This document shows positions 1 through 64,000 of a stretch of 64,000 bases of DNA, in pieces. The notes under the pieces were generated by a model. That model made no database searches. It was not told the DNA's origin and worked only from the letters and a program-made list of their open reading frames with translations. The stretch is from Brasilonema sp. UFV-L1 (GTDB taxonomy: Bacteria; Cyanobacteriota; Cyanobacteriia; Cyanobacteriales; Nostocaceae). The stretch's first letter is position 1. Every line of letters starts with the position of its first letter. The stretch lies in NCBI RefSeq assembly GCF_012912105.1, contig NZ_QMEA01000005.1, forward strand, positions 1 through 64,000, given 5' to 3'. Made by a program: the position numbers and the translations under genes.

Positions 1-24
1 TACATTGGAACATCCTTTAAGAAT

Positions 25-55
25 CCCCGTGCATTTATGCCGGGGAGTACGTCAA
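25..55 (+). mobile_element. IS200/IS605-type right-end hairpin, element body outside window
   Basis: A hairpin with arms ccccg (25-29) and cgggg (41-45) is followed by agtacgtcaa. The same arrangement, a GC-rich hairpin followed by a short tail ending in gtcaa, closes the tnpB element at 20347-20405 and occurs again at 4354-4379. I infer that this is the right end of an IS200/IS605-type element whose body lies left of the window. It could also be a chance terminator-like hairpin. Confidence 0.4.
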
Positions 56-102
56 TAAGCCGCATCTTCTGTTTTTGAACCCGTGAGTCGTGCAATGGGG
101 AA

Positions 103-972
103 TCACGGTGTGTTGGTCGGGTGTAGGACAAAATCGAATTCGGTTGTATAAAAAGGTTTGCTTTGGTTGTATGCTTTGAGTTTGTCGGGAGCCTCATGTT
201 TTTGTAGCTTGACGATGGCAGATCTGACAGCGAATGTTGTATCTGAATCGAGGTGCGGATCTCCATCTATATAGATTTGTGTCGTCAGGGGTATATACCC
301 TGCAGCACTCAACTTAAAATGGATATGGGCTGCTCGCTGGGTATGCCGCCCCAAGAGCTGGAGCACCTCACCGCACGGTCCGCTTGATGGGATGGTATAT
401 CCCACAGGCACAACTGTTTCAAATGTGTATCTGCCATCCGACTTGGTTCTGAAACGACCTCGGAAGTTACCTTTTGCCTGGGATGGATCATGAAGGTCAT
501 AGAGTCCTTTTGAATTTGATTGCCAGACATCAAGGAGCGCATTGGCAATTGGTTTACCATTCAAGTCTAAGACATGTCCTGACAAAAAGAGCGTATTGCC
601 ATCCTCATCAATCCCCAGGCGATCGCCCATGTTGCGTTCTGGTGCATCCGGTACATAAACAGGACCTTCCAGATTACTTTCGGTAGCTGTACTGTTCTGA
701 TTATGCAACAGAACCACTAGCTCTGAGATTCCCAACAAATCGAGCAGCATATGAATTTCCCCATTCGGTATTTCTTTTGTGTAGCGATCTGCCCGAATGA
801 TAAAATCGCGCAAGAGCGATAACTCCTGTTCTGTCAGATTCACCTCCCGTACGAAGGCGTGCAGATGTCGAATCAGGCTGGTATAAACTTCATAAAGGCG
901 CGGATGACTTTTGCCTCCATCGCCGTGCTCAATCACGGCTTGAGTGATATTTTCGAGAGTAATGTTTCTCAT
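103..972 (-). CDS. Intradiol ring-cleavage dioxygenase (catechol/hydroxyquinol 1,2-dioxygenase type)
   Basis: This 289-residue protein has the two parts of the catechol 1,2-dioxygenase family: an alpha-helical N-terminal dimerisation domain (about 1-100) and a beta-sandwich catalytic domain. The expected non-haem Fe(III) ligands are visible: Tyr158 (GLYDL), Tyr192 (GYTIP), and His216 and His218 (AAHIHFK), with the catalytic Arg213. Enzymes of this family open catechol or hydroxyquinol rings between the two hydroxyls using O2, giving cis,cis-muconate or maleylacetate. Length and the N-terminal domain favour the catechol/hydroxyquinol group over protocatechuate 3,4-dioxygenase; the exact substrate cannot be read. 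It lies at the end of a minus-strand series of quinone and electrophile-handling genes, which fits a role in aromatic detoxification. Such enzymes are not part of core cyanobacterial metabolism. Confidence 0.88.
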   Translation of the reverse strand: MRNITLENITQAVIEHGDGGKSHPRLYEVYTSLIRHLHAFVREVNLTEQELSLLRDFIIRADRYTKEIPNGEIHMLLDLLGISELVVLLHNQNSTATESNLEGPVYVPDAPERNMGDRLGIDEDGNTLFLSGHVLDLNGKPIANALLDVWQSNSKGLYDLHDPSQAKGNFRGRFRTKSDGRYTFETVVPVGYTIPSSGPCGEVLQLLGRHTQRAAHIHFKLSAAGYIPLTTQIYIDGDPHLDSDTTFAVRSAIVKLQKHEAPDKLKAYNQSKPFYTTEFDFVLHPTNTP

Positions 973-1092
973 GTTTATTTTCTGAATCTAAGACATTGAG
1001 AGCATCGCAATCCAAAAAGAAATGCTTAGCGTCAGCGAAATCGCGCGCTAGTTGCACCGACTTTCAGGCATGATTGCCGGATGCTCCCGTTT

Positions 1093-3675
1093 TTAGCTTA
1101 CACTTGTCTCACACTTTACCTGAAAATACTGTCGATATAACCAACAACTAGGTATTGCAAAATTGTTATCCAACTTAATCAACCCCATACTGCTTAACTT
1201 GTAAGCAACAATCGATTCTAACTTCACAGGTTGGGTAGCATTCATGACTTTAGAAACAGCAAATGCTAATTCTGGCTGCGCCTGCAAAGTTGCCCAATGA
1301 CGCTGCATATGATGGTAATAAATGCTCGTGGGTGTGGAAGCATCTTGTAGCAGTTGCCTCAAATTCACCTCTCCACGACTGAGGTGATAAAGTGTGAGGT
1401 GTATTAATGCAGGATGTCCTCCAACAATGTCCATCAGCAGCCTTGCTTCCTCATCATCTGTCCAATTGAGTTCAAAGCGTTGGGCTAAATGCTGCACCTG
1501 CTCTAAACTGAAATACGTTAATTGAATCGGTAGTCCGACATTAAATGGAGACTGATTGAGCTGCAGAGGAACATAAACTTCAGTCGAGTGAACCACAATC
1601 AGACGCAGCTTTTGCCAAATTGGTTGTCTTTTGGCATCTTCGTACCAAGAACGTAACAAAGGTAAGAATTCTTTGGCGACGTGCGGATGTTCAAAAACCT
1701 GGTGTACTTCATCCAACGCCAAAACCACAGGAGAATCAATCTGCTCTAACACATAATTTCGTAAATAAAGCGAGCAGCTGACTTTACTACCAATATCTTC
1801 ATCCCAATACTCATCTAATTTTGGTTCAAGCTCAAGCTGACGAGAGACGTTAGCACACAACCAACGCAAAAAACGATTTAAATCGCTCAAAATAGCTTGA
1901 TCAACTTGCTCTTGCAAATTCAAGCTCACTGTATGGTAGCCAATATGGTTAGCATACTCAAGAATCCTCAATAGCAGTGAGGTTTTACCCATTTCTTGAG
2001 GAGCTTTAATACGAATTAAAGCTCCTGGATTCATAATTTCTTCACAAATTTGTGTCGCAATCTCCGGTTGTTCAATGTAATAGGGAGAGCCAAGTGGGAC
2101 TAAACCGCTAGGAAAGCGAGGTAAGATTTCTTCTTTGAGATGAGAACAATAATTGACAGGAGGATTTTCTTGTGCTGTGATTTGTGGAGAAGCTTGTGCA
2201 GTCACATACGACTCTAATATCGTGCGACAGTTTTTTTTGGTCACACGCTCGCCGATAATATGAGATAATTTTTGACACAATCCTCGGGCGATAACATTCG
2301 TAAAGTAGGTAGAACTATAGCCCCCCTGTTGAGCAATTTGATTGTAAGTTTGACTTTGCCAAATACCCCGTAAAACTAAAACCTCTTTGTGATTGAGAGG
2401 GTGATTCTCGTATTCTAGAAGCTTGCTATTTAGTATCTCAATGAGTGAATCGAGAGCCGTTGTTTTAGACAAAACTGAATTGACGACTGGGAATCGGATG
2501 TTTGTTTGCACATCTTTAGCATTTCTGTTGGAAATCAGTATTGAAGAATCTGTTTTCTGTTGCCATTTATTCCATACACTTTGCTGTGACCAAATCATAG
2601 ATGGTTCAGCAGGATTTTGGAAAATCATTGGTAGCCAAGTCGCACAAGGATATTCCCCCTCTAATCCTTGCAGTCTTTCGCGTGCAGAACGCACTGCAGT
2701 ATACAAAGATTTTCCACTCGAAAACTCTGCTAGAAAATACTTTAAAAATTCTTGAGCAACCACATCCGGGACAGGCTCACGCATTACAATCACTTGTGGA
2801 ATATGCAAATCTTGGAGTTCCTGCGCTAACCCTAAACCATCACAAGAGTTGAAAATCGCTAGCTTTAACCCACGACTAATCGCTTGTCTAAGAGCATATT
2901 TCAACTGCTCAAGAGTAATCGTGTCTGTTTGATTGATTTGTAAAAATCCTTTTTCTTTACTAAAACTATGACCGGCAAAAAAGAGAATATCCCAACTTTG
3001 CTGCCATAGCTGCTCATTTAAATGATTGAGATTTGGCTCTACCAGAAACTTAATTTCTGCTTCAGTTGATAATTTCTCTAAAAGATTTTTATCACGACTA
3101 ATATCAATTCCTTCACTATTCCCAAAAGTCGCCAAAATTTTGACTTGACTTTTGCGGTTCTTGATAATCAATTTATTTGGATTTTGGTATTCTGCTGCAC
3201 TCAACGCAACTTCTGCATATGGGTAATCCTCAAAGAATTTCCATAGATGCCAAGGCAGTCGTCGCAATATATCATCGTTGGTTTCAATAACAAAGCGAAT
3301 TTCTTCAGAGGTTTTTAAATGCGTGCGTAATTGTTGGTCTATTTTGCGAAACTTTGTTGAGTTAAGCCATGTATTGATTTTTGTTGACAACAATTGACAC
3401 AAGCCATGAATATCAGCTTCTGAAATATTAGTTACATAATCTTCTTCTATTTCAAGATTATCATCGTTATCGAGACGCCAACTAAAACGTTGATAAAAAG
3501 CATAATAAACAAGCTGCCAACTTTGGTAGAGTTCAAAAATTTTGGGTGCGGCTGGTAAACTGGCAGAAAATTTCATCCGGTAGGGGTTGTCTGCTTCTCC
3601 AAGCTGTGCCGTCACCGTTGTACAGCCTTCGTGTAGGTTTCCTTGACCTAAGTTTAAAACAACTAACCTACTCAT
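1093..3675 (-). CDS. CHAT-domain protease fused to HTH and AAA-like ATPase domains
   Basis: An 860-residue protein in three parts. Residues about 170-355 form a CHAT (caspase-like, HetF-associated) peptidase domain, with catalytic His236 in FFAGHSFS and Cys278 in FNSCDG. Residues about 420-490 (LNHKEVLVLRGIW, then TYNQIAQQ) look like the helix-turn-helix found before AAA ATPases in vWA/MoxR-associated conflict systems. Residues about 515-850 form an AAA_35-like NTPase with a divergent Walker A (APQEMGKTS, 559-567) and a Walker B region (VVLALDEVHQ). The N-terminal 160 residues are a sensor-like region I cannot assign. In known systems such CHAT proteins are effectors activated by a partner; here sensing, ATPase and protease are in one chain. 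No partner gene lies beside it on the same strand. Defence or regulated cell death is inferred, not shown. Confidence 0.85.
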   Translation of the reverse strand: MSRLVVLNLGQGNLHEGCTTVTAQLGEADNPYRMKFSASLPAAPKIFELYQSWQLVYYAFYQRFSWRLDNDDNLEIEEDYVTNISEADIHGLCQLLSTKINTWLNSTKFRKIDQQLRTHLKTSEEIRFVIETNDDILRRLPWHLWKFFEDYPYAEVALSAAEYQNPNKLIIKNRKSQVKILATFGNSEGIDISRDKNLLEKLSTEAEIKFLVEPNLNHLNEQLWQQSWDILFFAGHSFSKEKGFLQINQTDTITLEQLKYALRQAISRGLKLAIFNSCDGLGLAQELQDLHIPQVIVMREPVPDVVAQEFLKYFLAEFSSGKSLYTAVRSARERLQGLEGEYPCATWLPMIFQNPAEPSMIWSQQSVWNKWQQKTDSSILISNRNAKDVQTNIRFPVVNSVLSKTTALDSLIEILNSKLLEYENHPLNHKEVLVLRGIWQSQTYNQIAQQGGYSSTYFTNVIARGLCQKLSHIIGERVTKKNCRTILESYVTAQASPQITAQENPPVNYCSHLKEEILPRFPSGLVPLGSPYYIEQPEIATQICEEIMNPGALIRIKAPQEMGKTSLLLRILEYANHIGYHTVSLNLQEQVDQAILSDLNRFLRWLCANVSRQLELEPKLDEYWDEDIGSKVSCSLYLRNYVLEQIDSPVVLALDEVHQVFEHPHVAKEFLPLLRSWYEDAKRQPIWQKLRLIVVHSTEVYVPLQLNQSPFNVGLPIQLTYFSLEQVQHLAQRFELNWTDDEEARLLMDIVGGHPALIHLTLYHLSRGEVNLRQLLQDASTPTSIYYHHMQRHWATLQAQPELAFAVSKVMNATQPVKLESIVAYKLSSMGLIKLDNNFAIPSCWLYRQYFQVKCETSVS

Positions 3676-4199
3676 AGGAGTTTGATAAAATAAAGGCTAA
3701 CTGTAGACGTAATGAATCCTTGGCAAAAATCGAGGAAATCTGATGAACGTACAAGTGTTTTGCTGTGATGGCAGCTACTTCTAGCATAGAACAGAACTAA
3801 GTCCAACGAAGTAAATATTTCTACACTCTTGATGTTTAATTTATTATCCCTATTTTAGTCAAAATCTCAATTTTTATTGATTTTTACAAATAAGTTATAT
3901 ATATTGATTGTTTTGATAAAAAAAATAACATGAATTTTTAAAACCTCTTCCTAAGCTTTTCCTGTATCCTATTTTAGTAGGAAATGACAGCGCTAAGTTT
4001 CTCAAAAACGTTTTCTTCCAGTATACTAAAATTTTTCTAAAATTTAAATTAGTATAAAACACCATACTTGAAGTAAAATTTAGCGCTTAAGAAAGTCTAG
4101 CAATTGTTTTGCTTTCGAGGATCATGAGGCGTTGTATATTTGCGGGATGAATTGAGATTTTCGACCACAGCTAAATGCATAGTTTTCGCGATACGATAT
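3676..4199. other. AT-rich intergenic region
   Basis: No coding sequence is supported. The stretch is very AT-rich (notably 3830-3960 and 4020-4080) and presumably contains the promoter of the CHAT gene, but I cannot pick a -35/-10 pair with confidence. Confidence 0.5.
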
Positions 4200-4379
4200 T
4201 AGTTTACACCGTTAAGGAAAGCACAATGCCCTATGGCAAGAGCCATAGGGAGCCAGTCGCCGTGAGAGCGGGAGACAAGGGCTGTAGCGCTGGTCTGACC
4301 AGAACAAGGGTGAGGGACGCCACATGCTACCCTTCTGTTCTTAGTCCCAGTGGCTCCCCGATAAATTGGGGAGTGTCAA
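4200..4379 (+). mobile_element. Probable IS200/IS605-type right-end remnant
   Basis: The segment starts with a hairpin (ccctatggc / gccataggg, 4227-4250). It ends with a second hairpin, ctcccc (4354-4359) and ggggag (4368-4373), followed by tgtcaa. The terminal hairpin plus gtcaa tail matches the right end of the tnpB element at 20347 and the hairpin at 25-55. No transposase reading frame remains. It lies directly against the stop codon of the quinone reductase gene. I infer an eroded or non-autonomous element end, possibly carrying an omega-RNA-like structured region; this is not proven. Confidence 0.35.
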
Positions 4380-4387
4380 ACGGATCA

Positions 4388-5089
4388 TCACTGCTTGAGT
4401 TGGAAATCTTGATCAAAATCTTTCAGAGAAGGATAGACAATCGCAGGCGTCGCATTAACCATTAACAACCGCTGCTTGTATTCTTCTAAATAGGCTTGGC
4501 GACGTTCATCTTTGATGCGACTTGCGCTCCAAACAATGAAAGGTGGCAAAACATCAAAACCCACAAAGTGAAAAATTCCGTGATTAATCGGATAGAGAAT
4601 GGTATGAATATCACCATTAACCCCGATTTCGGTGTACATGGTTAATGGACCGCCTGTGGTAAGAGACAACATAGCTTTTTTGCCTTTAAAAACCCCATTG
4701 TCATAAAATCTCCCGCCGCCATAAGTCCGCCCCATCGCAAAAACTTTATCAACCCAACCCTTGAGGATAGCAGGAAGTCCAAACCACCAAAGAGGAAACT
4801 GAAAAATCAGCACATCACACCAGTCGAGTTTCTCCATCTCCGCTTTGATATCTGGTGCAAAGCCATCAACTTCAGTAGCATACATTTCTTCTGTTTGCTG
4901 ATTATAGTAGTTCTGTTGTTTATAAGAAATAAAGTTACGGCGGTCAGAAACTGGGTTAAACTGCATCGCGTAAAGGTCAGAAATAATGACCTCATGTCCT
5001 ATGGTATGTAGTACTTCCTTAGCATAGCGAGTCAGGGCACCATTAAAACTGTTGGCTTCTGGATGGGCGTGAACAATAAAGAATTTCAT
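4388..5089 (-). CDS. NAD(P)H:quinone oxidoreductase, KefF/MdaB flavodoxin-fold family
   Basis: The 233-residue protein has a flavodoxin-like fold: MKFFIVHAHPEANSFNGAL at the N-terminus is the FMN/FAD phosphate-binding strand and loop of the NQO1/KefF family. FPLWWFGLPAILKGWVDKVF and TTGGP are the other family flavin-contacting motifs. The reaction is two-electron reduction of quinones using NAD(P)H, which avoids semiquinones. An open frame runs six codons further to a GTG at 5107, but I chose the ATG at 5089 because the conserved beta strand begins there. It is one of several minus-strand genes for handling electrophiles and quinones. Whether it acts alone or on a K+ efflux system, as E. coli KefF does, cannot be told; no kefC-like gene is present. 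Confidence 0.85.
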   Translation of the reverse strand: MKFFIVHAHPEANSFNGALTRYAKEVLHTIGHEVIISDLYAMQFNPVSDRRNFISYKQQNYYNQQTEEMYATEVDGFAPDIKAEMEKLDWCDVLIFQFPLWWFGLPAILKGWVDKVFAMGRTYGGGRFYDNGVFKGKKAMLSLTTGGPLTMYTEIGVNGDIHTILYPINHGIFHFVGFDVLPPFIVWSASRIKDERRQAYLEEYKQRLLMVNATPAIVYPSLKDFDQDFQLKQ

Positions 5090-5185
5090 CTTGATATCCC
5101 TAAACACTTATCCGAGTCTAATATGCTGCTTCTGATACAGATACTAAACCTAGAATCACGCAATGATTCGCAGCACCCTCTTTAT

Positions 5186-5233
5186 GTCCTAACGGACACG
5201 CTACGCCAACATGCGCTGCGTGTCCTTTAGGAC
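5186..5233. repeat. Long hairpin repeat
   Basis: Arms of 16 bases (5186-5201 and 5218-5233) pair with one mismatch around a 16-base loop, beginning gtcctaacgg and ending ctttaggac. It lies between the quinone reductase and GST genes. It resembles the palindromic interspersed repeats common in Nostocales, and may also act as a transcription terminator or mRNA-stabilising structure for the GST transcript. Confidence 0.7.
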
Positions 5234-5264
5234 TTACAATGATACTTTAAAAAAACCCCATCTT

Positions 5265-5972
5265 TTAGGTTGTAGGCGTCTGAATTGTTTTTGCCGACTG
5301 GTTAAATAACAAATCTCTTGACTTGTCTACATCAAGCACCTGATTTTTGAAGGCTTCTGCCTTCTCGTAAGCGCGAATTGTTGCTGGACGCGCCTGAATT
5401 GTTTCAAACCAGCGCTTAAGGTGAGGAAAGTTCTCTAACTTTTGGCTTTGGCGCTCATATGGAACAATCCACGGATAGCTGGCAATATCAGCAATGGAAT
5501 AATCGCCAGCAATAAATTCTCTATCAGCAAGCCGCTTATCTAGGACAGCGTACAAGCGTCCCGTCTCATTCACATAGCGGTTAATCGCATAGTCAATTTT
5601 CTCGGGAGCATATTGGCTGAAGTGGTGATTTTGTCCCGCCATCGGTCCTAAACCCCCCATTTGCCAAAATAGCCATTGCAGGACTTCAACGCGATCGCGT
5701 AAATTTGTTGGAATCAATTTCCCAGTTTTTTCTGCCAAATAAAGCAAGATTGCACCAGACTCAAAAACGGAAATCGGCTCACCTCCAATTGCAGGTTCGT
5801 GATCCACAATTGCCGGGATCCGATTGTTAGGAGAAATTTTGAGAAACTCAGGCTTAAACTGATCTCCAGCGCCAATGTTGACAGGAACAATTGTGTAAGG
5901 CAAACTGACTTCTTCAAGGAACATCGTGATTTTATGTCCGTTTGGTGTTGTCCAGTAATAAAGCTCAATCAT
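5265..5972 (-). CDS. Glutathione S-transferase family protein (YfcG-like)
   Basis: A 235-residue two-domain GST. The N-terminal thioredoxin-like domain runs from MIELYYWTTPNGHKITMFLEE to about residue 90, with the cis-Pro segment NNRIPAIVD and the glutathione-contacting FESGAILLYL. The all-alpha C-terminal domain includes FIAGDYSIADIASYPW, the N-capping box of GSTs. The TTPNG start and SPNNRIPAI segment are typical of the YfcG/Nu class, which in E. coli has disulfide-bond reductase activity with two glutathiones. The same-strand neighbours (quinone reductase downstream, GFA protein upstream) point to glutathione-linked detoxification, an inference from context. The ATG at 5972 matches the family start. 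Confidence 0.9.
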   Translation of the reverse strand: MIELYYWTTPNGHKITMFLEEVSLPYTIVPVNIGAGDQFKPEFLKISPNNRIPAIVDHEPAIGGEPISVFESGAILLYLAEKTGKLIPTNLRDRVEVLQWLFWQMGGLGPMAGQNHHFSQYAPEKIDYAINRYVNETGRLYAVLDKRLADREFIAGDYSIADIASYPWIVPYERQSQKLENFPHLKRWFETIQARPATIRAYEKAEAFKNQVLDVDKSRDLLFNQSAKTIQTPTT

Positions 5973-6031
5973 TGGTTGTTTCCTAATGTTTAAATGAACT
6001 GTTTGTCACAACAAGCTTATACGACTATGAG

Positions 6032-6379
6032 TCAGTCGTATGAGCGACCATCAATCAATCCAGGCTCCAACTTCAAGGAATCAACGCCTTCCAAGCAGGC
6101 GACGTTAATTGCATAAAGCTCAGGAGCAGTGCGGGGTCTGTGGAAGGGATAAATACCGCAAACTTTGCAAAAATAGTGCTTTGCTGTTTTTGTGTGAAAT
6201 TGGTAAAGTGTAAGATATTCTTCACCAGTAATGAGAGTGAATTGCTCAGCTTTCACACGATGCATAATTGCACCTCTTCTGGAGCATAAAGAGCAATTGC
6301 ACCTGACAACTGGCTCAAGATTTGTTGTCACTTCAAATTGAACTTTGCCACAATGACAGCGACCACTATACTTTTTCAT
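6032..6379 (-). CDS. GFA-family zinc-binding protein (DUF636/CENP-V fold)
   Basis: A 115-residue protein with the full cysteine signature of the GFA (glutathione-dependent formaldehyde-activating enzyme-like) family: CHCG near residue 8, CNCSLC near 29 and CKVCG near 73, which bind structural zinc. Family members resemble the enzyme that condenses formaldehyde with glutathione, but most, including single-domain proteins such as this, have no proven reaction. A frame extends two codons to a GTG at 6385; the ATG at 6379 (MKKYSGRC) was chosen. The GST gene follows 60 bases downstream on the same strand, compatible with a shared transcript and a glutathione-related role. Confidence 0.85.
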   Translation of the reverse strand: MKKYSGRCHCGKVQFEVTTNLEPVVRCNCSLCSRRGAIMHRVKAEQFTLITGEEYLTLYQFHTKTAKHYFCKVCGIYPFHRPRTAPELYAINVACLEGVDSLKLEPGLIDGRSYD

Positions 6380-6630
6380 AACCACTTAACCCACGGTTGA
6401 ACTTCCATTTCCCATATTCAAGCACTCCTGAGAATTTCTTGTGCTATGGCATTGATCAATACCCAATACCAAAACTGCTGCGATTAGGCACAGAAGAACG
6501 GGTTGGTGCAATCAACTTTGCAGCAAAGTTGATCGCACATGAGTCAATCAAATGAGCATTACTCTTTTGACTTACTGTCTACCCACAGTTTGCTCGTGTT
6601 GAATTTTTCTCAATATGGATAGTTTTCATC

Positions 6631-7302
6631 TCAACCCTCATAAGGGTTTCCCAGTCTATTCACAAAGACGTTGCGAGCAAATGGCAAACGTCCAGGATTG
6701 CGACGTGATTCTGCTGCATATCCAACAGGTACAACAACGGCGATCGCAATATCTGGATTATCCGCAGCACCAATCACTTCCTTGACTTTTTCTTCAACCC
6801 AACCATTCATAAAGCAAGTGGACAAGCCCAGACTTTCTGCTGCTAGCACCAAATGAGTTGCAGCAATCATGGCATCTTTGATGGCATACTCCCGTCGTTT
6901 GTCTCCAAGTCCTGCTTGATACTGTGGGATAGAACTTTTAAAGTAGTTTACTGTACCCTCAGTCCATGCACCAGTTGCGAGTCCCTGCTCGTAAATCGGT
7001 GTTAAGTCTTGTTCTCCAGCAGTCGCATCAGCAGCGAACACAAACGTCACAGGCGCTTCAACGATTTGCTTTTGATTGAAAGCTGCTTCAGAAAGCGCCG
7101 CCTTTTGTGCTTCATCTTGTACAAGAACAATTCGCCAATCTTGAAGATTATAGCTACTCGGCGCTGCGACAGTGAGATTTACCAGTTGCTGAAGTAGTTC
7201 TTTTGATATTGAGTCCGGTTTGAAAGTTTTGATTGAACGACGCTGATGAATAGCGCTAGGTACATCCAGAGGTTTGGTTTGAAGATTTCGTTGTTGAACC
7301 AT
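6631..7302 (-). CDS. Nitroreductase-family FMN oxidoreductase
   Basis: A 223-residue member of the nitroreductase family. The N-terminal AIHQRRSIKTFKPDSI holds the Arg-Arg-Ser FMN-phosphate motif. The AAPSSYNLQDWRIVLVQ segment is the family's APSxxNxQPW flavin-contact region. ATHLVLAAESLGLSTCFMNGW and VVPVGYAAE are the conserved helix and strand near the C-terminus. Family enzymes reduce nitroaromatics, quinones or enones with NAD(P)H, usually as dimers. The protein resembles the YdjA/YfkO-like branch more than NfsA, but substrate is not readable. Its position between GFA and old yellow enzyme genes, all on the minus strand, fits the detoxification cluster. Confidence 0.88.
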   Translation of the reverse strand: MVQQRNLQTKPLDVPSAIHQRRSIKTFKPDSISKELLQQLVNLTVAAPSSYNLQDWRIVLVQDEAQKAALSEAAFNQKQIVEAPVTFVFAADATAGEQDLTPIYEQGLATGAWTEGTVNYFKSSIPQYQAGLGDKRREYAIKDAMIAATHLVLAAESLGLSTCFMNGWVEEKVKEVIGAADNPDIAIAVVVPVGYAAESRRNPGRLPFARNVFVNRLGNPYEG

Positions 7303-7434
7303 TCGACCTATCCGTCAATTTCCAAAAAGATTATAAGATTGCATAACACCTGTTCATCATTCGTATTCTGAGCAGAGCCATGCCTATGCTCTGCCTTCAG
7401 TCTGAATTCTGAGTTGGTGAGTTCTTTTGAAAAA

Positions 7435-8550
7435 TTAGTTTGCTCCTGCTAGAGAGGGATATTGCTCTTCCACTGTAGGATAGTCAGTGTAACCCTTTTC
7501 TCCACCACCATAAAAAGTCGTCGAATCTGCCTCAGTCAGCGGTGTATTCAGAGCTATACGTCGGGGTAAATCGGGATTTGAGATAAACAGTGTCCCAAAA
7601 GAAACCAGTTCCGCTTCTCCCTTTGCCAAAACCGCGTTACCTTTTTCAGGAGTGTATTCCCCATTGACCATGAGTGTACCGTGATAGCGCTCCCGTATGT
7701 GACTGGTTCGCACCACTGTCGCCCCATGTCGGATATCTGATTCGATCGCCTCAAAAATATGCAGATATGCTAAATCAAATTGGTTCAATGCTTCGGCTGC
7801 ATAACCAAATGTGACCAGCGGATTCGAGTCTTGCATATCGTTAAATGTCCCACTAGGAGACAAGCGTACTCCAACCCGTTTTGCACCCCATACTCCAACA
7901 ACTGCCTCAGTCACCTCTAGTAGCAGTCGGGTACGATTTTCCACAGAACCGCCATATTCATCTGTACGTTTATTCGTACCATCCCGGAGAAACTGGTCAA
8001 GTAAATAACCATTAGCACTGTGAACTTCTACACCATCAAAACCAGCCGCCAGAGCATTTTCTGCTCCTTTGCGATATTGTTCGATAATTTCAGGAATCTC
8101 CGACGTTTCTAAAGCACGAGGAGTCACATATGGTTTCATGCCTTCATAGGTAAATACCTGACCCTTGGGTGCGATCGCAGAAGGTGCTAGCGGTAACTCA
8201 CCATTCGGTTGGAAATCAGGGTGTGAAATGCGTCCTACATGCCATAATTGCAGGAAAATCCTTCCTCCTTGAGCGTGTACTGCATCTGTGACTAATTTCC
8301 AACCCTCGACTTGTTCTTGTGAATGAATACCTGGTGTATAAGGATACCCTTGACCTTGTGGAGAAACCTGAGTGGCTTCAGTGATAATCAGCCCTGCGGA
8401 AGCGCGTTGAGTATAGTAGGTGGCGTTGAGTTGGTGCGGTACATTACCCTCCTTTGCACGATTACGTGTCAAGGGAGCCATCACAATACGGTTGGGCAGT
8501 TCTAAATCACCTAACTTGTAAGCAGAGAGTAAGTTGATGTTAGTGCTCAT
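7435..8550 (-). CDS. Old yellow enzyme family alkene reductase (NemA-like)
   Basis: A 371-residue TIM-barrel flavoenzyme. NRIVMAPLTRNRA at the N-terminus, LWHVGRISHPDFQPNG, and VEVHSANGYLLDQFLRDGTN are OYE signatures. The His and Asn of HSAN bind the substrate carbonyl, and the Tyr of GYLLDQ is the proton donor. These enzymes reduce activated C=C bonds of enals, enones, maleimides and nitro compounds with NAD(P)H. The start was set to ATG 8550 rather than the longer frame to 8589, because a GGAG lies about nine bases upstream and the protein then begins MSTNINLLS. It is flanked by nitroreductase and SDR genes on the same strand. Confidence 0.93.
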   Translation of the reverse strand: MSTNINLLSAYKLGDLELPNRIVMAPLTRNRAKEGNVPHQLNATYYTQRASAGLIITEATQVSPQGQGYPYTPGIHSQEQVEGWKLVTDAVHAQGGRIFLQLWHVGRISHPDFQPNGELPLAPSAIAPKGQVFTYEGMKPYVTPRALETSEIPEIIEQYRKGAENALAAGFDGVEVHSANGYLLDQFLRDGTNKRTDEYGGSVENRTRLLLEVTEAVVGVWGAKRVGVRLSPSGTFNDMQDSNPLVTFGYAAEALNQFDLAYLHIFEAIESDIRHGATVVRTSHIRERYHGTLMVNGEYTPEKGNAVLAKGEAELVSFGTLFISNPDLPRRIALNTPLTEADSTTFYGGGEKGYTDYPTVEEQYPSLAGAN

Positions 8551-8600
8551 GAGTGAAATCTCCAAATTCTGTACTAAATCAAAAATCAAAATTCCTAATT

Positions 8601-8665
8601 CAGTTATCAGTTATCAGTTATCAGTGAGCAGATGCATGAAACTGGTAACTGGTGACTGGTAACTG
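8601..8665. repeat. Short tandem repeat of the gttatca type
   Basis: Three copies of the heptamer agttatc run from 8601 to 8625, followed by degenerate taactggt/gactggt units up to the SDR stop codon. A related cagttatcag / ctgataact cluster occurs at 52495-52553. This is the short tandemly repeated repetitive DNA common in heterocystous cyanobacteria. Confidence 0.75.
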
Positions 8666-9460
8666 TTAAATAACTGACTGCACAACCCCGCCATCTACCC
8701 GCAAAGCTGCGCCATTAGTCGCTGAGGATACAGGACTGGATAAATAAACGACCATTGCTGCAACCTCATCAGTTGTTGCAAAGCGTTTGATTAGGGAAGT
8801 TGGGCGAACATTTTTGAAAAAGTCAGCTTCGACTTCATTAGAAGTTATACCATTATCTTTTGCGATTTTTGCTACAAAATCTTCAACGCCTTCTGAACGA
8901 GTTGGTCCTGCAAGAACAGAGTTTACAGTGACTTGAGTCCCAACGGTCGATTGTGCTAAACCCCTTGCAACAGAAAGCTGAGCCGTTTTTGTCATGCCGT
9001 AGTGAATCATCTCAACAGGAATTTGAATCGCAGACTCACTGGAGATAAAAATAATACGTCCCCAGTTTCGCTCCAGCATCTTTGGTAGATAGTGGCGACT
9101 CAGGCGGACTCCACTGAGAACGTTAGCTTCAAAGATGTTGAACCAGTCCTCATCAGTAATATCTGAAAATGCTTTTGGCTCGTAAACACCAAGATTATTG
9201 ACTAAAATATCAATGCTAGGGACTTGTTGAAAGACCTGCTCTGCTCCTTCCTTTTTTGCAAGGTCAGCGACAATACCGGACACTTTTGCTTGTGGGTTGC
9301 TGTGTAGAAGGGAGGCGATAGCCTGTTCCACTCGTTGAGAAGAACGTCCAGTGATAGTCACTGATGCACCCTCTTGTGCAAGCCCTTGAGCGATCGCAAA
9401 ACCAATACCTGCAGTTGAACCACTCACCAGCGCTGATTTACCATGCAATTTCAAGTCCAT
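8666..9460 (-). CDS. Short-chain dehydrogenase/reductase
   Basis: A 264-residue classical SDR. The cofactor-binding GSTAGIG lies at residues 14-20 and the VNNLG structural motif near residue 88. The catalytic Ser of FISSES and the Tyr-Lys pair of HYGMTKTA form the active site. ITGRSS after the second strand (Arg/Ser) suggests NADP(H) preference. The C-terminal VYLSSPVSSATNGAALRVDGG is normal for the family. The substrate cannot be read. It sits upstream of the OYE gene on the same strand, separated by a tandem repeat, and may reduce carbonyls generated by or alongside that enzyme. Confidence 0.9.
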   Translation of the reverse strand: MDLKLHGKSALVSGSTAGIGFAIAQGLAQEGASVTITGRSSQRVEQAIASLLHSNPQAKVSGIVADLAKKEGAEQVFQQVPSIDILVNNLGVYEPKAFSDITDEDWFNIFEANVLSGVRLSRHYLPKMLERNWGRIIFISSESAIQIPVEMIHYGMTKTAQLSVARGLAQSTVGTQVTVNSVLAGPTRSEGVEDFVAKIAKDNGITSNEVEADFFKNVRPTSLIKRFATTDEVAAMVVYLSSPVSSATNGAALRVDGGVVQSVI

Positions 9461-9605
9461 TGGTTGAACTCCAGGAAATGATAGGATTTACGCACTATAC
9501 TTGTTTGTTAAGACTGGTTGTAAAGGAGCCAGCACTGGCTCTCTTACACCAGTTCAAATCCTAATTCGTCATTGAGTTATTATTGATGACGAATCACCAA
9601 TTGAA

Positions 9606-9929
9606 CTACAGATACTGTGCCAAAGTCTTACTCAAGGTTGTTTTTGGCACTGCACCCACGACCGTATCGACTTGCCGACCGCCTTTAAACACCATGAGCG
9701 TAGGAATGCTACGAATCCCATAATGGCTGGCTACAGTCGGATATTGATCCGTGTTCAGCTTCACGACTTTTACCTGTCCTGTGTATTCACTAGCAATCTC
9801 ATCTACCACGGGAGCAAGCATACGACAAGGTCCACACCATGGTGCCCAAAAGTCTACCAACACTGGCATTTCACTTTCAAGAACTTCTTGCTTAAACGTG
9901 CTCTCTGTTACATTTGCAACGGATGACAT
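9606..9929 (-). CDS. trxA: Thioredoxin
   Basis: A 107-residue canonical thioredoxin with the active site WCGPC in [16 protein letters not shown] and the cis-Pro motif SIPTLMVFK. It reduces protein disulfides using electrons from thioredoxin reductase. A strong GGAGGG ribosome-binding site precedes the ATG at 9929. It is transcribed divergently from the ArsR-type regulator at 10007, and a palindrome between them (9953-9969) could let the regulator control it. Cyanobacteria carry several thioredoxins; the regulator linkage suggests an inducible rather than housekeeping copy. Confidence 0.95.
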
Positions 9930-9952
9930 ACTTGCCCTCCATTAATTCGTTA

Positions 9953-9969
9953 ATTCGATAATATCGAAT
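9953..9969. promoter_or_regulatory. Palindromic operator between thioredoxin and arsR-type genes
   Basis: The sequence attcgata / tatcgaat forms perfect 8-base arms around a single A. It lies 23 bases upstream of the thioredoxin ATG and 37 bases upstream of the ArsR ATG, in the only shared promoter space. ArsR-family repressors bind imperfect dyads of this size at their own promoter. I infer that it is the operator for autoregulation and for control of thioredoxin. Confidence 0.65.
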
Positions 9970-10006
9970 AAATAAAATATAGTCAACTTGATGAGATAAT
10001 GCAAGT

Positions 10007-10360
10007 ATGAGATTCTTATATCACCCAGACCGAAAACATATTTCTTTAGCAGGAGTGCTGTACGCTTTGGGCGATCCGGTGCGGCTGGAAATCGTGCGAC
10101 GGTTGGCAGTTAAGGAAGAGCAATGCTGTGCTGACTTTGATTTTGCCATTGCTAAGTCCACGATGTCCAATCACTTTAAAATTTTGCGCGAGTCAGGCGT
10201 TGTCTTGAGTCGCAAAGAAGGAACACAGCACATGAATATGTTGCGCAAAGACGATTTAGACGCACTTTTTCCAGGATTGTTGGACGCCGTGTTGCGCTCA
10301 GTTCAACCTTTGTCTATTTGCTTGTCAAACTCTAAAAAAACGGCATCACAAGAAAATTAG
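10007..10360 (+). CDS. ArsR-family winged-helix transcriptional regulator
   Basis: A 117-residue regulator with an ArsR-type winged helix: ALGDPVRLEIVRRLA (helix 1-2), then STMSNHFKILRESGVV (recognition helix) and a beta wing SRKEGTQHMNML. A Cys-Cys pair at about 38-39 (EEQCCADF) occupies the position where metal- or thiol-sensing ArsR members hold their ligand cysteines (ELCVCDL in classical ArsR). Redox or thiol sensing is therefore plausible, and fits the divergent thioredoxin gene. It most resembles the subgroup with a loose helix-turn-helix next to oxidoreductases. A repressor acting on 9953-9969 is inferred. Confidence 0.88.
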   Translation: MRFLYHPDRKHISLAGVLYALGDPVRLEIVRRLAVKEEQCCADFDFAIAKSTMSNHFKILRESGVVLSRKEGTQHMNMLRKDDLDALFPGLLDAVLRSVQPLSICLSNSKKTASQEN

Positions 10361-10726
10361 ACAAGATTGCAAAAATGCTTGAAATGTCATGTTCCTAAGC
10401 ACAAAGCGCATGCAATCATGCGCTCCGCGTAGCGTGCCTTATCTGCTGCCCAGATGCTACGAATTGCGGCGGTAGCGGCCGTACCCGCTAGGCATAGCGA
10501 AACATCTCGCAAGATTCTGAGGCTTAGCCACGCCAAGGCGCTCTTCGTAGCGTAGGCGTGGAGAAGATACGCTACACTGTGTTTCGTATGCTCACTGCAC
10601 TGGTTGCGGGAATTTCGTCGAACTGCGTTTAGACGACATTTCTTCACCTGCGTCTCAACCCGTCATTCCATCTGAATAATTAGTTACAATCAGTCCTATT
10701 ATGTAGTTACCCTGGTATATATTTTT
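10361..10726. repeat. Intergenic region with interspersed palindromic repeats, no gene
   Basis: Bases 10393-10640 hold a chain of short palindromes around cgctccgcgtagcgtgcc, gcgctcttcgtagcgtaggcg and tacgctacactg motifs, typical of Nostocales interspersed repeats. An open frame on the minus strand through this stretch is low-complexity and reads like the repeat itself, not a protein. The remainder up to the NurA stop codon has no feature I can support. Confidence 0.6.
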
Positions 10727-11791
10727 TTAACGAAAAACACGTTCGTTCGTTTCTTCAAAAAATAACTCTTCGCTTTGGATTGCCATTTGCACAGCTATTC
10801 TATCTTGAAGAATGCGGGGATTAAAGTTTTTACGCAGTTCCTCATCGATACGATTAAGTAAAAAAGGTATCTCGTGACCGACATTGTTTAACTGGCAGTC
10901 AGCAGCCATTATCCGCAGCATATCCTCCAAATGGTCTTCATGGACTTCAAAACCAAAAGCTTTTTTTCTCGGTTTAAATAGTCCTCTAAGTATATGCCTT
11001 GCCGTACCATTTTTAAATTCTTCTAAAACATAGCGATTTCGAGTCTCACCAGGATTTTTATTTGGAACATTACTTTGATTTAGATGATCTGCTAAAGTTT
11101 CTACTATATATAGTTCTCCTTGTCTGAGCGCACGAGCAAACTTGGCAAATACAGGATTTGCTTTTACATTTTTCATCACACCCAGACATTTTTTTCCACT
11201 TGTAAATAATCTGGAATATAACTGAACACCTTCTTGAATAGCTCCTAACCATTCATATATTAATGTCCCATCAAAAAGTATGTATGGTTCAGCTATTTCT
11301 AGCCCATGTGACACCTCATAATATCGTAAATATGCTGTTTGAGAAATCCCATATAGCCCTTCTTCCTCTCTTTTTATAAAATCATCACTGTTTTCAGCTT
11401 CAGAAAGTTCTATTTTACTTGACCAATAATGTAGAGATTCTTGTAGAGGACGACGGTATGAAATACTGCCAACTCCTACAGATAATGCTTGTCCTGCTGA
11501 GTACATTTGCATGGGTAATGTGTTAGTACCATCTATAGCTGCGACTTCCCCTCTTTCTAATTCTGGCGCACTGTTAAACAAACCAAAATCGATTTTACGT
11601 AGCCTTTGTCTACCATTATAAAGAGGTTCTACTGACTCCATAACTTCTCTGGCTTCTCGTACAACTTGACGTGCTTGTTCGCTATCAAGCATTTCCACAA
11701 CATCATCTGCTATACCACCAAAGCTAATAGCAAATTCATCACGAGTTACACGCCTTGATTGATTAACTAATTTTCTAAATGTGTTTGACAT
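10727..11791 (-). CDS. NurA-domain nuclease-like protein
   Basis: A 354-residue protein that I assign to the NurA nuclease fold (RNase H-like). The first catalytic-type strand is EVAAIDGTNTLP, an acidic residue followed by Gly-Thr. The second is PYILFDGTLIYEW, again Asp-Gly-Thr. The C-terminal HEIPFLLNRIDEELR fits the last helix with an acidic residue. In archaea NurA is a 5'-3' exonuclease working with the HerA translocase in end resection, but no HerA is seen here. The start was set at ATG 11791, since AGGAG lies six bases upstream; the frame to 11818 is less likely. The start overlaps the end of the methyltransferase gene by 17 bases, so the two are translationally coupled. A restriction-like role is inferred. 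Confidence 0.7.
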   Translation of the reverse strand: MSNTFRKLVNQSRRVTRDEFAISFGGIADDVVEMLDSEQARQVVREAREVMESVEPLYNGRQRLRKIDFGLFNSAPELERGEVAAIDGTNTLPMQMYSAGQALSVGVGSISYRRPLQESLHYWSSKIELSEAENSDDFIKREEEGLYGISQTAYLRYYEVSHGLEIAEPYILFDGTLIYEWLGAIQEGVQLYSRLFTSGKKCLGVMKNVKANPVFAKFARALRQGELYIVETLADHLNQSNVPNKNPGETRNRYVLEEFKNGTARHILRGLFKPRKKAFGFEVHEDHLEDMLRIMAADCQLNNVGHEIPFLLNRIDEELRKNFNPRILQDRIAVQMAIQSEELFFEETNERVFR

Positions 11792-13091
11792 TTTCAACTC
11801 CTGGCTTTTCAAAAACATTCAAAACACAGGTATCTGAACGCATTCTACGAGCGCGTTTGGCAGCATTATTTTTAAAAGCACTAGCAGGTTCTTGCTGACG
11901 ACCACGAGAAACAAAAGCTGCATCAATCCAAATTAAACCTTCATTAATAGCAAATGAGTAAACATCAGCCGGGATATCATGATTTGGATTTTCTGGTCGC
12001 AATCCACTCCACTTTGGTAAAAATACACATAATCTTCCACCAGAGTTCAGAGATTTAGACATTGCCTGAATTAGTTCTTTTATCAATATCAAATATTCGG
12101 AATAGTCTTTTGCTGATGCTAAGTCACCATAAAATAAATGCTTGGACTGACCAAAATAAGGGGGGTCAATGAAAATCCAATCAGCTTTTATTGGTAATGG
12201 TTTTCGAGCATCGTGTTTCTTAATAAAATCACGGCAGGGATGTAAATCAAACAAATATATCTTAAGGTCAAAGGCGGAATCTTTCTGCCATCTCTCACGG
12301 TCATCATAGACGCGCTTTAACATTCCGCTTCCCGCCATTGGGTCTACAGCTATACCAGCTTTAGGAGCAAAATAATATAAAGCATTGGCATATATTTCTC
12401 CGGGAATTGAACCGATAAAATTGTCTTCTTGACGCCATTTTGGATTACCAAAAGCCCACCAATCAGAAGGTTTAATGATGTCTAAGTTAGCTGCTATACT
12501 ACCGTTTTTAAAACACCATTCTCTATGAATTTGAGCAAAAGTAGCGTTAGGTTTATTATTGAGAAACTTTGCAGCTTCGATTAAATACTCGCCAGCACGC
12601 TCTTTCTGACGTTGAGCATATTTGAAAAGTTCGGTCGGTGCTTCACGTAAAATAATTGTACTAATAGAAGCTTTCTCAACATATTCGAGGGCTTTACCTT
12701 GAATAACATAGCCTTTCGCCGTTGTCGGATGCACACTAACTTGTTTGCATACCTGTCCAAAGGTCAATTCCTTCTTATTAGCTTTATTTTCAGAGGCTAG
12801 TAAATCATTGATTTTTGCCCATAATTTAGCTCTGTAAAATGTACCTCCAGGTTCCCTTAGACTAGCTAGTGCAGCACATTTAGCTAGATATACAGGCTGC
12901 TCAATCTTGGTTAATATAGATTCAGCAGCTTCATAGAAAGCACTGCTATCTACAACACTGTGAAAGCGATTCAAAACGTCCCCAAATAAATCTGAAGTTT
13001 CCGAAATATAACCATTAATTTTATTAACAGTTTCAAGTTGACCTTCAGTATTTACTGGTTGAATTTCTCTGGTTTCAAAAATCAATGTCAT
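11775..13091 (-). CDS. DNA methyltransferase (DPPY class) with N-terminal helical/HTH region
   Basis: A 438-residue protein. The C-terminal half is a class I DNA methyltransferase: AVDPMAGSGML (residues 248-258) is the SAM-binding motif I, and FIDPPYFGQ (307-315) is catalytic motif IV of N6-adenine or N4-cytosine enzymes. GGRLCVFLPKW follows as a later core strand. The N-terminal half (about 60-200) is helical and contains LTFGQVCKQVSVHPTTAKGYV, which reads as a helix-turn-helix and might recognise the target site. A possible AGGGG abuts the ATG at 13091, so the start is uncertain. It is the first gene of a two-gene unit with the NurA-like gene, the organisation of a restriction-modification system in which NurA replaces a classical endonuclease. 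Target sequence unknown. Confidence 0.85.
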   Translation of the reverse strand: MTLIFETREIQPVNTEGQLETVNKINGYISETSDLFGDVLNRFHSVVDSSAFYEAAESILTKIEQPVYLAKCAALASLREPGGTFYRAKLWAKINDLLASENKANKKELTFGQVCKQVSVHPTTAKGYVIQGKALEYVEKASISTIILREAPTELFKYAQRQKERAGEYLIEAAKFLNNKPNATFAQIHREWCFKNGSIAANLDIIKPSDWWAFGNPKWRQEDNFIGSIPGEIYANALYYFAPKAGIAVDPMAGSGMLKRVYDDRERWQKDSAFDLKIYLFDLHPCRDFIKKHDARKPLPIKADWIFIDPPYFGQSKHLFYGDLASAKDYSEYLILIKELIQAMSKSLNSGGRLCVFLPKWSGLRPENPNHDIPADVYSFAINEGLIWIDAAFVSRGRQQEPASAFKNNAAKRARRMRSDTCVLNVFEKPGVENVKHI

Positions 13092-13309
13092 CCCCTACAG
13101 TTACTAATGCTGGCTGTGTGTTATTTGCGTTGGAACCTGTATTAACGTGCGATAAATCACCACTTGTTCCGTCATGCAGGATAATCATCGTATATTTTTT
13201 TGCTACGGATAATAATTATGACTTCTTTTAAGAATGTATATTTTTTATCACAAAATGGCTAGATTATCTACACAGTCATGAATATCTATCGCTATTTGGC
13301 GGATTTCAA
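13092..13309. other. Intergenic region upstream of the methyltransferase
   Basis: No gene is visible. The promoter of the methyltransferase-nurA unit should lie here, but no convincing -35/-10 pair or operator was found. Confidence 0.4.
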
Positions 13310-13388
13310 TCAAAACAAACTTGCTACATACTCATCGAGGTCACTACGCTTAACCCGCCAACTGCGACCAATCATTTTGGCTTTTATA
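13310..13388 (-). pseudogene. C-terminal fragment of an excisionase-type HTH gene
   Basis: Reading the minus strand from 13388 gives KAKMIGRSWRVKRSDLDEYV and then ASLF before a TGA. The pattern IGRSWRVKRSDLDEY is the C-terminal wing and helix of the MerR/excisionase (Xis) DNA-binding domain. The N-terminal helix-turn-helix is missing: the frame meets a stop just upstream, exactly where the IS630-type remnant begins. Excisionase-like genes accompany integrative elements and toxin-antitoxin loci, so this is a scar of mobile DNA beside the methyltransferase-NurA pair. Confidence 0.6.
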
Positions 13389-13651
13389 CCAATTCTCTAT
13401 GAAGATGAGCTTAGATTGAGCCGTTCGACGAGTTCTTTACGGCTATTGATATGACCCTTTTTTAACCAGTAGAGCATTTGTAAGCGTTCTTTACCACTGG
13501 CTGTGGTTTGAGCTTTGAGGCGTTTCTCTAATTCTTCTTGTGTTTCGTGAATCGTTAATTTTAGTGGACGACTCATTGCCATGCATCCTATGCTACCCAT
13601 CCTCAGCTTAAACCAAAAGTACACCTTGAGTACCAATTATTAAGCTCATCT
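13386..13651 (-). mobile_element. IS630-type insertion sequence remnant
   Basis: Perfect 11-base inverted repeats (agatgagctta at 13403-13413 and its complement at 13641-13651) bracket a short transposase fragment. The motif taccaatt also occurs at both ends (13386-13393 and 13631-13638). The enclosed frame matches only the first helix-turn-helix of an IS630 transposase, so most of the element is deleted. It could now behave as a MITE moved in trans. Confidence 0.55.
13397..13576 (-). pseudogene. Truncated IS630-family transposase (N-terminal HTH only)
   Basis: The ATG at 13576 begins MSRPLKLTIHETQEELEKRL, followed by KERLQMLYWLKKGHINSRKELVERLNLSSSS. This is the N-terminal helix-turn-helix of cyanobacterial IS630-family transposases. 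The frame stops after about 59 residues, so the second HTH and the whole DDE catalytic domain are absent. It cannot be an active transposase. It is enclosed by short inverted repeats and separates the excisionase fragment from the ABC permease gene. Confidence 0.65.
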
Positions 13652-13790
13652 GACAGTGATTATCATTATTTTTTTGGAAAAAATTTTTTATTTTTTGGAA
13701 GTCCTAAATGCAAGCATTTTTTGGAATTTGCTTATGAATTGATTCATTCTGTTTTCATTAATTTCCTGGATTTTAGTATGAGTATAAACT

Positions 13791-14696
13791 TCATGTTGTG
13801 ATATTTTCACCGCCATGTCGATTAATCATTAATCGCACAATTGAGAGTCCCAAAATGATTAGGAACAGAACTAACCCAATTGTGCAGGCATAGCTAATTT
13901 CCAAATTATTAAACGCTTGTTCATACAGATAGTAAACAATTGTTTTCGAGCTATTACGCGGTCCACCCTGAGTCATAATGTAGATTTCTTCAAACACCTT
14001 GGTGGCAGAAATAGCTGAAATCACAGCAACGAGAGCTATGTATGGTTTCATCAAAGGTACGGTGATATCCCAGTGCTTACGAGTACCGTCTGAACCATCA
14101 ATTGCTGCGGCTTCGTAGATATCAGCAGGGATGGATTGCAACCCAGCTAAATAAATAACCATGTAGTAGCCTAATCCTTTCCACACAGTCACAGCCATTA
14201 CGCTAAATAACGCAAAGCGGGGACTCGTCAGCCAAGGAATTCCTTCTGGAAAAAAACCCTTCAGCAACTGATTGAGTAAGCCATTTTCTGCATACAGCCA
14301 CTTCCAAGCAATCCCTGCAACCACCATTGAAATCACGACTGGTGTATAGTAAGCGGCTCTAAACCAGTGCATTCCACGCAGTTTCTGATTGACTAAAATT
14401 GCCAGTGCTAAGGGGGCGATGACTAGGATTGGGACGACACCCACAAGATACAGCAAGGTGTTAAACAAGGTTTGCCAAAAGACTCTATCATTCCACAAGC
14501 GTTGGAAGTTAGCAAAACCTATCCATTGCGGTGTCTGGGTTAAATCATATTCGTAGCGAGTAAAACTGAGGTAAAACGCTTGTAGTGCAGGCCAAAAAAC
14601 GCTTAATGTCAAGACAAGCAAGGCAGGGAGCAAAAATAAGTAAGGAGTCAGTCGCTGTGTCATTAAAAACCAATCTTTGGTTGTCAATCTATTCAT
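13791..14696 (-). CDS. Sugar ABC transporter permease (MalF/UgpA type)
   Basis: A permease of about 301 residues with six predicted membrane segments, beginning TPYLFLLPALLVLTLSVFWP. The cytoplasmic EAA loop reads YEAAAIDGSDGTRKHWDITVPLMKP, typical of the MalF-like subunit of carbohydrate importers. It would pair with a MalG-like permease, a periplasmic binding protein and an ATPase, none of which is in this window. The frame continues to a TTG at 14792, but the extra residues are atypical, so ATG 14696 is preferred; no strong ribosome-binding site decides the matter. The gene is divergent from the DUF3891 gene. Substrate unknown. Confidence 0.85.
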   Translation of the reverse strand: MNRLTTKDWFLMTQRLTPYLFLLPALLVLTLSVFWPALQAFYLSFTRYEYDLTQTPQWIGFANFQRLWNDRVFWQTLFNTLLYLVGVVPILVIAPLALAILVNQKLRGMHWFRAAYYTPVVISMVVAGIAWKWLYAENGLLNQLLKGFFPEGIPWLTSPRFALFSVMAVTVWKGLGYYMVIYLAGLQSIPADIYEAAAIDGSDGTRKHWDITVPLMKPYIALVAVISAISATKVFEEIYIMTQGGPRNSSKTIVYYLYEQAFNNLEISYACTIGLVLFLIILGLSIVRLMINRHGGENITT

Positions 14697-14795
14697 AGGA
14701 AGATTTTTTTCGTGCTGTTGAGGGATGAATTCCAGTTTTGATAAATGCAACATGAAAAAGCAAATTGATATGACAAGAGCGTTTAAGCCCAATTC

Positions 14796-15530
14796 ATGAT
14801 TGCTAATCTACACGAGAAAGGATGGGAAATTATTTACCATCGCGCCCACGCTTTACTTGCTGCTCAAATAGCGGGACACTGGCACCCAGAACAGCGCCCG
14901 TTGCGCTGGCTAGAAACAATTGCTGCTATTTCCCATCACGACGATTTGGAAAAGGAATGGGAAGGTAATCACCTTACCAAAGCTGGCGCACCGCTGGATT
15001 TTACCTTACCCCAGGAAACTGATGTCAATAGTGTTGTCAATAGTCTACGACGACACACGCAAAATGCCAGATATCGTGGACGATGGGTAGCAATGCTAAT
15101 TTCCATGCACATGAGCTTTCTCAATGAAGGTAAGCGTGGAGAATCACCAGAAATGGATAGCTTTTTAGACGAACAACTCCAGAATCAAGAGCAATGGCGT
15201 CATGAATTGAATATTACAAAAGATGAAGCGGTACAAGCTTATGAGTTTTTTCAATGGTGCGATCGCCTTTCACTCATCCTCTGCATGCATCAGTTACCTG
15301 TTGGTGAACGAGCTTTAGAAATAGCAACTCTGCCAGACGGTAACCGTTACGATGTTATAGAGTCTAGCGATGGTGTCACAGTACAACCGTGGCCCTTTCT
15401 GGAAGATAAGTTTACTGTCAATGTAGAAGCTACCTACCTAGAGCAACTAAAATTTGACAGTAACGATGAACTGACGCAAGCACTTAAGACAGCACCGATA
15501 AAAACTTTGGAGTGGACATTTGTTCGATAA
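14796..15530 (+). CDS. DUF3891 family protein
   Basis: A 244-residue soluble protein matching the DUF3891 family. The N-terminal segment YHRAHALLAAQIAGHW contains a conserved His, and AAISHHDDLEKEW has a His-His-Asp-Asp cluster reminiscent of HD-type metal phosphohydrolases. RWVAMLISMHMSFL and FFQWCDRLSLILCMHQLP are further conserved His-bearing helices. The family has no proven biochemical function; metal binding is inferred from the clustered His and Asp. The gene is monocistronic, divergent from the permease gene and followed by hairpins before sodB. Confidence 0.8.
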   Translation: MIANLHEKGWEIIYHRAHALLAAQIAGHWHPEQRPLRWLETIAAISHHDDLEKEWEGNHLTKAGAPLDFTLPQETDVNSVVNSLRRHTQNARYRGRWVAMLISMHMSFLNEGKRGESPEMDSFLDEQLQNQEQWRHELNITKDEAVQAYEFFQWCDRLSLILCMHQLPVGERALEIATLPDGNRYDVIESSDGVTVQPWPFLEDKFTVNVEATYLEQLKFDSNDELTQALKTAPIKTLEWTFVR

Positions 15531-15612
15531 CATGAGTTAGGAATAACTATCGGACGGCGTAGGACTAAGGTGACATTTCTTAGTACAATCTAACCGTTAA
15601 GTTTTATCACGC

Positions 15613-15642
15613 AGTGTTAAGCACTCAAAATTGCTTAACACT
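15613..15642 (+). terminator. Hairpin between the DUF3891 gene and sodB
   Basis: Arms agtgttaagc (15613-15622) and gcttaacact (15633-15642) pair perfectly over 10 bases, followed by ggtattttgttt. It probably ends the DUF3891 transcript; a role in the sodB leader is possible. Confidence 0.55.
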
Positions 15643-15655
15643 GGTATTTTGTTTC

Positions 15656-15677
15656 TAGAGCTACCGTATAAGCTCTA
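15656..15677 (+). promoter_or_regulatory. Leader hairpin before sodB
   Basis: Arms tagagct (15656-15662) and agctcta (15671-15677) form a small hairpin about 30 bases before the sodB start. A GAGAGG ribosome-binding site follows at about 15694. It could affect mRNA stability; no regulator is identified. Confidence 0.35.
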
Positions 15678-15709
15678 AACTGAAAAACGGTAAAGAGAGG
15701 ATTGACACA

Positions 15710-16312
15710 ATGGCTTTTGAACTTCCCCCATTACCATACGATTACGACGCTCTGTCTCCATTGATTTCTAGTGACACTCTAAAGTTCCATCACGACAAGC
15801 ACCACGCAGGTTACGTCACTAACCTCAACAAACTGATTGAGGGTACAGAACTTGCCAACAAGTCACTCGAAGAAATCGTATTGGCGACTGCGAATGACTC
15901 GTCTAAAGCTGGTATATTCAATAATGCTGCTCAAGTCTGGAACCATACCTTCTACTGGAATGGCTTGAAGAAAGGGAGTGCTGCTCCTTCTGGCGAATTA
16001 GCTGAAAAAATCAAAGCCAGCTTTGGTAGCCTAGATGAATTCAAAAAACAATTCAAAGAAGCCGGAGCAACCCAATTTGGTAGTGGTTATGCTTGGCTGG
16101 TGTTGGATAAGGGCGAACTCAAGGTTGTGAAAACACCAAATGCTGCTAATCCTATTACTAACAGTCAAACTCCTTTGTTAACTGCTGATGTTTGGGAACA
16201 CGCTTACTATCTGGATTATCAAAATCGTCGTCCAGACTACCTGGAAACTTTCCTAAACGAACTGATTAACTGGGATTTTGTCGCCGAACAATACGCCAAC
16301 GCAGCTAAATAA
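15710..16312 (+). CDS. sodB: Iron superoxide dismutase
   Basis: A 200-residue cytosolic superoxide dismutase that converts superoxide to O2 and H2O2. Metal ligands are His27 (LKFHHDKHHAGY), His79 (QVWNHTFYW), and the Asp and His of DVWEHAYYLDYQ. The signature AAQVWNHTFYW and ATQFGSGYAWL (Gln in the FGSGW-like segment) indicate the Fe type rather than Mn. There is no signal peptide, as expected for cyanobacterial SodB. It has its own leader with a hairpin and a strong rho-independent terminator at 16417-16446, so it is transcribed alone. Confidence 0.97.
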   Translation: MAFELPPLPYDYDALSPLISSDTLKFHHDKHHAGYVTNLNKLIEGTELANKSLEEIVLATANDSSKAGIFNNAAQVWNHTFYWNGLKKGSAAPSGELAEKIKASFGSLDEFKKQFKEAGATQFGSGYAWLVLDKGELKVVKTPNAANPITNSQTPLLTADVWEHAYYLDYQNRRPDYLETFLNELINWDFVAEQYANAAK

Positions 16313-16416
16313 GCTGGTAAAACTCGTCTGCACAGAAGTTTTTATTTCATAGCTTAAGTCTGTCTTAACAGACTCAAAATCGGAATTTTAGTCAGTTCTG
16401 ACCAACTCAAGCTATG

Positions 16417-16446
16417 AGCCAGGAATCTTCTTTCCTGGCTTTTTTA
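16417..16446 (+). terminator. Rho-independent terminator of sodB
   Basis: A perfect 9-base stem, agccaggaa (16417-16425) with ttcctggct (16432-16440), and a 6-base loop are followed immediately by a run of T. It lies about 105 bases after the sodB stop. Confidence 0.85.
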
Positions 16447-16558
16447 AAAAACAACTAATTTCTAAGGAGGCGGGATGCTGTTCATGGTCATCCCAATGAG
16501 CGACATTTAACAACCAGATTAAGCAAAACCTATCCAAAATCTATAATTCAAAAAACCG

Positions 16559-16765
16559 ATGAATAGTAACGAGCTAGCAAAATACATAGAAGCAACTAAT
16601 GGTATCAGCAAACCTTGGCTATTAGTGCAGCTGCGACTGAAAAAACTTCAGGAACGTCGAACCACACTTTCAGACAATGAGTATTGCCAACAGTTAGCAG
16701 ATATTCATCAAGATATGATGAACTTGGGAGAATGGTGGCGTGGTATTGAAGATGAGGTATTTTGA
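16559..16765 (+). CDS. Small conserved hypothetical protein
   Basis: A 68-residue soluble, mostly helical protein beginning MNSNELAKYIEATNGISKPW and ending LGEWWRGIEDEVF. It has no membrane segment, cysteine or recognisable motif. The clean frame, charged helix pattern and position on the same strand between sodB and purM support a real gene, and the style matches small Nostocales proteins of unknown function. I do not recognise its family with certainty. Confidence 0.6.
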   Translation: MNSNELAKYIEATNGISKPWLLVQLRLKKLQERRTTLSDNEYCQQLADIHQDMMNLGEWWRGIEDEVF

Positions 16766-16792
16766 ACGAATGAGTCACTCCCAAAGGGGGGA

Positions 16793-16815
16793 ATTCGCTG
16801 CCTACGGCACGCTAC
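16793..16815. repeat. Interspersed 23-base repeat, copy 1
   Basis: Twenty-three bases starting attcgctgcctacggcacgc are identical to 19014-19036. The core gcctacggcacgctac recurs in many Nostocales intergenic palindromes. It lies 73 bases before purM. Confidence 0.7.
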
Positions 16816-16887
16816 GCTAACATTCACGCATTCGCTTATTCAAATCCCATACTATTAAGTTGGGGGTTTCTAAAGGTGTTCTGAACA

Positions 16888-17916
16888 ATGGATTACAAAG
16901 ATGCAGGAGTTGATGTTGAGGCTGGTCGAGAATTTGTAAATCAAATTCGTCAGTTGGTTCACAGTACCTTTAGACCAGAAGTTATTGGTGGACTGGGTGG
17001 CTTCAGTGGCTGCTTTCAACTACCAAGTGGTTATAAGGAACCTATTTTGGTTTCTGGGACTGATGGTGTAGGTACCAAGCTGAAAATCGCTCATGCTCTT
17101 AACCGTCATGACACTGTTGGGATTGATTTGGTAGCAATGTGCGTCAACGATGTGCTCACATCTGGCGCAGAACCACTCTTCTTTTTAGATTATCTGGCAA
17201 CAGGTCATTTAAATAAAGAGCAACTTACTCAAGTGGTTGCAGGTATAGCCTCTGGGTGTCAGCAGGCGGGTTGCGCTTTACTGGGAGGAGAAACCGCCGA
17301 AATGCCAGGTTTTTACCAGGCGGGTGAGTATGACTTGGCTGGGTTTTGTGTGGGAATCGTGGAAAGAAGCCAAATGCTAGATGGTTCCCAGGTACAAGTG
17401 GGAGATGTGGCGATCGCCCTCGCAAGCACTGGTGTACATAGCAATGGCTTTAGTTTGGTGAGGAAAATTGTCAGCGAAAAAGGATTTTCATGGAGTGAGC
17501 GTTTAGAAGTATTTGGTAGTCAAACATTAGGAGAAGTTTTCCTCACACCTACGCGTATTTACGTTAAACCTGTCCTCAGTGCGCGTCAAGCAGGTTTGGA
17601 AATTCACGGTATGGCTCACATCACCGGTGGAGGTTTACCCGAAAACTTACCTCGTTGTTTGGGTAAAGGTCAAGCTATTAAGATAATTGGTGAAAGTTGG
17701 TCTATTCCACCTGTATTTCAGTGGTTAGCACAAGCTGGATCTGTGAGTTCTCAAGCTATGTATAATACTTTCAACATGGGGATCGCATTTGTGGTAATTG
17801 TACCTCCTCATCAAGAAGAACAAGCAATAACCTACTTTCAGTCACAAAACGTTACAGCCTTTACAATTGGTGAGGTCATCACTGGCTCAGGTGAATTGAT
17901 TGGATTACCAATATAA
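16888..17916 (+). CDS. purM: Phosphoribosylformylglycinamidine cyclo-ligase (AIR synthetase)
   Basis: A 342-residue PurM. It closes the imidazole ring of FGAM with ATP to give aminoimidazole ribonucleotide in de novo purine synthesis. [13 protein letters not shown] at the start, [40 protein letters not shown] and [15 protein letters not shown] are the signature motifs of the PurM/SelD/HypE ATP-binding superfamily. The conserved glycine-rich [13 protein letters not shown] is present. Full length, no fusion. It stands alone here; purE lies far away at 34947 on the other strand. Confidence 0.97.
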
Positions 17917-18254
17917 GTGACAATATTGATACAACATAAAGTCTTTACTTTTGGTCTTTGAAATTACTTATTTGTCCTATTTTTAATATTTACTAAATAT
18001 CTACGACTGTTAAGAAATGTTGATTCAACGGAGATTTGATGCAACATTCCTTACTCTTTCTTATCAAACAAATCAAAAATACGCATGATCGCTAGCCTTT
18101 GAATTTGCTAACGTAGTCTTAACATATTGAAAAATTTTGCTAATGATGCCCAGAAAGTAGCAACCAACACTTCACAGCGGTGCTGGTGCGTTCTGGGCTG
18201 TTAGTATCATGTTTTTTCGTGTAAAAAATCACCTATATTGGAAAAGAGGGGGTT
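17917..18254. other. Intergenic region with long hairpin before the PHP gene
   Basis: Bases 18148-18198 form a long hairpin: gcccagaa pairs with ttctgggc (8 bases), and an inner accaacac pairs imperfectly with gtgctggt. A T-run (gttttttc) follows at 18211. It may be the end of an upstream transcript or a structured leader of the PHP gene. The rest is AT-rich with no gene. Confidence 0.45.
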
Positions 18255-18941
18255 ATGACTGTCAATATTGTAGAGGCATCTACCTCTAGGGAGCAATTAA
18301 AACAAGTATTCCAGAGTATTGATGCAAAAAGTTGCCCGAGGTATTTCAACTTTCATATGCACACTGTCCACTCGGATGGTAGGTTGCAACCAAGTGTATT
18401 GATGGAACAGGCGATCGCCATCGGTTTAAAAGGGTTTGCCATTACCGATCATCATACTATCACTGGTTATCAGGCTGCTCAAAGCTGGTTAGAAAACTGG
18501 AGGTGGAATAACCCTGGCGCAAATGCTCCCATTTTGTGGAGTGGAGTAGAAATTAATGCCAATCTTTTAGAGATTGAGGTTCATATTTTAGGTTATGGTT
18601 TTGAACCAGAGCATATTAGTATAAGACCTTACATTCAAAGAAAAGCAACTACAGGTGAAGAATATCAAGCAGCTAACGTCATTTCTGCAATTCAAAAGTC
18701 AGGAGGACTAGCGGTATTAGCTCACCCAGCTCGTTATAGGCGATCGCACTTTGAATTAATTCCCGCTGCTGCGGAAGCAGGAATTGATGGGGTTGAAACT
18801 TTTTATGCCTATAATAACCCTAACCCTTGGAAACCAAGTGAAAGAGAATCGATGCAAGTGCAACAATTGGCAAATGAGTACAATCTTTTAAATACCTGTG
18901 GTACCGATACTCACGGTTTAAACCTGCTCCAGCGGTTGTAA
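18255..18941 (+). CDS. PHP-domain metal-dependent phosphoesterase
   Basis: A 228-residue PHP (polymerase and histidinol phosphatase) domain protein. The first metal motif is NFHMHTVHSDG, then FAITDHHTITGY, an internal GVEIN with EVHILGYG, LAVLAHPARY, and the C-terminal GTDTHG. These supply the His, Asp and Glu ligands of the trinuclear metal site. Relatives hydrolyse 3',5'-nucleoside bisphosphates or oligoribonucleotides (YciV/RnaAM type). The order and spacing fit that group, but the protein is shorter than typical 280-residue members and ends soon after the last motif. It is monocistronic. Confidence 0.87.
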   Translation: MTVNIVEASTSREQLKQVFQSIDAKSCPRYFNFHMHTVHSDGRLQPSVLMEQAIAIGLKGFAITDHHTITGYQAAQSWLENWRWNNPGANAPILWSGVEINANLLEIEVHILGYGFEPEHISIRPYIQRKATTGEEYQAANVISAIQKSGGLAVLAHPARYRRSHFELIPAAAEAGIDGVETFYAYNNPNPWKPSERESMQVQQLANEYNLLNTCGTDTHGLNLLQRL

Positions 18942-19013
18942 GGTGATGGTTTCTTTGTTTTCACAACACTCCTGGTTCAACAAGCCAGGGGGTAAACAAT
19001 TCAAAATTCACGC

Positions 19014-19036
19014 ATTCGCTGCCTACGGCACGCTAC
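19014..19036. repeat. Interspersed 23-base repeat, copy 2
   Basis: Identical over 23 bases to 16793-16815, and embedded in a run of attcaaaattca-type sequence between the PHP and Uma2 genes. Confidence 0.7.
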
Positions 19037-19154
19037 TAACACATTCAAAATTCAAAATCTAGAAAACTAGTGCTAGTAAGTCCTTTTGCTTGTAGCTGTA
19101 TGCATTTTTATATGCGTGATAGTTGATCTTAGATTGTGGGTTTTGGATTCTAAA

Positions 19155-19799
19155 TTATTGCTGAAATTGGGATAATAACCAAGCGCCAACCTTACTATGA
19201 TTCATTTCACGAGTACGGCGAAAAGCTTCTTCCAAAAGAGAAATTGCTAACCCAGGTAAAACTTGAGACTGATAAATTTTTCGGCTACCACCATTTTCTA
19301 CAGCAAAAGCAATAACTTGAACGTTTTGTACATCTATAATCCAGTATTCACCGACTCCTAATTCTTCATATAGAAGACGTTTATCTCCTTTATCATCAGC
19401 AAGAGAAGTATTTGCAACCTCAATCACTAAATCTGGGGCTGGATAGGTATCAAGGTGAATAATGGAAGTACCCCAAGGGATGACGTCTGCATTTTTGCCA
19501 ATATAAAAAGACGCATCAGGTTGTGCATCATCATAGCCTGTTTTCCGGTAGCTGCAGTTATCATTCCCGTTCAAATCAATATCTTTGATGCTGGCAAACA
19601 GATGTACAGCATAGATAACAATCGAGTGATCTCGTGAATGGTCATTACCTACTGGTGGCATTTCAATCCTCATTTTACCGTTGTAGTAGTAGCCCTTGGC
19701 TTTTTCATATCCTGGATTTTCAATCACCTGAAGATATTCATTCCAAGTAGCTGCTACCCATGTGTCAGTTGGTAATTTTGTTTGTAGGTTAGTCATCAA
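19155..19799 (-). CDS. Uma2-family (DUF820) putative endonuclease
   Basis: A 214-residue member of the Uma2/DUF820 family, which has a PD-(D/E)XK restriction-endonuclease-like fold and is greatly expanded in filamentous cyanobacteria. The core reads QPDASFYI, then PDLVIEVANTSLADDKGDKRLLYEELGVGEYWIID. The Asp of PDLV, the Glu of IEV and the Lys after it fit the catalytic D-ExK triad. Cellular function is unknown; many copies accompany repeats and mobile DNA. It lies just downstream of the IS-disrupted operon, on the same strand. Confidence 0.88.
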   Translation of the reverse strand: MMTNLQTKLPTDTWVAATWNEYLQVIENPGYEKAKGYYYNGKMRIEMPPVGNDHSRDHSIVIYAVHLFASIKDIDLNGNDNCSYRKTGYDDAQPDASFYIGKNADVIPWGTSIIHLDTYPAPDLVIEVANTSLADDKGDKRLLYEELGVGEYWIIDVQNVQVIAFAVENGGSRKIYQSQVLPGLAISLLEEAFRRTREMNHSKVGAWLLSQFQQ

Positions 19800-19854
19800 A
19801 AAGTTGAGGAGAATTACGTTCTTTTTTCATTATGGCTTGCACAATATTCTCAGT

Positions 19855-20346
19855 TTAGTTTTGCTGCAACATGAAACGACGAACAAAAAAGCGATCAGGA
19901 ATTTCAGTTTCTTTTCCTGGCAAGAGTTGATGACGAATGCGGGCTTCAGTCACCCAGATTTGCTTACCTGCGATTGTCAAATTAACTGGAGACTCCAGGT
20001 TTTCGGCGATGACCTCTATTGACTTTGGTGTTTGAGGCGCAAAGACGTTAAGGCGGAGGAGGCGACCATTACCGCTAGCGATCGCCCCCTCTGTGACCAA
20101 CAGTGAACCATCTGCTGCAAACTGCATTCCATCAGGATTCTCAAGTTTGCGCTGCAACGCTATGGTTTCAACTCTTGGCTTTCCCTGTGCTTGCGGAGTC
20201 AGTTTAAACAGCTTGCCATCGGAGAACATACCAACGATCAAGACTCCATCTGGACTTCGGGCAATTCCACCTAGCCCAATTTGTTGGGCGCGCAACTGTG
20301 GATCTTCTGCCCAAACCTGAAGTTGAGTGGCTCCGGGTGCAAGGTA
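19855..20346 (-). pseudogene. 5'-truncated SMP-30/gluconolactonase-like beta-propeller gene
   Basis: From 20346 the frame reads YLAPGATQLQVWAEDPQL, then GLGGIARSPDGVLIVG, PDGMQFAADGSLLVTE and IWVTEARI, ending QQN. The repeated PDG and LLVTE/IWVTE blades are those of SMP-30/gluconolactonase/LRE-like propellers. The N-terminal blades and start codon are missing because the IS200/IS605 element ends at 20347. The open frame used by simple ORF calling (start at 20295) is only the distal part. The fragment belongs to the merR-SDR-ABM unit upstream of the IS, and is probably non-functional. Confidence 0.75.
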
Positions 20347-20500
20347 TTGACGCTCCCACGGCTACCACATTTTCGCTCCGCTCCAATGTGGCATAAAGCC
20401 GTGGGATTCTGGCATCTAGTCCCCAATCCCCGTGGATTGGGTTTTCATCCAGTTAGGGGCTGCGCCAAGCAGCCCATTCTCTGAATCGGACATAACCATT
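20347..20500 (-). ncRNA. Probable TnpB omega-RNA (right-end guide RNA scaffold)
   Basis: TnpB nucleases use an RNA made from the 3' end of tnpB through the right end, with the guide taken from flanking DNA. Here the strand continues from the tnpB C-terminal codons through hairpin-rich sequence (ccaatcccc / ggggattgg near 20423-20445, then the terminal compound hairpin) to 20347. The guide would start at 20346 inside the SMP-30 fragment. The extent is inferred; the 5' end is unknown. Confidence 0.4.
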
Positions 20501-21585
20501 GCAGCCATGTCTTTCTTTAGATCCAGAGAACAAGCAAAACCATCCCACTGCGCTATATTTCTGGCAGCATTGAGGTCTGCATTATGATAGTGTCCATGTG
20601 GACAGTTGAAGTGGTGTCTGTCTCTAATTCCCAATGTCCCGCAAGTTGAGCAAGATTTTGACGTGTATGGTGCAGGACGTTTGATTAATTTTAATCCTGA
20701 TATAGCTAGCTTGTAGTCTAACTTCATCTCTAACGAGTAGAATGACCACGAGTGGCGGGATTGAGCAGAATCAGCACGTTGTTTTTTAGATTGCTTCATG
20801 GTTTTTCGACATCCTTCCAAGTCTTCAACTACTACATCAGCATTCTTGTACTCAGCAAAACGCACTATCCGACGCGAGGCAGTGTGATCTACTGCGTCCA
20901 TCCAACGACGTTCTTTCTTATCCCACTTTTTAAGTGCTCTAAATTTTTTAGCCTCTTGTAGTTGCTTGCGTCGTTTTTGAAAATAACGACGACGATGCAT
21001 GACTTGTTTGCCGCTAAAAAACTTGCCAAACCCACTTTTGGAAGCCACTACTGCAAGATTGTTCTGTCCTCTATCACAGCCGATTCTTGTCGTTGTTGCA
21101 ACTTCTGGAACTTCCTCGGTTACAGAAACATAGACATACCATTTATTTCGATGCTTAATAATTTTGGCACTTCCTCTTTCAACTGCACCGTTGAGAATTC
21201 CTTCTAGAACTGGTTGCCAGTGTTTAGATGCAACTTCAACAGGAACACGTTTTGTTCCTTTGATAGTGGGGAAGCTGACACTATACGTAGTTCCCACTTT
21301 ATGCAGTGCCCAGTTCTGATTGTTGACTTCTGGTGGTAATCGCTTGAAAGATTTTGCTTTTTTACCAGCATCAGACGTGGTATGTCGGATGACTTGATTA
21401 GACAGAGCAGACATAAGACGAGTCTGAACTTTAGAGGTTGTCAACTTTCGTCTTTCTGGAAGAGGAATAGTTAGCAACCAATTAGCTAAGTCTGTTGCCT
21501 CAACTGTAATTTCTTCAAATAGTTCAGATTTGGTTTTATTTAGTTGTGGAAACTTTAACTTAATTGTTCGTGTTACTCGTCTCAA
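20416..21585 (-). CDS. tnpB: RNA-guided endonuclease TnpB
   Basis: A TnpB (OrfB) protein of about 389 residues, ancestor-like to Cas12, cutting DNA next to a TAM under omega-RNA guidance. Residue numbers are counted from a GTG at 21594. RuvC-I is IGCDRGQNN (Asp174), RuvC-II is DVVVEDLEG (Glu257) and RuvC-III is HNADLNAARN (Asp340), so the catalytic triad is intact. The zinc finger is CSTCG (Cys315, Cys318) with CPHGHYHN (Cys331), but the usual fourth Cys is replaced by His. The first codon is probably TTG at 21585, since AAGGAGG lies seven bases upstream and overlaps the GTG. There is no partner TnpA. Confidence 0.92.
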   Translation of the reverse strand: MRRVTRTIKLKFPQLNKTKSELFEEITVEATDLANWLLTIPLPERRKLTTSKVQTRLMSALSNQVIRHTTSDAGKKAKSFKRLPPEVNNQNWALHKVGTTYSVSFPTIKGTKRVPVEVASKHWQPVLEGILNGAVERGSAKIIKHRNKWYVYVSVTEEVPEVATTTRIGCDRGQNNLAVVASKSGFGKFFSGKQVMHRRRYFQKRRKQLQEAKKFRALKKWDKKERRWMDAVDHTASRRIVRFAEYKNADVVVEDLEGCRKTMKQSKKQRADSAQSRHSWSFYSLEMKLDYKLAISGLKLIKRPAPYTSKSCSTCGTLGIRDRHHFNCPHGHYHNADLNAARNIAQWDGFACSLDLKKDMAAMVMSDSENGLLGAAPNWMKTQSTGIGD

Positions 21586-21741
21586 ATCTATCACCTCCTT
21601 GGTCTTCTTATTTTACCCATTTGGGTAAGACAAGATATCAAGCTAACACAAAGTTTCTGTTAAGATATGACGGCAACGCGCATTTGCCACGCACTCATCC
21701 CACCCCTAGAAGGAGTGGGCTTTCTGCTCCCGACACTGTAA

Positions 21742-21870
21742 GTCAAAGGTGATGCAGCCTGGTTCAGCACGAGTTGGTAAGAGCAAACCCAATAAATCCT
21801 GCTGCATTTGCTGTTCCATGCCGGGTTTTGCTTTGATGTGGGCGATGATCGTCAAAGGTGAGTGCGTCAT
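21742..21870 (-). pseudogene. N-terminal fragment of an antibiotic biosynthesis monooxygenase (ABM) gene
   Basis: From ATG 21870 (AGGAGA ribosome-binding site six bases upstream) the frame reads MTHSPLTIIAHIKAKPGMEQ, then LLPTRAEPGCITFD. This is the first 43 residues of an ABM-domain quinol monooxygenase (YgiN-like). The frame then runs into IS sequence and stops. The rest of the roughly 95-residue domain is not found on the far side of the IS. It lies 21 bases downstream of the SDR gene as its operon partner. ABM proteins oxidise quinols or aromatic substrates, matching the theme of the region. Confidence 0.75.
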
Positions 21871-21891
21871 TTTATCTCCTAAAGTTGAACT

Positions 21892-22653
21892 CTAACGATG
21901 ACCGGGAATTGCGTAGCCAGCATCAACAGAAATGGTTTGCCCAGTAATGTAGGATGCAGCATCTGAGCAAAGCCACACTACAACCTCTGCAACTTCCTCT
22001 GAGGTGCCAAACCGTTTTGCCGGAATATGGTTAATAAAAGGTTTTGCCCCTTCATCTTCTGGATGAAAGAAGCGGCGAGACATTTCGGTGTCGATGATTC
22101 CCGGGTTGATATTGTTGATGCGAATACCCTGACTAGCGTACTCCAGTGCTGCTGGTCGCACCATGCCATCGAGTCCGCCTTTGCTAGCAGAGTAGATGGT
22201 TGACCCCATCAATCCGCCTTTTGCCAACCAGGATGAGGTGTTGACGATCGCGCCGCCGCTCCCCTGCTTCAGCAGTTGTTCAATTTCATATTTCATGCAC
22301 AGCCAAACTCCTTTCAAGTTGACCGTCATTGTGTGTTCCCAATCGGCTTCTGTCAGTTGAGTTATTGGAGCAAACTTTCCCTCTGTGCCTGCGTTGTTGA
22401 AGGCGTAATCTAAACGACCATAAGTTTTGACGGTAGTTTTGATTAAGTTGGCAATTTCATCACTTTTAGAAACATCAGTTTGAACGAATGTGGCTTCACC
22501 ACCCGCATTCTTAATCAGACGCACAACTTCGTCACTTTCTCGTCTCGCAGCAACAACAACATTTGCTCCTGCTTTGGCAAAGGCGATCGCAGCAGCACGA
22601 CCAATACCAGAGCTACCCCCAGTCACGAGGGCAACTTTCCCCTGAAAGTTCAT
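21892..22653 (-). CDS. Short-chain dehydrogenase/reductase (glucose-1-dehydrogenase-like)
   Basis: A 253-residue classical SDR with TGGSSGIGRA (cofactor binding, residues 10-19), NNAGTEG and a catalytic Ser in NTSSWL. Tyr-Lys lies in YSASKGGLDG, and DTEMSRRF and GQTISVDAGYA close the fold. AARRES after strand 2 (Arg-Arg) suggests NADP(H). It begins 37 bases after the MerR gene and ends 21 bases before the ABM fragment, so it forms a MerR-controlled operon. The substrate is unknown; such SDR-ABM-MerR units occur in detoxification contexts. Confidence 0.92.
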   Translation of the reverse strand: MNFQGKVALVTGGSSGIGRAAAIAFAKAGANVVVAARRESDEVVRLIKNAGGEATFVQTDVSKSDEIANLIKTTVKTYGRLDYAFNNAGTEGKFAPITQLTEADWEHTMTVNLKGVWLCMKYEIEQLLKQGSGGAIVNTSSWLAKGGLMGSTIYSASKGGLDGMVRPAALEYASQGIRINNINPGIIDTEMSRRFFHPEDEGAKPFINHIPAKRFGTSEEVAEVVVWLCSDAASYITGQTISVDAGYAIPGHR

Positions 22654-22690
22654 AGTTCAATCTCCTAGTTTTCGATTGAAGTGAAAATAA

Positions 22691-23128
22691 TTAGCGCACC
22701 TTATTGTTTAGAACTTCTTCTAGATAATGTTTCCAGAAGATGCAATTGTGATCGCTTTCACCTGTTGCTTCGAGTTGTTTGTAATGTTCAATTTTCAACT
22801 CAATGACTTGTAGATGATGCGTCAGTTCCTCTAAGTGTTTTTTCACCTGATTGCGATGCTCCTCAAGTAGTACACGCCGTTCGCCAACCTCATTGGGACG
22901 CTGACGAACCAGATCTGCAAAGGCAAGCACTCTTTGAATTGACATCCCAGTTTCCCGTAAACGCACTAGGAATTCCAGCCAAGCAACATCCTCGGCAGAG
23001 TATCGTCGATGACCGTTTGCTGCGCGTTGAATCGGAGCCAAAAGCCCAACTTTCTCGTAATAACGTAAAGCGTGGATGCTTAGTCCTGTTGCTTGGGCAA
23101 CTTGTTGGATGGTGAACTCACTTGTCAT
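22691..23128 (-). CDS. MerR-family transcriptional regulator
   Basis: A 145-residue MerR protein. The N-terminal winged HTH is FTIQQVAQATGLSIHALRYYEKVGLL followed by ANGHRRYSAEDVAWL, then a dimerisation coiled coil (about 80-125). The C-terminal tail has a single Cys (HNCIFWKHYLEEV), unlike metal-binding MerR proteins that need paired Cys. It therefore fits the small-molecule or aldehyde/quinone-responsive AdhR/YfmP-like group. The protein starts seven bases below a promoter of classic MerR architecture (23135-23165), so it probably autoregulates and controls SDR, ABM and SMP-30. Confidence 0.93.
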   Translation of the reverse strand: MTSEFTIQQVAQATGLSIHALRYYEKVGLLAPIQRAANGHRRYSAEDVAWLEFLVRLRETGMSIQRVLAFADLVRQRPNEVGERRVLLEEHRNQVKKHLEELTHHLQVIELKIEHYKQLEATGESDHNCIFWKHYLEEVLNNKVR

Positions 23129-23134
23129 GCTAAT

Positions 23135-23165
23135 ACTATAAAAGCTAGAGTGTACTCTAGGTCAA
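23135..23165 (-). promoter_or_regulatory. MerR-type promoter with 19-bp spacer and internal dyad
   Basis: On the minus strand TTGACC (23160-23165) and TATAGT (23135-23140) are separated by exactly 19 bases, the over-long spacing that MerR proteins correct by twisting DNA. The spacer contains ctagagt / actctag, perfect 7-base arms around two bases (23145-23160). The -10 is seven bases from the merR ATG, so the transcript has almost no leader. Confidence 0.85.
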
Positions 23166-23268
23166 CACTAAATTTGCACAAAGTTTCTGAACGTATGCTT
23201 GAAACTGTGCGATCGCCTTTGGCGCTGCGCTCTGCGCAATCGCGAAGCGGCTCCTGTGGAGCATCGCC

Positions 23269-24171
23269 CTATAAAGTCGGACTGAAACTTTGACTCACAA
23301 CTTCTTTGGTAACCTCAAGGAACGTCCGCAAAACTGGTAATGACTCATCTTGTCGCCAGACTGCTACTAGCTCCACCTCTACATCCAATGTATCTAGAGT
23401 AATGTATACAACTCCTGTCCTGTGAATATTACGGATGGAAGCAGGAGCGAGGGAGACACCCATACCAGCAGAGACAAGACCAAGAATAGTTTGCTTTTGG
23501 CTAGCTTTTTGCACGACTTTAGGACTAAAACCTGCTTGTTGGAATAAACTAATACACTGGTCGTAGTAGCCAGGTTCTAACTGACGTGATACCAGAATGA
23601 AGGATTCGTTCGCCAGCATAGATAATGCTAACTCTGGCTGAGTTGCCAAAGGATGAGTTTCTGGCAATATAACGACAAGTGGCTCCTTAAGGATTGGTTC
23701 AAGAGTCAAAGAAGCATCAGGTATAGGCGGAATCATCAAACCAAGATGGATTTGCTGTTCTTGCAGCGCCTGTACTTGAGCAGTTGTTGTCATTTCCTCT
23801 AATTCGAGTTCCACACGTGGAAAACGCTCTCGAAAAATCCTCAAAGCTTTGGGTAAAACACTGTAGGTAGCAAAACCGGAGAATCCGACTTTGAGTCTTC
23901 CGCTTTCTCCCTGAGCAACTTGTCTTACTATCTCTACAGCCTGAGTTGCTTTCAGCAGAATGTGACGCGCTTCTGCCAAAAATGCTTTTCCTGGTTCTGT
24001 TAATTGAACTCGGCGCTTAGTGCGGTGAAACAAGAGTACGCCTAATTCATCCTCCAGTTGGCGGATTTGTTGACTCAGAGGTTGCTGAGTCATGTGCAAT
24101 CGTTGTGCAGCTCGACCAAAGTGCAGTTCCTCTGCAACAGCAACAAAATAGCGTAAATGTCGAAGCTCCAT
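23269..24171 (-). CDS. LysR-family transcriptional regulator
   Basis: A 300-residue LysR protein. The N-terminal HTH is RHLRYFVAVAEELHFGRAAQRLHMTQQPLSQQIRQLE, with the pattern of the BenM/CatM/AlsR group (TQQPLS, then LGVLLFHRTKR). The effector-binding domain starts at about residue 90 (GRLKVGFSGFATYSVLP). It is divergent from the plant-type ketol-acid reductoisomerase gene across 110 bases, the usual LysR arrangement for controlling a neighbour. AlsR, a relative, regulates acetolactate metabolism, so regulation of the reductoisomerase by an acetolactate-linked signal is plausible but unproven. The start is fixed by the HTH. Confidence 0.93.
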   Translation of the reverse strand: MELRHLRYFVAVAEELHFGRAAQRLHMTQQPLSQQIRQLEDELGVLLFHRTKRRVQLTEPGKAFLAEARHILLKATQAVEIVRQVAQGESGRLKVGFSGFATYSVLPKALRIFRERFPRVELELEEMTTTAQVQALQEQQIHLGLMIPPIPDASLTLEPILKEPLVVILPETHPLATQPELALSMLANESFILVSRQLEPGYYDQCISLFQQAGFSPKVVQKASQKQTILGLVSAGMGVSLAPASIRNIHRTGVVYITLDTLDVEVELVAVWRQDESLPVLRTFLEVTKEVVSQSFSPTL

Positions 24172-25751
<1,580 letters not shown>

Positions 25752-26103
25752 GTAGCCCTTAAGTGGTACAAGATTACCTATCTTTTCCTTGGCGTTCTTG
25801 GCGACGCCAGTCGCACGCCACTTGCACTTAACGAGGACTCATGCGTTCCCTCTGGTGTTAGAGAGAAACCGTATTGACAGACACGTGCTCATCGCACTGG
25901 CATACCCCTTTGAGCATATTCCCTCCGTTTTTCTTGCTGGAGGGGATTTTATTGTACAAAGCGATAGCTTCGCTGCTGCGCCATCGCCTCAAAACATAAC
26001 GATCAACTTGGGTGAATACTTAACGACTAAGACAAATTGACCCCTTAAAGTCATAAACTGAAAAATGCACCTAGTAGCGTTATTGTTTTTGACGAAATCA
26101 CCT
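25752..26103. other. Intergenic region with terminator-like hairpin
   Basis: Arms ccctcc (25921-25926) and ggaggg (25939-25944) precede gattttattg, a possible terminator for the KARI transcript. A gcgatagcttcgctgctgcgc repeat follows near 25960. The plus-strand open frame through this stretch (25789-26040) has no protein-like features. Confidence 0.5.
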
Positions 26104-26829
26104 GTGCGAAAAATAGTTATTGCCGGTAACTGGAAAATGTTCAAAACTCAGGCAGAATCCCTGGAGTTTTTAAAAGGATTTCTGCCCAGCTTGGACGAAA
26201 CCCCTCAAGGGCGAGAAGTGGTATTATGCGTCCCCTTCACTGACTTAAACGTTTTGTCCAAGAGTTTGCATGGAAGTCGTGTACAATTGGGAGCGCAAAA
26301 TATCCATTGGGAAGAGAGTGGAGCTTATACGGGTGAGATTTCCGGACCAATGCTGCAAGAAATTGGGGTGCGCTATGTTATTGTCGGTCATAGCGAACGC
26401 CGGCAATACTTTGGTGAAACGGATCACACCGTCAACCTGCGCCTCAAAGCTGCTCAATGGTTTGGTTTTACCCCAATTTTATGTGTAGGTGAAACAAAAC
26501 AACAAAGAGATGCCCTGGAAACAGAATCACTGATTATCAGCCAACTCGAAAAAGATCTAGTGGATATTGATCAACAGAATTTGGTGATTGCTTATGAACC
26601 CATTTGGGCGATTGGTACTGGCGACACTTGTGAAGCTAAGGAAGCTAACCGTGTCATAGGTTTAATTCGCAGCCAATTGAGCAATCCTGATGTACCCATT
26701 CAATACGGTGGTTCGGTAAAGCCGAATAATATAGACGAAATCATGGCTCAAAGCGAAATTGATGGTGTTTTGGTGGGAGGAGCAAGTTTGGAACCTGCAA
26801 GTTTCGCCAGACTTGTGAATTATCGGTGA
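26104..26829 (+). CDS. tpiA: Triosephosphate isomerase
   Basis: A 241-residue TIM barrel interconverting dihydroxyacetone phosphate and glyceraldehyde 3-phosphate in glycolysis and the Calvin cycle. Active-site residues are visible: Lys of AGNWKMFK, His of VGHSERR and Glu of [11 protein letters not shown], with phosphate-binding YGGSVKP and [10 protein letters not shown] longer frame starts at ATG 26065, but the protein family begins at [10 protein letters not shown], so the GTG at 26104 was chosen. folP follows 158 bases downstream on the same strand across two palindromic repeats. Confidence 0.96.
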
Positions 26830-26849
26830 TTCATGTATATTTTCTCTCG

Positions 26850-26968
26850 TTCCCTGGCTGAGCCAGGGAATGCATATAGTGAGACTCTCACGTAGAAATA
26901 GCAAAATTTCTCCTGAAATCTGGAGGCGGAGCCTTTAGTAAACCGTTCCTGGGCTGAGCCTAGGAACG
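26850..26968. repeat. Pair of related palindromic repeats
   Basis: A 21-base perfect palindrome (26850-26870, arms ttccctggct / agccagggaa) and a second, related one (26944-26968, cgttcctgggct / agcctaggaacg, one mismatch) lie between tpiA and folP. They are a common interspersed repeat type in cyanobacteria and could act as terminator-like structures. Confidence 0.75.
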
Positions 26969-26987
26969 AGTGTAGAGCGTAAATTTT

Positions 26988-27827
26988 ATGACACCCAATT
27001 TGATGATTCGAGAACGCTGTTTTGAGTGGGGACAGCGAACATACCTTATGGGGATTCTCAATGTCACACCTGACAGTTTTAGTGATGGTGGCGACTTCAA
27101 TACAGCCACTACTGCTTTAGCACAGGCGCAAGCAATGGTAGCCGGTGGTGCTGATATTATTGATGTTGGTGGTCAATCAACTCGACCAGGGGCAGAACAA
27201 ATTACTCTTGCAGAAGAACTTGACAGAATTCTACCAGTGTTACAGGTACTGCGAAAAGAGATAACAGTACCAATTTCCGTAGACACAACAAGAGCAGCTG
27301 TTGCCAAAGCTGCTGTAGAAGCAGGTGCAGATATAGTTAACGACATTTCCAGCGGTACACTTGACCCAGAAATGTTACCAACAGTAGCAAAGATGAATGT
27401 GCCAATTATCTTAATGCATATCCGGGGAAACCCACAAACAATGCAACAATTCACCGATTATCAAGACTTGATGGGGGAGATTCATAGTTTTTTGGCAAAG
27501 CAAATTTTTGCAGCTACTGCCGCAGGTATTGACGAAGGAAAAATTATCATCGATCCAGGAATTGGCTTTGCCAAGAACTACGAGCAAAATTTAGAAATTT
27601 TGCGCCGCTTACCCCAATTGCGTCAACTCAACTGTCCTATTTTAGTAGGAGCATCTCGTAAAAGTTTTATTGGTCGCATTTTAAATCAACCAAACCCGAA
27701 AGCACGAGTCTGGGGAACAGCAGCGGCGTGTTGTGCGGCTATTTTTAATGGCGCTGATATCCTCCGAGTTCACGATGTCCAACAAATGCGGGATGTATCG
27801 TTGGTTGCGGATGCAATTTTCCGATAA
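26988..27827 (+). CDS. folP: Dihydropteroate synthase
   Basis: A 279-residue DHPS, the sulfonamide target, joining p-aminobenzoate to hydroxymethyl-dihydropterin diphosphate in folate synthesis. The motifs are MGILNVTPDSFSDGG (loop 1), IIDVGGQSTRPGAE (loop 2), SVDTTRAAVA, IVNDISSGT, PIILMHIRG, IIDPGIGFAK and LVGASRKSFIG. The length fits a single-domain FolP without HPPK fusion. It is on the same strand as tpiA, as in other cyanobacteria. Confidence 0.96.
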   Translation: MTPNLMIRERCFEWGQRTYLMGILNVTPDSFSDGGDFNTATTALAQAQAMVAGGADIIDVGGQSTRPGAEQITLAEELDRILPVLQVLRKEITVPISVDTTRAAVAKAAVEAGADIVNDISSGTLDPEMLPTVAKMNVPIILMHIRGNPQTMQQFTDYQDLMGEIHSFLAKQIFAATAAGIDEGKIIIDPGIGFAKNYEQNLEILRRLPQLRQLNCPILVGASRKSFIGRILNQPNPKARVWGTAAACCAAIFNGADILRVHDVQQMRDVSLVADAIFR

Positions 27828-27850
27828 TCTTCGCAAGTTTTGCCATCAAA

Positions 27851-28690
27851 CTAGGTAGAAGTTTTTTCTACATTTTTGCCATTACCTTCTTGAAATGTCA
27901 TCTCGGAAATCAAATCCATCATCTCACCACCTTTGCCTGGATCTACAAAAACAACTTTGGCATTATCGCTTTCACCCAGTCTGTAACTAGCATTAATGTA
28001 ATCTTGAGCCACAAGATACCGCAGAATTTCCTTGCTTTCAGGATTGGAACGTAAAGCATCAGAAATGATCTGCATTGAGGTTTTTGTTCCTTCTGCTTTC
28101 TTAATTGCAGCCTGACGCTGTCCTTCCGCTTCTAAAATCGCAGCACGGCTGTTAATTTCCGCTGCTCGCTGCTCTTCCATTGATTTGCGCACACTTTCAG
28201 GCGGTGTAATACTTTGAATATCTACTCGGAGAATGTTAACACCCCACTTTGTCGTTGTCCGATTCAACTCGCCTAATAAGGCATTGTTCATATTCGCTCT
28301 GGCAGCATTGGTTTCCTCCAAGGTGTTTTGGGCAATGATTTCCCGGAGTGTCGTTGTGGTTAGGTTTGTCAGCCCTTGTTGAAGATCGTCAATTTCGTAA
28401 AAGCTATCCTCTATATTTGTGATGCGCCAATACACAACACCATCGACTTCTAAGTAAATGTTATCCTTGGTGATCACATTCTGAGGCTTAATGTCTAAAA
28501 CCTGCTCTCGTGTTGTGTCCTCCATCACAATTTGGTCTAACAAGGGAACAATAAAGTTCAGTCCTGGTTTCAGTGTGCGATGCTTCCGCCCCAAACGTTC
28601 AACTAAAGCTTCATTTCCCTGATTAATAAGTTTTGCGGAGCCTAATGCATACCCTATAAGGACTAAGACTATAGCAATAATTGGTTCCAT
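27851..28690 (-). CDS. SPFH/band-7 membrane protein (stomatin/prohibitin-like)
   Basis: A 279-residue protein with one N-terminal membrane helix (about 3-20, IIAIVLVLIGYALG). The band-7 domain follows: NQGNEALVERLGRKHRTLKPGLNFIVPLLDQI and DVQSITPP-like ILRVDIQSITPPESV. A coiled-coil (EEQRAAEINSRAAILEAEGQRQAAIKKAEG) and a short tail complete it. Such proteins form large membrane rings that organise microdomains and modulate proteases or channels. The layout resembles bacterial stomatins of the QmcA type. It converges on folP with 23 bases between stop codons. There is no adjacent NfeD gene. Confidence 0.92.
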   Translation of the reverse strand: MEPIIAIVLVLIGYALGSAKLINQGNEALVERLGRKHRTLKPGLNFIVPLLDQIVMEDTTREQVLDIKPQNVITKDNIYLEVDGVVYWRITNIEDSFYEIDDLQQGLTNLTTTTLREIIAQNTLEETNAARANMNNALLGELNRTTTKWGVNILRVDIQSITPPESVRKSMEEQRAAEINSRAAILEAEGQRQAAIKKAEGTKTSMQIISDALRSNPESKEILRYLVAQDYINASYRLGESDNAKVVFVDPGKGGEMMDLISEMTFQEGNGKNVEKTST

Positions 28691-29238
28691 GTATTCTCCT
28701 ATTTAAAGCATTTGGCGGAATTAGCTGTAAGGACAAAGGTATTATCACCATGTCCTATATTTAGTCTAATGTCCAGAATGTGTAATGTTGATACCATAAG
28801 TTGCGGTACTAGGCAAGAGTTTGGAGAAAATGATACAAACTTAGCAATGATTGAGTTTGGACATGGCTATTAAATCATCAACACAGTTGCCTGTGCAAGC
28901 AATGAGGAGGTTCGCCTTGAGCGAAGAAGCTTAGGGGTGAAGTTCTTGTTAGAAGCAGCCCTACTGGCAGCGCGCCACCCGCTACTCATGAAAGAAACAC
29001 TTTTTCCCTTACACCCCCACCCCCTAAGCCCTGCGGGCACGCTGCGCGTTCGCCCTCTGGGCGTGCGCTTTGCGCATACGGGTGAATTCAAAATTCAATC
29101 CGGTGCTGCGCACCGCTAGCCCCGTAGGGGCGAAGCGCGCAAACGCTAACAAAATTCACGCATTAATACTTTTGACTTCTTACCTTATGGTTTTGACTTG
29201 TTTTGCCCCTACACCTCTGTGTTTCTTGAAAGTTCTTC
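28691..29238. other. Intergenic region with dense palindromic repeats
   Basis: From 28880 to 29160 there are many short palindromes: cgggcacgctgcgcgttcgcc, ggcgtgcgctttgcgcatacg, ccggtgctgcgcaccg and cccgtaggggcgaagcg. Frames on both strands through this stretch are repeat-derived. The region upstream of the SPFH gene (28691-28870) is AT-rich and presumably holds its promoter. Confidence 0.55.
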
Positions 29239-30447
29239 CTAAATTATCGCCCTAGTCGCCTTTAATTCGAGAATTTTCTCAATTACATCTTCCACGACTA
29301 TATCTGGTGTAGAAGCACCAGAAGTAATTCCTACAACTATTTCTCCATCAGGTAACCAGTTTTCTGTGATTTTTAAATTTCCATTTAATTCCCGATGTTC
29401 AATGCGATTTTCTGACAGAATTCGTGCTTCTCTATCGATGTGATAAGAAGGAATATTTCGCTCGACTGCAATTTGTTGCAATTGTGTTGTATTTGATGAA
29501 TTAAACCCACCAATGACTATCATCAAATCTAGCTTTTGTTGCACTAACTCCAACATAGCATCTTGACGTTCTTGAGTAGCGTCACAGATGGTGTTGAAGC
29601 TTTGGAAATGCTTATCTAACTCAGTAGGACCATACTTTTTCATCATCGTCCTTTCAAAGAGTTTTCCAATTTCTTCGGTTTCACTTTTGAGCATTGTGGT
29701 TTGGTTAGCAATACCAACCCGTTCTAAATCTTTGTCGGGATCAAATCCAGTTGAGCAAGCTTTACTAAATTTTGCTAGAAATTCTTCCCGATTTCCTCCA
29801 TTCAAAATGTAGTTAGCAACGTATTCTGCTTGCTGCATATTCAGGACAATCAGATATTTTCCTGCAAAAGAACTTGTAGCAACAGTTTCTTCGTGCTTAT
29901 ATTTGCCGTGAATAATTGATGTGTAATCGACTTTTTTGTGTTTTTCAACAGTATTCCAAACCTTAGAAACCCAAGGGCAAGTTGTATCAACAATTTTGCA
30001 ACCGTTATCGTTGAGCAACTGCATTTCTTGAACGCTTGCCCCGAAAGCTGGTAAAATAACAACATCACCAGAATTTACAACAGAAAAGTCTTTTTTTCCT
30101 CCATCAACAGGGATAAATCCTACTTCCATTTCGAGCATCCTCTGATTAACAGAAGGGTTGTGAATAATCTCATTCGTAATCCAAATGCGTTCAGTGGGGA
30201 AGTGTTTGCGGGTTTCATAAGCCATCGCTACAGCACGTTCTACACCCCAACAAAAACCAAAAGCTTGTGCTAAGTAGATGGTGACATCTCCCCTTTGAAG
30301 AGTATAGTTGTTATTGCGAATTTCTTGAATTAAACTGCTTTGATACTCAGACTGCAACTGAGTCGTGACTTCTGCTTGGTGACCAAATCCTTTACGATGA
30401 TAATTTTCTGAATGTTGGAGCGAACGTTTAAAAGCTTTGGTATCCAT
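29239..30447 (-). CDS. ispH: 4-hydroxy-3-methylbut-2-enyl diphosphate reductase
   Basis: A 402-residue LytB/IspH, the last enzyme of the MEP isoprenoid pathway, giving IPP and DMAPP. The three iron-sulfur cysteines are in [22 protein letters not shown] and [25 protein letters not shown] and [11 protein letters not shown] are conserved substrate-binding segments. The long form with an N-terminal extension and an insertion (about 400 rather than 310 residues) is the cyanobacterial/plant type. It supplies precursors for carotenoids and for the phytyl tail of chlorophyll. It has its own upstream region on the minus strand. Confidence 0.96.
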
Positions 30448-30832
30448 TGTTTTTTCTGTTTATGCTAAGTTGCCATTCTCTATTTTCTCGCGCAAAGGGG
30501 CAAAGAATCTTTTTGTGCATTTTCGCCTTTGCTCAGATCTTGTATCATAATGTTCGTCTGCCTCCGAAATTTATTTCGGAGGCTCAAAGTTCTAACATCT
30601 TGCACCAATCTCAACAAGCCGGTTGCAAAGCCGTTCAAAGTCTGAGAAAAAGGCGTACATGCCCAAAAGGTAGTCATTGCTTGACAACTACGTTTGTAAA
30701 CAAGCGTCTAAAGTCCTAAAACTACATGGATAAACGGTAATCCCACTATCTCCTCAAAAGCATCGGGGATTACTTTTTTAGTTATACTTCTATTGGTATC
30801 AGCATTGATCATTCTACCAGTGGAAGTTTATA
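30448..30832. other. Intergenic region with hairpin, no protein gene
   Basis: Contains a 9-base-stem hairpin, cctccgaaa (30561-30569) with tttcggagg (30574-30582), between ispH and the terminator at 30737. A plus-strand frame is low-quality and not supported as a gene. Confidence 0.5.
30737..30779 (+). terminator. Plus-strand terminator without an upstream plus-strand gene
   Basis: The stem gtaatccc (30737-30744) with gggattac (30766-30773) is followed by tttttta. The T-run is on the plus strand, whereas both neighbouring genes are on the minus strand. It could end a short plus-strand transcript starting in 30448-30736. Confidence 0.55.
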
Positions 30833-32254
30833 TTACTTGCTACTAACATTGACGCGCTCTCCAAACTCCTCATTATAACCTTCTTCCCCATGTTCATTGA
30901 TATCTAAGCCTTGCAGTTCAGCTTCTTCCTTCACCCGCAAACCAACTGTGACATCTAGAATTTTCAAAATAACCCAAGTTCCAACTGCAGCGATGATATA
31001 AGCAACGGCAACTGCTGCAATTTGTGTGATAAGTTGAGTTGGATTGCCAAACAACAAGCCATTTTTCCCTGCTGAGTTTACTGTTGTAGTTGCAAAGATA
31101 CCTGTAAGAATTGCTCCGACTGTACCACCTACGCCATGCACAGGAAATGTATCTAAGGCATCATCAACATTTAACTTATGCTTAAGACTCACTGCATAGA
31201 AGCAAACAAAAGCAGTTATGCTACCTATTAAAATCGCTGCTAACGGTGTAACAAATCCTGCGGCTGGGGTGATGCCCACTAAGCCTGCAACTGCTCCTGT
31301 TGCTGCCCCGACTGCAGTTGGTTTGCCGCGCAATGCCTTTTCCAGAATCAGCCAGGTTAAAGCCGCCGCCGCTGCACTTGTGTTGGTAGAAACAAAAGCG
31401 GCTGTTGCCAATGCACCAGAAGCCAGGGCACTACCAGCATTGAAGCCAAACCAGCCAAACCACAGCAAGCCTCCTCCCAGCAAAATGAAGGGGACGTTGT
31501 GAGGAGGGCTGAGACGTTCAGGATAGGTTTGGCGAGGTTTGAGGACGATCGCAGCTACGAGAGCAGAAACACCAGAACTGATGTGGACGACTGTACCACC
31601 AGCAAAGTCGAGAGCATTCCAGCCACCGTACAATCCCAACAACCCACCTTTAGCCCATACCATATGTGCTAGGGGACTGTAAATAAATGTTGACCACAAA
31701 AGCACAAACAAAGAGTAAGCAGTGAAGCTCATCCGCTCAGCGATCGCACCACTAATCAGTGCTGGAGTGATAATGGCAAACATGGCTTGGTAAATCATGA
31801 ATGCCTGATGGGGAATTGTCGGAGCGTACGAAACTACATCACTAGGATTTGATCCTCTGAGATAATTAGTTACCTCGTATCCGACATTATTCAAACCGAG
31901 CCACTGTAACCCACCGATGATAGCATTACCTGGAGCAAAGGCGAGACTATAGCCCCACAAAATCCAAGTCACTCCCACAATTGCCATGAGCACAAAGCTC
32001 ATCATCAGGGTATTGAGGATGTTGCGCGATCGCACAAATCCACCATAGAAAAATGCAAGTCCGGGTGTCATTAGCAGCACCAAAGCTGCTGAAATCAGCA
32101 TAAACGCTGTATCGGCAGCTGTTTGAGCATTAGAAATTGCTGCGTTGACATCAGCAGGTGCAGCGAAGGCATTGCCTATGAGTGGCTCTCCCAGAAGCAG
32201 TAGCGTTATAGCCCCAATGATCACAAATTTCTTTAACACTTGTTTTTGTTCCAA
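30833..32254 (-). CDS. amt: Ammonium transporter (Amt family)
   Basis: A 473-residue Amt with a cleavable-looking N-terminal segment (IIGAITLLLLGEPLIGNAFA) and eleven membrane helices. AFFYGGFVRSRNILNTLMMSF and GALATAAFVSTNTSAAAAAL are signature regions, with FAGGTVVHISSGVSAL (first pore His) and DDALDTFPVHGVGGTVGAI (second pore His). It conducts ammonia or ammonium across the plasma membrane. It is downstream of a second amt gene on the same strand, like the amt clusters of heterocystous cyanobacteria. An imperfect NtcA-like site lies upstream. Confidence 0.95.
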   Translation of the reverse strand: MEQKQVLKKFVIIGAITLLLLGEPLIGNAFAAPADVNAAISNAQTAADTAFMLISAALVLLMTPGLAFFYGGFVRSRNILNTLMMSFVLMAIVGVTWILWGYSLAFAPGNAIIGGLQWLGLNNVGYEVTNYLRGSNPSDVVSYAPTIPHQAFMIYQAMFAIITPALISGAIAERMSFTAYSLFVLLWSTFIYSPLAHMVWAKGGLLGLYGGWNALDFAGGTVVHISSGVSALVAAIVLKPRQTYPERLSPPHNVPFILLGGGLLWFGWFGFNAGSALASGALATAAFVSTNTSAAAAALTWLILEKALRGKPTAVGAATGAVAGLVGITPAAGFVTPLAAILIGSITAFVCFYAVSLKHKLNVDDALDTFPVHGVGGTVGAILTGIFATTTVNSAGKNGLLFGNPTQLITQIAAVAVAYIIAAVGTWVILKILDVTVGLRVKEEAELQGLDINEHGEEGYNEEFGERVNVSSK

Positions 32255-32667
32255 AACACCAACTTGTTTATGTTTATGAAATCCATTTGAGTAGCTTTTA
32301 ATACTTTTTTCTGTATTTAGAGTGACTCAAGTGATTTTTTTGAAAGACTATTAAATATATACTTTTTAGTGCCTTTGTCAAATATTTCTTGTCAAATCTT
32401 AAATACAAATATTAAACATTTATGCAAGGTTATTTTTTCTTAATTTTTTATCCATTAACGTGATTTGATTTGGATCTGATAAAATTTAGTTTTCACTATT
32501 ATCTGTGAAGCTTCTTTTTTACTTCCTTCGGAAGTTTAAAATGACCGAAAAAGAAAAAGTCAAAAATCCAAACTTTTGAATAACTAACACCCGTCTGTGT
32601 ATCAGAAGCAAAAGTCAAACAGACGGGTGTTTAATAAATGAATTAGCAGAATTTGACAACTAAAGCC
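32255..32667. promoter_or_regulatory. Region between the amt genes, with possible NtcA-like site
   Basis: On the minus strand 32326-32313 reads gtc-N8-tac, one base from the NtcA consensus gta-N8-tac, 59 bases upstream of the downstream amt start. The rest is AT-rich. A small hairpin (acacccgtctg near 32589, matched by cagacgggtgt near 32622) lies just after the upstream amt stop and may terminate it. Confidence 0.35.
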
Positions 32668-34212
32668 TTATGAAGTCGTCGGTAAATCTCCCGCACGCGA
32701 AACTCCTCCACTGTGGCTACTTGATTCGCTAAATCCATTGGCACTTGCTTCTTTAAGAAATCCACTGTAAGCTTCCATACCATGTTCGCCGATATCCAAG
32801 CCTTCAATCTCTTCTTGTGTTGAAACTCTGATACCTAAAGTCGCTTTGAGTGCTAACCAAAAGATGGTGCTGAGTAAGACGGTAATACCACCGACACAGA
32901 CAACACCAAGCAACTGAACAAAGAATTGTCCTAAGCCACCACCTGCAAATAAACCTTTTGCAGGACCAAGACCATCAGTATACCAAGGAAATGCTGCTAC
33001 ACCAGGACCGACAGAAAACAGACCAACTGCCAAAGTTCCCCAAACACCACATACGAGGTGAACAGAGGTAGCTCCCACTGGGTCATCAATACGGAGTTTG
33101 TCAAAGAAAGTGACAGCGAAAACGACTAAAATTCCAGCAATCAGACCAATGATGAAAGCACCGCTAAGAGTGACATAAGCACAAGATGCTGTAATACCAA
33201 CCAAGCCAGCCAAAATACCATTAATAATCATGGAAAGGTCTGGTTTGCCTAAATACAACCAAGCTGTGATGGTAGCAGCAATCCCACCAACAGAACCTGC
33301 TAAGTTGGTCGTTAAGGCAATGTGAGTAATGGCATTTGGGTCAGCAGCCATCGTTGAACCGGGGTTGAAACCAAACCAACCCAACCACAGAATTAAACAG
33401 CCCAAGGTAGCAATGCTCATGTTATGCCCAGGTAAAGCAACGATTTGCCCATCCTGATATTTTCCAAGGCGCGGTCCTAGGATTGCTGCTCCCATCAAAG
33501 CTGCCCAGCCACCAACAGAGTGAACCACTGTACAACCAGCAAAATCAAAGAAACCTCGGCTTGCTAACCAACCACCACCCCAAATCCAGTGTCCGGTAAT
33601 GGCGTAGGCAATACCTACGAGTAAGAGGCTGAAGATTAAGAAGTCAACAAACTTAATCCGTTCAGCAACTGCACCAGAAACAATTGTTGCGGCTGTTCCG
33701 GCAAACACGAGCTGGAACAAAAACTTAGCCGCCAGTGGTACGCCAGCCCATTTCAAAGCGCTGAAAACGCCTTTATATGCATCGTTGGTTGCAGGACTGT
33801 TATCTGCACCTTGCAGGAAAAATCCATTTAATCCAATAAACCCATTGCCATCGCCAAACATCAAGCCAAAGCCAATCGCCCAAAAAGCGACGGTAGCCAG
33901 AGCAAAAACAATCAAGTTTTTAGCAAGAACGTTGACAGCGTTTTTCTGGCGACAGAAGCCAGTTTCTAACATACAAAAACCGGCGTTCATGAAGAACACT
34001 AAAAAAGCGGCGATCGCAACCCAAAGAGTGTCAATCGCGACTTTGAGTTCTGCCGTGGTTGGTCCTGCTGGGGCAGGGGTTTGGGCAACTGCTGCATAAC
34101 CCCATGCCAGTACAATCAGACAAGCTAGAGGAATACAGGCTTGCCAGCTAGGAGATAACTGCTTAATGACAATACTCATTTTCTTGACAAATGAGTTATG
34201 TTGTGGATTCAT
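32668..34212 (-). CDS. Ammonium transporter (Amt family), longer paralogue
   Basis: An Amt of about 514 residues, larger than the neighbour and not a close copy. The N-terminal hydrophobic segment ([20 protein letters not shown]) resembles a signal sequence ending AVAQ. Core motifs include [42 protein letters not shown] (pore His) and [21 protein letters not shown] (second His). The C-terminal tail [15 protein letters not shown] carries the GxDxxEHG regulatory motif that PII proteins contact. The open frame goes to 34326, but its extra residues are Lys/Arg-rich and unlike any Amt leader; ATG 34212 or 34179 is preferred. It is first in a two-gene amt cluster. Confidence 0.94.
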
Positions 34213-34946
34213 TTGTGGTGACTTTGCAGCTCGCCACCTATTTCTTGTTCTTGATTTGTTTTTGTTTGTGATTTTTCTGATCATTTTCTCAATCATCTTG
34301 AACCAAAAAAACATGTTGAGTATCAACAGCTAACGCTTGATGCTGAACAAGCTATTTGTGATATTTGGTATATAGGCAAGCTATCTGCTTAAAGTAACTG
34401 ATTTTCATAACCAGTAAGTGGTTGTTTGAAAAGTTAAGCGGTTATAAACCTGATGCTACCTCTGTAGCTATTACGAATATTAAAAAAATATTATGTAATT
34501 TCTGAAACCGTCAAGTCTACTTGCTTTAATTTTTAAGAATTATTCTTTGATTCTGAGCAAGTCAATACCTTAATCAGTCAATTTTTCCTCATTTTCAGAT
34601 AACTTTTGGAGCGGTGATGCATCGCTCCAAAAGTCCTAAGTAGAGTAAAATCAGTGGTTTTAGGGGTCAAATCAAAATTTTCAGAGAAAAATAACAACTT
34701 TTGTTCTTTTTTCTTTTACATTCTTACTTTTACTGGTTATCATTTGTTCCTACGCGTCAGACAGGAAAGCTTTGTACTGAGCCTTTATCAATCAAGCATA
34801 TTGCAAAGCATCTCTAAACATTGTCTTTTGATCAAAAAACCTCAAAAAAGTCAATACAATGATGAAATTTGTGATCTTAATATTCTGTAATTTTCAATAC
34901 AGTTTTTACCCGACTCATTACATTCTGTGTTCTGCGTTCTGCATTC
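34213..34946. other. AT-rich intergenic region upstream of the amt cluster
   Basis: Contains a small palindrome, gctac-N4-gtagc (about 34455-34468), and an aatattaaaaaaatatta stretch. No exact gta-N8-tac site was found. Plus-strand open frames here (34654-34890, 34859-35119) are AT-driven and lack protein features. Confidence 0.45.
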
Positions 34947-35474
34947 TTATTCTGGTGATTGCATTTGCCTTAAATATTGCTCGTAGCCAAGTTGTTCTAA
35001 TTTTGTTTGCTTTGCCATCACTGATTCAGACAAGTTTTGGCGGTATTGCTGCACCTTCAGTAGTAATTCGCTTTGATGAGTTGCAAGAATTTGTACAGCC
35101 AAAAGTCCAGCATTTTTAGCATTGCCTATAGCAACAGTTGCTACTGGTATACCTACAGGCATTTGTACGATAGAGTACAATGAATCAACTCCTTGTAAAT
35201 GACGGCTAGGAACAGGAACACCGATAACAGGCAGAGGAGTTAAAGATGCTACCATTCCCGGAAGATGAGCAGCACCACCTGCACCAGCGATAATCACCTT
35301 AATGCCCCGTTCGTGAGCAGATTTGGCATATTCCACCATCCGTTGGGGAGTACGATGGGCACTAATAATTGCGACTTCTGTAGCAATACCAAATTCTTCA
35401 CAAAGGGCGATCGCACCTTGCATAGTTGGTAAATCAGAATCGCTACCCATAATGATGCTGACAAGAGGAGTCAT
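34947..35474 (-). CDS. purE: N5-carboxyaminoimidazole ribonucleotide mutase
   Basis: A 175-residue class I PurE, converting N5-CAIR to CAIR in purine synthesis. [14 protein letters not shown] binds the phosphate, and [10 protein letters not shown] contains the catalytic His. [15 protein letters not shown] and [16 protein letters not shown] are conserved. Cyanobacteria usually keep purE separate from purK, as here. The frame extends to TTG 35480, but the ATG at 35474 fits the family start. It is divergent from nagA. Confidence 0.95.
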
Positions 35475-35647
35475 AGACAATTCAAAATTCGCAAAATGAG
35501 GAGAAATTCAAAATAGGAATTTGACTTTCTGATTAACAATCATCTCCCAAAATGTGTATCAGTTAACATATGGGACATGATTTTTGATTCATCGTTGCCT
35601 GTTGCCTTTAAAATCAGGTCAGATTTTACTATCTTTTTGCTGACGTG

Positions 35648-36910
35648 ATGACCGAAGCAACACAAAGCTACACAGGTACTTCTGTAGACATTATCAACGC
35701 TCTTGTACCTGGTTATACAGATTTGCAGATACTCTGTGTTAACCCACAGGGCATAGTTGAACAAATTCTGCCAATGTCTAAAGTTCTAAAACGTGTTCCG
35801 CCAATTGACTTAAGGGTGTTGGATGTTGGTGGCGACTGGATTTCACTGGGCGGTGTAGATTTACAGATTAACGGCGCGTTGGGATTAGCATTTCCTGATT
35901 TATCAACAGAAAATGCTCACAAATTACCAGACATCTGTCAATTTTTGTGGAACGTAGGGGTAGATGCTTTTTTACCTACTCTGGTGACAACTTCGGTAGA
36001 CAAGATTCAGCGTGCATTTTCTGTAATAGCTGAGTATATGAACCTCAACCCCCCCTCCATACCCGAACTCCGGGGGAAAAGGGAAAGTGCGCAAACAGAT
36101 CGTGCGAAAATTCTAGGAGTGCATCTAGAAGGACCATTTTTGAATCCTCAAAAGCGAGGCGCACACCCAGCAGAACACTTGTTACCACTTAATCTTGAGG
36201 AAGTCAAAAGAGTTTTAGGAAATTATGCTCATCTTGTGAAAGTCGTAACCCTAGCACCGGAGTTAGATCCAACAGGTGAGGTGATTCCATATTTATGTTC
36301 TTTGGGTATCACTGTCAGTTTAGGACATTCCCAAGCGACAGCAGCAGAGGCGCAACGTGCTTTTGAACTCGGTGCAACAATGGTGACTCATGCTTTTAAT
36401 GCTATGCCACCACTACACCATCGCGAAAGCGGATTGTTAGGAGCGGCAATTGTCCATCCTCATGTTATGTGTGGTTTGATTGCGGATGGTCAGCACGTTT
36501 CACCAATTATGCTGCAAATTCTACTACGCGCTAGTACTCCTCTTGTTTCTCAAGATAGGGAAAGGGAGATACGCGAACAAAAACTTTTCCTTGTGAGTGA
36601 TGCTCTTGCTCCTCTAGGATTGCACGATGGGGTGTATCCTTGGGATAATCGACAAATTGAAGTGAAAGACGGAACTGCACGACTTTTGGATGGAACTTTA
36701 TCGGGAACGACTTTACCTTTATTGGTAGGTGTGCAAAATTTGGTAAAGTGGGGAATCTGTGATGTCCAAAGGGCGATCGCACTCTCAACAATCACACCTC
36801 GAAGTGCGATTGGTTTATCAGCTATTCTGTGTGGTGCTTGTGCTAGTCAATTACTGCGTTGGCATTTGGATGAATCTACACAAGAACTTTCATGGCAACG
36901 GATTATGTAG
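35648..36910 (+). CDS. nagA: N-acetylglucosamine-6-phosphate deacetylase
   Basis: A 420-residue amidohydrolase removing acetate from GlcNAc-6-P in aminosugar recycling. Motifs are GVDLQINGALGLAF, LGVHLEGPFLNPQKRGAHP (metal Glu), LGHSQATAAEA and MVTHAFNAMPPLHHRE. LVSDALAPLG supplies the catalytic Asp. Two stretches are not expected in the family: about residues 133-147 (NPPSIPELRGKRES; DNA with ccccccct and ccggggg arms near 36049-36076) and about 297-311 (VSQDREREIREQK). Both look like in-frame repeat insertions in surface loops. The start is GTG 35645 or ATG 35648; ATG was chosen. It is divergent from purE. Confidence 0.92.
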   Translation: MTEATQSYTGTSVDIINALVPGYTDLQILCVNPQGIVEQILPMSKVLKRVPPIDLRVLDVGGDWISLGGVDLQINGALGLAFPDLSTENAHKLPDICQFLWNVGVDAFLPTLVTTSVDKIQRAFSVIAEYMNLNPPSIPELRGKRESAQTDRAKILGVHLEGPFLNPQKRGAHPAEHLLPLNLEEVKRVLGNYAHLVKVVTLAPELDPTGEVIPYLCSLGITVSLGHSQATAAEAQRAFELGATMVTHAFNAMPPLHHRESGLLGAAIVHPHVMCGLIADGQHVSPIMLQILLRASTPLVSQDREREIREQKLFLVSDALAPLGLHDGVYPWDNRQIEVKDGTARLLDGTLSGTTLPLLVGVQNLVKWGICDVQRAIALSTITPRSAIGLSAILCGACASQLLRWHLDESTQELSWQRIM

Positions 36911-37009
36911 GGGATGTGCGTAGCGGTTGCTTTGATTGTCCCACAGATCACTCATCCGTTACCTCACATGGTACTTTTATGCTTTGGGAAACCTTGAAAG
37001 TTGAGTTTC

Positions 37010-37702
37010 ATGAACGTAACTGACGACAAGACGATTGTTAAAGAATATTTCAATTCTACAGGCTTTGACCGTTGGAGACGTATCTACGGTGACGGTGAAG
37101 TCAACAAAGTCCAGCTAGATATCCGCACTGGGCACCAGCAAACAGTAGATACGGTATTAAACTGGCTCAAAGCTGATGATAATTTGCATGGTCTATCTAT
37201 CTGCGATGCTGGATGTGGAACAGGTAGTCTAAGCATACCTCTTGCAGAAGCTGGAGCAAAAGTTTATGCCAGCGATATTTCTGAAAAAATGGTAGGAGAA
37301 GCCAAGGAAAAAGCCTTACAAATTCTCACAAATGCTGAAAATCCTACATTTGCTGTACAGGATTTAGAAACATTAAGCGGTAGTTACCATACGGTGATTT
37401 GCTTAGATGTTCTCATTCACTATCCTCAGCAAAAAGCAGATGAGATGATTTCTCACCTGTGTTCTTTAGCGCAGTCACGGCTGATTCTCAGTTTTGCACC
37501 GAAAACTTTTGCCCTGAGTTTATTGAAGAAAGTAGGTAGTTTCTTTCCTGGTGCAAGTAAAGCGACTCGTGCTTATCTACACCGTGAAGCTGATGTGGTG
37601 AAAATTTTGGCAAAGAATGGCTTTTCAGTGCAACGCCAGTCTATGACGCGAACTCGCTTCTATTTCTCTCGTCTACTAGAAGCGACACGTCAGTCAGTTT
37701 AA
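37010..37702 (+). CDS. chlM: Magnesium-protoporphyrin IX methyltransferase
   Basis: A 230-residue SAM-dependent enzyme methylating the C13 propionate of Mg-protoporphyrin IX in chlorophyll synthesis. The N-terminus VKEYFNSTGFDRWRRIYGDG is diagnostic of ChlM/BchM. The SAM site is SICDAGCGTGSLSIPLAEAG with the acidic YASDIS. CLDVLIHYPQ and LILSFAPKT are further family motifs. The frame starts with a TTG at 37001; ATG 37010 gives the usual start. A terminator follows at 37732. The 3' 370 bases are duplicated at 40527-40899. Confidence 0.96.
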   Translation: MNVTDDKTIVKEYFNSTGFDRWRRIYGDGEVNKVQLDIRTGHQQTVDTVLNWLKADDNLHGLSICDAGCGTGSLSIPLAEAGAKVYASDISEKMVGEAKEKALQILTNAENPTFAVQDLETLSGSYHTVICLDVLIHYPQQKADEMISHLCSLAQSRLILSFAPKTFALSLLKKVGSFFPGASKATRAYLHREADVVKILAKNGFSVQRQSMTRTRFYFSRLLEATRQSV

Positions 37703-37731
37703 AATCGCGCGACACGCTATGCGCGATAAAC

Positions 37732-37760
37732 AGCTCCTCAAACGAGGAGCTCTTTCATTT
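37732..37760 (+). terminator. Terminator of chlM
   Basis: The stem agctcctc / gaggagct (37732-37739, 37744-37751) has loop aaac and is followed by ctttcattt. The duplicated copy at 40927-40950 has the same stem, with loop gttt. Confidence 0.8.
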
Positions 37761-38440
37761 ATCCTATTTCATAAATGCACTATCAAAGAGTAAGCTAGAA
37801 CACATCTAACGCCGCATAATTTAAAGTTTTGATAAAAAGGATCAAACTCTTTTACAGCAGAATTCAGGAGCGTTCCCTCTGCCTATACTCCGCCTCCGGT
37901 CAGAAGCGGAGCCGGAGACGCTCCGCCTCCGGTCAGAAGTAAAACAGTTTTCATATTTGGCTTTGAGGTCTAGGTTCTGTACCTCACTTAGTTGCAAACT
38001 GCTGTATCTTTTACTCTGCGCCTCTTTTGCCTCGTGCGGTTAAACAATGCAAATTAAATATCGAACAGCTTACCTGACATCTTGCACGAAGAGAAATTGA
38101 TGTTAATCTCAAACTCAGTACTAAGCCTGAAGGCCATATTTAACCGAGAAAAGCTCAGAAAAGTGATGTAACTTTATTGCGGTGCTTTTGACTAATTCCG
38201 GGGTTATACGGAGATGTGCAAGATATGAATTACCATCGTTTTTACTGTTTTTAAAGATTACATAAAGCTATTTAAATAACCAAAAATACAGGTAAGATTT
38301 ACTCCTAACCACATTAATCAAAAATATAAAACCATAACGAAAATTACTTAATACTTTTTAAGTAATTTCACCATGAGATAGCTCAAGATACCGAATGTGG
38401 GAAATACTCTACACCTAAAGAAGAAAAGGAACTTCAATCT
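37752..38440. other. Long intergenic region with direct repeats upstream of the first beta-helix gene
   Basis: Contains two 19-base direct repeats beginning ctccgcctccggtcagaa (37888-37906 and 37921-37939) separated by a ggagccggagacg palindrome partner. From about 38225 onward the sequence is homologous to 40985-41200 upstream of the second beta-helix gene (shared tttttactgtttttaaagat and atataaaaccat). No gene is seen. Confidence 0.6.
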
Positions 38441-40393
38441 ATGGATTTGTTATCTGCATCTACCTCAGACACTCTTCAAGCTTCGCAACCTGCATCCAAC
38501 TTATCAGCTACATCTAGCTTCAACTTTGGCACTCCACAAGACATCATCAGTGGCTCAAACTTGCAAGGAAGCGGCGGTTCCATCTTTACGGTTAACAGCA
38601 TTGCCGATGTAGTAGATGATAGTGATAGCGTGACGACGTTGCGTGAAGCCATTAACCTTGCAAACGGGCTCATTGGAAAAGACTCGATTGTGTTTGACTC
38701 CTCACTGTTTAGCACTTCACAGAAGATTACTTTAAGTTTGGGACAACTGAGCATCACCGACAGTTTAAACATCAAAGCTCCAGTAGATTCATTGACAGGT
38801 GCTGACTTATTAACGATAAGTGGCAACAATGCGTCACGGGTGTTTGAGATTGGAGAGGGAGCAACAGTCAGCTTCTCTGGGTTGATTATTGCTGATGGCA
38901 AGGTGACGGATGACAACGGTGGTGGGATTAAGAACAACGGCACTCTCAGCTTAGACAACAGTATTGTTCGCAATAACACTGCGACGATGATCAACTCGAA
39001 CATTTATGGCGGCGGTATTTACAACACCGGCACCCTAACGTTGAGCAACAGCACTCTAAGTGGTAACTCAGCAAACGGTAGTTTGGCCATCATCAATAGT
39101 TTGACCGTCAGTAATAGCGGCTTTGGCGGCGGTATTTACAACACAGGCACCCTGACAGTGAGCGACAGTACCCTCAGCAGCAACTCGGTCAGTGGACCCA
39201 ATAGCGGTAGGGGCGGCGGCATTTACAACACGGGCACCCTAACGGTGAGCAACGGCATTCTTAGTGGCAACTCAGCAAACGGCACCGCACTCAGCAGTGC
39301 TAACGGTTTTGGCGGCGGTATTTACAACACAGGCATTGTAACGGTGAGTGACAGTACCCTCAGCAGCAACTCGGTCACAGGGGATAGGGCAGATGGTGGC
39401 GGCATCTATAACGACAATGGCACCTTTAATGGCACCTTTAAGGTGAACAATACCAACCTCATTGGCAACTCGGCAAGCGGCCAGAATGGCAGCAACGGAG
39501 GCGGCATCTATAACAACAGCGGCACCCTTGAGGTGAACAATAGCACCCTCAAGAGCAACTTGGCAAACGGCGGTTATGACGTCGGCGTCGGCGGAGGCAT
39601 TGCTAACAGTAGTGGCAAAGTGATAGTGAACAATAGCGCCTTCAGTGACAACAAAGCAAACGGCACAGGTGCCAGCGGTGGTGGCATTAACAACGACAGT
39701 GGCACCTTGGAGGTGAACAATGGCACCCTCACTGGCAACTCGGCAGACGGCGGCAGGTATAGCATCGGCGGCGGCATTAACAACGCGGGTACCCTAACGT
39801 TGAACAACAGCACTATAAGCAATAACTTGACAACTACCTCCTTGTTCAACGGCGGTGGCGGCATCTATAACACTGGCACTCTTAAGGTGAACACCAGCAT
39901 CATCAGGGACAACTCCACATTCCAAAACGGTGGCGGCATCTATAACTTTGGCAGCGGCAGCATAAGTATGAGTAACAGCACCATATCCGGCAACTCGGTC
40001 AAGGGCAACGGAGGTGGCATCTCTAACAGTGGTACTGTTGAGGTGAGCAACAGCAACTTCACCGGCAACTCGGCAACCGAAAACGGCGGCGGTATATATA
40101 ATAATGCCTCTGTAACAATACTGTTGAGTACCCTCACCCTCAACCAAGCCAGCAATGGTGGAGGCGTGTTCAATAATACTTCTGGTACAGCCAGAGTGCG
40201 GCAGACAATAATCGCCGGCAATCTCTTAAATACAGGTGGCATCAATCCCGATGTGTCAGGCAACTTTATTAGTGATGGCGAAAACTGGATTGGCGACAGT
40301 ACGGGTAGTAGTGGATTTGCAGCCACCGGAGACATAATTGGTATCAAGATCAACCCATTAGATCTTCGTCTGACCGGCACCACAACCGTGTAA
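38441..40393 (+). CDS. Right-handed beta-helix repeat protein (copy A)
   Basis: A 650-residue Gly/Ser/Asn/Thr-rich protein. Residues about 45-150 contain a CSLREA-type domain (FTVNSIADVVDDSDSVTTLREA). Then about 20 imperfect 22-28-residue repeats of the form GGGIYNTGTLTVSNSTLS and SGNSA follow, the pattern of right-handed parallel beta helices such as Chlamydia Pmp-like passenger domains. There is no classical signal peptide; a type I or other leaderless route is possible. The C-terminus ends abruptly at GTTTV: the stop TAA at 40391 aligns with CAA in copy B, so copy A lost the final few residues. Surface exposure or adhesion is inferred. It is paralogous to copy B. Confidence 0.88.
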   Translation: MDLLSASTSDTLQASQPASNLSATSSFNFGTPQDIISGSNLQGSGGSIFTVNSIADVVDDSDSVTTLREAINLANGLIGKDSIVFDSSLFSTSQKITLSLGQLSITDSLNIKAPVDSLTGADLLTISGNNASRVFEIGEGATVSFSGLIIADGKVTDDNGGGIKNNGTLSLDNSIVRNNTATMINSNIYGGGIYNTGTLTLSNSTLSGNSANGSLAIINSLTVSNSGFGGGIYNTGTLTVSDSTLSSNSVSGPNSGRGGGIYNTGTLTVSNGILSGNSANGTALSSANGFGGGIYNTGIVTVSDSTLSSNSVTGDRADGGGIYNDNGTFNGTFKVNNTNLIGNSASGQNGSNGGGIYNNSGTLEVNNSTLKSNLANGGYDVGVGGGIANSSGKVIVNNSAFSDNKANGTGASGGGINNDSGTLEVNNGTLTGNSADGGRYSIGGGINNAGTLTLNNSTISNNLTTTSLFNGGGGIYNTGTLKVNTSIIRDNSTFQNGGGIYNFGSGSISMSNSTISGNSVKGNGGGISNSGTVEVSNSNFTGNSATENGGGIYNNASVTILLSTLTLNQASNGGGVFNNTSGTARVRQTIIAGNLLNTGGINPDVSGNFISDGENWIGDSTGSSGFAATGDIIGIKINPLDLRLTGTTTV

Positions 40394-40526
40394 ACATTCT
40401 TTTAAGTCCGGATTCGTAGGAGAGTTGGGGGGGCTAGTACCAGCTCCCTCGATTCTATCAATCCTAAGAGTCTGTTGCGATTGAATGTGCAATATTTAAG
40501 CTAAGCAATTCAAATATTTCTATGGG

Positions 40527-40899
40527 AAATGCTGAAAATCCGACATTTGCTGTACAGGATTTAGAAACATTAAGCGGTAGTTACCATACAGTGATGTGCT
40601 TAGATGTTCTGATTCACTATCCTCAGCAAAAAGCAGATGAGATGATTTCTCACCTGTGTTCTTTAGCGCAGTCACGGCTGATTCTCAGTTTTGCACCGAA
40701 AACTTTTGCCCTGAGTTTATTGAAGAAAGTAGGTAGTTTCTTTCCTGGTGCAAGTAAAGCGACTCGTGCTTATCTACACCGTGAAGCTGATGTGGTGAAA
40801 ATTTTGGCAAAGAATGGCTTTTCAGTGCAACGCCAGTCTATGACGCGAACTCGCTTCTATTTCTCTCGTCTACTAGAAGCGACACGTCAGTCAGTTTAA
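40527..40899 (+). pseudogene. Duplicated 3' fragment of chlM
   Basis: Starts at the position corresponding to 37330 in chlM and encodes only its last 123 residues (AENPTFAVQDLE to the C-terminus), lacking the substrate-recognition N-terminus and the SAM GxGxG motif. 40612-40909 is identical to 37415-37712 (298 bases). The four differences I see are all in the first 85 bases. It cannot be a working methyltransferase. It is a landmark of the tandem duplication that also produced the two beta-helix genes. Confidence 0.92.
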
Positions 40900-40926
40900 A
40901 ATCGCGCGATACACTGCGGGCAATAA

Positions 40927-40959
40927 AGAGCTCCTCGTTTGAGGAGCTCTTTCATTTAT
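40927..40959 (+). terminator. Duplicated chlM terminator
   Basis: Ten-base perfect stem agagctcctc / gaggagctct with loop gttt, followed by ttcattt. The loop is the reverse complement of the aaac loop in the first copy. Confidence 0.75.
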
Positions 40960-41200
40960 CCCATTTCATAAATGCACTCTCAACTAGCACCATCGGTTTT
41001 TACTGTTTTTAAAGATTAAATAATGCTATTTAAACTACCAAAAATACCGGTAAAATCTAGTTTCAACGACATTCATACTGATAATATAAAACCATCACTA
41101 AAATTACTTAATATTTCTTAAGTAGTTATACCATGTGATAGCTCTATATGGGGAATGTGGAAAATACTCTACACCTAAGAAAGAAAAAAAACTTCAATCT

Positions 41201-43240
41201 ATGGATTTCTCAACTGAATTGACTTCCGACACTCTTCAAGCTTCGCAATCTGCATTCAACCCATCTGCCACATCTAACTTCAACTTTGGCACTCCACAAG
41301 ACATCATCAGTGGCTCAAACTTCCAAGGAAGTGGCGGTTCCATCCTTACGGTCAACAGCATTGCCGATGTGGTGGATGATAATGATGGCGTGACGACGTT
41401 GCGTGAAGCCATTAACCTGGCAAACGGGCTCATTGGAAAAGACTCGATTGTGTTTGACTCTTCGTTGTTTAGCAGTTCACAAACCATTACTTTAAGTTTG
41501 GGACAACTGAGCATCACCGACAGCTTAAACATCAACGCCCGAGTAGATCCATTAACAGGTGCTGATTTATTGACGATTAGTGGTAACAATGCTTCACGGG
41601 TATTTGAGATTGGGGCGGGAGCAACAGTCAACCTCTTCGGGTTGATTATTGCCGATGGCAAGGTGAAGAATGAAAACGGTGCTGGAATTTACAACAGCGG
41701 TATCCTCAATCTGGAAAACAGCATTGTTCGCAACAACACCGTAACTTATAATCCACAGAATGTTTATGGTGAAAACGGCATAATATTTAGTGGGTATGGC
41801 GGCGGCATTTACAATGCGGGCACTCTGACTTTGAGTAGCAGCACCATCAGCGGTAACCAGACAAATACCGTCTCTGCCGGCAGGGGTGGCGGCATTTACA
41901 ATGTGGGTACAGTGACAGCAAGCAACAGCACTATAAGCAGCAACTCAGCAAGCGGTTTGTCCGGTTCCGCTATTGGTGGCGGCATCTATAACGAAGGTAC
42001 TGTAACACTGAGCTACAGTAATCTCAGTAACAACTCCGCAGGCGGTCCTGTAGGTGCAAGTTCCGCTGGTGGCATTTACAATACAGGAAGTTTGGGTGTA
42101 AGTAATAGTACCGTAAGCCGCAACTCCGCAGGCGGTAGGTTTGGCGGCACCGGCGGCGGCATCCTGAACAGTGGCGGTAGCGTGACAGTGAGCGACAGTA
42201 TTATCAGTGGTAACTCGGCAGGGAGCTTTGGCGGTTTTGGCGGCGGTATCTTGAATAGTAGCGGTACTCTTAATGTAAGCAACAGCACCTTCAGTGGTAA
42301 CACGGCAGACTTTTTTGGCGGCATCTCAAACAGTGGCACTTTGACGGTGAGTAACAGCACTTTCACCAACCATACCGGCACCAGTCTCGGAAACAGTGGT
42401 ACTGCGATGGTGAGCAACAGTATCTTCACCAATAACAATGGCAACAATATCTTAAATGGCGGTATCTGGAACAGCGGCACTCTTGATGTGAGCAACAGCA
42501 CCATCTCTGGTAACAGTCGCAGCGGCATTTCTAACAGTGGTGGCAGCATGAGTGTGAGCAACAGCACCATCTCCGGTAACAGTGGCACCGGCATCTCAAA
42601 TGGTGGTATTCTTGATGTGAGCAACAGCACCATCAGCAGCAACTCGGCAGTCTTGGGCGGCGGCATCTATAACAATGGTGGCACTCTGAGTGTGAGCAAC
42701 AGCACCATCAGCGGCAACAGAGCAAGCCAAGACGGCGGTGGTATCTATAACGACAGTACATCCAGGAAATCTACCGTAACAGTAAGCAACAGCACCATAG
42801 ACAGCAACTCGGCAACCAACAATGGCGGTGGCATCTATAACTCCAACAACGGCACTCTTGAGGTGAACAACAGTAACCTCAGCAGCAACTCGATAAGTAG
42901 TATCAGCTACGCGGGTAACGGAGGCGGCATCTATAACGATGGCAGCATGAGTGTGAGTAATAGCACCCTTACTCTTAACAAAGCTACAAATGGTGGAGGC
43001 GTGTTTAATAATACTTCTGGTACAGCCAGAGTGCGGAACACGACGATCGCCGGCAATCTCTTGAATACAGGTGGCATCAACCCCGATGTGGCAGGCAACT
43101 TCATCAGCGATGGTTACAACTTGATTGGCGACAGTACAGGCAGCACTGGATTTGGATCTACAGGAGACATAATCGGTATCAACATAAACCCAATAGATCC
43201 TCGTGTGAACGGCAACACAGCTGTGCAAACATTCTCTTAA
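41201..43240 (+). CDS. Right-handed beta-helix repeat protein (copy B)
   Basis: A 679-residue paralogue of 38441-40393. The first about 170 residues, including the CSLREA-type region VNSIADVVDDNDGVTTLREA, are nearly the same. The middle consists of GGGIYN, GTLxVSNSTIS and GNSA repeats in different number and order, and the last 70 residues (NATNGGGVFNNTSGTARVR-type end through NPIDPRVNG) are again conserved. A longer frame begins at 41135, but ATG 41201 aligns with the copy A start and is preceded by the same acttcaatct. It ends four residues later than copy A. A secreted or surface-localised function is inferred; no anchor is seen. Confidence 0.88.
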   Translation: MDFSTELTSDTLQASQSAFNPSATSNFNFGTPQDIISGSNFQGSGGSILTVNSIADVVDDNDGVTTLREAINLANGLIGKDSIVFDSSLFSSSQTITLSLGQLSITDSLNINARVDPLTGADLLTISGNNASRVFEIGAGATVNLFGLIIADGKVKNENGAGIYNSGILNLENSIVRNNTVTYNPQNVYGENGIIFSGYGGGIYNAGTLTLSSSTISGNQTNTVSAGRGGGIYNVGTVTASNSTISSNSASGLSGSAIGGGIYNEGTVTLSYSNLSNNSAGGPVGASSAGGIYNTGSLGVSNSTVSRNSAGGRFGGTGGGILNSGGSVTVSDSIISGNSAGSFGGFGGGILNSSGTLNVSNSTFSGNTADFFGGISNSGTLTVSNSTFTNHTGTSLGNSGTAMVSNSIFTNNNGNNILNGGIWNSGTLDVSNSTISGNSRSGISNSGGSMSVSNSTISGNSGTGISNGGILDVSNSTISSNSAVLGGGIYNNGGTLSVSNSTISGNRASQDGGGIYNDSTSRKSTVTVSNSTIDSNSATNNGGGIYNSNNGTLEVNNSNLSSNSISSISYAGNGGGIYNDGSMSVSNSTLTLNKATNGGGVFNNTSGTARVRNTTIAGNLLNTGGINPDVAGNFISDGYNLIGDSTGSTGFGSTGDIIGININPIDPRVNGNTAVQTFS

Positions 43241-43454
43241 TCAAATAGGCGTAGATATAGCGTAATATTTAGCCCAAATAGCAATCTTAGTCTTAAACCC
43301 ACATAGAAAAAAGTTTGAACAAATTCCAACTTCGGTGTTTACTTCAAACTTCTTTCTTCGATTTCGATAAAGATGTTGCAGTTGGGATCAAACGAATGCT
43401 TTCGTCATTGTTCGACAATTCATCCCGTTGCCAAACTCCGTTATCGTCTTTTGT

Positions 43455-43790
43455 TTATCCGTTACCATGTTGAGGTGTCTGAGTGTAGGATTTTTGAAAC
43501 AGAATTGCCCCTAGGTTTGTCAGTAAACAGGTGAGTGCTAGCGATAGCAAGATATAAGTGGGAGGCATCACCACACCAATCATAAACCATGTGTATACGT
43601 GCAATATCATCATAAACGCAAATATACTGGCGATTCCGGCTGCTTGCCATACGTGATGTGACGGGCGACGGAGTGCGGTAAAAATCATAGTCAACACTGT
43701 GGCTAGCAAATTGGCTGGTACCAGAAAAGCACAAATACTCACACAGTTGTTACGGGAGAACTCAGCTAGGCAGTGAAAGTCAAGCATCAA
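43455..43790 (-). CDS. Small integral membrane protein of unknown function
   Basis: A 111-residue protein with three clear membrane helices: about 20-38 (ICAFLVPANLLATVLTMIF), 50-73 (AGIASIFAFMMILHVYTWFMIGVV) and 77-95 (YILLSLALTCLLTNLGAIL). No catalytic motif is present. The hydrophobicity pattern and a proper frame make a real gene likely. I do not recognise the family. It stands alone on the minus strand, converging on the second beta-helix gene. Confidence 0.65.
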   Translation of the reverse strand: MMLDFHCLAEFSRNNCVSICAFLVPANLLATVLTMIFTALRRPSHHVWQAAGIASIFAFMMILHVYTWFMIGVVMPPTYILLSLALTCLLTNLGAILFQKSYTQTPQHGNG

Positions 43791-44115
43791 TTTTTGGGGA
43801 TAGTGTCAGCATTTTGTCAAACTGTCAACATATTTATAAGATAATGAAACATACCTTAGTACACATTTTTAATAAAAGCACGACTAAATTAACATAAGTT
43901 TAGATAAGTCAAGTATTTTTATCATTTTAAGCAACTAAAGTATTGCTAAACCCAGAATACATAAGCTTTTATGATAAATTCTCATCTTAGAGCAGAATTT
44001 GAGTCTTACTCTCAAAATTTTAAAAAAATGTAAATTAAAGAAATCAGGAGCCAGGAGTCAAAAGCCAGAATGGATTGGAGTGCAACTGGTGAAACATTGG
44101 CTTAAGACATAAAAC

Positions 44116-44219
44116 CAGGACTTATGCAAAAGTTACCCGGTTTCTACTAAAAATCGTCTGTATCGTAACCAAATACGAACGAAGAAACCGGTTTGGTGGC
44201 TGATAGTGCTTAAGTCCTA
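44116..44219. mobile_element. MITE-like element 1
   Basis: The terminal repeats are caggacttatgc (44116-44127) and its imperfect complement gcttaagtccta (44208-44219). The interior has cccggtttct / agaaaccggttt. Flanks are aaaac and agaac, a possible 5-base target duplication with one mismatch. Same terminal family as elements 2 and 3. Confidence 0.6.
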
Positions 44220-44280
44220 AGAACAATACGGCACGTAGCGCTTCCACACTCCCACGTTATTTTGCTGAAGATTCAGACAC

Positions 44281-44310
44281 AAAAAAAAGAGAGCCGCTTG
44301 GGCAGCTCTC
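44281..44310 (-). terminator. Strong minus-strand terminator
   Basis: On the minus strand gagagctgc (44310-44302) and gcggctctc (44297-44289) pair over nine bases with loop ccaa, followed by eight T. The nearest upstream minus-strand gene is gatB, whose stop is 450 bases away. Confidence 0.75.
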
Positions 44311-44759
44311 CAGGTCATCAGGGTGCATCTACTAAGCATAGTATACATCTTTTGGCGTGAGGGGTGAAACCCCCTTTTCCTATTTTTTTGAGAGAAATTG
44401 TGTAAAGAATTGTTAAGACAACACTCAACTGAACAAATGGAGACGTTGGATACAACGTCTCTACAGAACTTACGGGGAAACCGGAAAAATAAAATCCCTA
44501 CCGTGTTTTACGTGCTTCGAGTTAGTGACACATTCTTTTCTAGACGCTTTCGCCAGCCCCAACCCCTTTGCTGAATTCAATCCGGGACTGCGTCCTTGCA
44601 CTCTACGAAAATGCAAAATTCAAAAGAAGTTGTTAAGTTCGCGAATTTTGATCAGGTAGCGAACGGGCAAGGGAGGGCTAGTTTCAGCGTCTTACGTGCA
44701 TTAGCCTGTAACGAAGGAGCTAGATTTGACGGCAAAGGTTTGATTTCAAAGTCAGTACC
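44311..44759. other. Non-coding stretch between gatB and its distant terminator
   Basis: No gene. Contains ggggt-gaa-acccc (44361-44373) followed by T-rich sequence on the plus strand, and gagacgttggatacaacgtctc-type inverted sequence near 44440-44462. If gatB is read through to 44281 this would be a 450-base 3' untranslated region, or it may contain a separate small RNA. Confidence 0.45.
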
Positions 44760-46235
44760 TTAGCTATTGAGCTTTTGTTCTACCAATTGGTTAGTGAGTT
44801 TGGGTTCTGCAAGTTTGTTAGTCTTTTTCAGAACTTGTCCAACAAAGAAGCCTTTGAGGTTGGTGTTACCGTTGCGGTACTTTTCGAGTTCTTTGGGATT
44901 GGCAGCCATGACTTCATCAATGATAGATTCGAGTACGCTGGGATCAGTGATGAGTTCTTTACCCTTAAATAATTCTTCAGGAGAACTTCCGTTCAGCAAG
45001 TCTGGAAGTTTTTCTTTGGCGATCGCATTACTAATTTTCCCTTTCTCAATCCGAGTGATCACATCAGCCAGGTTCGCGGGTGTCAAGCCAATTTCGGTGA
45101 TGTTGAGTTTATTTTTGTTGAGGTAAGCGGCGACATCTTGAGTAATCCAGTTCGCTGCTGCTTTGGGATTTCCCCCAGCAGCAATCACCGCTTCAAAATA
45201 TTCAGCAGTTGCACGTTCTTCTGTCAACACTCGCGCATCATAAGCTGTCAGCCCCAACTCGCTTTCATAATGATGGCGTTTTTGTGCTGGGAGTTCAGGA
45301 AGTTGACTGCGCCACTGTTGTAATTGTTCTTCTGAAACTTCAATGGGAGCTAAATCAGGTTCGGGGAAGTAGCGGTAATCGCTAGAACCTTCTTTAACCC
45401 GCATACTGATTGTACGTTGAGAGGCTTCTTCCCATAGACGAGTCTCTTGTATGATGCGATCGCCTGCTTCTACTGCTGCAATTTGTCGTTCAATTTCGTA
45501 TTCAATCGCCCGTTGAATGGCGTTGAACGAGTTCATGTTTTTTATTTCTACCTTAGTCCCAAATTCCTTCTGTCCAACTGGACGCACGGAGATATTAACA
45601 TCACAACGGAGAGAACCTTCTTGCATATTCCCATCGCTGACGCCGAGGTAACGTAAGATTCGACGCAATTCTTGAGCATACTCAGCGGCTTCTTGTCCAG
45701 AACGTAAATCTGGTTCAGAAACAATTTCTACTAAAGGGACACCAGCACGATTGTAATCTACTAGAGAGTAGGTGGAACCGGAAAGGCGATCGCTTCCTGC
45801 GTGTACCAATTTCCCTGCATCTTCTTCCATGTGCAGGCGCGTGATACCAATCTTTTTGCGAACAGGGTTACCGTCAGCATCAACTAATTCAATTTCTAAC
45901 CAGCCATGTTCAGCAATCGGTAAGTCGTACTGAGAAATTTGGTAATTTTTGGGTAAGTCAGGATAAAAATACTGTTTACGGTCGAATTTGCTATATTTTG
46001 CGATTTGACAATTGAGCGCCAAACCTGCTTTGACAGCATATTCTAGAACTTTTTCATTCAGTACAGGCAAGACACCAGGCAAACCCATGCAAACTGGATC
46101 AATGTTAGTATTCGGATCAGCACCAAATGCTGTAGAGCTATTAGAGAAGATTTTAGTTTTGGTGCTGAGTTGACAATGGGTTTCTAGACCAATAATCGCC
46201 TCGTACTCAGTTTTTACTAGAGCAGCAGAAGTCAT
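44760..46235 (-). CDS. gatB: Aspartyl/glutamyl-tRNA amidotransferase subunit B
   Basis: A 491-residue GatB, the kinase and tRNA-binding subunit of the GatCAB complex that converts Glu-tRNA(Gln) and Asp-tRNA(Asn) to the amidated forms. EAIIGLETHCQLSTKTKIFSNS, PVCMGLPGVLPVLNE and SKFDRKQYFYPDLPKNYQISQ are signatures, as is LVDYNRAGVPLVEIVSEPDLRS. The C-terminal YqeY-like tail domain is present (VLESIIDEVMAANPKELEKYRNG). Length and motifs are complete. Partner gatA and gatC are not in the window, as is usual in cyanobacteria. Confidence 0.97.
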   Translation of the reverse strand: MTSAALVKTEYEAIIGLETHCQLSTKTKIFSNSSTAFGADPNTNIDPVCMGLPGVLPVLNEKVLEYAVKAGLALNCQIAKYSKFDRKQYFYPDLPKNYQISQYDLPIAEHGWLEIELVDADGNPVRKKIGITRLHMEEDAGKLVHAGSDRLSGSTYSLVDYNRAGVPLVEIVSEPDLRSGQEAAEYAQELRRILRYLGVSDGNMQEGSLRCDVNISVRPVGQKEFGTKVEIKNMNSFNAIQRAIEYEIERQIAAVEAGDRIIQETRLWEEASQRTISMRVKEGSSDYRYFPEPDLAPIEVSEEQLQQWRSQLPELPAQKRHHYESELGLTAYDARVLTEERATAEYFEAVIAAGGNPKAAANWITQDVAAYLNKNKLNITEIGLTPANLADVITRIEKGKISNAIAKEKLPDLLNGSSPEELFKGKELITDPSVLESIIDEVMAANPKELEKYRNGNTNLKGFFVGQVLKKTNKLAEPKLTNQLVEQKLNS

Positions 46236-46497
46236 AAAATCACAAATTGGGAATCCTTTATAGTGGTACTATTTTAGCTTTCTTGCGACTTGCCCTCGAT
46301 GATATCAGCACTACGTTTTATCCCATTGATTTTGCTGATAGCAGTTTGTATTCGACGGGCGTTGTGACGATAAGAATCATTCGTCACCACTTTTTGGATC
46401 GCACTCTTCAAGCGATTCGGGTTAAAATCTTTTAGGTGTAGCAGTCGTTAAGCTCGTCTGTGGCTGTATGCAAATTTTATGTGTGACAGCTTATTCC

Positions 46498-46998
46498 CTA
46501 TTCCTTACGCTCACTCGTGATATGAGTTAAGGTGCTCAAGTCATTAGGATTTACCTCATAAGCCGCACCAAAGCCGATGACAAACCTACCTTTAATTGGT
46601 GTCAACTGAAAAATCCGGAAGTCTGGCAAATCGCGCAATAGCTGAATCATTTCTCCAAAACGCGCTTCAAAGCTATCCACAATTTGCTTCCATAACTCAG
46701 TCTCACGTTCTACCAAGGTAGCCGTACAGTCAAAGGTTAGGCGACGACGAGCAAAGATTTGTTTAGTTTGAGACTCGTCATCAATAAATAATACGCTTGC
46801 TCGGGGAACAGCATAAAGATTTTGAGTGTGGGTAGAAAGACCACTGACATATATATAAACATTTCTCCTTTCATCCATGACAAAAGGAGCATAGCTTGCA
46901 TTGGGAATGTTGTCAGCACTCACAGTACTGATAATAAGACTTTGGAAAAGCTCAGTAAAGCCTTGATAAGCAGCAAGTGCATTTTCAAATTGGGACAT
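46498..46998 (-). CDS. HugZ-like pyridoxamine 5'-phosphate oxidase-fold protein
   Basis: A 166-residue split-barrel flavin/haem protein. IISTVSADNIPNASYAPFVMD is the first barrel strand with the substrate/cofactor Ser, followed by VYIYVSGLSTHTQNL. The C-terminal FRIFQLTPIKGRFVIGFGAAYEV is the HugZ signature. HugZ proteins in Helicobacter and Campylobacter degrade haem, but cyanobacterial members are uncharacterised and may bind FMN or haem. The frame extends to 47052; ATG 46998 (MSQFENAL) gives the family length. It directly follows the exported protein gene on the same strand. Confidence 0.87.
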   Translation of the reverse strand: MSQFENALAAYQGFTELFQSLIISTVSADNIPNASYAPFVMDERRNVYIYVSGLSTHTQNLYAVPRASVLFIDDESQTKQIFARRRLTFDCTATLVERETELWKQIVDSFEARFGEMIQLLRDLPDFRIFQLTPIKGRFVIGFGAAYEVNPNDLSTLTHITSERKE

Positions 46999-47035
46999 AC
47001 AGGAACCCACTACATGAGCGAATTTCAAACAAATT

Positions 47036-47608
47036 TCAAAACTTAAACGCAAATTGATTGATAAATCTATTAGCTCTATTGTTATTTATGAGACACTGAG
47101 CTTCTTCTATAATTGGTAGTACTGGTAGTTGGTTGTTTCCTTTAGTTAGTGGTGTTATTACTAAAATTGCATTTCCAGACTGTTTGAAAAGCACTGCGTA
47201 GTATGTTGCATTCTTGCCTCTGACACTGTAAATTATTTGATTATTATTATATGGTTTTTCGGGACGAGGTTCAGTGGGTGGTAATAACTCTACCTTGTTT
47301 CTGCTGTCGTAAATATTCATTAATAGAATATTGGAATTTTGGGTAGGAGAGTAAACCCTGACTGACTTTTCAGCATCTGTGTGAAAGAGTATCTGTGTTT
47401 TAATATAAGGTTGATTTGGTCTGCCTTTGTCTCCTTGACAGATTTTGACCGCAATTAAATCTCTTGTCGCTTGTTCGTGTACCTTTGCTTCAGGAATGAA
47501 ATTTGTTGTTGCTTTCTCCTGTTGAATCATAGCACTTGCTGATGCGGATAAAGATAATGTTCCTACGAAAGCAAGAAAAAATGATATAGATTTTTTTGTA
47601 ATAGTCAT
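47036..47608 (-). CDS. Exported protein of unknown function
   Basis: A 190-residue protein with a clear signal peptide, MTITKKSISFFLAFVGTLSL ending SASASA, so it is periplasmic or secreted. The mature part, with QPYIKTQILFHTDAEKSVRV and YYAVLFKQSGNAILVITPLT, is beta-rich without known motifs and has two cysteines. The open frame reaches 47710, but ATG 47608 with GAGGT eight bases upstream is clearly the start. It precedes the HugZ-like gene by 37 bases and may be co-transcribed. I do not recognise the family. Confidence 0.75.
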   Translation of the reverse strand: MTITKKSISFFLAFVGTLSLSASASAMIQQEKATTNFIPEAKVHEQATRDLIAVKICQGDKGRPNQPYIKTQILFHTDAEKSVRVYSPTQNSNILLMNIYDSRNKVELLPPTEPRPEKPYNNNQIIYSVRGKNATYYAVLFKQSGNAILVITPLTKGNNQLPVLPIIEEAQCLINNNRANRFINQFAFKF

Positions 47609-48355
47609 TATGTTTACCTCATCAGAAGAGTTTTTTACGAAAAAAGAACTCAGGATACGCCCCACAAGCACGCTGCTTTGCCATTCGTAGCTTTTCCTTT
47701 GACGAGGCACACGACTGACAAATCAGAATAGACACAGGACTGATGCACGAACAACGTAATTATAGTCCCTAGCAACCTACTCTTTTAAAATGGCGCGTGC
47801 GTAAGTTATGTTACAGTTATCAATTTTGAGTTTTTGGGGAAATGTTGAATTCTGAACCGCTTAAGATACGTTGATTTTTCCAAAATATATATATAATGGG
47901 TGGGCATTTTATTTTTTTGGAAGTCCCTTATGCAAAAAGCACATCCATTGACTAAGTTTGCCCTTAAAAATGCCAAAAGTATCAGGTGCTTGTCCGACAA
48001 TGTCTCAATATTTTTCTCTAAATAGAATTTAATAGCTAGCAAAAATATAGAGAAAAAGATCTGAATTTGGAAGTTCAGTTTACGGAATCTTTACACAGGA
48101 AAGTGAAATTTACTTATACACTCACTAACTACCTCAAAATGACCTTGATTTGTGACCAAGTTTCTCCAGCAACATTGACTGAATTGTAAAAAAAAGGCTT
48201 TGCATGCTCAATGGATTTATGAGATAATTGCTTGATTTAACATAAAAGTCAGTAAACACACTTAATTATTTTGTTTGCAAAGTATTAACTTTTATGGCTA
48301 AATTAGGGAATAATACTAGGGAAGTGTAGAAATTCAAACTACAACGAGTCTTTGT
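47609..48355. other. AT-rich intergenic region
   Basis: No supported gene. A minus-strand frame at 47806-48042 lacks protein features. A segment at 47910-47940 (attttttggaagtcc, then ttatgcaa) resembles 13690-13715 and may be a degenerate repeat related to the aggacttacgca MITE ends. The promoter of the DsbA-family gene should be near 48300. Confidence 0.45.
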
Positions 48356-49123
48356 ATGCGTGCATTCTCTTGTAGGCTCAGAAAACGACTTCAGTGGCTA
48401 TGTTGCTTGACTACAGTATGTTTGGTTTGTCTAGTTGTGGGTTGGTCACTTCCTGCAGATGCAGCGACCCGTATCAGTCCGCAATTAGAACAGCAAATCT
48501 TACAAGTGATGCGAGAACATCCAGAAGTCATCCTCGAATCAGTACAAAAGTACCAACAAAACCAACAAGCACAGATACAGCAAGCACAGCAAACATTTGT
48601 GCGTCAAATGAAAACCAATCCCCAAGAGGTTATTGGTGAATCTCCCGCGATTGGCTCAAGTGAGTCAAAGGTTTTATTGGTAGAATTTTCTGATTTTCAA
48701 TGTCCTTACTGCGCACAAGCACATGAAACCTTAAAACAGTTTATGGCAAAGCATAAGAATGAGGTTACTTTGGTTTACAAACATTTTCCTCTTACACCGA
48801 TTCATTCTCAAGCAATGCCAGCAGCAACAGCTGCTTGGGCAGCACAACAACAAGGTAAATTTTGGGAATATCAAGACGCACTCTTTACTCATCAAAAACA
48901 ACTTGGTGAGTCATTATATTTGGATATTGCCAAAAACTTAAACTTGAATGTTGAAAAGTTTCAACGTGATCGCCTTCTTGCTGACACCGCAATTGAAAAA
49001 GATAAACAGCTTGCTCAGAGTTTGGGAGTTTCTGGTACCCCTTTCTTTGTGATGAATGGTAAAGCTTTATCTGGTGCATTGCAGCTAGCTGAAATGGAAA
49101 ATGTATTGAGCCATTTTCAGTAG
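48356..49123 (+). CDS. DsbA-family thiol:disulfide oxidoreductase, exported
   Basis: A 255-residue protein with an N-terminal signal/anchor (residues about 12-35, LCCLTTVCLVCLVVGWSLPADA) and a helical spacer rich in Gln. The thioredoxin-fold DsbA domain follows: LVEFSDFQCPYCAQAHETL has the CPYC active site, and GVSGTPFFVMNG the cis-Pro loop. YKHFPLTPIHSQAMPAATAAWAAQQQGKFWEY is the typical DsbA/DsbG-like helical insertion of the Thioredoxin_4 family. It probably oxidises or isomerises disulfides in the periplasm or thylakoid lumen. It is monocistronic. Confidence 0.92.
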   Translation: MRAFSCRLRKRLQWLCCLTTVCLVCLVVGWSLPADAATRISPQLEQQILQVMREHPEVILESVQKYQQNQQAQIQQAQQTFVRQMKTNPQEVIGESPAIGSSESKVLLVEFSDFQCPYCAQAHETLKQFMAKHKNEVTLVYKHFPLTPIHSQAMPAATAAWAAQQQGKFWEYQDALFTHQKQLGESLYLDIAKNLNLNVEKFQRDRLLADTAIEKDKQLAQSLGVSGTPFFVMNGKALSGALQLAEMENVLSHFQ

Positions 49124-49380
49124 TTTGAAGTCTTCATCAGATATTGCTTCGTATACAAAAAAAGCATACGTAAGCTTCTGCATCATAAAGTGATCGTTCA
49201 CTACCGTTCACAATGTTTACTTAGCTAAGCTCACTGTTTATTGTCTCTAATTTGCAAGGTTACGAAGGATGCAAATGCGCGTATTTTTAAAGTGCTTATT
49301 TCTATCAAAGTTATTGGTAAACATGAGCCAAATGCGATGCATCCGAAACAACCCTATTAACTCTCGGTGGAACAGAAATC

Positions 49381-50139
49381 ATGAGGTTACAAATGCGTCG
49401 CAGTGGATCCAGCATGTTTTTTCCTATTGCCCTAATAGCAAATTGCACTTCTCAAGTATTGACGCCTAGCATCGCTATGGCTGAATCTCCACAAAATGCG
49501 GCCCCCACTGAAGTCCAAGAAGCTTCTTCTACTGGAGCGATACGGGCAAATTACCTGTCTTCATTAGAAAAAGAAGTCATTAATGAAATGAACAAAGTCC
49601 GGACAAATCCCCAAGCATATATTGCTGTCTTGGAAAACTATAAACAGCGCTTTCAAGGTAAGCGAGTTAAAATCTCTGAGACGATCTTGGTACAAACACG
49701 AGAAGGGCTATCAGCTGTTGATGAAGCAATTGAGTTTCTCAAATCAGTCAGTCCAATGGCTCCTCTAACGACATCTCGGGGAATGTCTTTAGGTGCTAAA
49801 GATCATGTAAGAGATAATGGACCAAGAGGTACAACAGGTCACCAAGGTAGCGATGGTAGCAACGCATCAATTCGTATGGATCGCTACGGAAGTTGGGAAT
49901 CAAGTGCTGGGGAAAATATTAGCTATGGTCCCAACACAGCACAAGATATTGTCATGCAATTAATTGTTGATGATGGAGTACCAAGTCGTAGTCACAGAAA
50001 AAACATCTTGAACCCCAATTTTACAGTGGCTGGAGTTGCTCATGGAGTTCACGCTAGATACAAAGCGATGTGCGTAATTACTTATGCAGCAGGATATCAA
50101 GAGAAAACGATTGCAGTTTCAGCTAAAAATCGTCACTAA
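49381..50139 (+). CDS. CAP (SCP/PR-1) domain exported protein 1
   Basis: A 252-residue protein with an N-terminal signal sequence ([20 protein letters not shown] to AMA) and a CAP domain. [22 protein letters not shown] is the first helix, [10 protein letters not shown] contains the first cavity His, and SAGENISYG the Glu. [25 protein letters not shown] supplies the second His and the conserved C-terminal core. Bacterial CAP proteins are secreted with lipid-binding or unknown roles. It is 60-70% similar by eye to the next gene, separated by a MITE at 50458-50608. Confidence 0.9.
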
Positions 50140-50457
50140 ACATCACTTTTTGGGTTGGCAATAGGGAATGCGGAATGCTTCTTTCCTATTTTCTATTCCC
50201 AAACCAACAAGTTACAAAAAGGCGGCGCAAAAGGTTCATTCTATCCCCAAAAGGAAGAATCTTTCTCGCCGCCTTAGTTATGAGTTATTTGTCATAATTA
50301 AGAAGAAAAGAAGAACTCTGTTGTCGTATTGACTCCCCGTCTTTGGTTCCGCTACTGAGTTGGTGAGTTATTTGGTCATTTCTTGTTTTTTGAAAATAAG
50401 GAAAAGCGGTGCCTAAGCGTCTGGAAATCAATCATACTTTTATGAATCTAAATAGAT

Positions 50458-50608
50458 CAGGACTTACGCAAAGGTAACGTATTTTCGTCATTGCGTTCGC
50501 GTAGCGTGCCCGGAGGGCATACGAAGCGAAGCAATCCTGGTCTTGACGAGATTGCTTCGCTACACTGCGTTCCGCTCGCAATGACCAATCATCGCTGCGT
50601 AAGTCCTG
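50458..50608. mobile_element. MITE-like element 2
   Basis: Perfect 13-base terminal inverted repeats CAGGACTTACGCA (50458-50470) and TGCGTAAGTCCTG (50596-50608) are flanked by an exact 5-base duplication TAGAT (50453-50457 and 50609-50613). The interior is palindrome-rich (gcgttcgcgtagcgtgcccg, then gattgcttcgctac). It is 151 bases long with no coding capacity. It sits between the two CAP genes. Confidence 0.85.
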
Positions 50609-50635
50609 TAGATATTGACTGGTGACTCCAAAGTT

Positions 50636-51340
50636 ATGAGGTTGTTGATGCGTCAGATGGTATTTTGGATATTTATACCCATCACCCTATTGACCACATC
50701 CTGTGATACATTGTTTGAGCTTGATTTCTCTATACCTAAAATTCCTGAAAAAAAGTCTGATGTTCAAAAACGCGGGAGGACTCTTTCTCGCCTTGAACAA
50801 CAAGTGATTGTAGAAATGAACAAGGCGAGAACAAATCCTGCTGCTTATGCTGCTGTATTAGAAAACTATAGACAACGTTTTGAAGGTAAGCGAGTCAGAA
50901 TATCCAATCATGTCTATTTGCAAACCACAGAAGGAGTTACAGCAGTTGATGAGGCGATCGCCTATCTCAAATCAGTTCGTCCAGTCGGATCTTTAAAAGC
51001 GTCTCAAGGCATGTCTTTAGCAGCGAGAGATCATGTCAAAGACCAAGGTTCAAAAGGAATTCTTGGTCACAAAGGAAGCGACAAGAGTGATCCCTTTTCT
51101 CGTCTAAGCCGCTATGGAACTTGGAAACTCACAGCCGGAGAAAATATCAGCTATGGTTCTCACACAGCACAAGATATTGTCATGCAATTAATTATTGACG
51201 ATGGAGTCCCGGATCGCGGTCATAGAACAAATATATTTAATCCTGCTTTTAAGTTGACGGGAGTTGCTTTTGGGATTCACTCCACTTATAGGCAAATGTG
51301 TGTGATTACTTACGCAGGAGGATATATAGAAAATTCTTAA
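50636..51340 (+). CDS. CAP (SCP/PR-1) domain lipoprotein 2
   Basis: A 234-residue paralogue of the preceding CAP protein. The N-terminus [20 protein letters not shown] has a lipobox (LTTSC), so this copy is predicted to be a lipoprotein, unlike copy 1. The CAP domain has [32 protein letters not shown] (His), [11 protein letters not shown] (Glu) and [21 protein letters not shown] (His). A frame starts at TTG 50615 inside the MITE-adjacent sequence; ATG 50636 was chosen. The pair arose by tandem duplication. Confidence 0.9.
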
Positions 51341-51421
51341 TTGAAAATACCACTAACGAAGGATGACTAATTCATGCAATCTGTGGTAATACGTTTCTAA
51401 TTGACCTGTGTGACATCATCA

Positions 51422-51516
51422 TAGGACTTACGCACGCGCTACTAAAAACAGTGGGTTGCGATTGCTTCCCTCCGGTCGCTGCGGACTATGATTACGTTGT
51501 TCGTGCGTAAGTCCTG
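51422..51516. mobile_element. MITE-like element 3
   Basis: The terminal repeats aggacttacgcacg (51423-51436) and cgtgcgtaagtcct (51502-51515) are perfect over 14 bases. The exact 5-base flank CATCA occurs at 51417-51421 and 51517-51521. Total length is 95 bases. The interior differs from element 2 (gattgcttccctccggtcgc), so the family shares ends only. Confidence 0.85.
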
Positions 51517-51574
51517 CATCAATGAGGAAAATAAAAAATATTAATATGACGGAACGGTTTTTAAGGCAAGTTTA

Positions 51575-52432
51575 ATGATTAACCCTCAGCATAGCAACAC
51601 AGTTTCATCTGCTGTTCACCTCAACGTCTACGTTCAAGGTGAAGGCTTTCCAATTCTCTGCTTACACGGTCATCCTGGTTCCGGTTCTAGTCTTTCTGTC
51701 TTCACTAATCACCTATCAAAGCGCTTTCAAACTTTGGCCCCAGACTTACGCGGATATGGCAAAAGTCGATGTGATATCAATTTTGATATGCGCGACCATT
51801 TAACCGACTTGGAAGCGCTTATAAACTCCTTTGGGGTGAAAAAATGTCTGATTTTAGGGTGGTCGCTCGGTGGCATTTTAGCGATGGAATTAGCACTGCG
51901 ACTGCCTCAGCAAGTTAGTGGTCTAATTTTAGTGGCTACAGCGGCCCGACCTAGAGGTAATCATCCACCTGTGACTTGGCAAGATAATCTTTATACTGGT
52001 GTTGCCTCGCTCTTGAGTTACATTAAATCAGATTGGTCTTGGAACATAGAGACTTTTGGCAAGCGATCGCTTTTGCGCTACCTGATTCAACAACACACTC
52101 CCACAGCCTACGGCTACATCGCAAAAGATGCATTGTCAGCCTATTTACAAACTTCTGCTAGTGCGACTCGCGCTCTTTATTCAGCGATTGGAGCAGGGTA
52201 CAATCGACTCAGAGATTTGGAACAAATTCAATGTCCTTGTTTGGTACTAGCTGGTGCATGCGATCGCCACATCACAGCTGACGCCAGCTTAGAAACATCT
52301 CGGTACCTCAAAAATTGCCAGTTACACTGCTATCCCAATACTGCTCATCTTTTCCCGTGGGAGATCCCTGATCAAGTCTTGAGCGACATTGACTGTTGGC
52401 TTGAGAAAAACCAACAAGTCATAAGTGTGTAG
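51575..52432 (+). CDS. Alpha/beta hydrolase
   Basis: A 285-residue alpha/beta hydrolase. The oxyanion segment is LCLHGHPGSGSS, and the nucleophile elbow LGWSLGG has the catalytic Ser. The acid is Asp in AGACDRHITAD and the general base His in NTAHLFPWE, so the triad is complete. PDLRGYGKSR is the conserved DLRGxGxS turn. There is no signal peptide. The substrate is unknown; relatives include esterases, lactonases and haloperoxidase-like enzymes. It starts 58 bases after MITE 3, so its upstream region is partly repeat-derived. Confidence 0.9.
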   Translation: MINPQHSNTVSSAVHLNVYVQGEGFPILCLHGHPGSGSSLSVFTNHLSKRFQTLAPDLRGYGKSRCDINFDMRDHLTDLEALINSFGVKKCLILGWSLGGILAMELALRLPQQVSGLILVATAARPRGNHPPVTWQDNLYTGVASLLSYIKSDWSWNIETFGKRSLLRYLIQQHTPTAYGYIAKDALSAYLQTSASATRALYSAIGAGYNRLRDLEQIQCPCLVLAGACDRHITADASLETSRYLKNCQLHCYPNTAHLFPWEIPDQVLSDIDCWLEKNQQVISV

Positions 52433-52494
52433 TTACGCTTGAGCGTAACTACGAAAAAGCCTTATAACCAGAAAAGAACTCCGCACAGTGAACA

Positions 52495-52553
52495 GTTATC
52501 AGTAAACAATGAACAGTGAATTGATCACTGATAACTAATAACTGATAACTGAG
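52495..52553. repeat. Short tandem and inverted cagttatca repeats
   Basis: Copies of gttatcagt, gaacagtgaa, gatcactgataact and aataactgataactga lie between the hydrolase and DUF1816 stop codons. Related to 8601-8665. It could fold into a hairpin (agttatcag with ctgataact) serving both convergent genes. Confidence 0.65.
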
Positions 52554-52568
52554 TTCTCCTCAGTTTCA

Positions 52569-52871
52569 TTACATTTGACCGCTAAAGATAGGCTGTACTT
52601 TGCGGTCAATCCTTTCCCCCAGGTCATCAGCAATCGTCAAAGCACTTGGTTTACAACGCTTAACATTAACGATGATTCCCTGCGCTCCTTCCTGTTCCAA
52701 ATCTTCTACGTAGCCTTTGATTGAGGCTTTTGCATCAATAGAATTGACAAACGGTCCAAAGTAGTAAGTGCAACGGGGGTTTTGTGTTATGACTTCCACC
52801 CACCAAGCAAAGCCAAAGTTGTCGAATAAGTTAATCAGCAATTCCTTAAAGTTATGCCAAATGGTTTTCAT
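52569..52871 (-). CDS. DUF1816 protein
   Basis: A 100-residue member of the cyanobacterial DUF1816 family: NFGFAWWVEVITQNPRCTYYFGPF followed by IKGYVEDLEQEGAQGIIVNVKRCKP. The fold is a small CpcD-like ferredoxin-type domain, and relatives are associated with phycobilisome turnover or stress, though function is not established. ATG 52871 (MKTIWHNF) is preferred over the frame to 52883. It is convergent with the hydrolase gene. Confidence 0.88.
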   Translation of the reverse strand: MKTIWHNFKELLINLFDNFGFAWWVEVITQNPRCTYYFGPFVNSIDAKASIKGYVEDLEQEGAQGIIVNVKRCKPSALTIADDLGERIDRKVQPIFSGQM

Positions 52872-52990
52872 GGTTCTCGTCAATTTCTAAATGTGGTACT
52901 TAAATGTGGTACTGGGTTCTAAATGGTATGCTGCTAGTTTTGACTGCTTTACATTTCTTTATACTCTGTTTACTCTTCTTTTTTCAAAGA

Positions 52991-53020
52991 AATTTATCGT
53001 AATTTATCGTAATTTATCGT
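52991..53020. repeat. Three tandem 10-base repeats
   Basis: aatttatcgt is repeated three times exactly, with a fourth degenerate copy (aatctatcca). The rlmB stop codon (53014) lies inside it, so the last codons of rlmB come from repeat sequence. Confidence 0.85.
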
Positions 53021-53967
53021 AATCTATCCAGATGTATTGTATTTATCCAGCGATGACGATAAATTTCATAAAGAGCCATGCCTGCTGCGACTGAGGCATT
53101 CAGACTTGGAGTCTTACCTTGTAAAGGGATCGATACCAAAAAATCACAATGGCGTTGCGTCAAAATACTTATGCCTTCGCCTTCAGAACCAACTACCAAA
53201 ACAATAGGACCGTTAAATTTCACGGTATGTATAGGTTGGCTTGCTTCTGTAGCAGTACCGTAAATCCAAAAGCCAACAGCTTTGAGTTCTTCTAAAGCGC
53301 GTTGCAAGTTCACCGCTCTAACTACGGGGAAGTTTTCTAAAGCACCAGCAGCCACTTTCATAACTGTAGAAGTTATACCAGATGCTCTGCGTTGTGGGAT
53401 CACCATTCCTTGAGCACCTAATGCCTCTGCAGTACGAATAATTGCTCCCAAATTGTGAGGATCAGTGATTCCATCAGCCACAACAATTACAGGATCAGTG
53501 ACTGATTGTGCTTTTGTCATCAATTCATCCAAATCAATGTAAGCGTAGGGAGCAATTTGCGCCGCCACACCTTGGTGGTTAGCTTGCTCTGTAATTTGGT
53601 CTAAGCGCCTAGGCTCTACTTCATCAACAATTGTGCCATTTTCCTTCGCTCGTAAAATCAGCGAATGAAAGCGGGGATCGTAGCGGAGACGAGACGTAAT
53701 CCAGATACGATTCAAGTCGCGCTCATTTTCTAAAGCACTCAACACTGGATGACGACCATAGATCAAATCTATGTCTTCTGATTGCCCAGAAGAAGCAGAT
53801 GAATTAGAGAATTTACGATGTGGGCGTGGGCTGTCTCTCAAACCATTGGCACCCTTTCCTCTGGGATCAGGACTCAGATGAGGAATGACACGCTTTCCGT
53901 TCATTTTCAACGGTTGCCCACTCTTGTGTTCGCCATTCGTCTTTATTTTTCTTGGTTTATCTATCAT
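53014..53967 (-). CDS. rlmB: 23S rRNA 2'-O-ribose methyltransferase (TrmH/SpoU family)
   Basis: A 317-residue SpoU methyltransferase. An N-terminal basic, low-complexity extension (about 1-65) precedes the L30e-like substrate-binding domain ([22 protein letters not shown]). The knotted SPOUT domain has [22 protein letters not shown] (motif 1), [11 protein letters not shown] (motif 2) and [23 protein letters not shown] (motif 3). It methylates a guanosine in 23S rRNA, G2251 in E. coli. The mini-RNase III gene lies 94 bases upstream on the same strand, the same pairing as in Firmicutes, suggesting shared ribosome maturation. Confidence 0.93.
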
Positions 53968-54061
53968 GTGAGTTATTGGTAGAGCTTAATAGGTGAGCAT
54001 CCTTGTTATCCCAATTCACCGAACCAACTCTGCAAGTTTTACAACTCGTGAATTTCATTTC

Positions 54062-54544
54062 TCACGGCTTTTCTAGATGGAGTTTTTCTAAAAGTTCGGT
54101 TAAGCGATGAAAATCAGTCAGATACAAGTAGCCAAGTAAAGTTTCTAAACTTGTTGCTTGTTGATAGGTTGCGGGATCAACCCGTCTAGGGCGTCCTGTG
54201 GCAGCGTTGCGACCCCGTCGGACAATTTCTAACTCAGTGCTACTTAAATGAGGATACAGCGATTGCAACATTTTCGCTTGTGTTTCTGCTCTCACTTGCG
54301 CCACAACTAGATTATGGTATGCTTCTGGTCGTCTTGGTGGTAGCAGATAAAACATTCTAACGTACAGCTCACAAACTGCGTCTCCCAAATAAGCTAAAGC
54401 GGTAGGAGATATTTGTTGCAGTTGTGTTTGTGATATTTCTTGGAACAGTTCCTCTTTAGTTGCCCTTAATCGTTGACACGACACTAAATCCTGACTGGGA
54501 GTTTCATTTGAGCCATCTAGTGGGTTTTCCTCCTTTGATGTCAC
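54062..54544 (-). CDS. mrnC: Mini-ribonuclease III
   Basis: A 160-residue mini-III RNase lacking the dsRNA-binding domain. The catalytic helix is SPTALAYLGDAVCELYVRMF, with Asp and Glu metal ligands; the second is ATSLETLLGYLYLT with Glu. RRGRNAATGRPRR is the typical basic loop contacting RNA. It matures the ends of 23S rRNA in Bacillus and cyanobacteria. The first about 35 residues are a poorly conserved tail. It is upstream of rlmB on the same strand. Confidence 0.92.
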   Translation of the reverse strand: MTSKEENPLDGSNETPSQDLVSCQRLRATKEELFQEISQTQLQQISPTALAYLGDAVCELYVRMFYLLPPRRPEAYHNLVVAQVRAETQAKMLQSLYPHLSSTELEIVRRGRNAATGRPRRVDPATYQQATSLETLLGYLYLTDFHRLTELLEKLHLEKP

Positions 54545-54996
54545 AAGTTCCTATTTCCTCCCACATCTACCTAAGCATAATCAACGCTAAAAAATTTACG
54601 TGCTAAACTTTTTCTTTTGTTCAAAATTTTTTCTTCTACTTTAATCAGTATTTCACATACTCAAAGCACTGAAGTGTGAAGTGTGGAATCCAGATGAATT
54701 TATGACCATCTATTTGGGATTTGAAACTAGAAATGCTTTGAAAGCCTTAAAGTATAAGGTCTTATAAAGTACAGCGGTAAAATATACGCGCTTTTATTGC
54801 TATTGTAGCATACAACAAGCTGTCCTTGAGACTTCTACACAACTTGTTTTTCTCATCCTGACATATTTGTACTTTACTTTCCTACCTGGTACTGCATCAG
54901 TTAGCATTATGCAAGATATTAAACCCTAACAGGGTAATAATTAAGCTATCCAGATTGGATGATCGGATAGCTATATGAAGCTCTCGGGTCAAGAAA
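54545..54996. other. Intergenic region with terminator-like hairpin
   Basis: On the minus strand just after the STAS gene stop, agctatcc / ggatagct arms (54944-54951 and 54965-54972) are followed by taattatt, a candidate terminator. The rest, including the mrnC promoter area, has no gene. Confidence 0.5.
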
Positions 54997-55365
54997 TCAA
55001 GACGATTTGACGTTTTCTAGAGCCGCCTCAACCGATTGTTGTAGGGCGAGAAACTTCTCTAGGCGAACAAGTTTAACCGTCTGAGTGACACGGGCATTAG
55101 TGACAATTTGCAAGGTACCAGACAAGTTTTGAGCCTGCTTGGCTACCTGTACTAAAGCACCCAAGCCAGAGCTATCAACAAAATCGATGTGCGAGAGATC
55201 CAGAATAATGTGTTTTGGTCCCTCGTCAATCTTACTTCCAATAACCTTGCGAAATGTCGGTTCGGAAAAGGCGTCTAACAAACCTGTGAGGCGGAATAGC
55301 TGGCAGTTATCCCGGACTTCGCGAGTGCCTCTCAGGCTTACAGTTAGATTTAGTGGCTCAGCAAT
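54997..55365 (-). CDS. STAS-domain anti-sigma-factor antagonist, likely ATT start
   Basis: A STAS-domain protein of about 122 residues. HIILDLSHIDFVDSSGLGALVQVA is the SpoIIAA-like core, with the phosphorylatable Ser of DSSG, and TVKLVRLEKFLAL the C-terminal helix. Reading upstream of the first conventional start (TTG 55281), the frame continues with IAEPLNLTVSLRGTREVRD and then QLFRLTGLLDAFSEP, which are the first STAS beta strands. No ATG, GTG or TTG exists between the upstream TGA and this segment. A strong GAGGAGGG lies just before ATT at 55365-55363, so ATT initiation is inferred. It probably works with a serine kinase/phosphatase switch; none is adjacent. Confidence 0.82.
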   Translation of the reverse strand: MAEPLNLTVSLRGTREVRDNCQLFRLTGLLDAFSEPTFRKVIGSKIDEGPKHIILDLSHIDFVDSSGLGALVQVAKQAQNLSGTLQIVTNARVTQTVKLVRLEKFLALQQSVEAALENVKSS

Positions 55366-55504
55366 AATTCCCTCCTCATAAGTTATAGTAAACGCTCAAG
55401 TATAGATGTTTTTGGCGTAGATTGTCTACAATTTGCTGGGATATGGAGAATAAGCAGAAGTTTTGATGGACGGAGTCGGAGAGGGAAAAACAAATTTTTG
55501 CTCT

Positions 55505-55560
55505 GTTGCTTTCTTGCTCCCTTACTCCCTTACTTCCTTACTTCCTTGCTCCCCTGCTGT
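55505..55560. repeat. Heptanucleotide-type tandem repeat
   Basis: Degenerate heptamers ttgctcc, cttactc, cttactt and ccttact run across 55505-55560, just beyond the carA stop codon. A typical cyanobacterial short tandem repeat. Confidence 0.75.
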
Positions 55561-55583
55561 CCAATCTGCAACTTTCTCCATTT

Positions 55584-56750
55584 TTATCTTATTTTGGCTT
55601 CTGTGGCTCGACGATCTGCTCGCATTGCTTGGACAAACTGCTCAAACAGATAATCAGCATCGTGAGGACCAGGACTTGCCTCTGGATGATATTGTACAGA
55701 AAACACAGGCAGGGACTTGTGACGTAACCCAGCAACAGTGGAATCATTTAAGTTCAGGTGGGTAATTTCTACTACACTGTTAGGTAAGGTTTCTGGGTCA
55801 ATGGCAAAGCTATGGTTTTGGCTGGTAATTTCTATTTTTTGTTGTAGACCAGCTGGCTGATTTAAACCACGATGACCAAATTTCAGTTTGAAAGTTTGAG
55901 CTCCTAGCGCATGACCCAAAATCTGGTGTCCCATACAAATGCCAAATATGGGTTTGTGAGTTTCCAGTAGCGCTTTAGTAGTTTCAATACCTTCGCTAAC
56001 TGATGCAGGATCGCCGGGACCATTAGAAAGAAAAATCCCATCAGGATTGTATTTGAGAATTTCTTCTGGTGGGGTATTCGCGGGAACAACAATGACTCGG
56101 CAACCGTAACTCGTTAAACGACGCAGTATATTTCGTTTCACGCCAAAGTCAATGGCGATGACGGTGAAAGATTCATCGGAATTTTCTTGACAAGCAGGAT
56201 TAAATTCCCATACTGGATGGGTGGGAGCAGACCATTGATAGACATCTGAGGTGGTCACTTCGTGGACAAGGTTCAATCCTTTCATACTGGGAGCAGCTTG
56301 CACTTGTTCTAGCAACTCAGCCTCATCCAGAATTTTTGTGGAAATACCACCATTCATCGCTCCGAAAATCCGAATTTTACGGGTTAGAGCGCGGGTATCA
56401 ATTCCATAGATACCAGGTATCTGATGCTGTTCTAGATACTCAGATAAAGACTGTGTTGAGCGCCAATTACTTGGTCGAGTACAAATATTGCGAGCAATCG
56501 CACCTCGCACCTGCGGTTTACTTGATTCTTCGTCCTCTAGGTTAACACCAGTATTTCCCAACTCAGGATAAGTGAAAACGACTATTTGACCACAGTAACT
56601 AGGATCAGTTAGGACTTCTTGATATCCAGTCATACCAGTGTTAAAGACAACTTCCCCAATCGTGGTTCTAGTGTCACCGAAAGACCAACCACGATATGTG
56701 GTTCCATCTGCCAAAACAAAAATAGCTGGTATTGCGTCAAAAGGAGGCAT
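55584..56750 (-). CDS. carA: Carbamoyl-phosphate synthase small subunit
   Basis: A 388-residue glutaminase subunit supplying ammonia to CarB for carbamoyl phosphate, feeding arginine and pyrimidine synthesis. The N-terminal domain has [15 protein letters not shown] and [19 protein letters not shown]. The class I glutamine amidotransferase domain has [10 protein letters not shown], the nucleophile Cys of [12 protein letters not shown], and the His-Glu of [17 protein letters not shown]. Complete and of normal length. carB is not in the window, as is usual in cyanobacteria. Confidence 0.97.
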
Positions 56751-57175
56751 AGGCGATAAGATTCCAAGATTAGGGATGAGAAGGTCACAGGGTAAAGGAG
56801 TAACTGGGAGACAACAGACAAAAGCTAGAAGAATTGAGCTTTAACTTCATCATGACTTTACCTGTTCCCCGTTACCAACAACCTAAGCGCAACCGAACAT
56901 TATGCCATGAGTTCAGTGACAGACTCCCACACTGATGTCCTGCATATAGTGTGGGGTTATCACCAACTTCAGCTACTGCTTAGTAGGATATTTGATGAGC
57001 TTTGTTTGAAGTCCACCAGACGCCCCTGGTGCAGACTATGAAATACCTACCCTGTATCTTACAAACTAAAATTTAAGAGCATGGCATATAAAATCATTCA
57101 ACTAAAATCTTCCAACGGTAATAGGCAGTCGTAGTAAATTGCGATGCCTAAACTCAAACAAAATTATAATTAATT
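56751..57175. other. Intergenic region between divergent carA and the protease-like gene
   Basis: No gene. It should hold the two divergent promoters. AT-rich tracts lie at 57060-57180 (ataaaatcattcaactaaaat, ttataattaattatg); no convincing consensus set was assigned. Confidence 0.45.
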
Positions 57176-58282
57176 ATGCCTCAGTTTATTTTATCCCAAG
57201 CAGCGCTGATTCTTCTGTCAACCACACTAACGATTTTGACTGTTGCCTGTCAGAAAAAGCAACAAGTTACCGTGACAAATACTCATGAGCAACCCCCGCC
57301 TCAAAACAAAATTGTTGCCTCGCCTGTAGCCACAACACCACCTCTGGTCTCCAGTCCACAACCACAGCCAACAATGCAGCCCTCAAGAGAAATTGAAGTC
57401 AGTTATTTTGAACAAGGACTGGACAAAGCTGTTGGTGCTTTTACCATCAGCCAATCTGCTCAATCGACAGATGATTGGAATTTGGTGGTTGCTCAACTTG
57501 CAGAGGCGATCGCACTCATGAAAAAAGTCCCAGTTGATAGTCCTTATTTCACAAACGCTCAAGCAAAAATCTTAGATTACCAGCGTCATCTTAGATATGC
57601 CATACAAAAAGCCACTCGCCCTGTGAATCCGCCACAACCAGCACAACCACAGAGGTTAGTGGCTGTGATTCCTCAGGCTTCTGTCACACCACGTATTACT
57701 AAACCCACTATCACCCCAACACCTACCGCACCTGCACAAAAACCACAACCACTATCGCCAAACCTGACTCCTGTCATTCCACCTCAACAACCAGAGGCTT
57801 TTGGATTGACAACCAAACAAAACGAACAACAAGTGTATACAGCACCCATTAAACGGCGCATTGGTGGTACACCAATTATTGAAGTCACTTTCAATGGTAC
57901 TCAACCGTTTGAAATGATTTTGGATACAGGGGCTAGTGGTACAGTGATTACCCAAAAGATGGCAAATGCTTTGGGAGTGGTGCAAGTTGGCTCTGCCAAA
58001 GCAAACACAGCAAATTCAAAAGCAGTGGAATTTCCTATCGGCTATGTAGATTCGATGGAAGTTGACGGAGCTAAAGTGAATCGCACAGCCGTGGCGATCG
58101 CTGGCGCGGATTTAGAAACAGGGCTTCTTGGACATGACTTTTTCGGTGGCTATGATATTACCATTAAACGTGACATTGTAGAATTTCGTCCCCAATCGCA
58201 CCCGCAAATGAATTCTACGCAAGAAACTGAATTTACTGCTCCAACTGTGCCCAAGACACCTCCTTCCATAGCAGATCCTTAG
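57176..58282 (+). CDS. Retropepsin-like aspartic protease, probable lipoprotein
   Basis: A 368-residue protein. The N-terminal LSTTLTILTVACQKKQQ is a lipoprotein signal with a lipobox Cys (TVAC). A helical part (about 75-145) and a long Pro/Gln/Thr linker (about 145-215) follow. The C-terminal domain from IIEVTFNGTQPFEMILDTGASGTVI is a single-lobe retropepsin fold with the catalytic DTGASG, a flap and LLGHDFFGGYDITI, as in the clan AA TIGR02281-like family. It would act as a dimer at the cell envelope. The substrate is unknown. It starts alone on the plus strand. Confidence 0.88.
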   Translation: MPQFILSQAALILLSTTLTILTVACQKKQQVTVTNTHEQPPPQNKIVASPVATTPPLVSSPQPQPTMQPSREIEVSYFEQGLDKAVGAFTISQSAQSTDDWNLVVAQLAEAIALMKKVPVDSPYFTNAQAKILDYQRHLRYAIQKATRPVNPPQPAQPQRLVAVIPQASVTPRITKPTITPTPTAPAQKPQPLSPNLTPVIPPQQPEAFGLTTKQNEQQVYTAPIKRRIGGTPIIEVTFNGTQPFEMILDTGASGTVITQKMANALGVVQVGSAKANTANSKAVEFPIGYVDSMEVDGAKVNRTAVAIAGADLETGLLGHDFFGGYDITIKRDIVEFRPQSHPQMNSTQETEFTAPTVPKTPPSIADP

Positions 58283-58480
58283 TTGAACAATTCTAAAAAA
58301 TTTCTTAACATAAAATCTTTTCTTGTTATTTAACCAAAAATTAACCTCATGTTAATCTTGATATTGTTTACTTAAAACTAATTCACTTTTTGCTGCAACA
58401 TTTAAACCCTCCAAAATCTGATATTTACAGAGGTTGGGGGGGTTATTTGTGTCACTATCGAAGCAATTTTAGAAAAGACT

Positions 58481-60388
58481 TTGAAGGATAATCACTCTCT
58501 CCTAGAGACAGCCAAGTCCTACTTGCTCAAAGAAATTGCACCTCAAGCTAACGAGATAGACCACAACCCAAATGCCTTATTCCATGCACTTCGAGGTCTT
58601 GGCGAGCTGAACCTCATGGCGCTGAGGGTTCCGCGTTACTGGGGTGGAAAAGAAGTCATTGAACAAACGTATGGCCGCTTTCAAGAACTGGTAGCAAGGT
58701 ATTCTGGTGCTTTAGCCTTTTTACAAACCCAACACCAAAGTGCTGCTAGTATGCTAGTTGCTAGTAGCAACTCCTCGCTACAGGAAAAATATCTCCCTCG
58801 TATGAGTAACGCTCAAGTTTTACTAGGTGTTGGCTTTTCCCAGTTGCGACGTTCAGGTGAGTCCTTGACTGTAGCCACAGTAGTTCCTGGAGGATATCAA
58901 CTCAATGGGGTTGTTCCTTGGGTGACAGGATGGAAATTTTTTAACGAGTTTATTATCGCCGCTACATTACCTGATGGTCGTGCTGTTTTTGGTGTTGTAC
59001 CTTTACTGGAAACACATCAAGAGTCAGGAGGTACGCTGACACTTTCAACCCCTGCACAACTGGCGGCTATGACATCAACAAACACTGTAACCGCTACCCT
59101 GAAAAACTGGTTTTTACCCACAGAAGATGTCATTTTCATTAAACCTGCTGGTTGGATCCACGAAAATGATAAAAAGAATGTTCTTGGTGCTACTTTTCTA
59201 GCAACGGGATGCGCCCTTGCTAGTTTAGATATTTTGGAGTCCGTTGCAAGCACAAAATCTCTACCTTTTATCCAAAAAGCTTTTGATTCTCTTCAACAGG
59301 AGTTAAATCACTGTCGCAACGACATTCAGGAAGCGCAAAAGAATTCTGGTTTGGAATTAACTGAACGGCTGCAATTACGGGCTTGGGCGATTGATCTGGC
59401 TGGACGCATAGCTCATGCAGCTGTGACTGTTTCTAGTGGTGCTTCTATATATAGTCATCATAATGCACAGCGGGTGTACCGCGAGGCGCTGGTATTTACT
59501 GTGACGGGGCAAACTCGTGATGTTATGGAAGCAACGTTGGGGAGATTGACGCGACTAGGTTTTTATAATAAACCGCAGAGGCGCAGCGAAAAGTCTGAGC
59601 GGAGGTTTCCTCCGTTAGCGCAGCATCTCCGAAGGAGAATCAGATCTTTTCAAGACAGAGAACACAGAGAAAAAACAGAAGAGGAGAAAAATATCACTTA
59701 CTCGCGGGTGGTACATTTGAGTCATATCATTGACCCAGATATTCCTCAATGGCAAGGTGATCCTCCAGTGGAATTTGAGACTGTGGCAGAACTGCACAAG
59801 GATGGTTATTATCTGCGGCGTTTTTCTCTTGGGGAACACAGCGCAACTCATATGAATGCTGCCAACAGTTTTCATTCTGATGGTATCGGAATTCACGAGT
59901 ATTCTGCTGAGTCATTGGTTGTGCCAGCGGTTGTTATTGATATTCGAGAACAAGCACTGGTGAATTCAGATTACGTTCTTTGTGTTGATGATATTCTGGC
60001 TTGGGAGAAAAGATATGGTGAAATTCCGCCTGGTTCGGTGGTGTTACTCTATACGGGTTGGCAAAAGAAATGGTTGGATAAAAATGCTTTTTTTAACCAG
60101 GATGTTCTAGGAAATATTCATTTTCCTGGATTTGGTGTTGATGCGATACGGTTCTTACTGGAGGAACGTCAGATTGCAGGAGTCGGAATTGATACTCATG
60201 GGGTAGATTCAGGGCAAGATTCCGCTTTTACGACGAATCGCTTGGTGTTGGAGAAACCGTGTATTGTGTTGGAGAATTTGACGAATCTGGATCAGTTACC
60301 GCCGATAGGGGCTACTCTGGCGATTGGTGTGTTGAGGTTGCGTTATGGTTCGGGTTCTCCGGCTGGGGTGTTGGCATTGATCCCTTGA
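58481..60388 (+). CDS. Acyl-CoA dehydrogenase-like/cyclase fusion protein
   Basis: A 635-residue fusion. Residues about 1-360 are an acyl-CoA dehydrogenase-type flavoprotein: LGELNLMALRVPRYWGG, YSGALAFLQTQHQSAA, VVPWVTGWKFFNEFIIAAT and a helical C-terminal bundle. Residues about 407-635 are a cyclase (kynurenine formamidase-like) domain: SHIIDPDIPQWQGDPP, GEHSATHMNAANSF and GIDTHGVDSGQ. The metal motif is altered, with Asn where HxGTHxDxP has Asp. The joining segment (364-405) is Arg/Glu-rich and encoded by repeat-like DNA (palindromes at 59600-59614 and 59626-59638). TTG 58481 is the first start in frame; a GTG at 58449 begins VSLSKQ in another frame, hinting at a one-base deletion near 58465. 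Confidence 0.82.
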   Translation: MKDNHSLLETAKSYLLKEIAPQANEIDHNPNALFHALRGLGELNLMALRVPRYWGGKEVIEQTYGRFQELVARYSGALAFLQTQHQSAASMLVASSNSSLQEKYLPRMSNAQVLLGVGFSQLRRSGESLTVATVVPGGYQLNGVVPWVTGWKFFNEFIIAATLPDGRAVFGVVPLLETHQESGGTLTLSTPAQLAAMTSTNTVTATLKNWFLPTEDVIFIKPAGWIHENDKKNVLGATFLATGCALASLDILESVASTKSLPFIQKAFDSLQQELNHCRNDIQEAQKNSGLELTERLQLRAWAIDLAGRIAHAAVTVSSGASIYSHHNAQRVYREALVFTVTGQTRDVMEATLGRLTRLGFYNKPQRRSEKSERRFPPLAQHLRRRIRSFQDREHREKTEEEKNITYSRVVHLSHIIDPDIPQWQGDPPVEFETVAELHKDGYYLRRFSLGEHSATHMNAANSFHSDGIGIHEYSAESLVVPAVVIDIREQALVNSDYVLCVDDILAWEKRYGEIPPGSVVLLYTGWQKKWLDKNAFFNQDVLGNIHFPGFGVDAIRFLLEERQIAGVGIDTHGVDSGQDSAFTTNRLVLEKPCIVLENLTNLDQLPPIGATLAIGVLRLRYGSGSPAGVLALIP

Positions 60389-60974
60389 CATTCCCTAGAC
60401 TACGTGAGTATTGCACCGTGTCTCAGATCCTGCACATATGAGTATAAATATGGAGATTAGGAAAAAGCAGAGAAATAAAATTACATCATTTTTATTGGCT
60501 TTTGTCGGTAAAATAAGGGCTTTAGTTTTAGTACTGAGTGTAAAAAAACATAAAATCTTCTTGGTGCAAGATATCAGATGTCCTTACTTAACGTGAGTTC
60601 GATGGGTTGATTTAGACACAACAAAAGCTGAAACTGTAATCAAATGACAGTTCTAAGGTGTTTTTAGTATAGATGTCATTTGTGTTCCGAGTGACGCAAT
60701 CGGAACTGTTGAAATAATGCGTGACCCCGAAGTGCTGATATTTCTCAAAGAACAGGCAAAAAATGCTTCTCGTTCTGCATTCTTCCTAGGTACTTACCGA
60801 AAATTCATCAACACTTATCAGTTCCCTCATGAATTTGTCAATAGTCGCAGGCAAACTAGGTCTATGGAGATTGCGCTACTGCTTTCACACAAAAAAGTCC
60901 AGTTCAGGAACTTTGTGACCTGGAACTCTTGACTGAATGTAGCAATCACTATTGGTGTGGGTGAAAGAAAAACT
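60389..60974. other. Intergenic region, no supported gene
   Basis: Open frames at 60411-60596 and 60717-60932 lack protein-like composition. The segment 60882-60935 contains the inverted pair ccagttcagg / cctggaactc, a possible hairpin. No further structure was identified. Confidence 0.45.
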
Positions 60975-61130
60975 ATGTTGGAAAAATTATTGCTTGCAGC
61001 TACAGTTACTTTTTCCTTAAATCTATTTTTGCAAGTTCAAATACCTGAACAAAGTAATACAAATATCAATCATTACGAACAAACGGACAACTCTTGGCAT
61101 GGAAGTGTCATCCCTTTGTCCTTGTCTTAA
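60975..61130 (+). CDS. Small exported or membrane peptide (51 residues)
   Basis: ATG 60975 opens MLEKLLLAATVTFSLNLFLQ, a hydrophobic N-terminal helix like a signal peptide or single anchor, followed by VQIPEQSNTNINHYEQTDNS and a short tail ending PLSLS. It is too short for ordinary ORF calling. GTGAAAG upstream is a weak ribosome-binding site. It lies before the sigma-factor promoter on the same strand. It lacks the RGSGR or RGTGR motif of heterocyst patterning peptides. Function unknown. Confidence 0.4.
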   Translation: MLEKLLLAATVTFSLNLFLQVQIPEQSNTNINHYEQTDNSWHGSVIPLSLS

Positions 61131-61344
61131 TATTCTGTCATTCAAAATTGTCAAGCGTAGGTGGTCAGTTCCCTATATTGCACAAATATAAGTAACATTG
61201 CCACACTGTTGGAACCTGATAACAAAAAGGTGCAGAAGACGAGATCTATGTGAAAAAGGCTAGTATTTAGTTCCTGAACTTGATATGTATCTGACCAGTT
61301 TACTATACCCTAGTGTTCCAGTCATAAATCCGTCACTCAATTAA

Positions 61345-61372
61345 GGAACTTCCTGCTAATAAGCAGGTCTAA
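61345..61372 (+). promoter_or_regulatory. Sigma-E/ECF-type promoter of the sigma-factor gene
   Basis: GGAACTT (61345-61351), a 16-base spacer and TCTAA (61368-61372) match the E. coli sigma-E consensus closely. Transcription would begin about 61378, giving a short leader before ATG 61405. The spacer holds a perfect dyad cctgct-aata-agcagg. Autoregulation by the ECF sigma factor it precedes is inferred. Confidence 0.75.
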
Positions 61373-61404
61373 TAGATAGGGATGATTTAAACCCAGTGCG
61401 ATCT

Positions 61405-62061
61405 ATGAGTCAATCAATTACTGTATCCTGGTCAACGGTTGATACAAGGCTTCCAGAAGTATCAGTGCAAGTTGACAAACTCTCAAATCATGACCTTATT
61501 TTGCGTTGTCAAGCAGGACTACGTCCAGATCGTGCTGCATTTGCTGAGTTGTTACGTAGATATCAATCCCAGGTTGATAGAGTATTATACCATCTAGCTC
61601 CTGATTGGCCTGACAGAGCAGATTTGGCTCAAGAAGTTTGGATTCGCGTGTATCGGAATATTAACCGCTTACAAGAGCCATCCAAATTCCGGGGCTGGTT
61701 AAGCCGTATTGCCACCAACTTGTTTTACGATGAGTTGCGTAAGCGCAAGCGGGTTGTGAGTCCTTTGTCACTAGATGCTCCCCGTTCAGTAGACGATGGT
61801 GAGATGGATTGGGAAATTGCTGGAGATACTCCAGGACCAGAGGAAGAACTGACGACTAGAGAGTTTTACGAGCAACTACGTGAGGCGATCGCCGATTTGC
61901 CAGAGGTGTTCCGTACAACAATTGTTCTTAGAGAAATCGAAGGATTGGCTTATGAAGAAATTGCCGAAATCACTGGTGTTTCTCTGGGAACAGTTAAGTC
62001 GAGAATTGCCAGAGCAAGAGCGAGGTTGCAATTTCAGTTACAAAACTATCTAGATGCGTAA
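61405..62061 (+). CDS. sigG: ECF-type RNA polymerase sigma factor (SigG-like)
   Basis: A sigma-70 family ECF factor of about 218 residues. Region 2 runs from DRAAFAELLRRYQSQVDRVLYHL through DRADLAQEVWIRVYRNINRL to FRGWLSRIATNLFYDELRKRKR, which melts the -10. Region 4 is LPEVFRTTIVLREIEGLAYEEIAEITGVSLGTVKSRIARARARL, recognising the -35. An acidic linker (EMDWEIAGDTPGPEEE) joins them. The N-terminal about 35 residues precede region 2. It is followed by an anti-sigma factor gene, as in cyanobacterial SigG loci. A GTG at 61396 is an alternative start. Confidence 0.93.
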   Translation: MSQSITVSWSTVDTRLPEVSVQVDKLSNHDLILRCQAGLRPDRAAFAELLRRYQSQVDRVLYHLAPDWPDRADLAQEVWIRVYRNINRLQEPSKFRGWLSRIATNLFYDELRKRKRVVSPLSLDAPRSVDDGEMDWEIAGDTPGPEEELTTREFYEQLREAIADLPEVFRTTIVLREIEGLAYEEIAEITGVSLGTVKSRIARARARLQFQLQNYLDA

Positions 62062-62221
62062 TGTACAGTTTCCGTCCTTTGGTTAATGGCAGATTATGAT
62101 AATTCGTTAAGAATATTAAAGAGATTACAGAGTGCTTCTGTCAACAGGAGAAGAATTGATTAGTTTCTCATGTTTATCCGCTGTGTTTACCCGTGGTGTA
62201 AGAATTGGTAATAATGTTAAG

Positions 62222-62854
62222 ATGACTACTGATTCTCAGTTTGATGACCATTCTCCCTTGCAAACTCACAAAGATTTGCAACAGGAGAAGGCTGACTATA
62301 ACAATGAATCAACGGGTGCTATGGATATGGTGAAGCGTGATCGCTTCGAGTTATTGAGTGCTTACCTTGATGGTGAGGTGACGGCTGCTGAACGCAAGCA
62401 AGTCGAGGAATGGCTTGCAGAGGATGCGACAGTTCAGCGTTTGTATGCTCGACTATTAAAGCTGCGGCAAGGTGTACGGGCTCTTCCAGTACCGGAACCT
62501 CAGCAGTCACTAGAAGAAACCGTCGAGCAAGTGATGACACGTTTGCACCGTCGTCCCAGGCTAGTGTGGATGGCTGGAGGTGCAGCTGTTGCTGCTTGCG
62601 TTATTGGCACCATTACTGGTCTACTGACAGGTGAGTCTAGGATACCTCAATTGGCTCAAAACCAACCAATCCAGCGGACACACTCAGCGATATCTATTCC
62701 TGTTGTCGCTTCACCGCTGAGCGTTGCCATAAATTACACGGTGATCCCAATACCAAAAACAGCAGAAGCCTCTTTGGAAAATTCAGTTGATAAAGTAGAG
62801 CCTCAATCACAGGATCTTGAGCACGAATTAAATCTTGAATACGATATAAACTAA
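62222..62854 (+). CDS. Membrane-anchored anti-sigma factor
   Basis: A 210-residue single-pass protein. The cytoplasmic part contains an anti-sigma domain, RDRFELLSAYLDGEVTAAERKQVEEWLAEDATVQRLY, of the RseA/ASD type without the zinc HxxxCxxC motif. A membrane helix at about 119-139 (MAGGAAVAACVIGTITGLL) is followed by a periplasmic acidic tail. It would hold the ECF sigma factor at the membrane and release it by regulated proteolysis. The frame extends to 62132, but ATG 62222 (MTTDSQFDD) is preferred. It begins 160 bases after the sigma gene. Confidence 0.88.
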   Translation: MTTDSQFDDHSPLQTHKDLQQEKADYNNESTGAMDMVKRDRFELLSAYLDGEVTAAERKQVEEWLAEDATVQRLYARLLKLRQGVRALPVPEPQQSLEETVEQVMTRLHRRPRLVWMAGGAAVAACVIGTITGLLTGESRIPQLAQNQPIQRTHSAISIPVVASPLSVAINYTVIPIPKTAEASLENSVDKVEPQSQDLEHELNLEYDIN

Positions 62855-62924
62855 AGAATTGTAAACGGTGAGTGATAATTTTTTTAATTTATTATTCATC
62901 GTTTGTAATTATTAGAGTTTCTAA

Positions 62925-63323
62925 TTATTTAGATCCACTCCACCAACCGTCAGGTTGGTAGATGCCTTTTAGTTGAACTGCTAGCGTTTCTGTCATTATG
63001 TAGACCCAAGCCGAACTAAGCGAACGCTCTTGTAGATCAGAAATCTGAATTTGCGTTCTATTGTAAAGGTTTTCTGAAGCCGCTCTGTTAGGAGCATAAT
63101 CTTCCAATTCGTCCAAAGCCGTCAATATTTCTGGGTTAGTAAATGAGAGTAAATATCCGTGTACAGCACGTTCTCCCAGTGTCATCGCTGGATAACCCAT
63201 TGGTAGAGCAAACAAGTTACCTTGTGCAACTGCTCTAACCGTATTGACCACTTTACCAGCACAGTACCTGGAATAATTTTTTTCACCTGGTTTAAGAGTA
63301 CCGTAGACAAAAACTTTTAGCAC
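62925..63323 (-). CDS. Gamma-glutamylcyclotransferase family protein (AIG2/GGCT-like)
   Basis: A 132-residue GGCT-fold protein beginning VFVYGTLKPGEKNYSRY, the YGTLxxG substrate-binding loop. The catalytic Glu is in ALDELEDYAP. PMGYPAMTLGERAVHGYLL is the second conserved strand. Family members release 5-oxoproline from gamma-glutamyl peptides, but plain AIG2-like proteins often lack a proven activity. It is convergent with the anti-sigma gene. Confidence 0.9.
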   Translation of the reverse strand: MLKVFVYGTLKPGEKNYSRYCAGKVVNTVRAVAQGNLFALPMGYPAMTLGERAVHGYLLSFTNPEILTALDELEDYAPNRAASENLYNRTQIQISDLQERSLSSAWVYIMTETLAVQLKGIYQPDGWWSGSK

Positions 63324-63629
63324 AAAGAATCCTTAATAACTACTGAAGTTTCTAGTTACAAAAATGCCTGTTTCAAGAGCAAGGCAACGATTGAGGCTGA
63401 AACCTTGAGCAGAAATTTTTTTGCAGAAATTTTTTTATCCTCACCACATGAATTGATTTGGGAAACTTTTCTGGTAATCAAGCTGAAAACTATTTGAATG
63501 TAAGTCTTTTACTCATATTATGCTTGAAAAACAATGTAGAAAATGTAGTGTAGCATATCTATAATTCTGCACAAGCTGTAAAATTTTGCTAATTCTCCCA
63601 ATACTCTAGTAAAGATTTAAACAAAGGGA
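63324..63629. other. Intergenic region between divergent GGCT and NERD genes
   Basis: AT-rich, with gcagaaatttttttgcagaaatttttttatcc (63410-63438) as a direct repeat of gcagaaattttttt. No gene is visible. It should contain both promoters. Confidence 0.5.
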
Positions 63630-64000
63630 ATGGATGTGCGAAAAGCTGGCAGGAGAATCAGACAATTAGCTCGCAAACGTAGAAGTGGAGCTTTAGCACT
63701 CTTCGGAGGAGTGTTTAGTTTAGCCGTCTCTCCCTTTTTGATTTTGTTACTGATACCAATAACATCGGGATTGAAAATATTGATTGTAGTTAGCTGCTGG
63801 GTTGGTGCAGCGTTGCTTTGTCAACAAGGGCAACAGTTGTGGATCAAAGCCAATCAAGCAGATAAAGGTGCTCAGGGAGAAGAAGAGGTAGAGCGACTGT
63901 TAAAACCTTTGGAATGCCAAGACTGGAAGATTGAATACAATGTTCCGCTTAAGCGCTGGGGTGATGCAGATGTATTTTTGCGTTCTCCTAAAAGCAATTA
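63630..64000 (+). CDS. NERD-domain protein, partial (runs off the window)
   Basis: From ATG 63630 (GGGA just upstream) the frame is open to the window end, giving 123 residues. The N-terminus is basic (MDVRKAGRRIRQLARKRRSG). Two membrane segments follow at about 22-42 and 46-60. The start of a NERD nuclease-related domain is QGEEEVERLLKPLECQDWKIEYNVPLKRWGDADVFL, with the conserved Asp of GDADVF. NERD domains have a restriction-like fold. The C-terminus and any fused domain lie outside the window, so function cannot be fixed. Confidence 0.8.
   Translation, partial: MDVRKAGRRIRQLARKRRSGALALFGGVFSLAVSPFLILLLIPITSGLKILIVVSCWVGAALLCQQGQQLWIKANQADKGAQGEEEVERLLKPLECQDWKIEYNVPLKRWGDADVFLRSPKSN

Follow-up and report, generated by a model that had tools for sequence, protein, structure and literature searches.

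The methyltransferase gene and the neighbouring gene for a NurA-like nuclease are best read as the remains of a mobile cassette of three genes, encoding HerA, a DNA methylase and the NurA-like protein, which would work in the manner of a restriction-modification system when intact and which was disarmed here by a deletion in herA. We give this reading about two chances in three. The genes lie in the window, i.e. the 64,000-nucleotide stretch of Brasilonema sp. UFV-L1 that was analysed. Both open reading frames of the pair described in the initial annotation are indeed found on the minus strand (Table 1), and the methylase carries the DPMAGSG and DPPY motifs noted there.

Table 1. Positions of the cassette, its parts and its neighbours in the window
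Feature	Positions	Strand	Details
NurA-like protein	10727..11818	minus	363 aa; 354 aa from the inner start at 11791
DNA N6-adenine/N4-cytosine methyltransferase	11775..13091	minus	438 aa; motif I DPMAGSGM, then motif IV DPPY
herA remnant	13075..13188	minus	37 codons (15 N-terminal and 22 C-terminal codons, in frame) and stop
herA deletion junction	13143..13144	minus	1593 bp (531 codons) missing relative to L009, at the short shared ACG[T/A]T
Conserved 5' flanking sequence	13189..13258	minus	about 70 bp; together with the herA start, 85% identical to L009
Whole stretch common to the window and the L009 cassette	10726..13258	minus	between arsR and the ABC permease gene
ArsR-type regulator gene (arsR)	10007-10360		flanks the cassette on one side
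ABC permease gene	13791-14792		flanks the cassette on the other side
TnpB-like gene	20416-21594		farther from the cassette

An in-frame internal deletion took nearly all of HerA and left both ends of the gene. The 114-base remnant lies directly upstream of the methylase and joins the first 15 HerA codons to the last 22; an out-of-frame join would have stopped translation about 30 or 48 bases sooner. The reference for this comparison is the cassette of Scytonema hyalinum (L009), which is 92% identical to that of the window and is, with L010, its closest relative. The earlier statement that no HerA is present holds for an intact gene but overlooked the remnant. The end of HerA overlaps the start of the methylase by 17 bases in the window as in L009, L010, L012 and L013; the overlap is of 11 bases in L019, and gaps of 23, 23 and 29 bases are found in L011, L014 and L015. 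Since the deletion kept the upstream flank, which might act as the promoter, the HerA start and the overlap between the HerA stop and the methylase start, the methylase and the NurA-like protein are probably still expressed. The methylase and NurA-like genes also overlap, and this had been described as 17 bases with a ribosome-binding site inside. A GGAG does stand immediately 5' of the inner ATG of the nuclease gene, from which 17 bases are counted, but the overlap is of 44 bases from the longer start and it is not conserved: the window methylase runs a few codons past the point where the methylases of L009 and L010 stop, just short of the inner ATG.

Relatives of the NurA-like protein were found in 7 of 243 sampled genomes of the order, 5 of 386 of the phylum and 6 of 217 of the family, counting each time the genome of the window itself. 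A named genome collection contributed nine further loci and viral contigs (IMG/VR) another four. Once two duplicates with identical sequence were dropped (L018, the same as L013, and L088, the same as L009), and two contig ends having 127 identical bases in common (L089 and L090) were taken as one gene, the set came to 23 loci, window included. A HerA-type ATPase sequence adjoins the NurA-like gene in 22 of the 23, the window being the sole exception, and it is the most constant partner of this gene. HerA is full-length in 20 loci, although split into two genes in L021, L086 and L087. A methylase is adjacent in 19 loci; none was seen in L016, L086, L087 and L022, and the contig of L022 ends before a methylase could show. 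With two methylase queries, none was found in L086 and L087. We call type A the 11 loci with the order HerA-methylase-NurA (the window, L009 to L017 and L019). Ten of them, the window counted and duplicates removed, have the methylase, all except L016, so the pairing of methylase and nuclease, whose conservation the initial annotation had proposed to check, is conserved among type A loci. The order is methylase-HerA-NurA in L020 and NurA-HerA in the seven cellular loci of type B (L021, L022, L023, L041, L086, L087 and L089), four of which have an adjacent methylase. All four viral loci have HerA and an adjacent methylase. Outside the trio, no cluster of open reading frames recurs in more than three of the 16 stretches compared, and two of those three are the same locus.

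No relatives of the nuclease were found in the plasmid and phage record collections, the latter giving one weak match to the methylase. Viral contigs scanned with a single window protein or with the HerA alignment gave no relatives either. Yet, scans of the viral contigs with the methylase and NurA alignments found cassettes with plain HerA, showing that single-protein and HerA-alignment scans miss relatives.

The HerA of the intact relatives is readily recognised. It matches DUF87 with 60.7 bits in L009 and 39 bits in L023, relative to a cut-off of 23.2, and its Walker A motif in L009 is GGTGSGKS, in which G166, G169, G171 and K172 are invariant among 11 rows. The profile of these 11 rows matches the HerA structure 4d2i in the PDB (E 3.8e-16) and several other HerA-type chains, e.g. 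8xau (E 5e-9), which we take to belong to HerA-DUF4297 or Sir2-HerA systems.

The assignment of the nuclease is more delicate. The likeness to NurA that had been noticed at first does appear as a match to the Pfam family (PF09376), but with 15.6 bits and an E-value of 0.011 this is below the gathering cut-off of 21 bits. Within the family, 9 of 15 members match Pfam NurA at E-values up to 1, the best being 2.5e-4; every other Pfam family matches one of the 15 at most. Among viral copies, L098 reaches 18.1 bits, and L097 and a piece of L099 are without match. In the 15-row alignment of NurA-like proteins D96, E168, D183 and the motif H315-E-I-P are invariant. In hhalign comparisons both aspartate motifs (D96 and D183) align to those of the canonical NurA of the sampled phylum. 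Alignment A7 scores 35.3 against canonical NurA (maximum of 22.2 among 60 shuffled versions) and alignment A1 scores 32.2 (24.5 among 60), whereas the mixed, type-B-rich alignment A6 scores 20.0, which is within the shuffled range (maximum of 22.9 among 40), and type B alone gives an unclear 20.9. The two conserved aspartates of NurA are catalytic. The available part of a study of the Thermococcus kodakarensis enzyme, where Asp49 is concerned, fits such a role (PMC12977600). To look for the RNase H-like fold of NurA, an AlphaFold2 model was built from 10 rows, but it was too poor to show it (pLDDT 49.8); with it, Foldseek gave no match at E≤0.001, and the second-ranked match was chain 8wfd_G of TdpAB, with an E-value of 0.77. 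NurA profiles run against the sequences of solved structures returned no NurA. On this mixed profile evidence we call the protein NurA-like, and the steady presence of HerA as a partner supports the assignment. No PADLOC model matches the NurA-like protein, in line with the earlier opinion that a modification enzyme plus an unusual nuclease does not fit the classical restriction-modification layouts.

The methylase of the window scores 26.6 bits with Pfam N6_N4_Mtase (PF01555), just below the cut-off of 26.7, and its relative in L015 scores 31.3 bits; PADLOC returns matches to type II methyltransferases. Its structural model (pLDDT 69.8) has SAM-dependent methyltransferases as best matches (top E 1.5e-7), which points to a class I methyltransferase fold and to nothing finer. 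The N-terminal half, predicted to be helical, is the most variable region: between the window and L010, residues 1-200 are 39-70% identical per block of 50 residues, the remainder is 74-86% identical, and the NurA-like protein is 80-98% identical. Between L009 and L010, dS is 0.51 in the nuclease gene and about 1.3 in herA and the methylase gene. The N-terminal half may thus be a variable recognition half, and the cassette may be a mosaic. The two genes left in the window are under constraint. Relative to L009, dN/dS is 0.13 for the nuclease and 0.22 for the methylase. When codon changes are polarised with L010 as outgroup, the nonsynonymous to synonymous changes in the nuclease are 9:17 on the branch of the window and 10:21 on that of L009, and in the methylase they are 4:11 and 4:9. 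For each row we counted departures from the columns that are constant in the remaining type A rows: the window has three in the nuclease and one in the methylase, L009 none in either, L010 four and three, and the most diverged rows 21 and 34. The remaining genes thus appear free of decay, and much of the constraint may predate the deletion.

Several observations indicate that the stretch from arsR to the permease gene contains an acquired, mobile unit, as had been proposed at first. Relatives with 63-92% identity in the nuclease are found in contigs under three phylum labels (Cyanobacteria, Poribacteria and Gemmatimonadetes), and distant ones on four IMG/VR contigs with three kinds of methyltransferase. 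The site is empty in a congeneric genome (G566): the matches to the arsR and permease flanks are 176 bp apart, versus 3484 bp in the window. Other DNA occupies the space between these flanks in G571, G616 and G615 (3055, 7659 and 7581 bp). G616 does have the cassette, on a contig other than that of the arsR/permease site, and the contig in question is identical to the one bearing the cassette in S. hyalinum. In the NurA tree the window groups with S. hyalinum and a Microcoleus, and the rows from Poribacteria and Gemmatimonadetes, which come from contigs of metagenome-assembled genomes and have 63-71% identity, cluster with type A; several forks of this tree are weak and its viral rows are on long branches. 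No convincing terminal repeats were found around the cassette, and the flank at 13258-13795 occurs once in the genome. The excisionase said to lie next to the pair was not confirmed: among the open reading frames scanned, the gene on one side is the ArsR-type regulator and 13397-13636 matches no Pfam family above cut-off.

How might the intact cassette work? HerA is a double-stranded DNA translocase that feeds NurA, according to the available part of one study (PMC9960219). With a methylase added to such a translocase-nuclease, the simplest interpretation is that DNA is checked for self or non-self as it is translocated. The variable N-terminal half of the methylase would recognise the sequence at which this enzyme marks host DNA, and the NurA-like protein, as a dimer, would cut the unmarked DNA that the HerA ring engages and pumps into it. 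In T. kodakarensis, as the accessible text has it, NurA alone is specific for single-stranded DNA and the cutting of double-stranded DNA by the complex needs the ATPase of HerA (PMC12977600). By analogy, the copy in the window would be competent for modification and, with HerA gone, would not be expected to attack double-stranded DNA. The cassette probably has a role in defence, and we infer that it acts by restriction. The type I HsdR and HsdS genes that adjoin the NurA-HerA pair of L086, of type B, and the Schlafen-type gene found after L021 suit such a role.

The viral neighbourhoods suit another role as well. Replication or recombination genes are near three of the four viral copies, which leaves room for a role in recombination. 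The cassette could then be a recombination or replication module spread by phages, where HerA-NurA resects ends and the methylase marks or protects the DNA of the element, with no restriction of invaders. The HerA-NurA genes of L098 are flanked by a Sak4-like annealing protein and a PD-DEXK exonuclease, with a D12 methylase on the other side; genes for DnaB-type helicases are near L099 and L100; and the characterised HerA-NurA pairs perform end resection, as described in the available part of the source (PMC9960219). Yet, by an annotation that was not systematic, the genes flanking cellular type A copies vary between loci, restriction genes stand next to one type B copy, and a canonical NurA is encoded by a separate gene elsewhere in the genome of the window, which would make a repair role redundant. 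We consider this explanation unlikely.

The initial annotation had favoured a working restriction system made of the methylase and the nuclease without HerA. In its favour, the window retains the two genes intact and under constraint, and the in-frame deletion kept the overlap of start and stop. The methylase-NurA pair might even outlive HerA more than once, since in L017 an intact pair stands beside a truncated HerA reduced to roughly its last 88 residues. L022 retains only about the first 402 residues, its contig ending just after the broken HerA. The HerA matches break off abruptly 136 (L017) and 74 (L022) bases from the contig end, possibly at an inserted element; the letters preceding the break in L017 presumably resemble the end of an IS3-type transposase. 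But the two-gene system was rejected on the census: HerA sequence stands beside NurA in all the other 22 loci, not one of them has a pair wholly devoid of HerA sequence, and the window itself keeps remains of HerA. The conserved unit is the trio, of which the window has a damaged copy. The specificity of the lone T. kodakarensis NurA for single-stranded DNA, in the part of the paper available (PMC12977600), also speaks against a system of two genes, to which we give little credence.

The deletion might instead have been adaptive, the NurA-like protein now working with a resident HerA or the methylase having turned into a stand-alone regulator. A resident HerA does exist, on contig C76 (DUF87, E 6.5e-33), the deletion is in frame, and the window departs at few invariant columns (three in the nuclease and one in the methylase, where other rows range from 0 to 21 and from 0 to 34). 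However, the resident HerA aligns to that of the cassette over only 96 aa, with 31% identity, its expected partner would be the resident NurA, and a deletion falls in frame by chance one time in three. An adaptive origin thus seems improbable to us. A search of the 8.3 Mb of the genome with the HerA of L009 found both HerA ends at this site and no cassette HerA elsewhere; its weak matches were the resident HerA (E 0.108) and an open reading frame on C64 (E 0.945). Finally, the deletion is known from one assembly, of 337 contigs, but an artefact of assembly or culture is very hard to credit given that the join is in frame, at about five shared bases, well within the 64-kb stretch of contig, and that no other piece of the cassette herA was found in these 8.3 Mb.

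We return to the trio with a deleted motor as the preferred reading, and to its place among known systems. The HerA-NurA end-resection complex of archaea and Deinococcus likewise has a gene for a HerA-type translocase beside that of a NurA-like protein, and the two aspartate motifs are kept. In contrast, the cassette usually has an adjacent methylase, is horizontally mobile, has a nuclease below the Pfam cut-off, and coexists in the window's genome with a separate canonical NurA. TdpAB (structures 8wet and 8wfd), which we take to include a NurA-like part and to be linked to DNA phosphorothioation, also couples a pump and a second protein to DNA modification, but the cassette apparently has a methylase in place of phosphorothioate genes and TdpA matches the profile of its HerA only at E 0.052. 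The HerA-DUF4297 and Sir2-HerA anti-phage systems use a HerA ring and an effector in defence, with an effector that differs from the NurA-like protein. MADS is a methylation-associated defence system of about eight components. The HerA of L009 matches the PADLOC model mad8 (1.6e-23) and mad2 has matches in 6 of 13 methylases (3.4e-6 at best), but only three genes recur in the cassette and, among the proteins scanned with PADLOC, HerA and the methylase are the only ones similar to a mad operon. Type I restriction-modification systems are a functional analogue in that they join a methylase, an ATP-driven translocase and a nuclease; in the cassette HerA replaces the HsdR motor and there is no HsdS.

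Among the literature matches listed, a scope outside which falls Iyer 2004 (FtsK-HerA), we recognised no description of the trio of HerA, methylase and NurA. The available part of the DUF4297-HerA paper makes no mention of a methyltransferase (PMC11291478), and NurA does not occur in the available parts of two papers in NAR that deal with HerA/FtsK capture systems. HerA-driven defence is a growing class, tied in the portions of the literature covered to Sir2, DUF4297, DndFGH or BREX-like parts. One might speculate that HerA, a DNA methylase and the NurA-like protein form an unnamed class of ATP-dependent restriction-modification, where a pump of the FtsK/HerA type replaces the helicase-type motor of types I and III, several kinds of methylases are swapped, phages and several bacterial phyla are carriers, and loss of the motor gives a modification-only form, here and perhaps in L017. 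This generalisation could equally well prove right or wrong. If true, a mobile HerA-NurA with interchangeable base methylases would link the machinery of end resection to methylation-based marking of self and non-self. Intact copies such as that of S. hyalinum and the natural deletion of the motor in the window offer a natural comparison, and the present case illustrates how a decayed three-gene system can pass for a new two-gene one. The methylases of the viral copies are diverse: that of L098 is of the D12 class, L097 has a larger enzyme of the N6_N4 type that weakly matches a helix-turn-helix, and those of L099 and L100 resemble the type B methylase. This presence of different methylase classes beside HerA-NurA is the best sign that the unit would need base methylation itself.

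Two relatives of the cassette might represent further cases in which the motor, the DNA-pumping ATPase HerA, has been lost. HerA ends abruptly near the contig end both in locus L017 (1-430), of the HerA-methylase-NurA order, where the adjoining methylase-NurA pair is intact, and in locus L022 (1-1281), of the NurA-HerA order, where the adjoining NurA is intact. The loss of a different member of the trio, the methylase, is possible in the Poribacteria locus L016, in which NurA directly follows HerA without a methylase (3129-5850).

The surroundings of the cassette also deserve mention. A gene pair lies immediately upstream of HerA in two other Poribacteria loci, L011 (869-2841) and L014 (235-2144), and one member of the L011 pair is a 2OG-Fe(II) oxygenase. 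At L086 (1314-7372), from a Brasilonema genome, the NurA-HerA pair lies after a small gene and type I HsdS and HsdR genes; a similar small gene precedes the NurA-HerA pair of L087.

Three further genes of the window are listed in the table. The CHAT/AAA_35 protein is possibly a conflict-system protein, and the pairing of acyl-CoA dehydrogenase and cyclase domains is either an unusual fusion or an error. By eye, no obvious TnpA partner for the TnpB-like gene was seen among neighbouring ORFs of at least 100 aa.

Further genes of the window and their domain content
Feature	Position	Strand	Domains
860-aa protein	1093-3675	-	CHAT and AAA_35, joined
TnpB-like protein	20416-21594	-	Cas12f1-like TNB and OrfB_IS605
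635-aa protein	58481-60388	+	acyl-CoA dehydrogenase N-terminal and putative cyclase

Finally, part of the magnesium-protoporphyrin methyltransferase gene of the window (37001-37702) lies in a repeat of 96% identity (37330-37786 and 40527-40983), and the second copy of the gene (40522-40899) holds the C-terminal domain only. Downstream of the repeat, 38232-38979 and 40989-41739 are 86% alike. The pattern resembles what a tandem duplication would leave behind.
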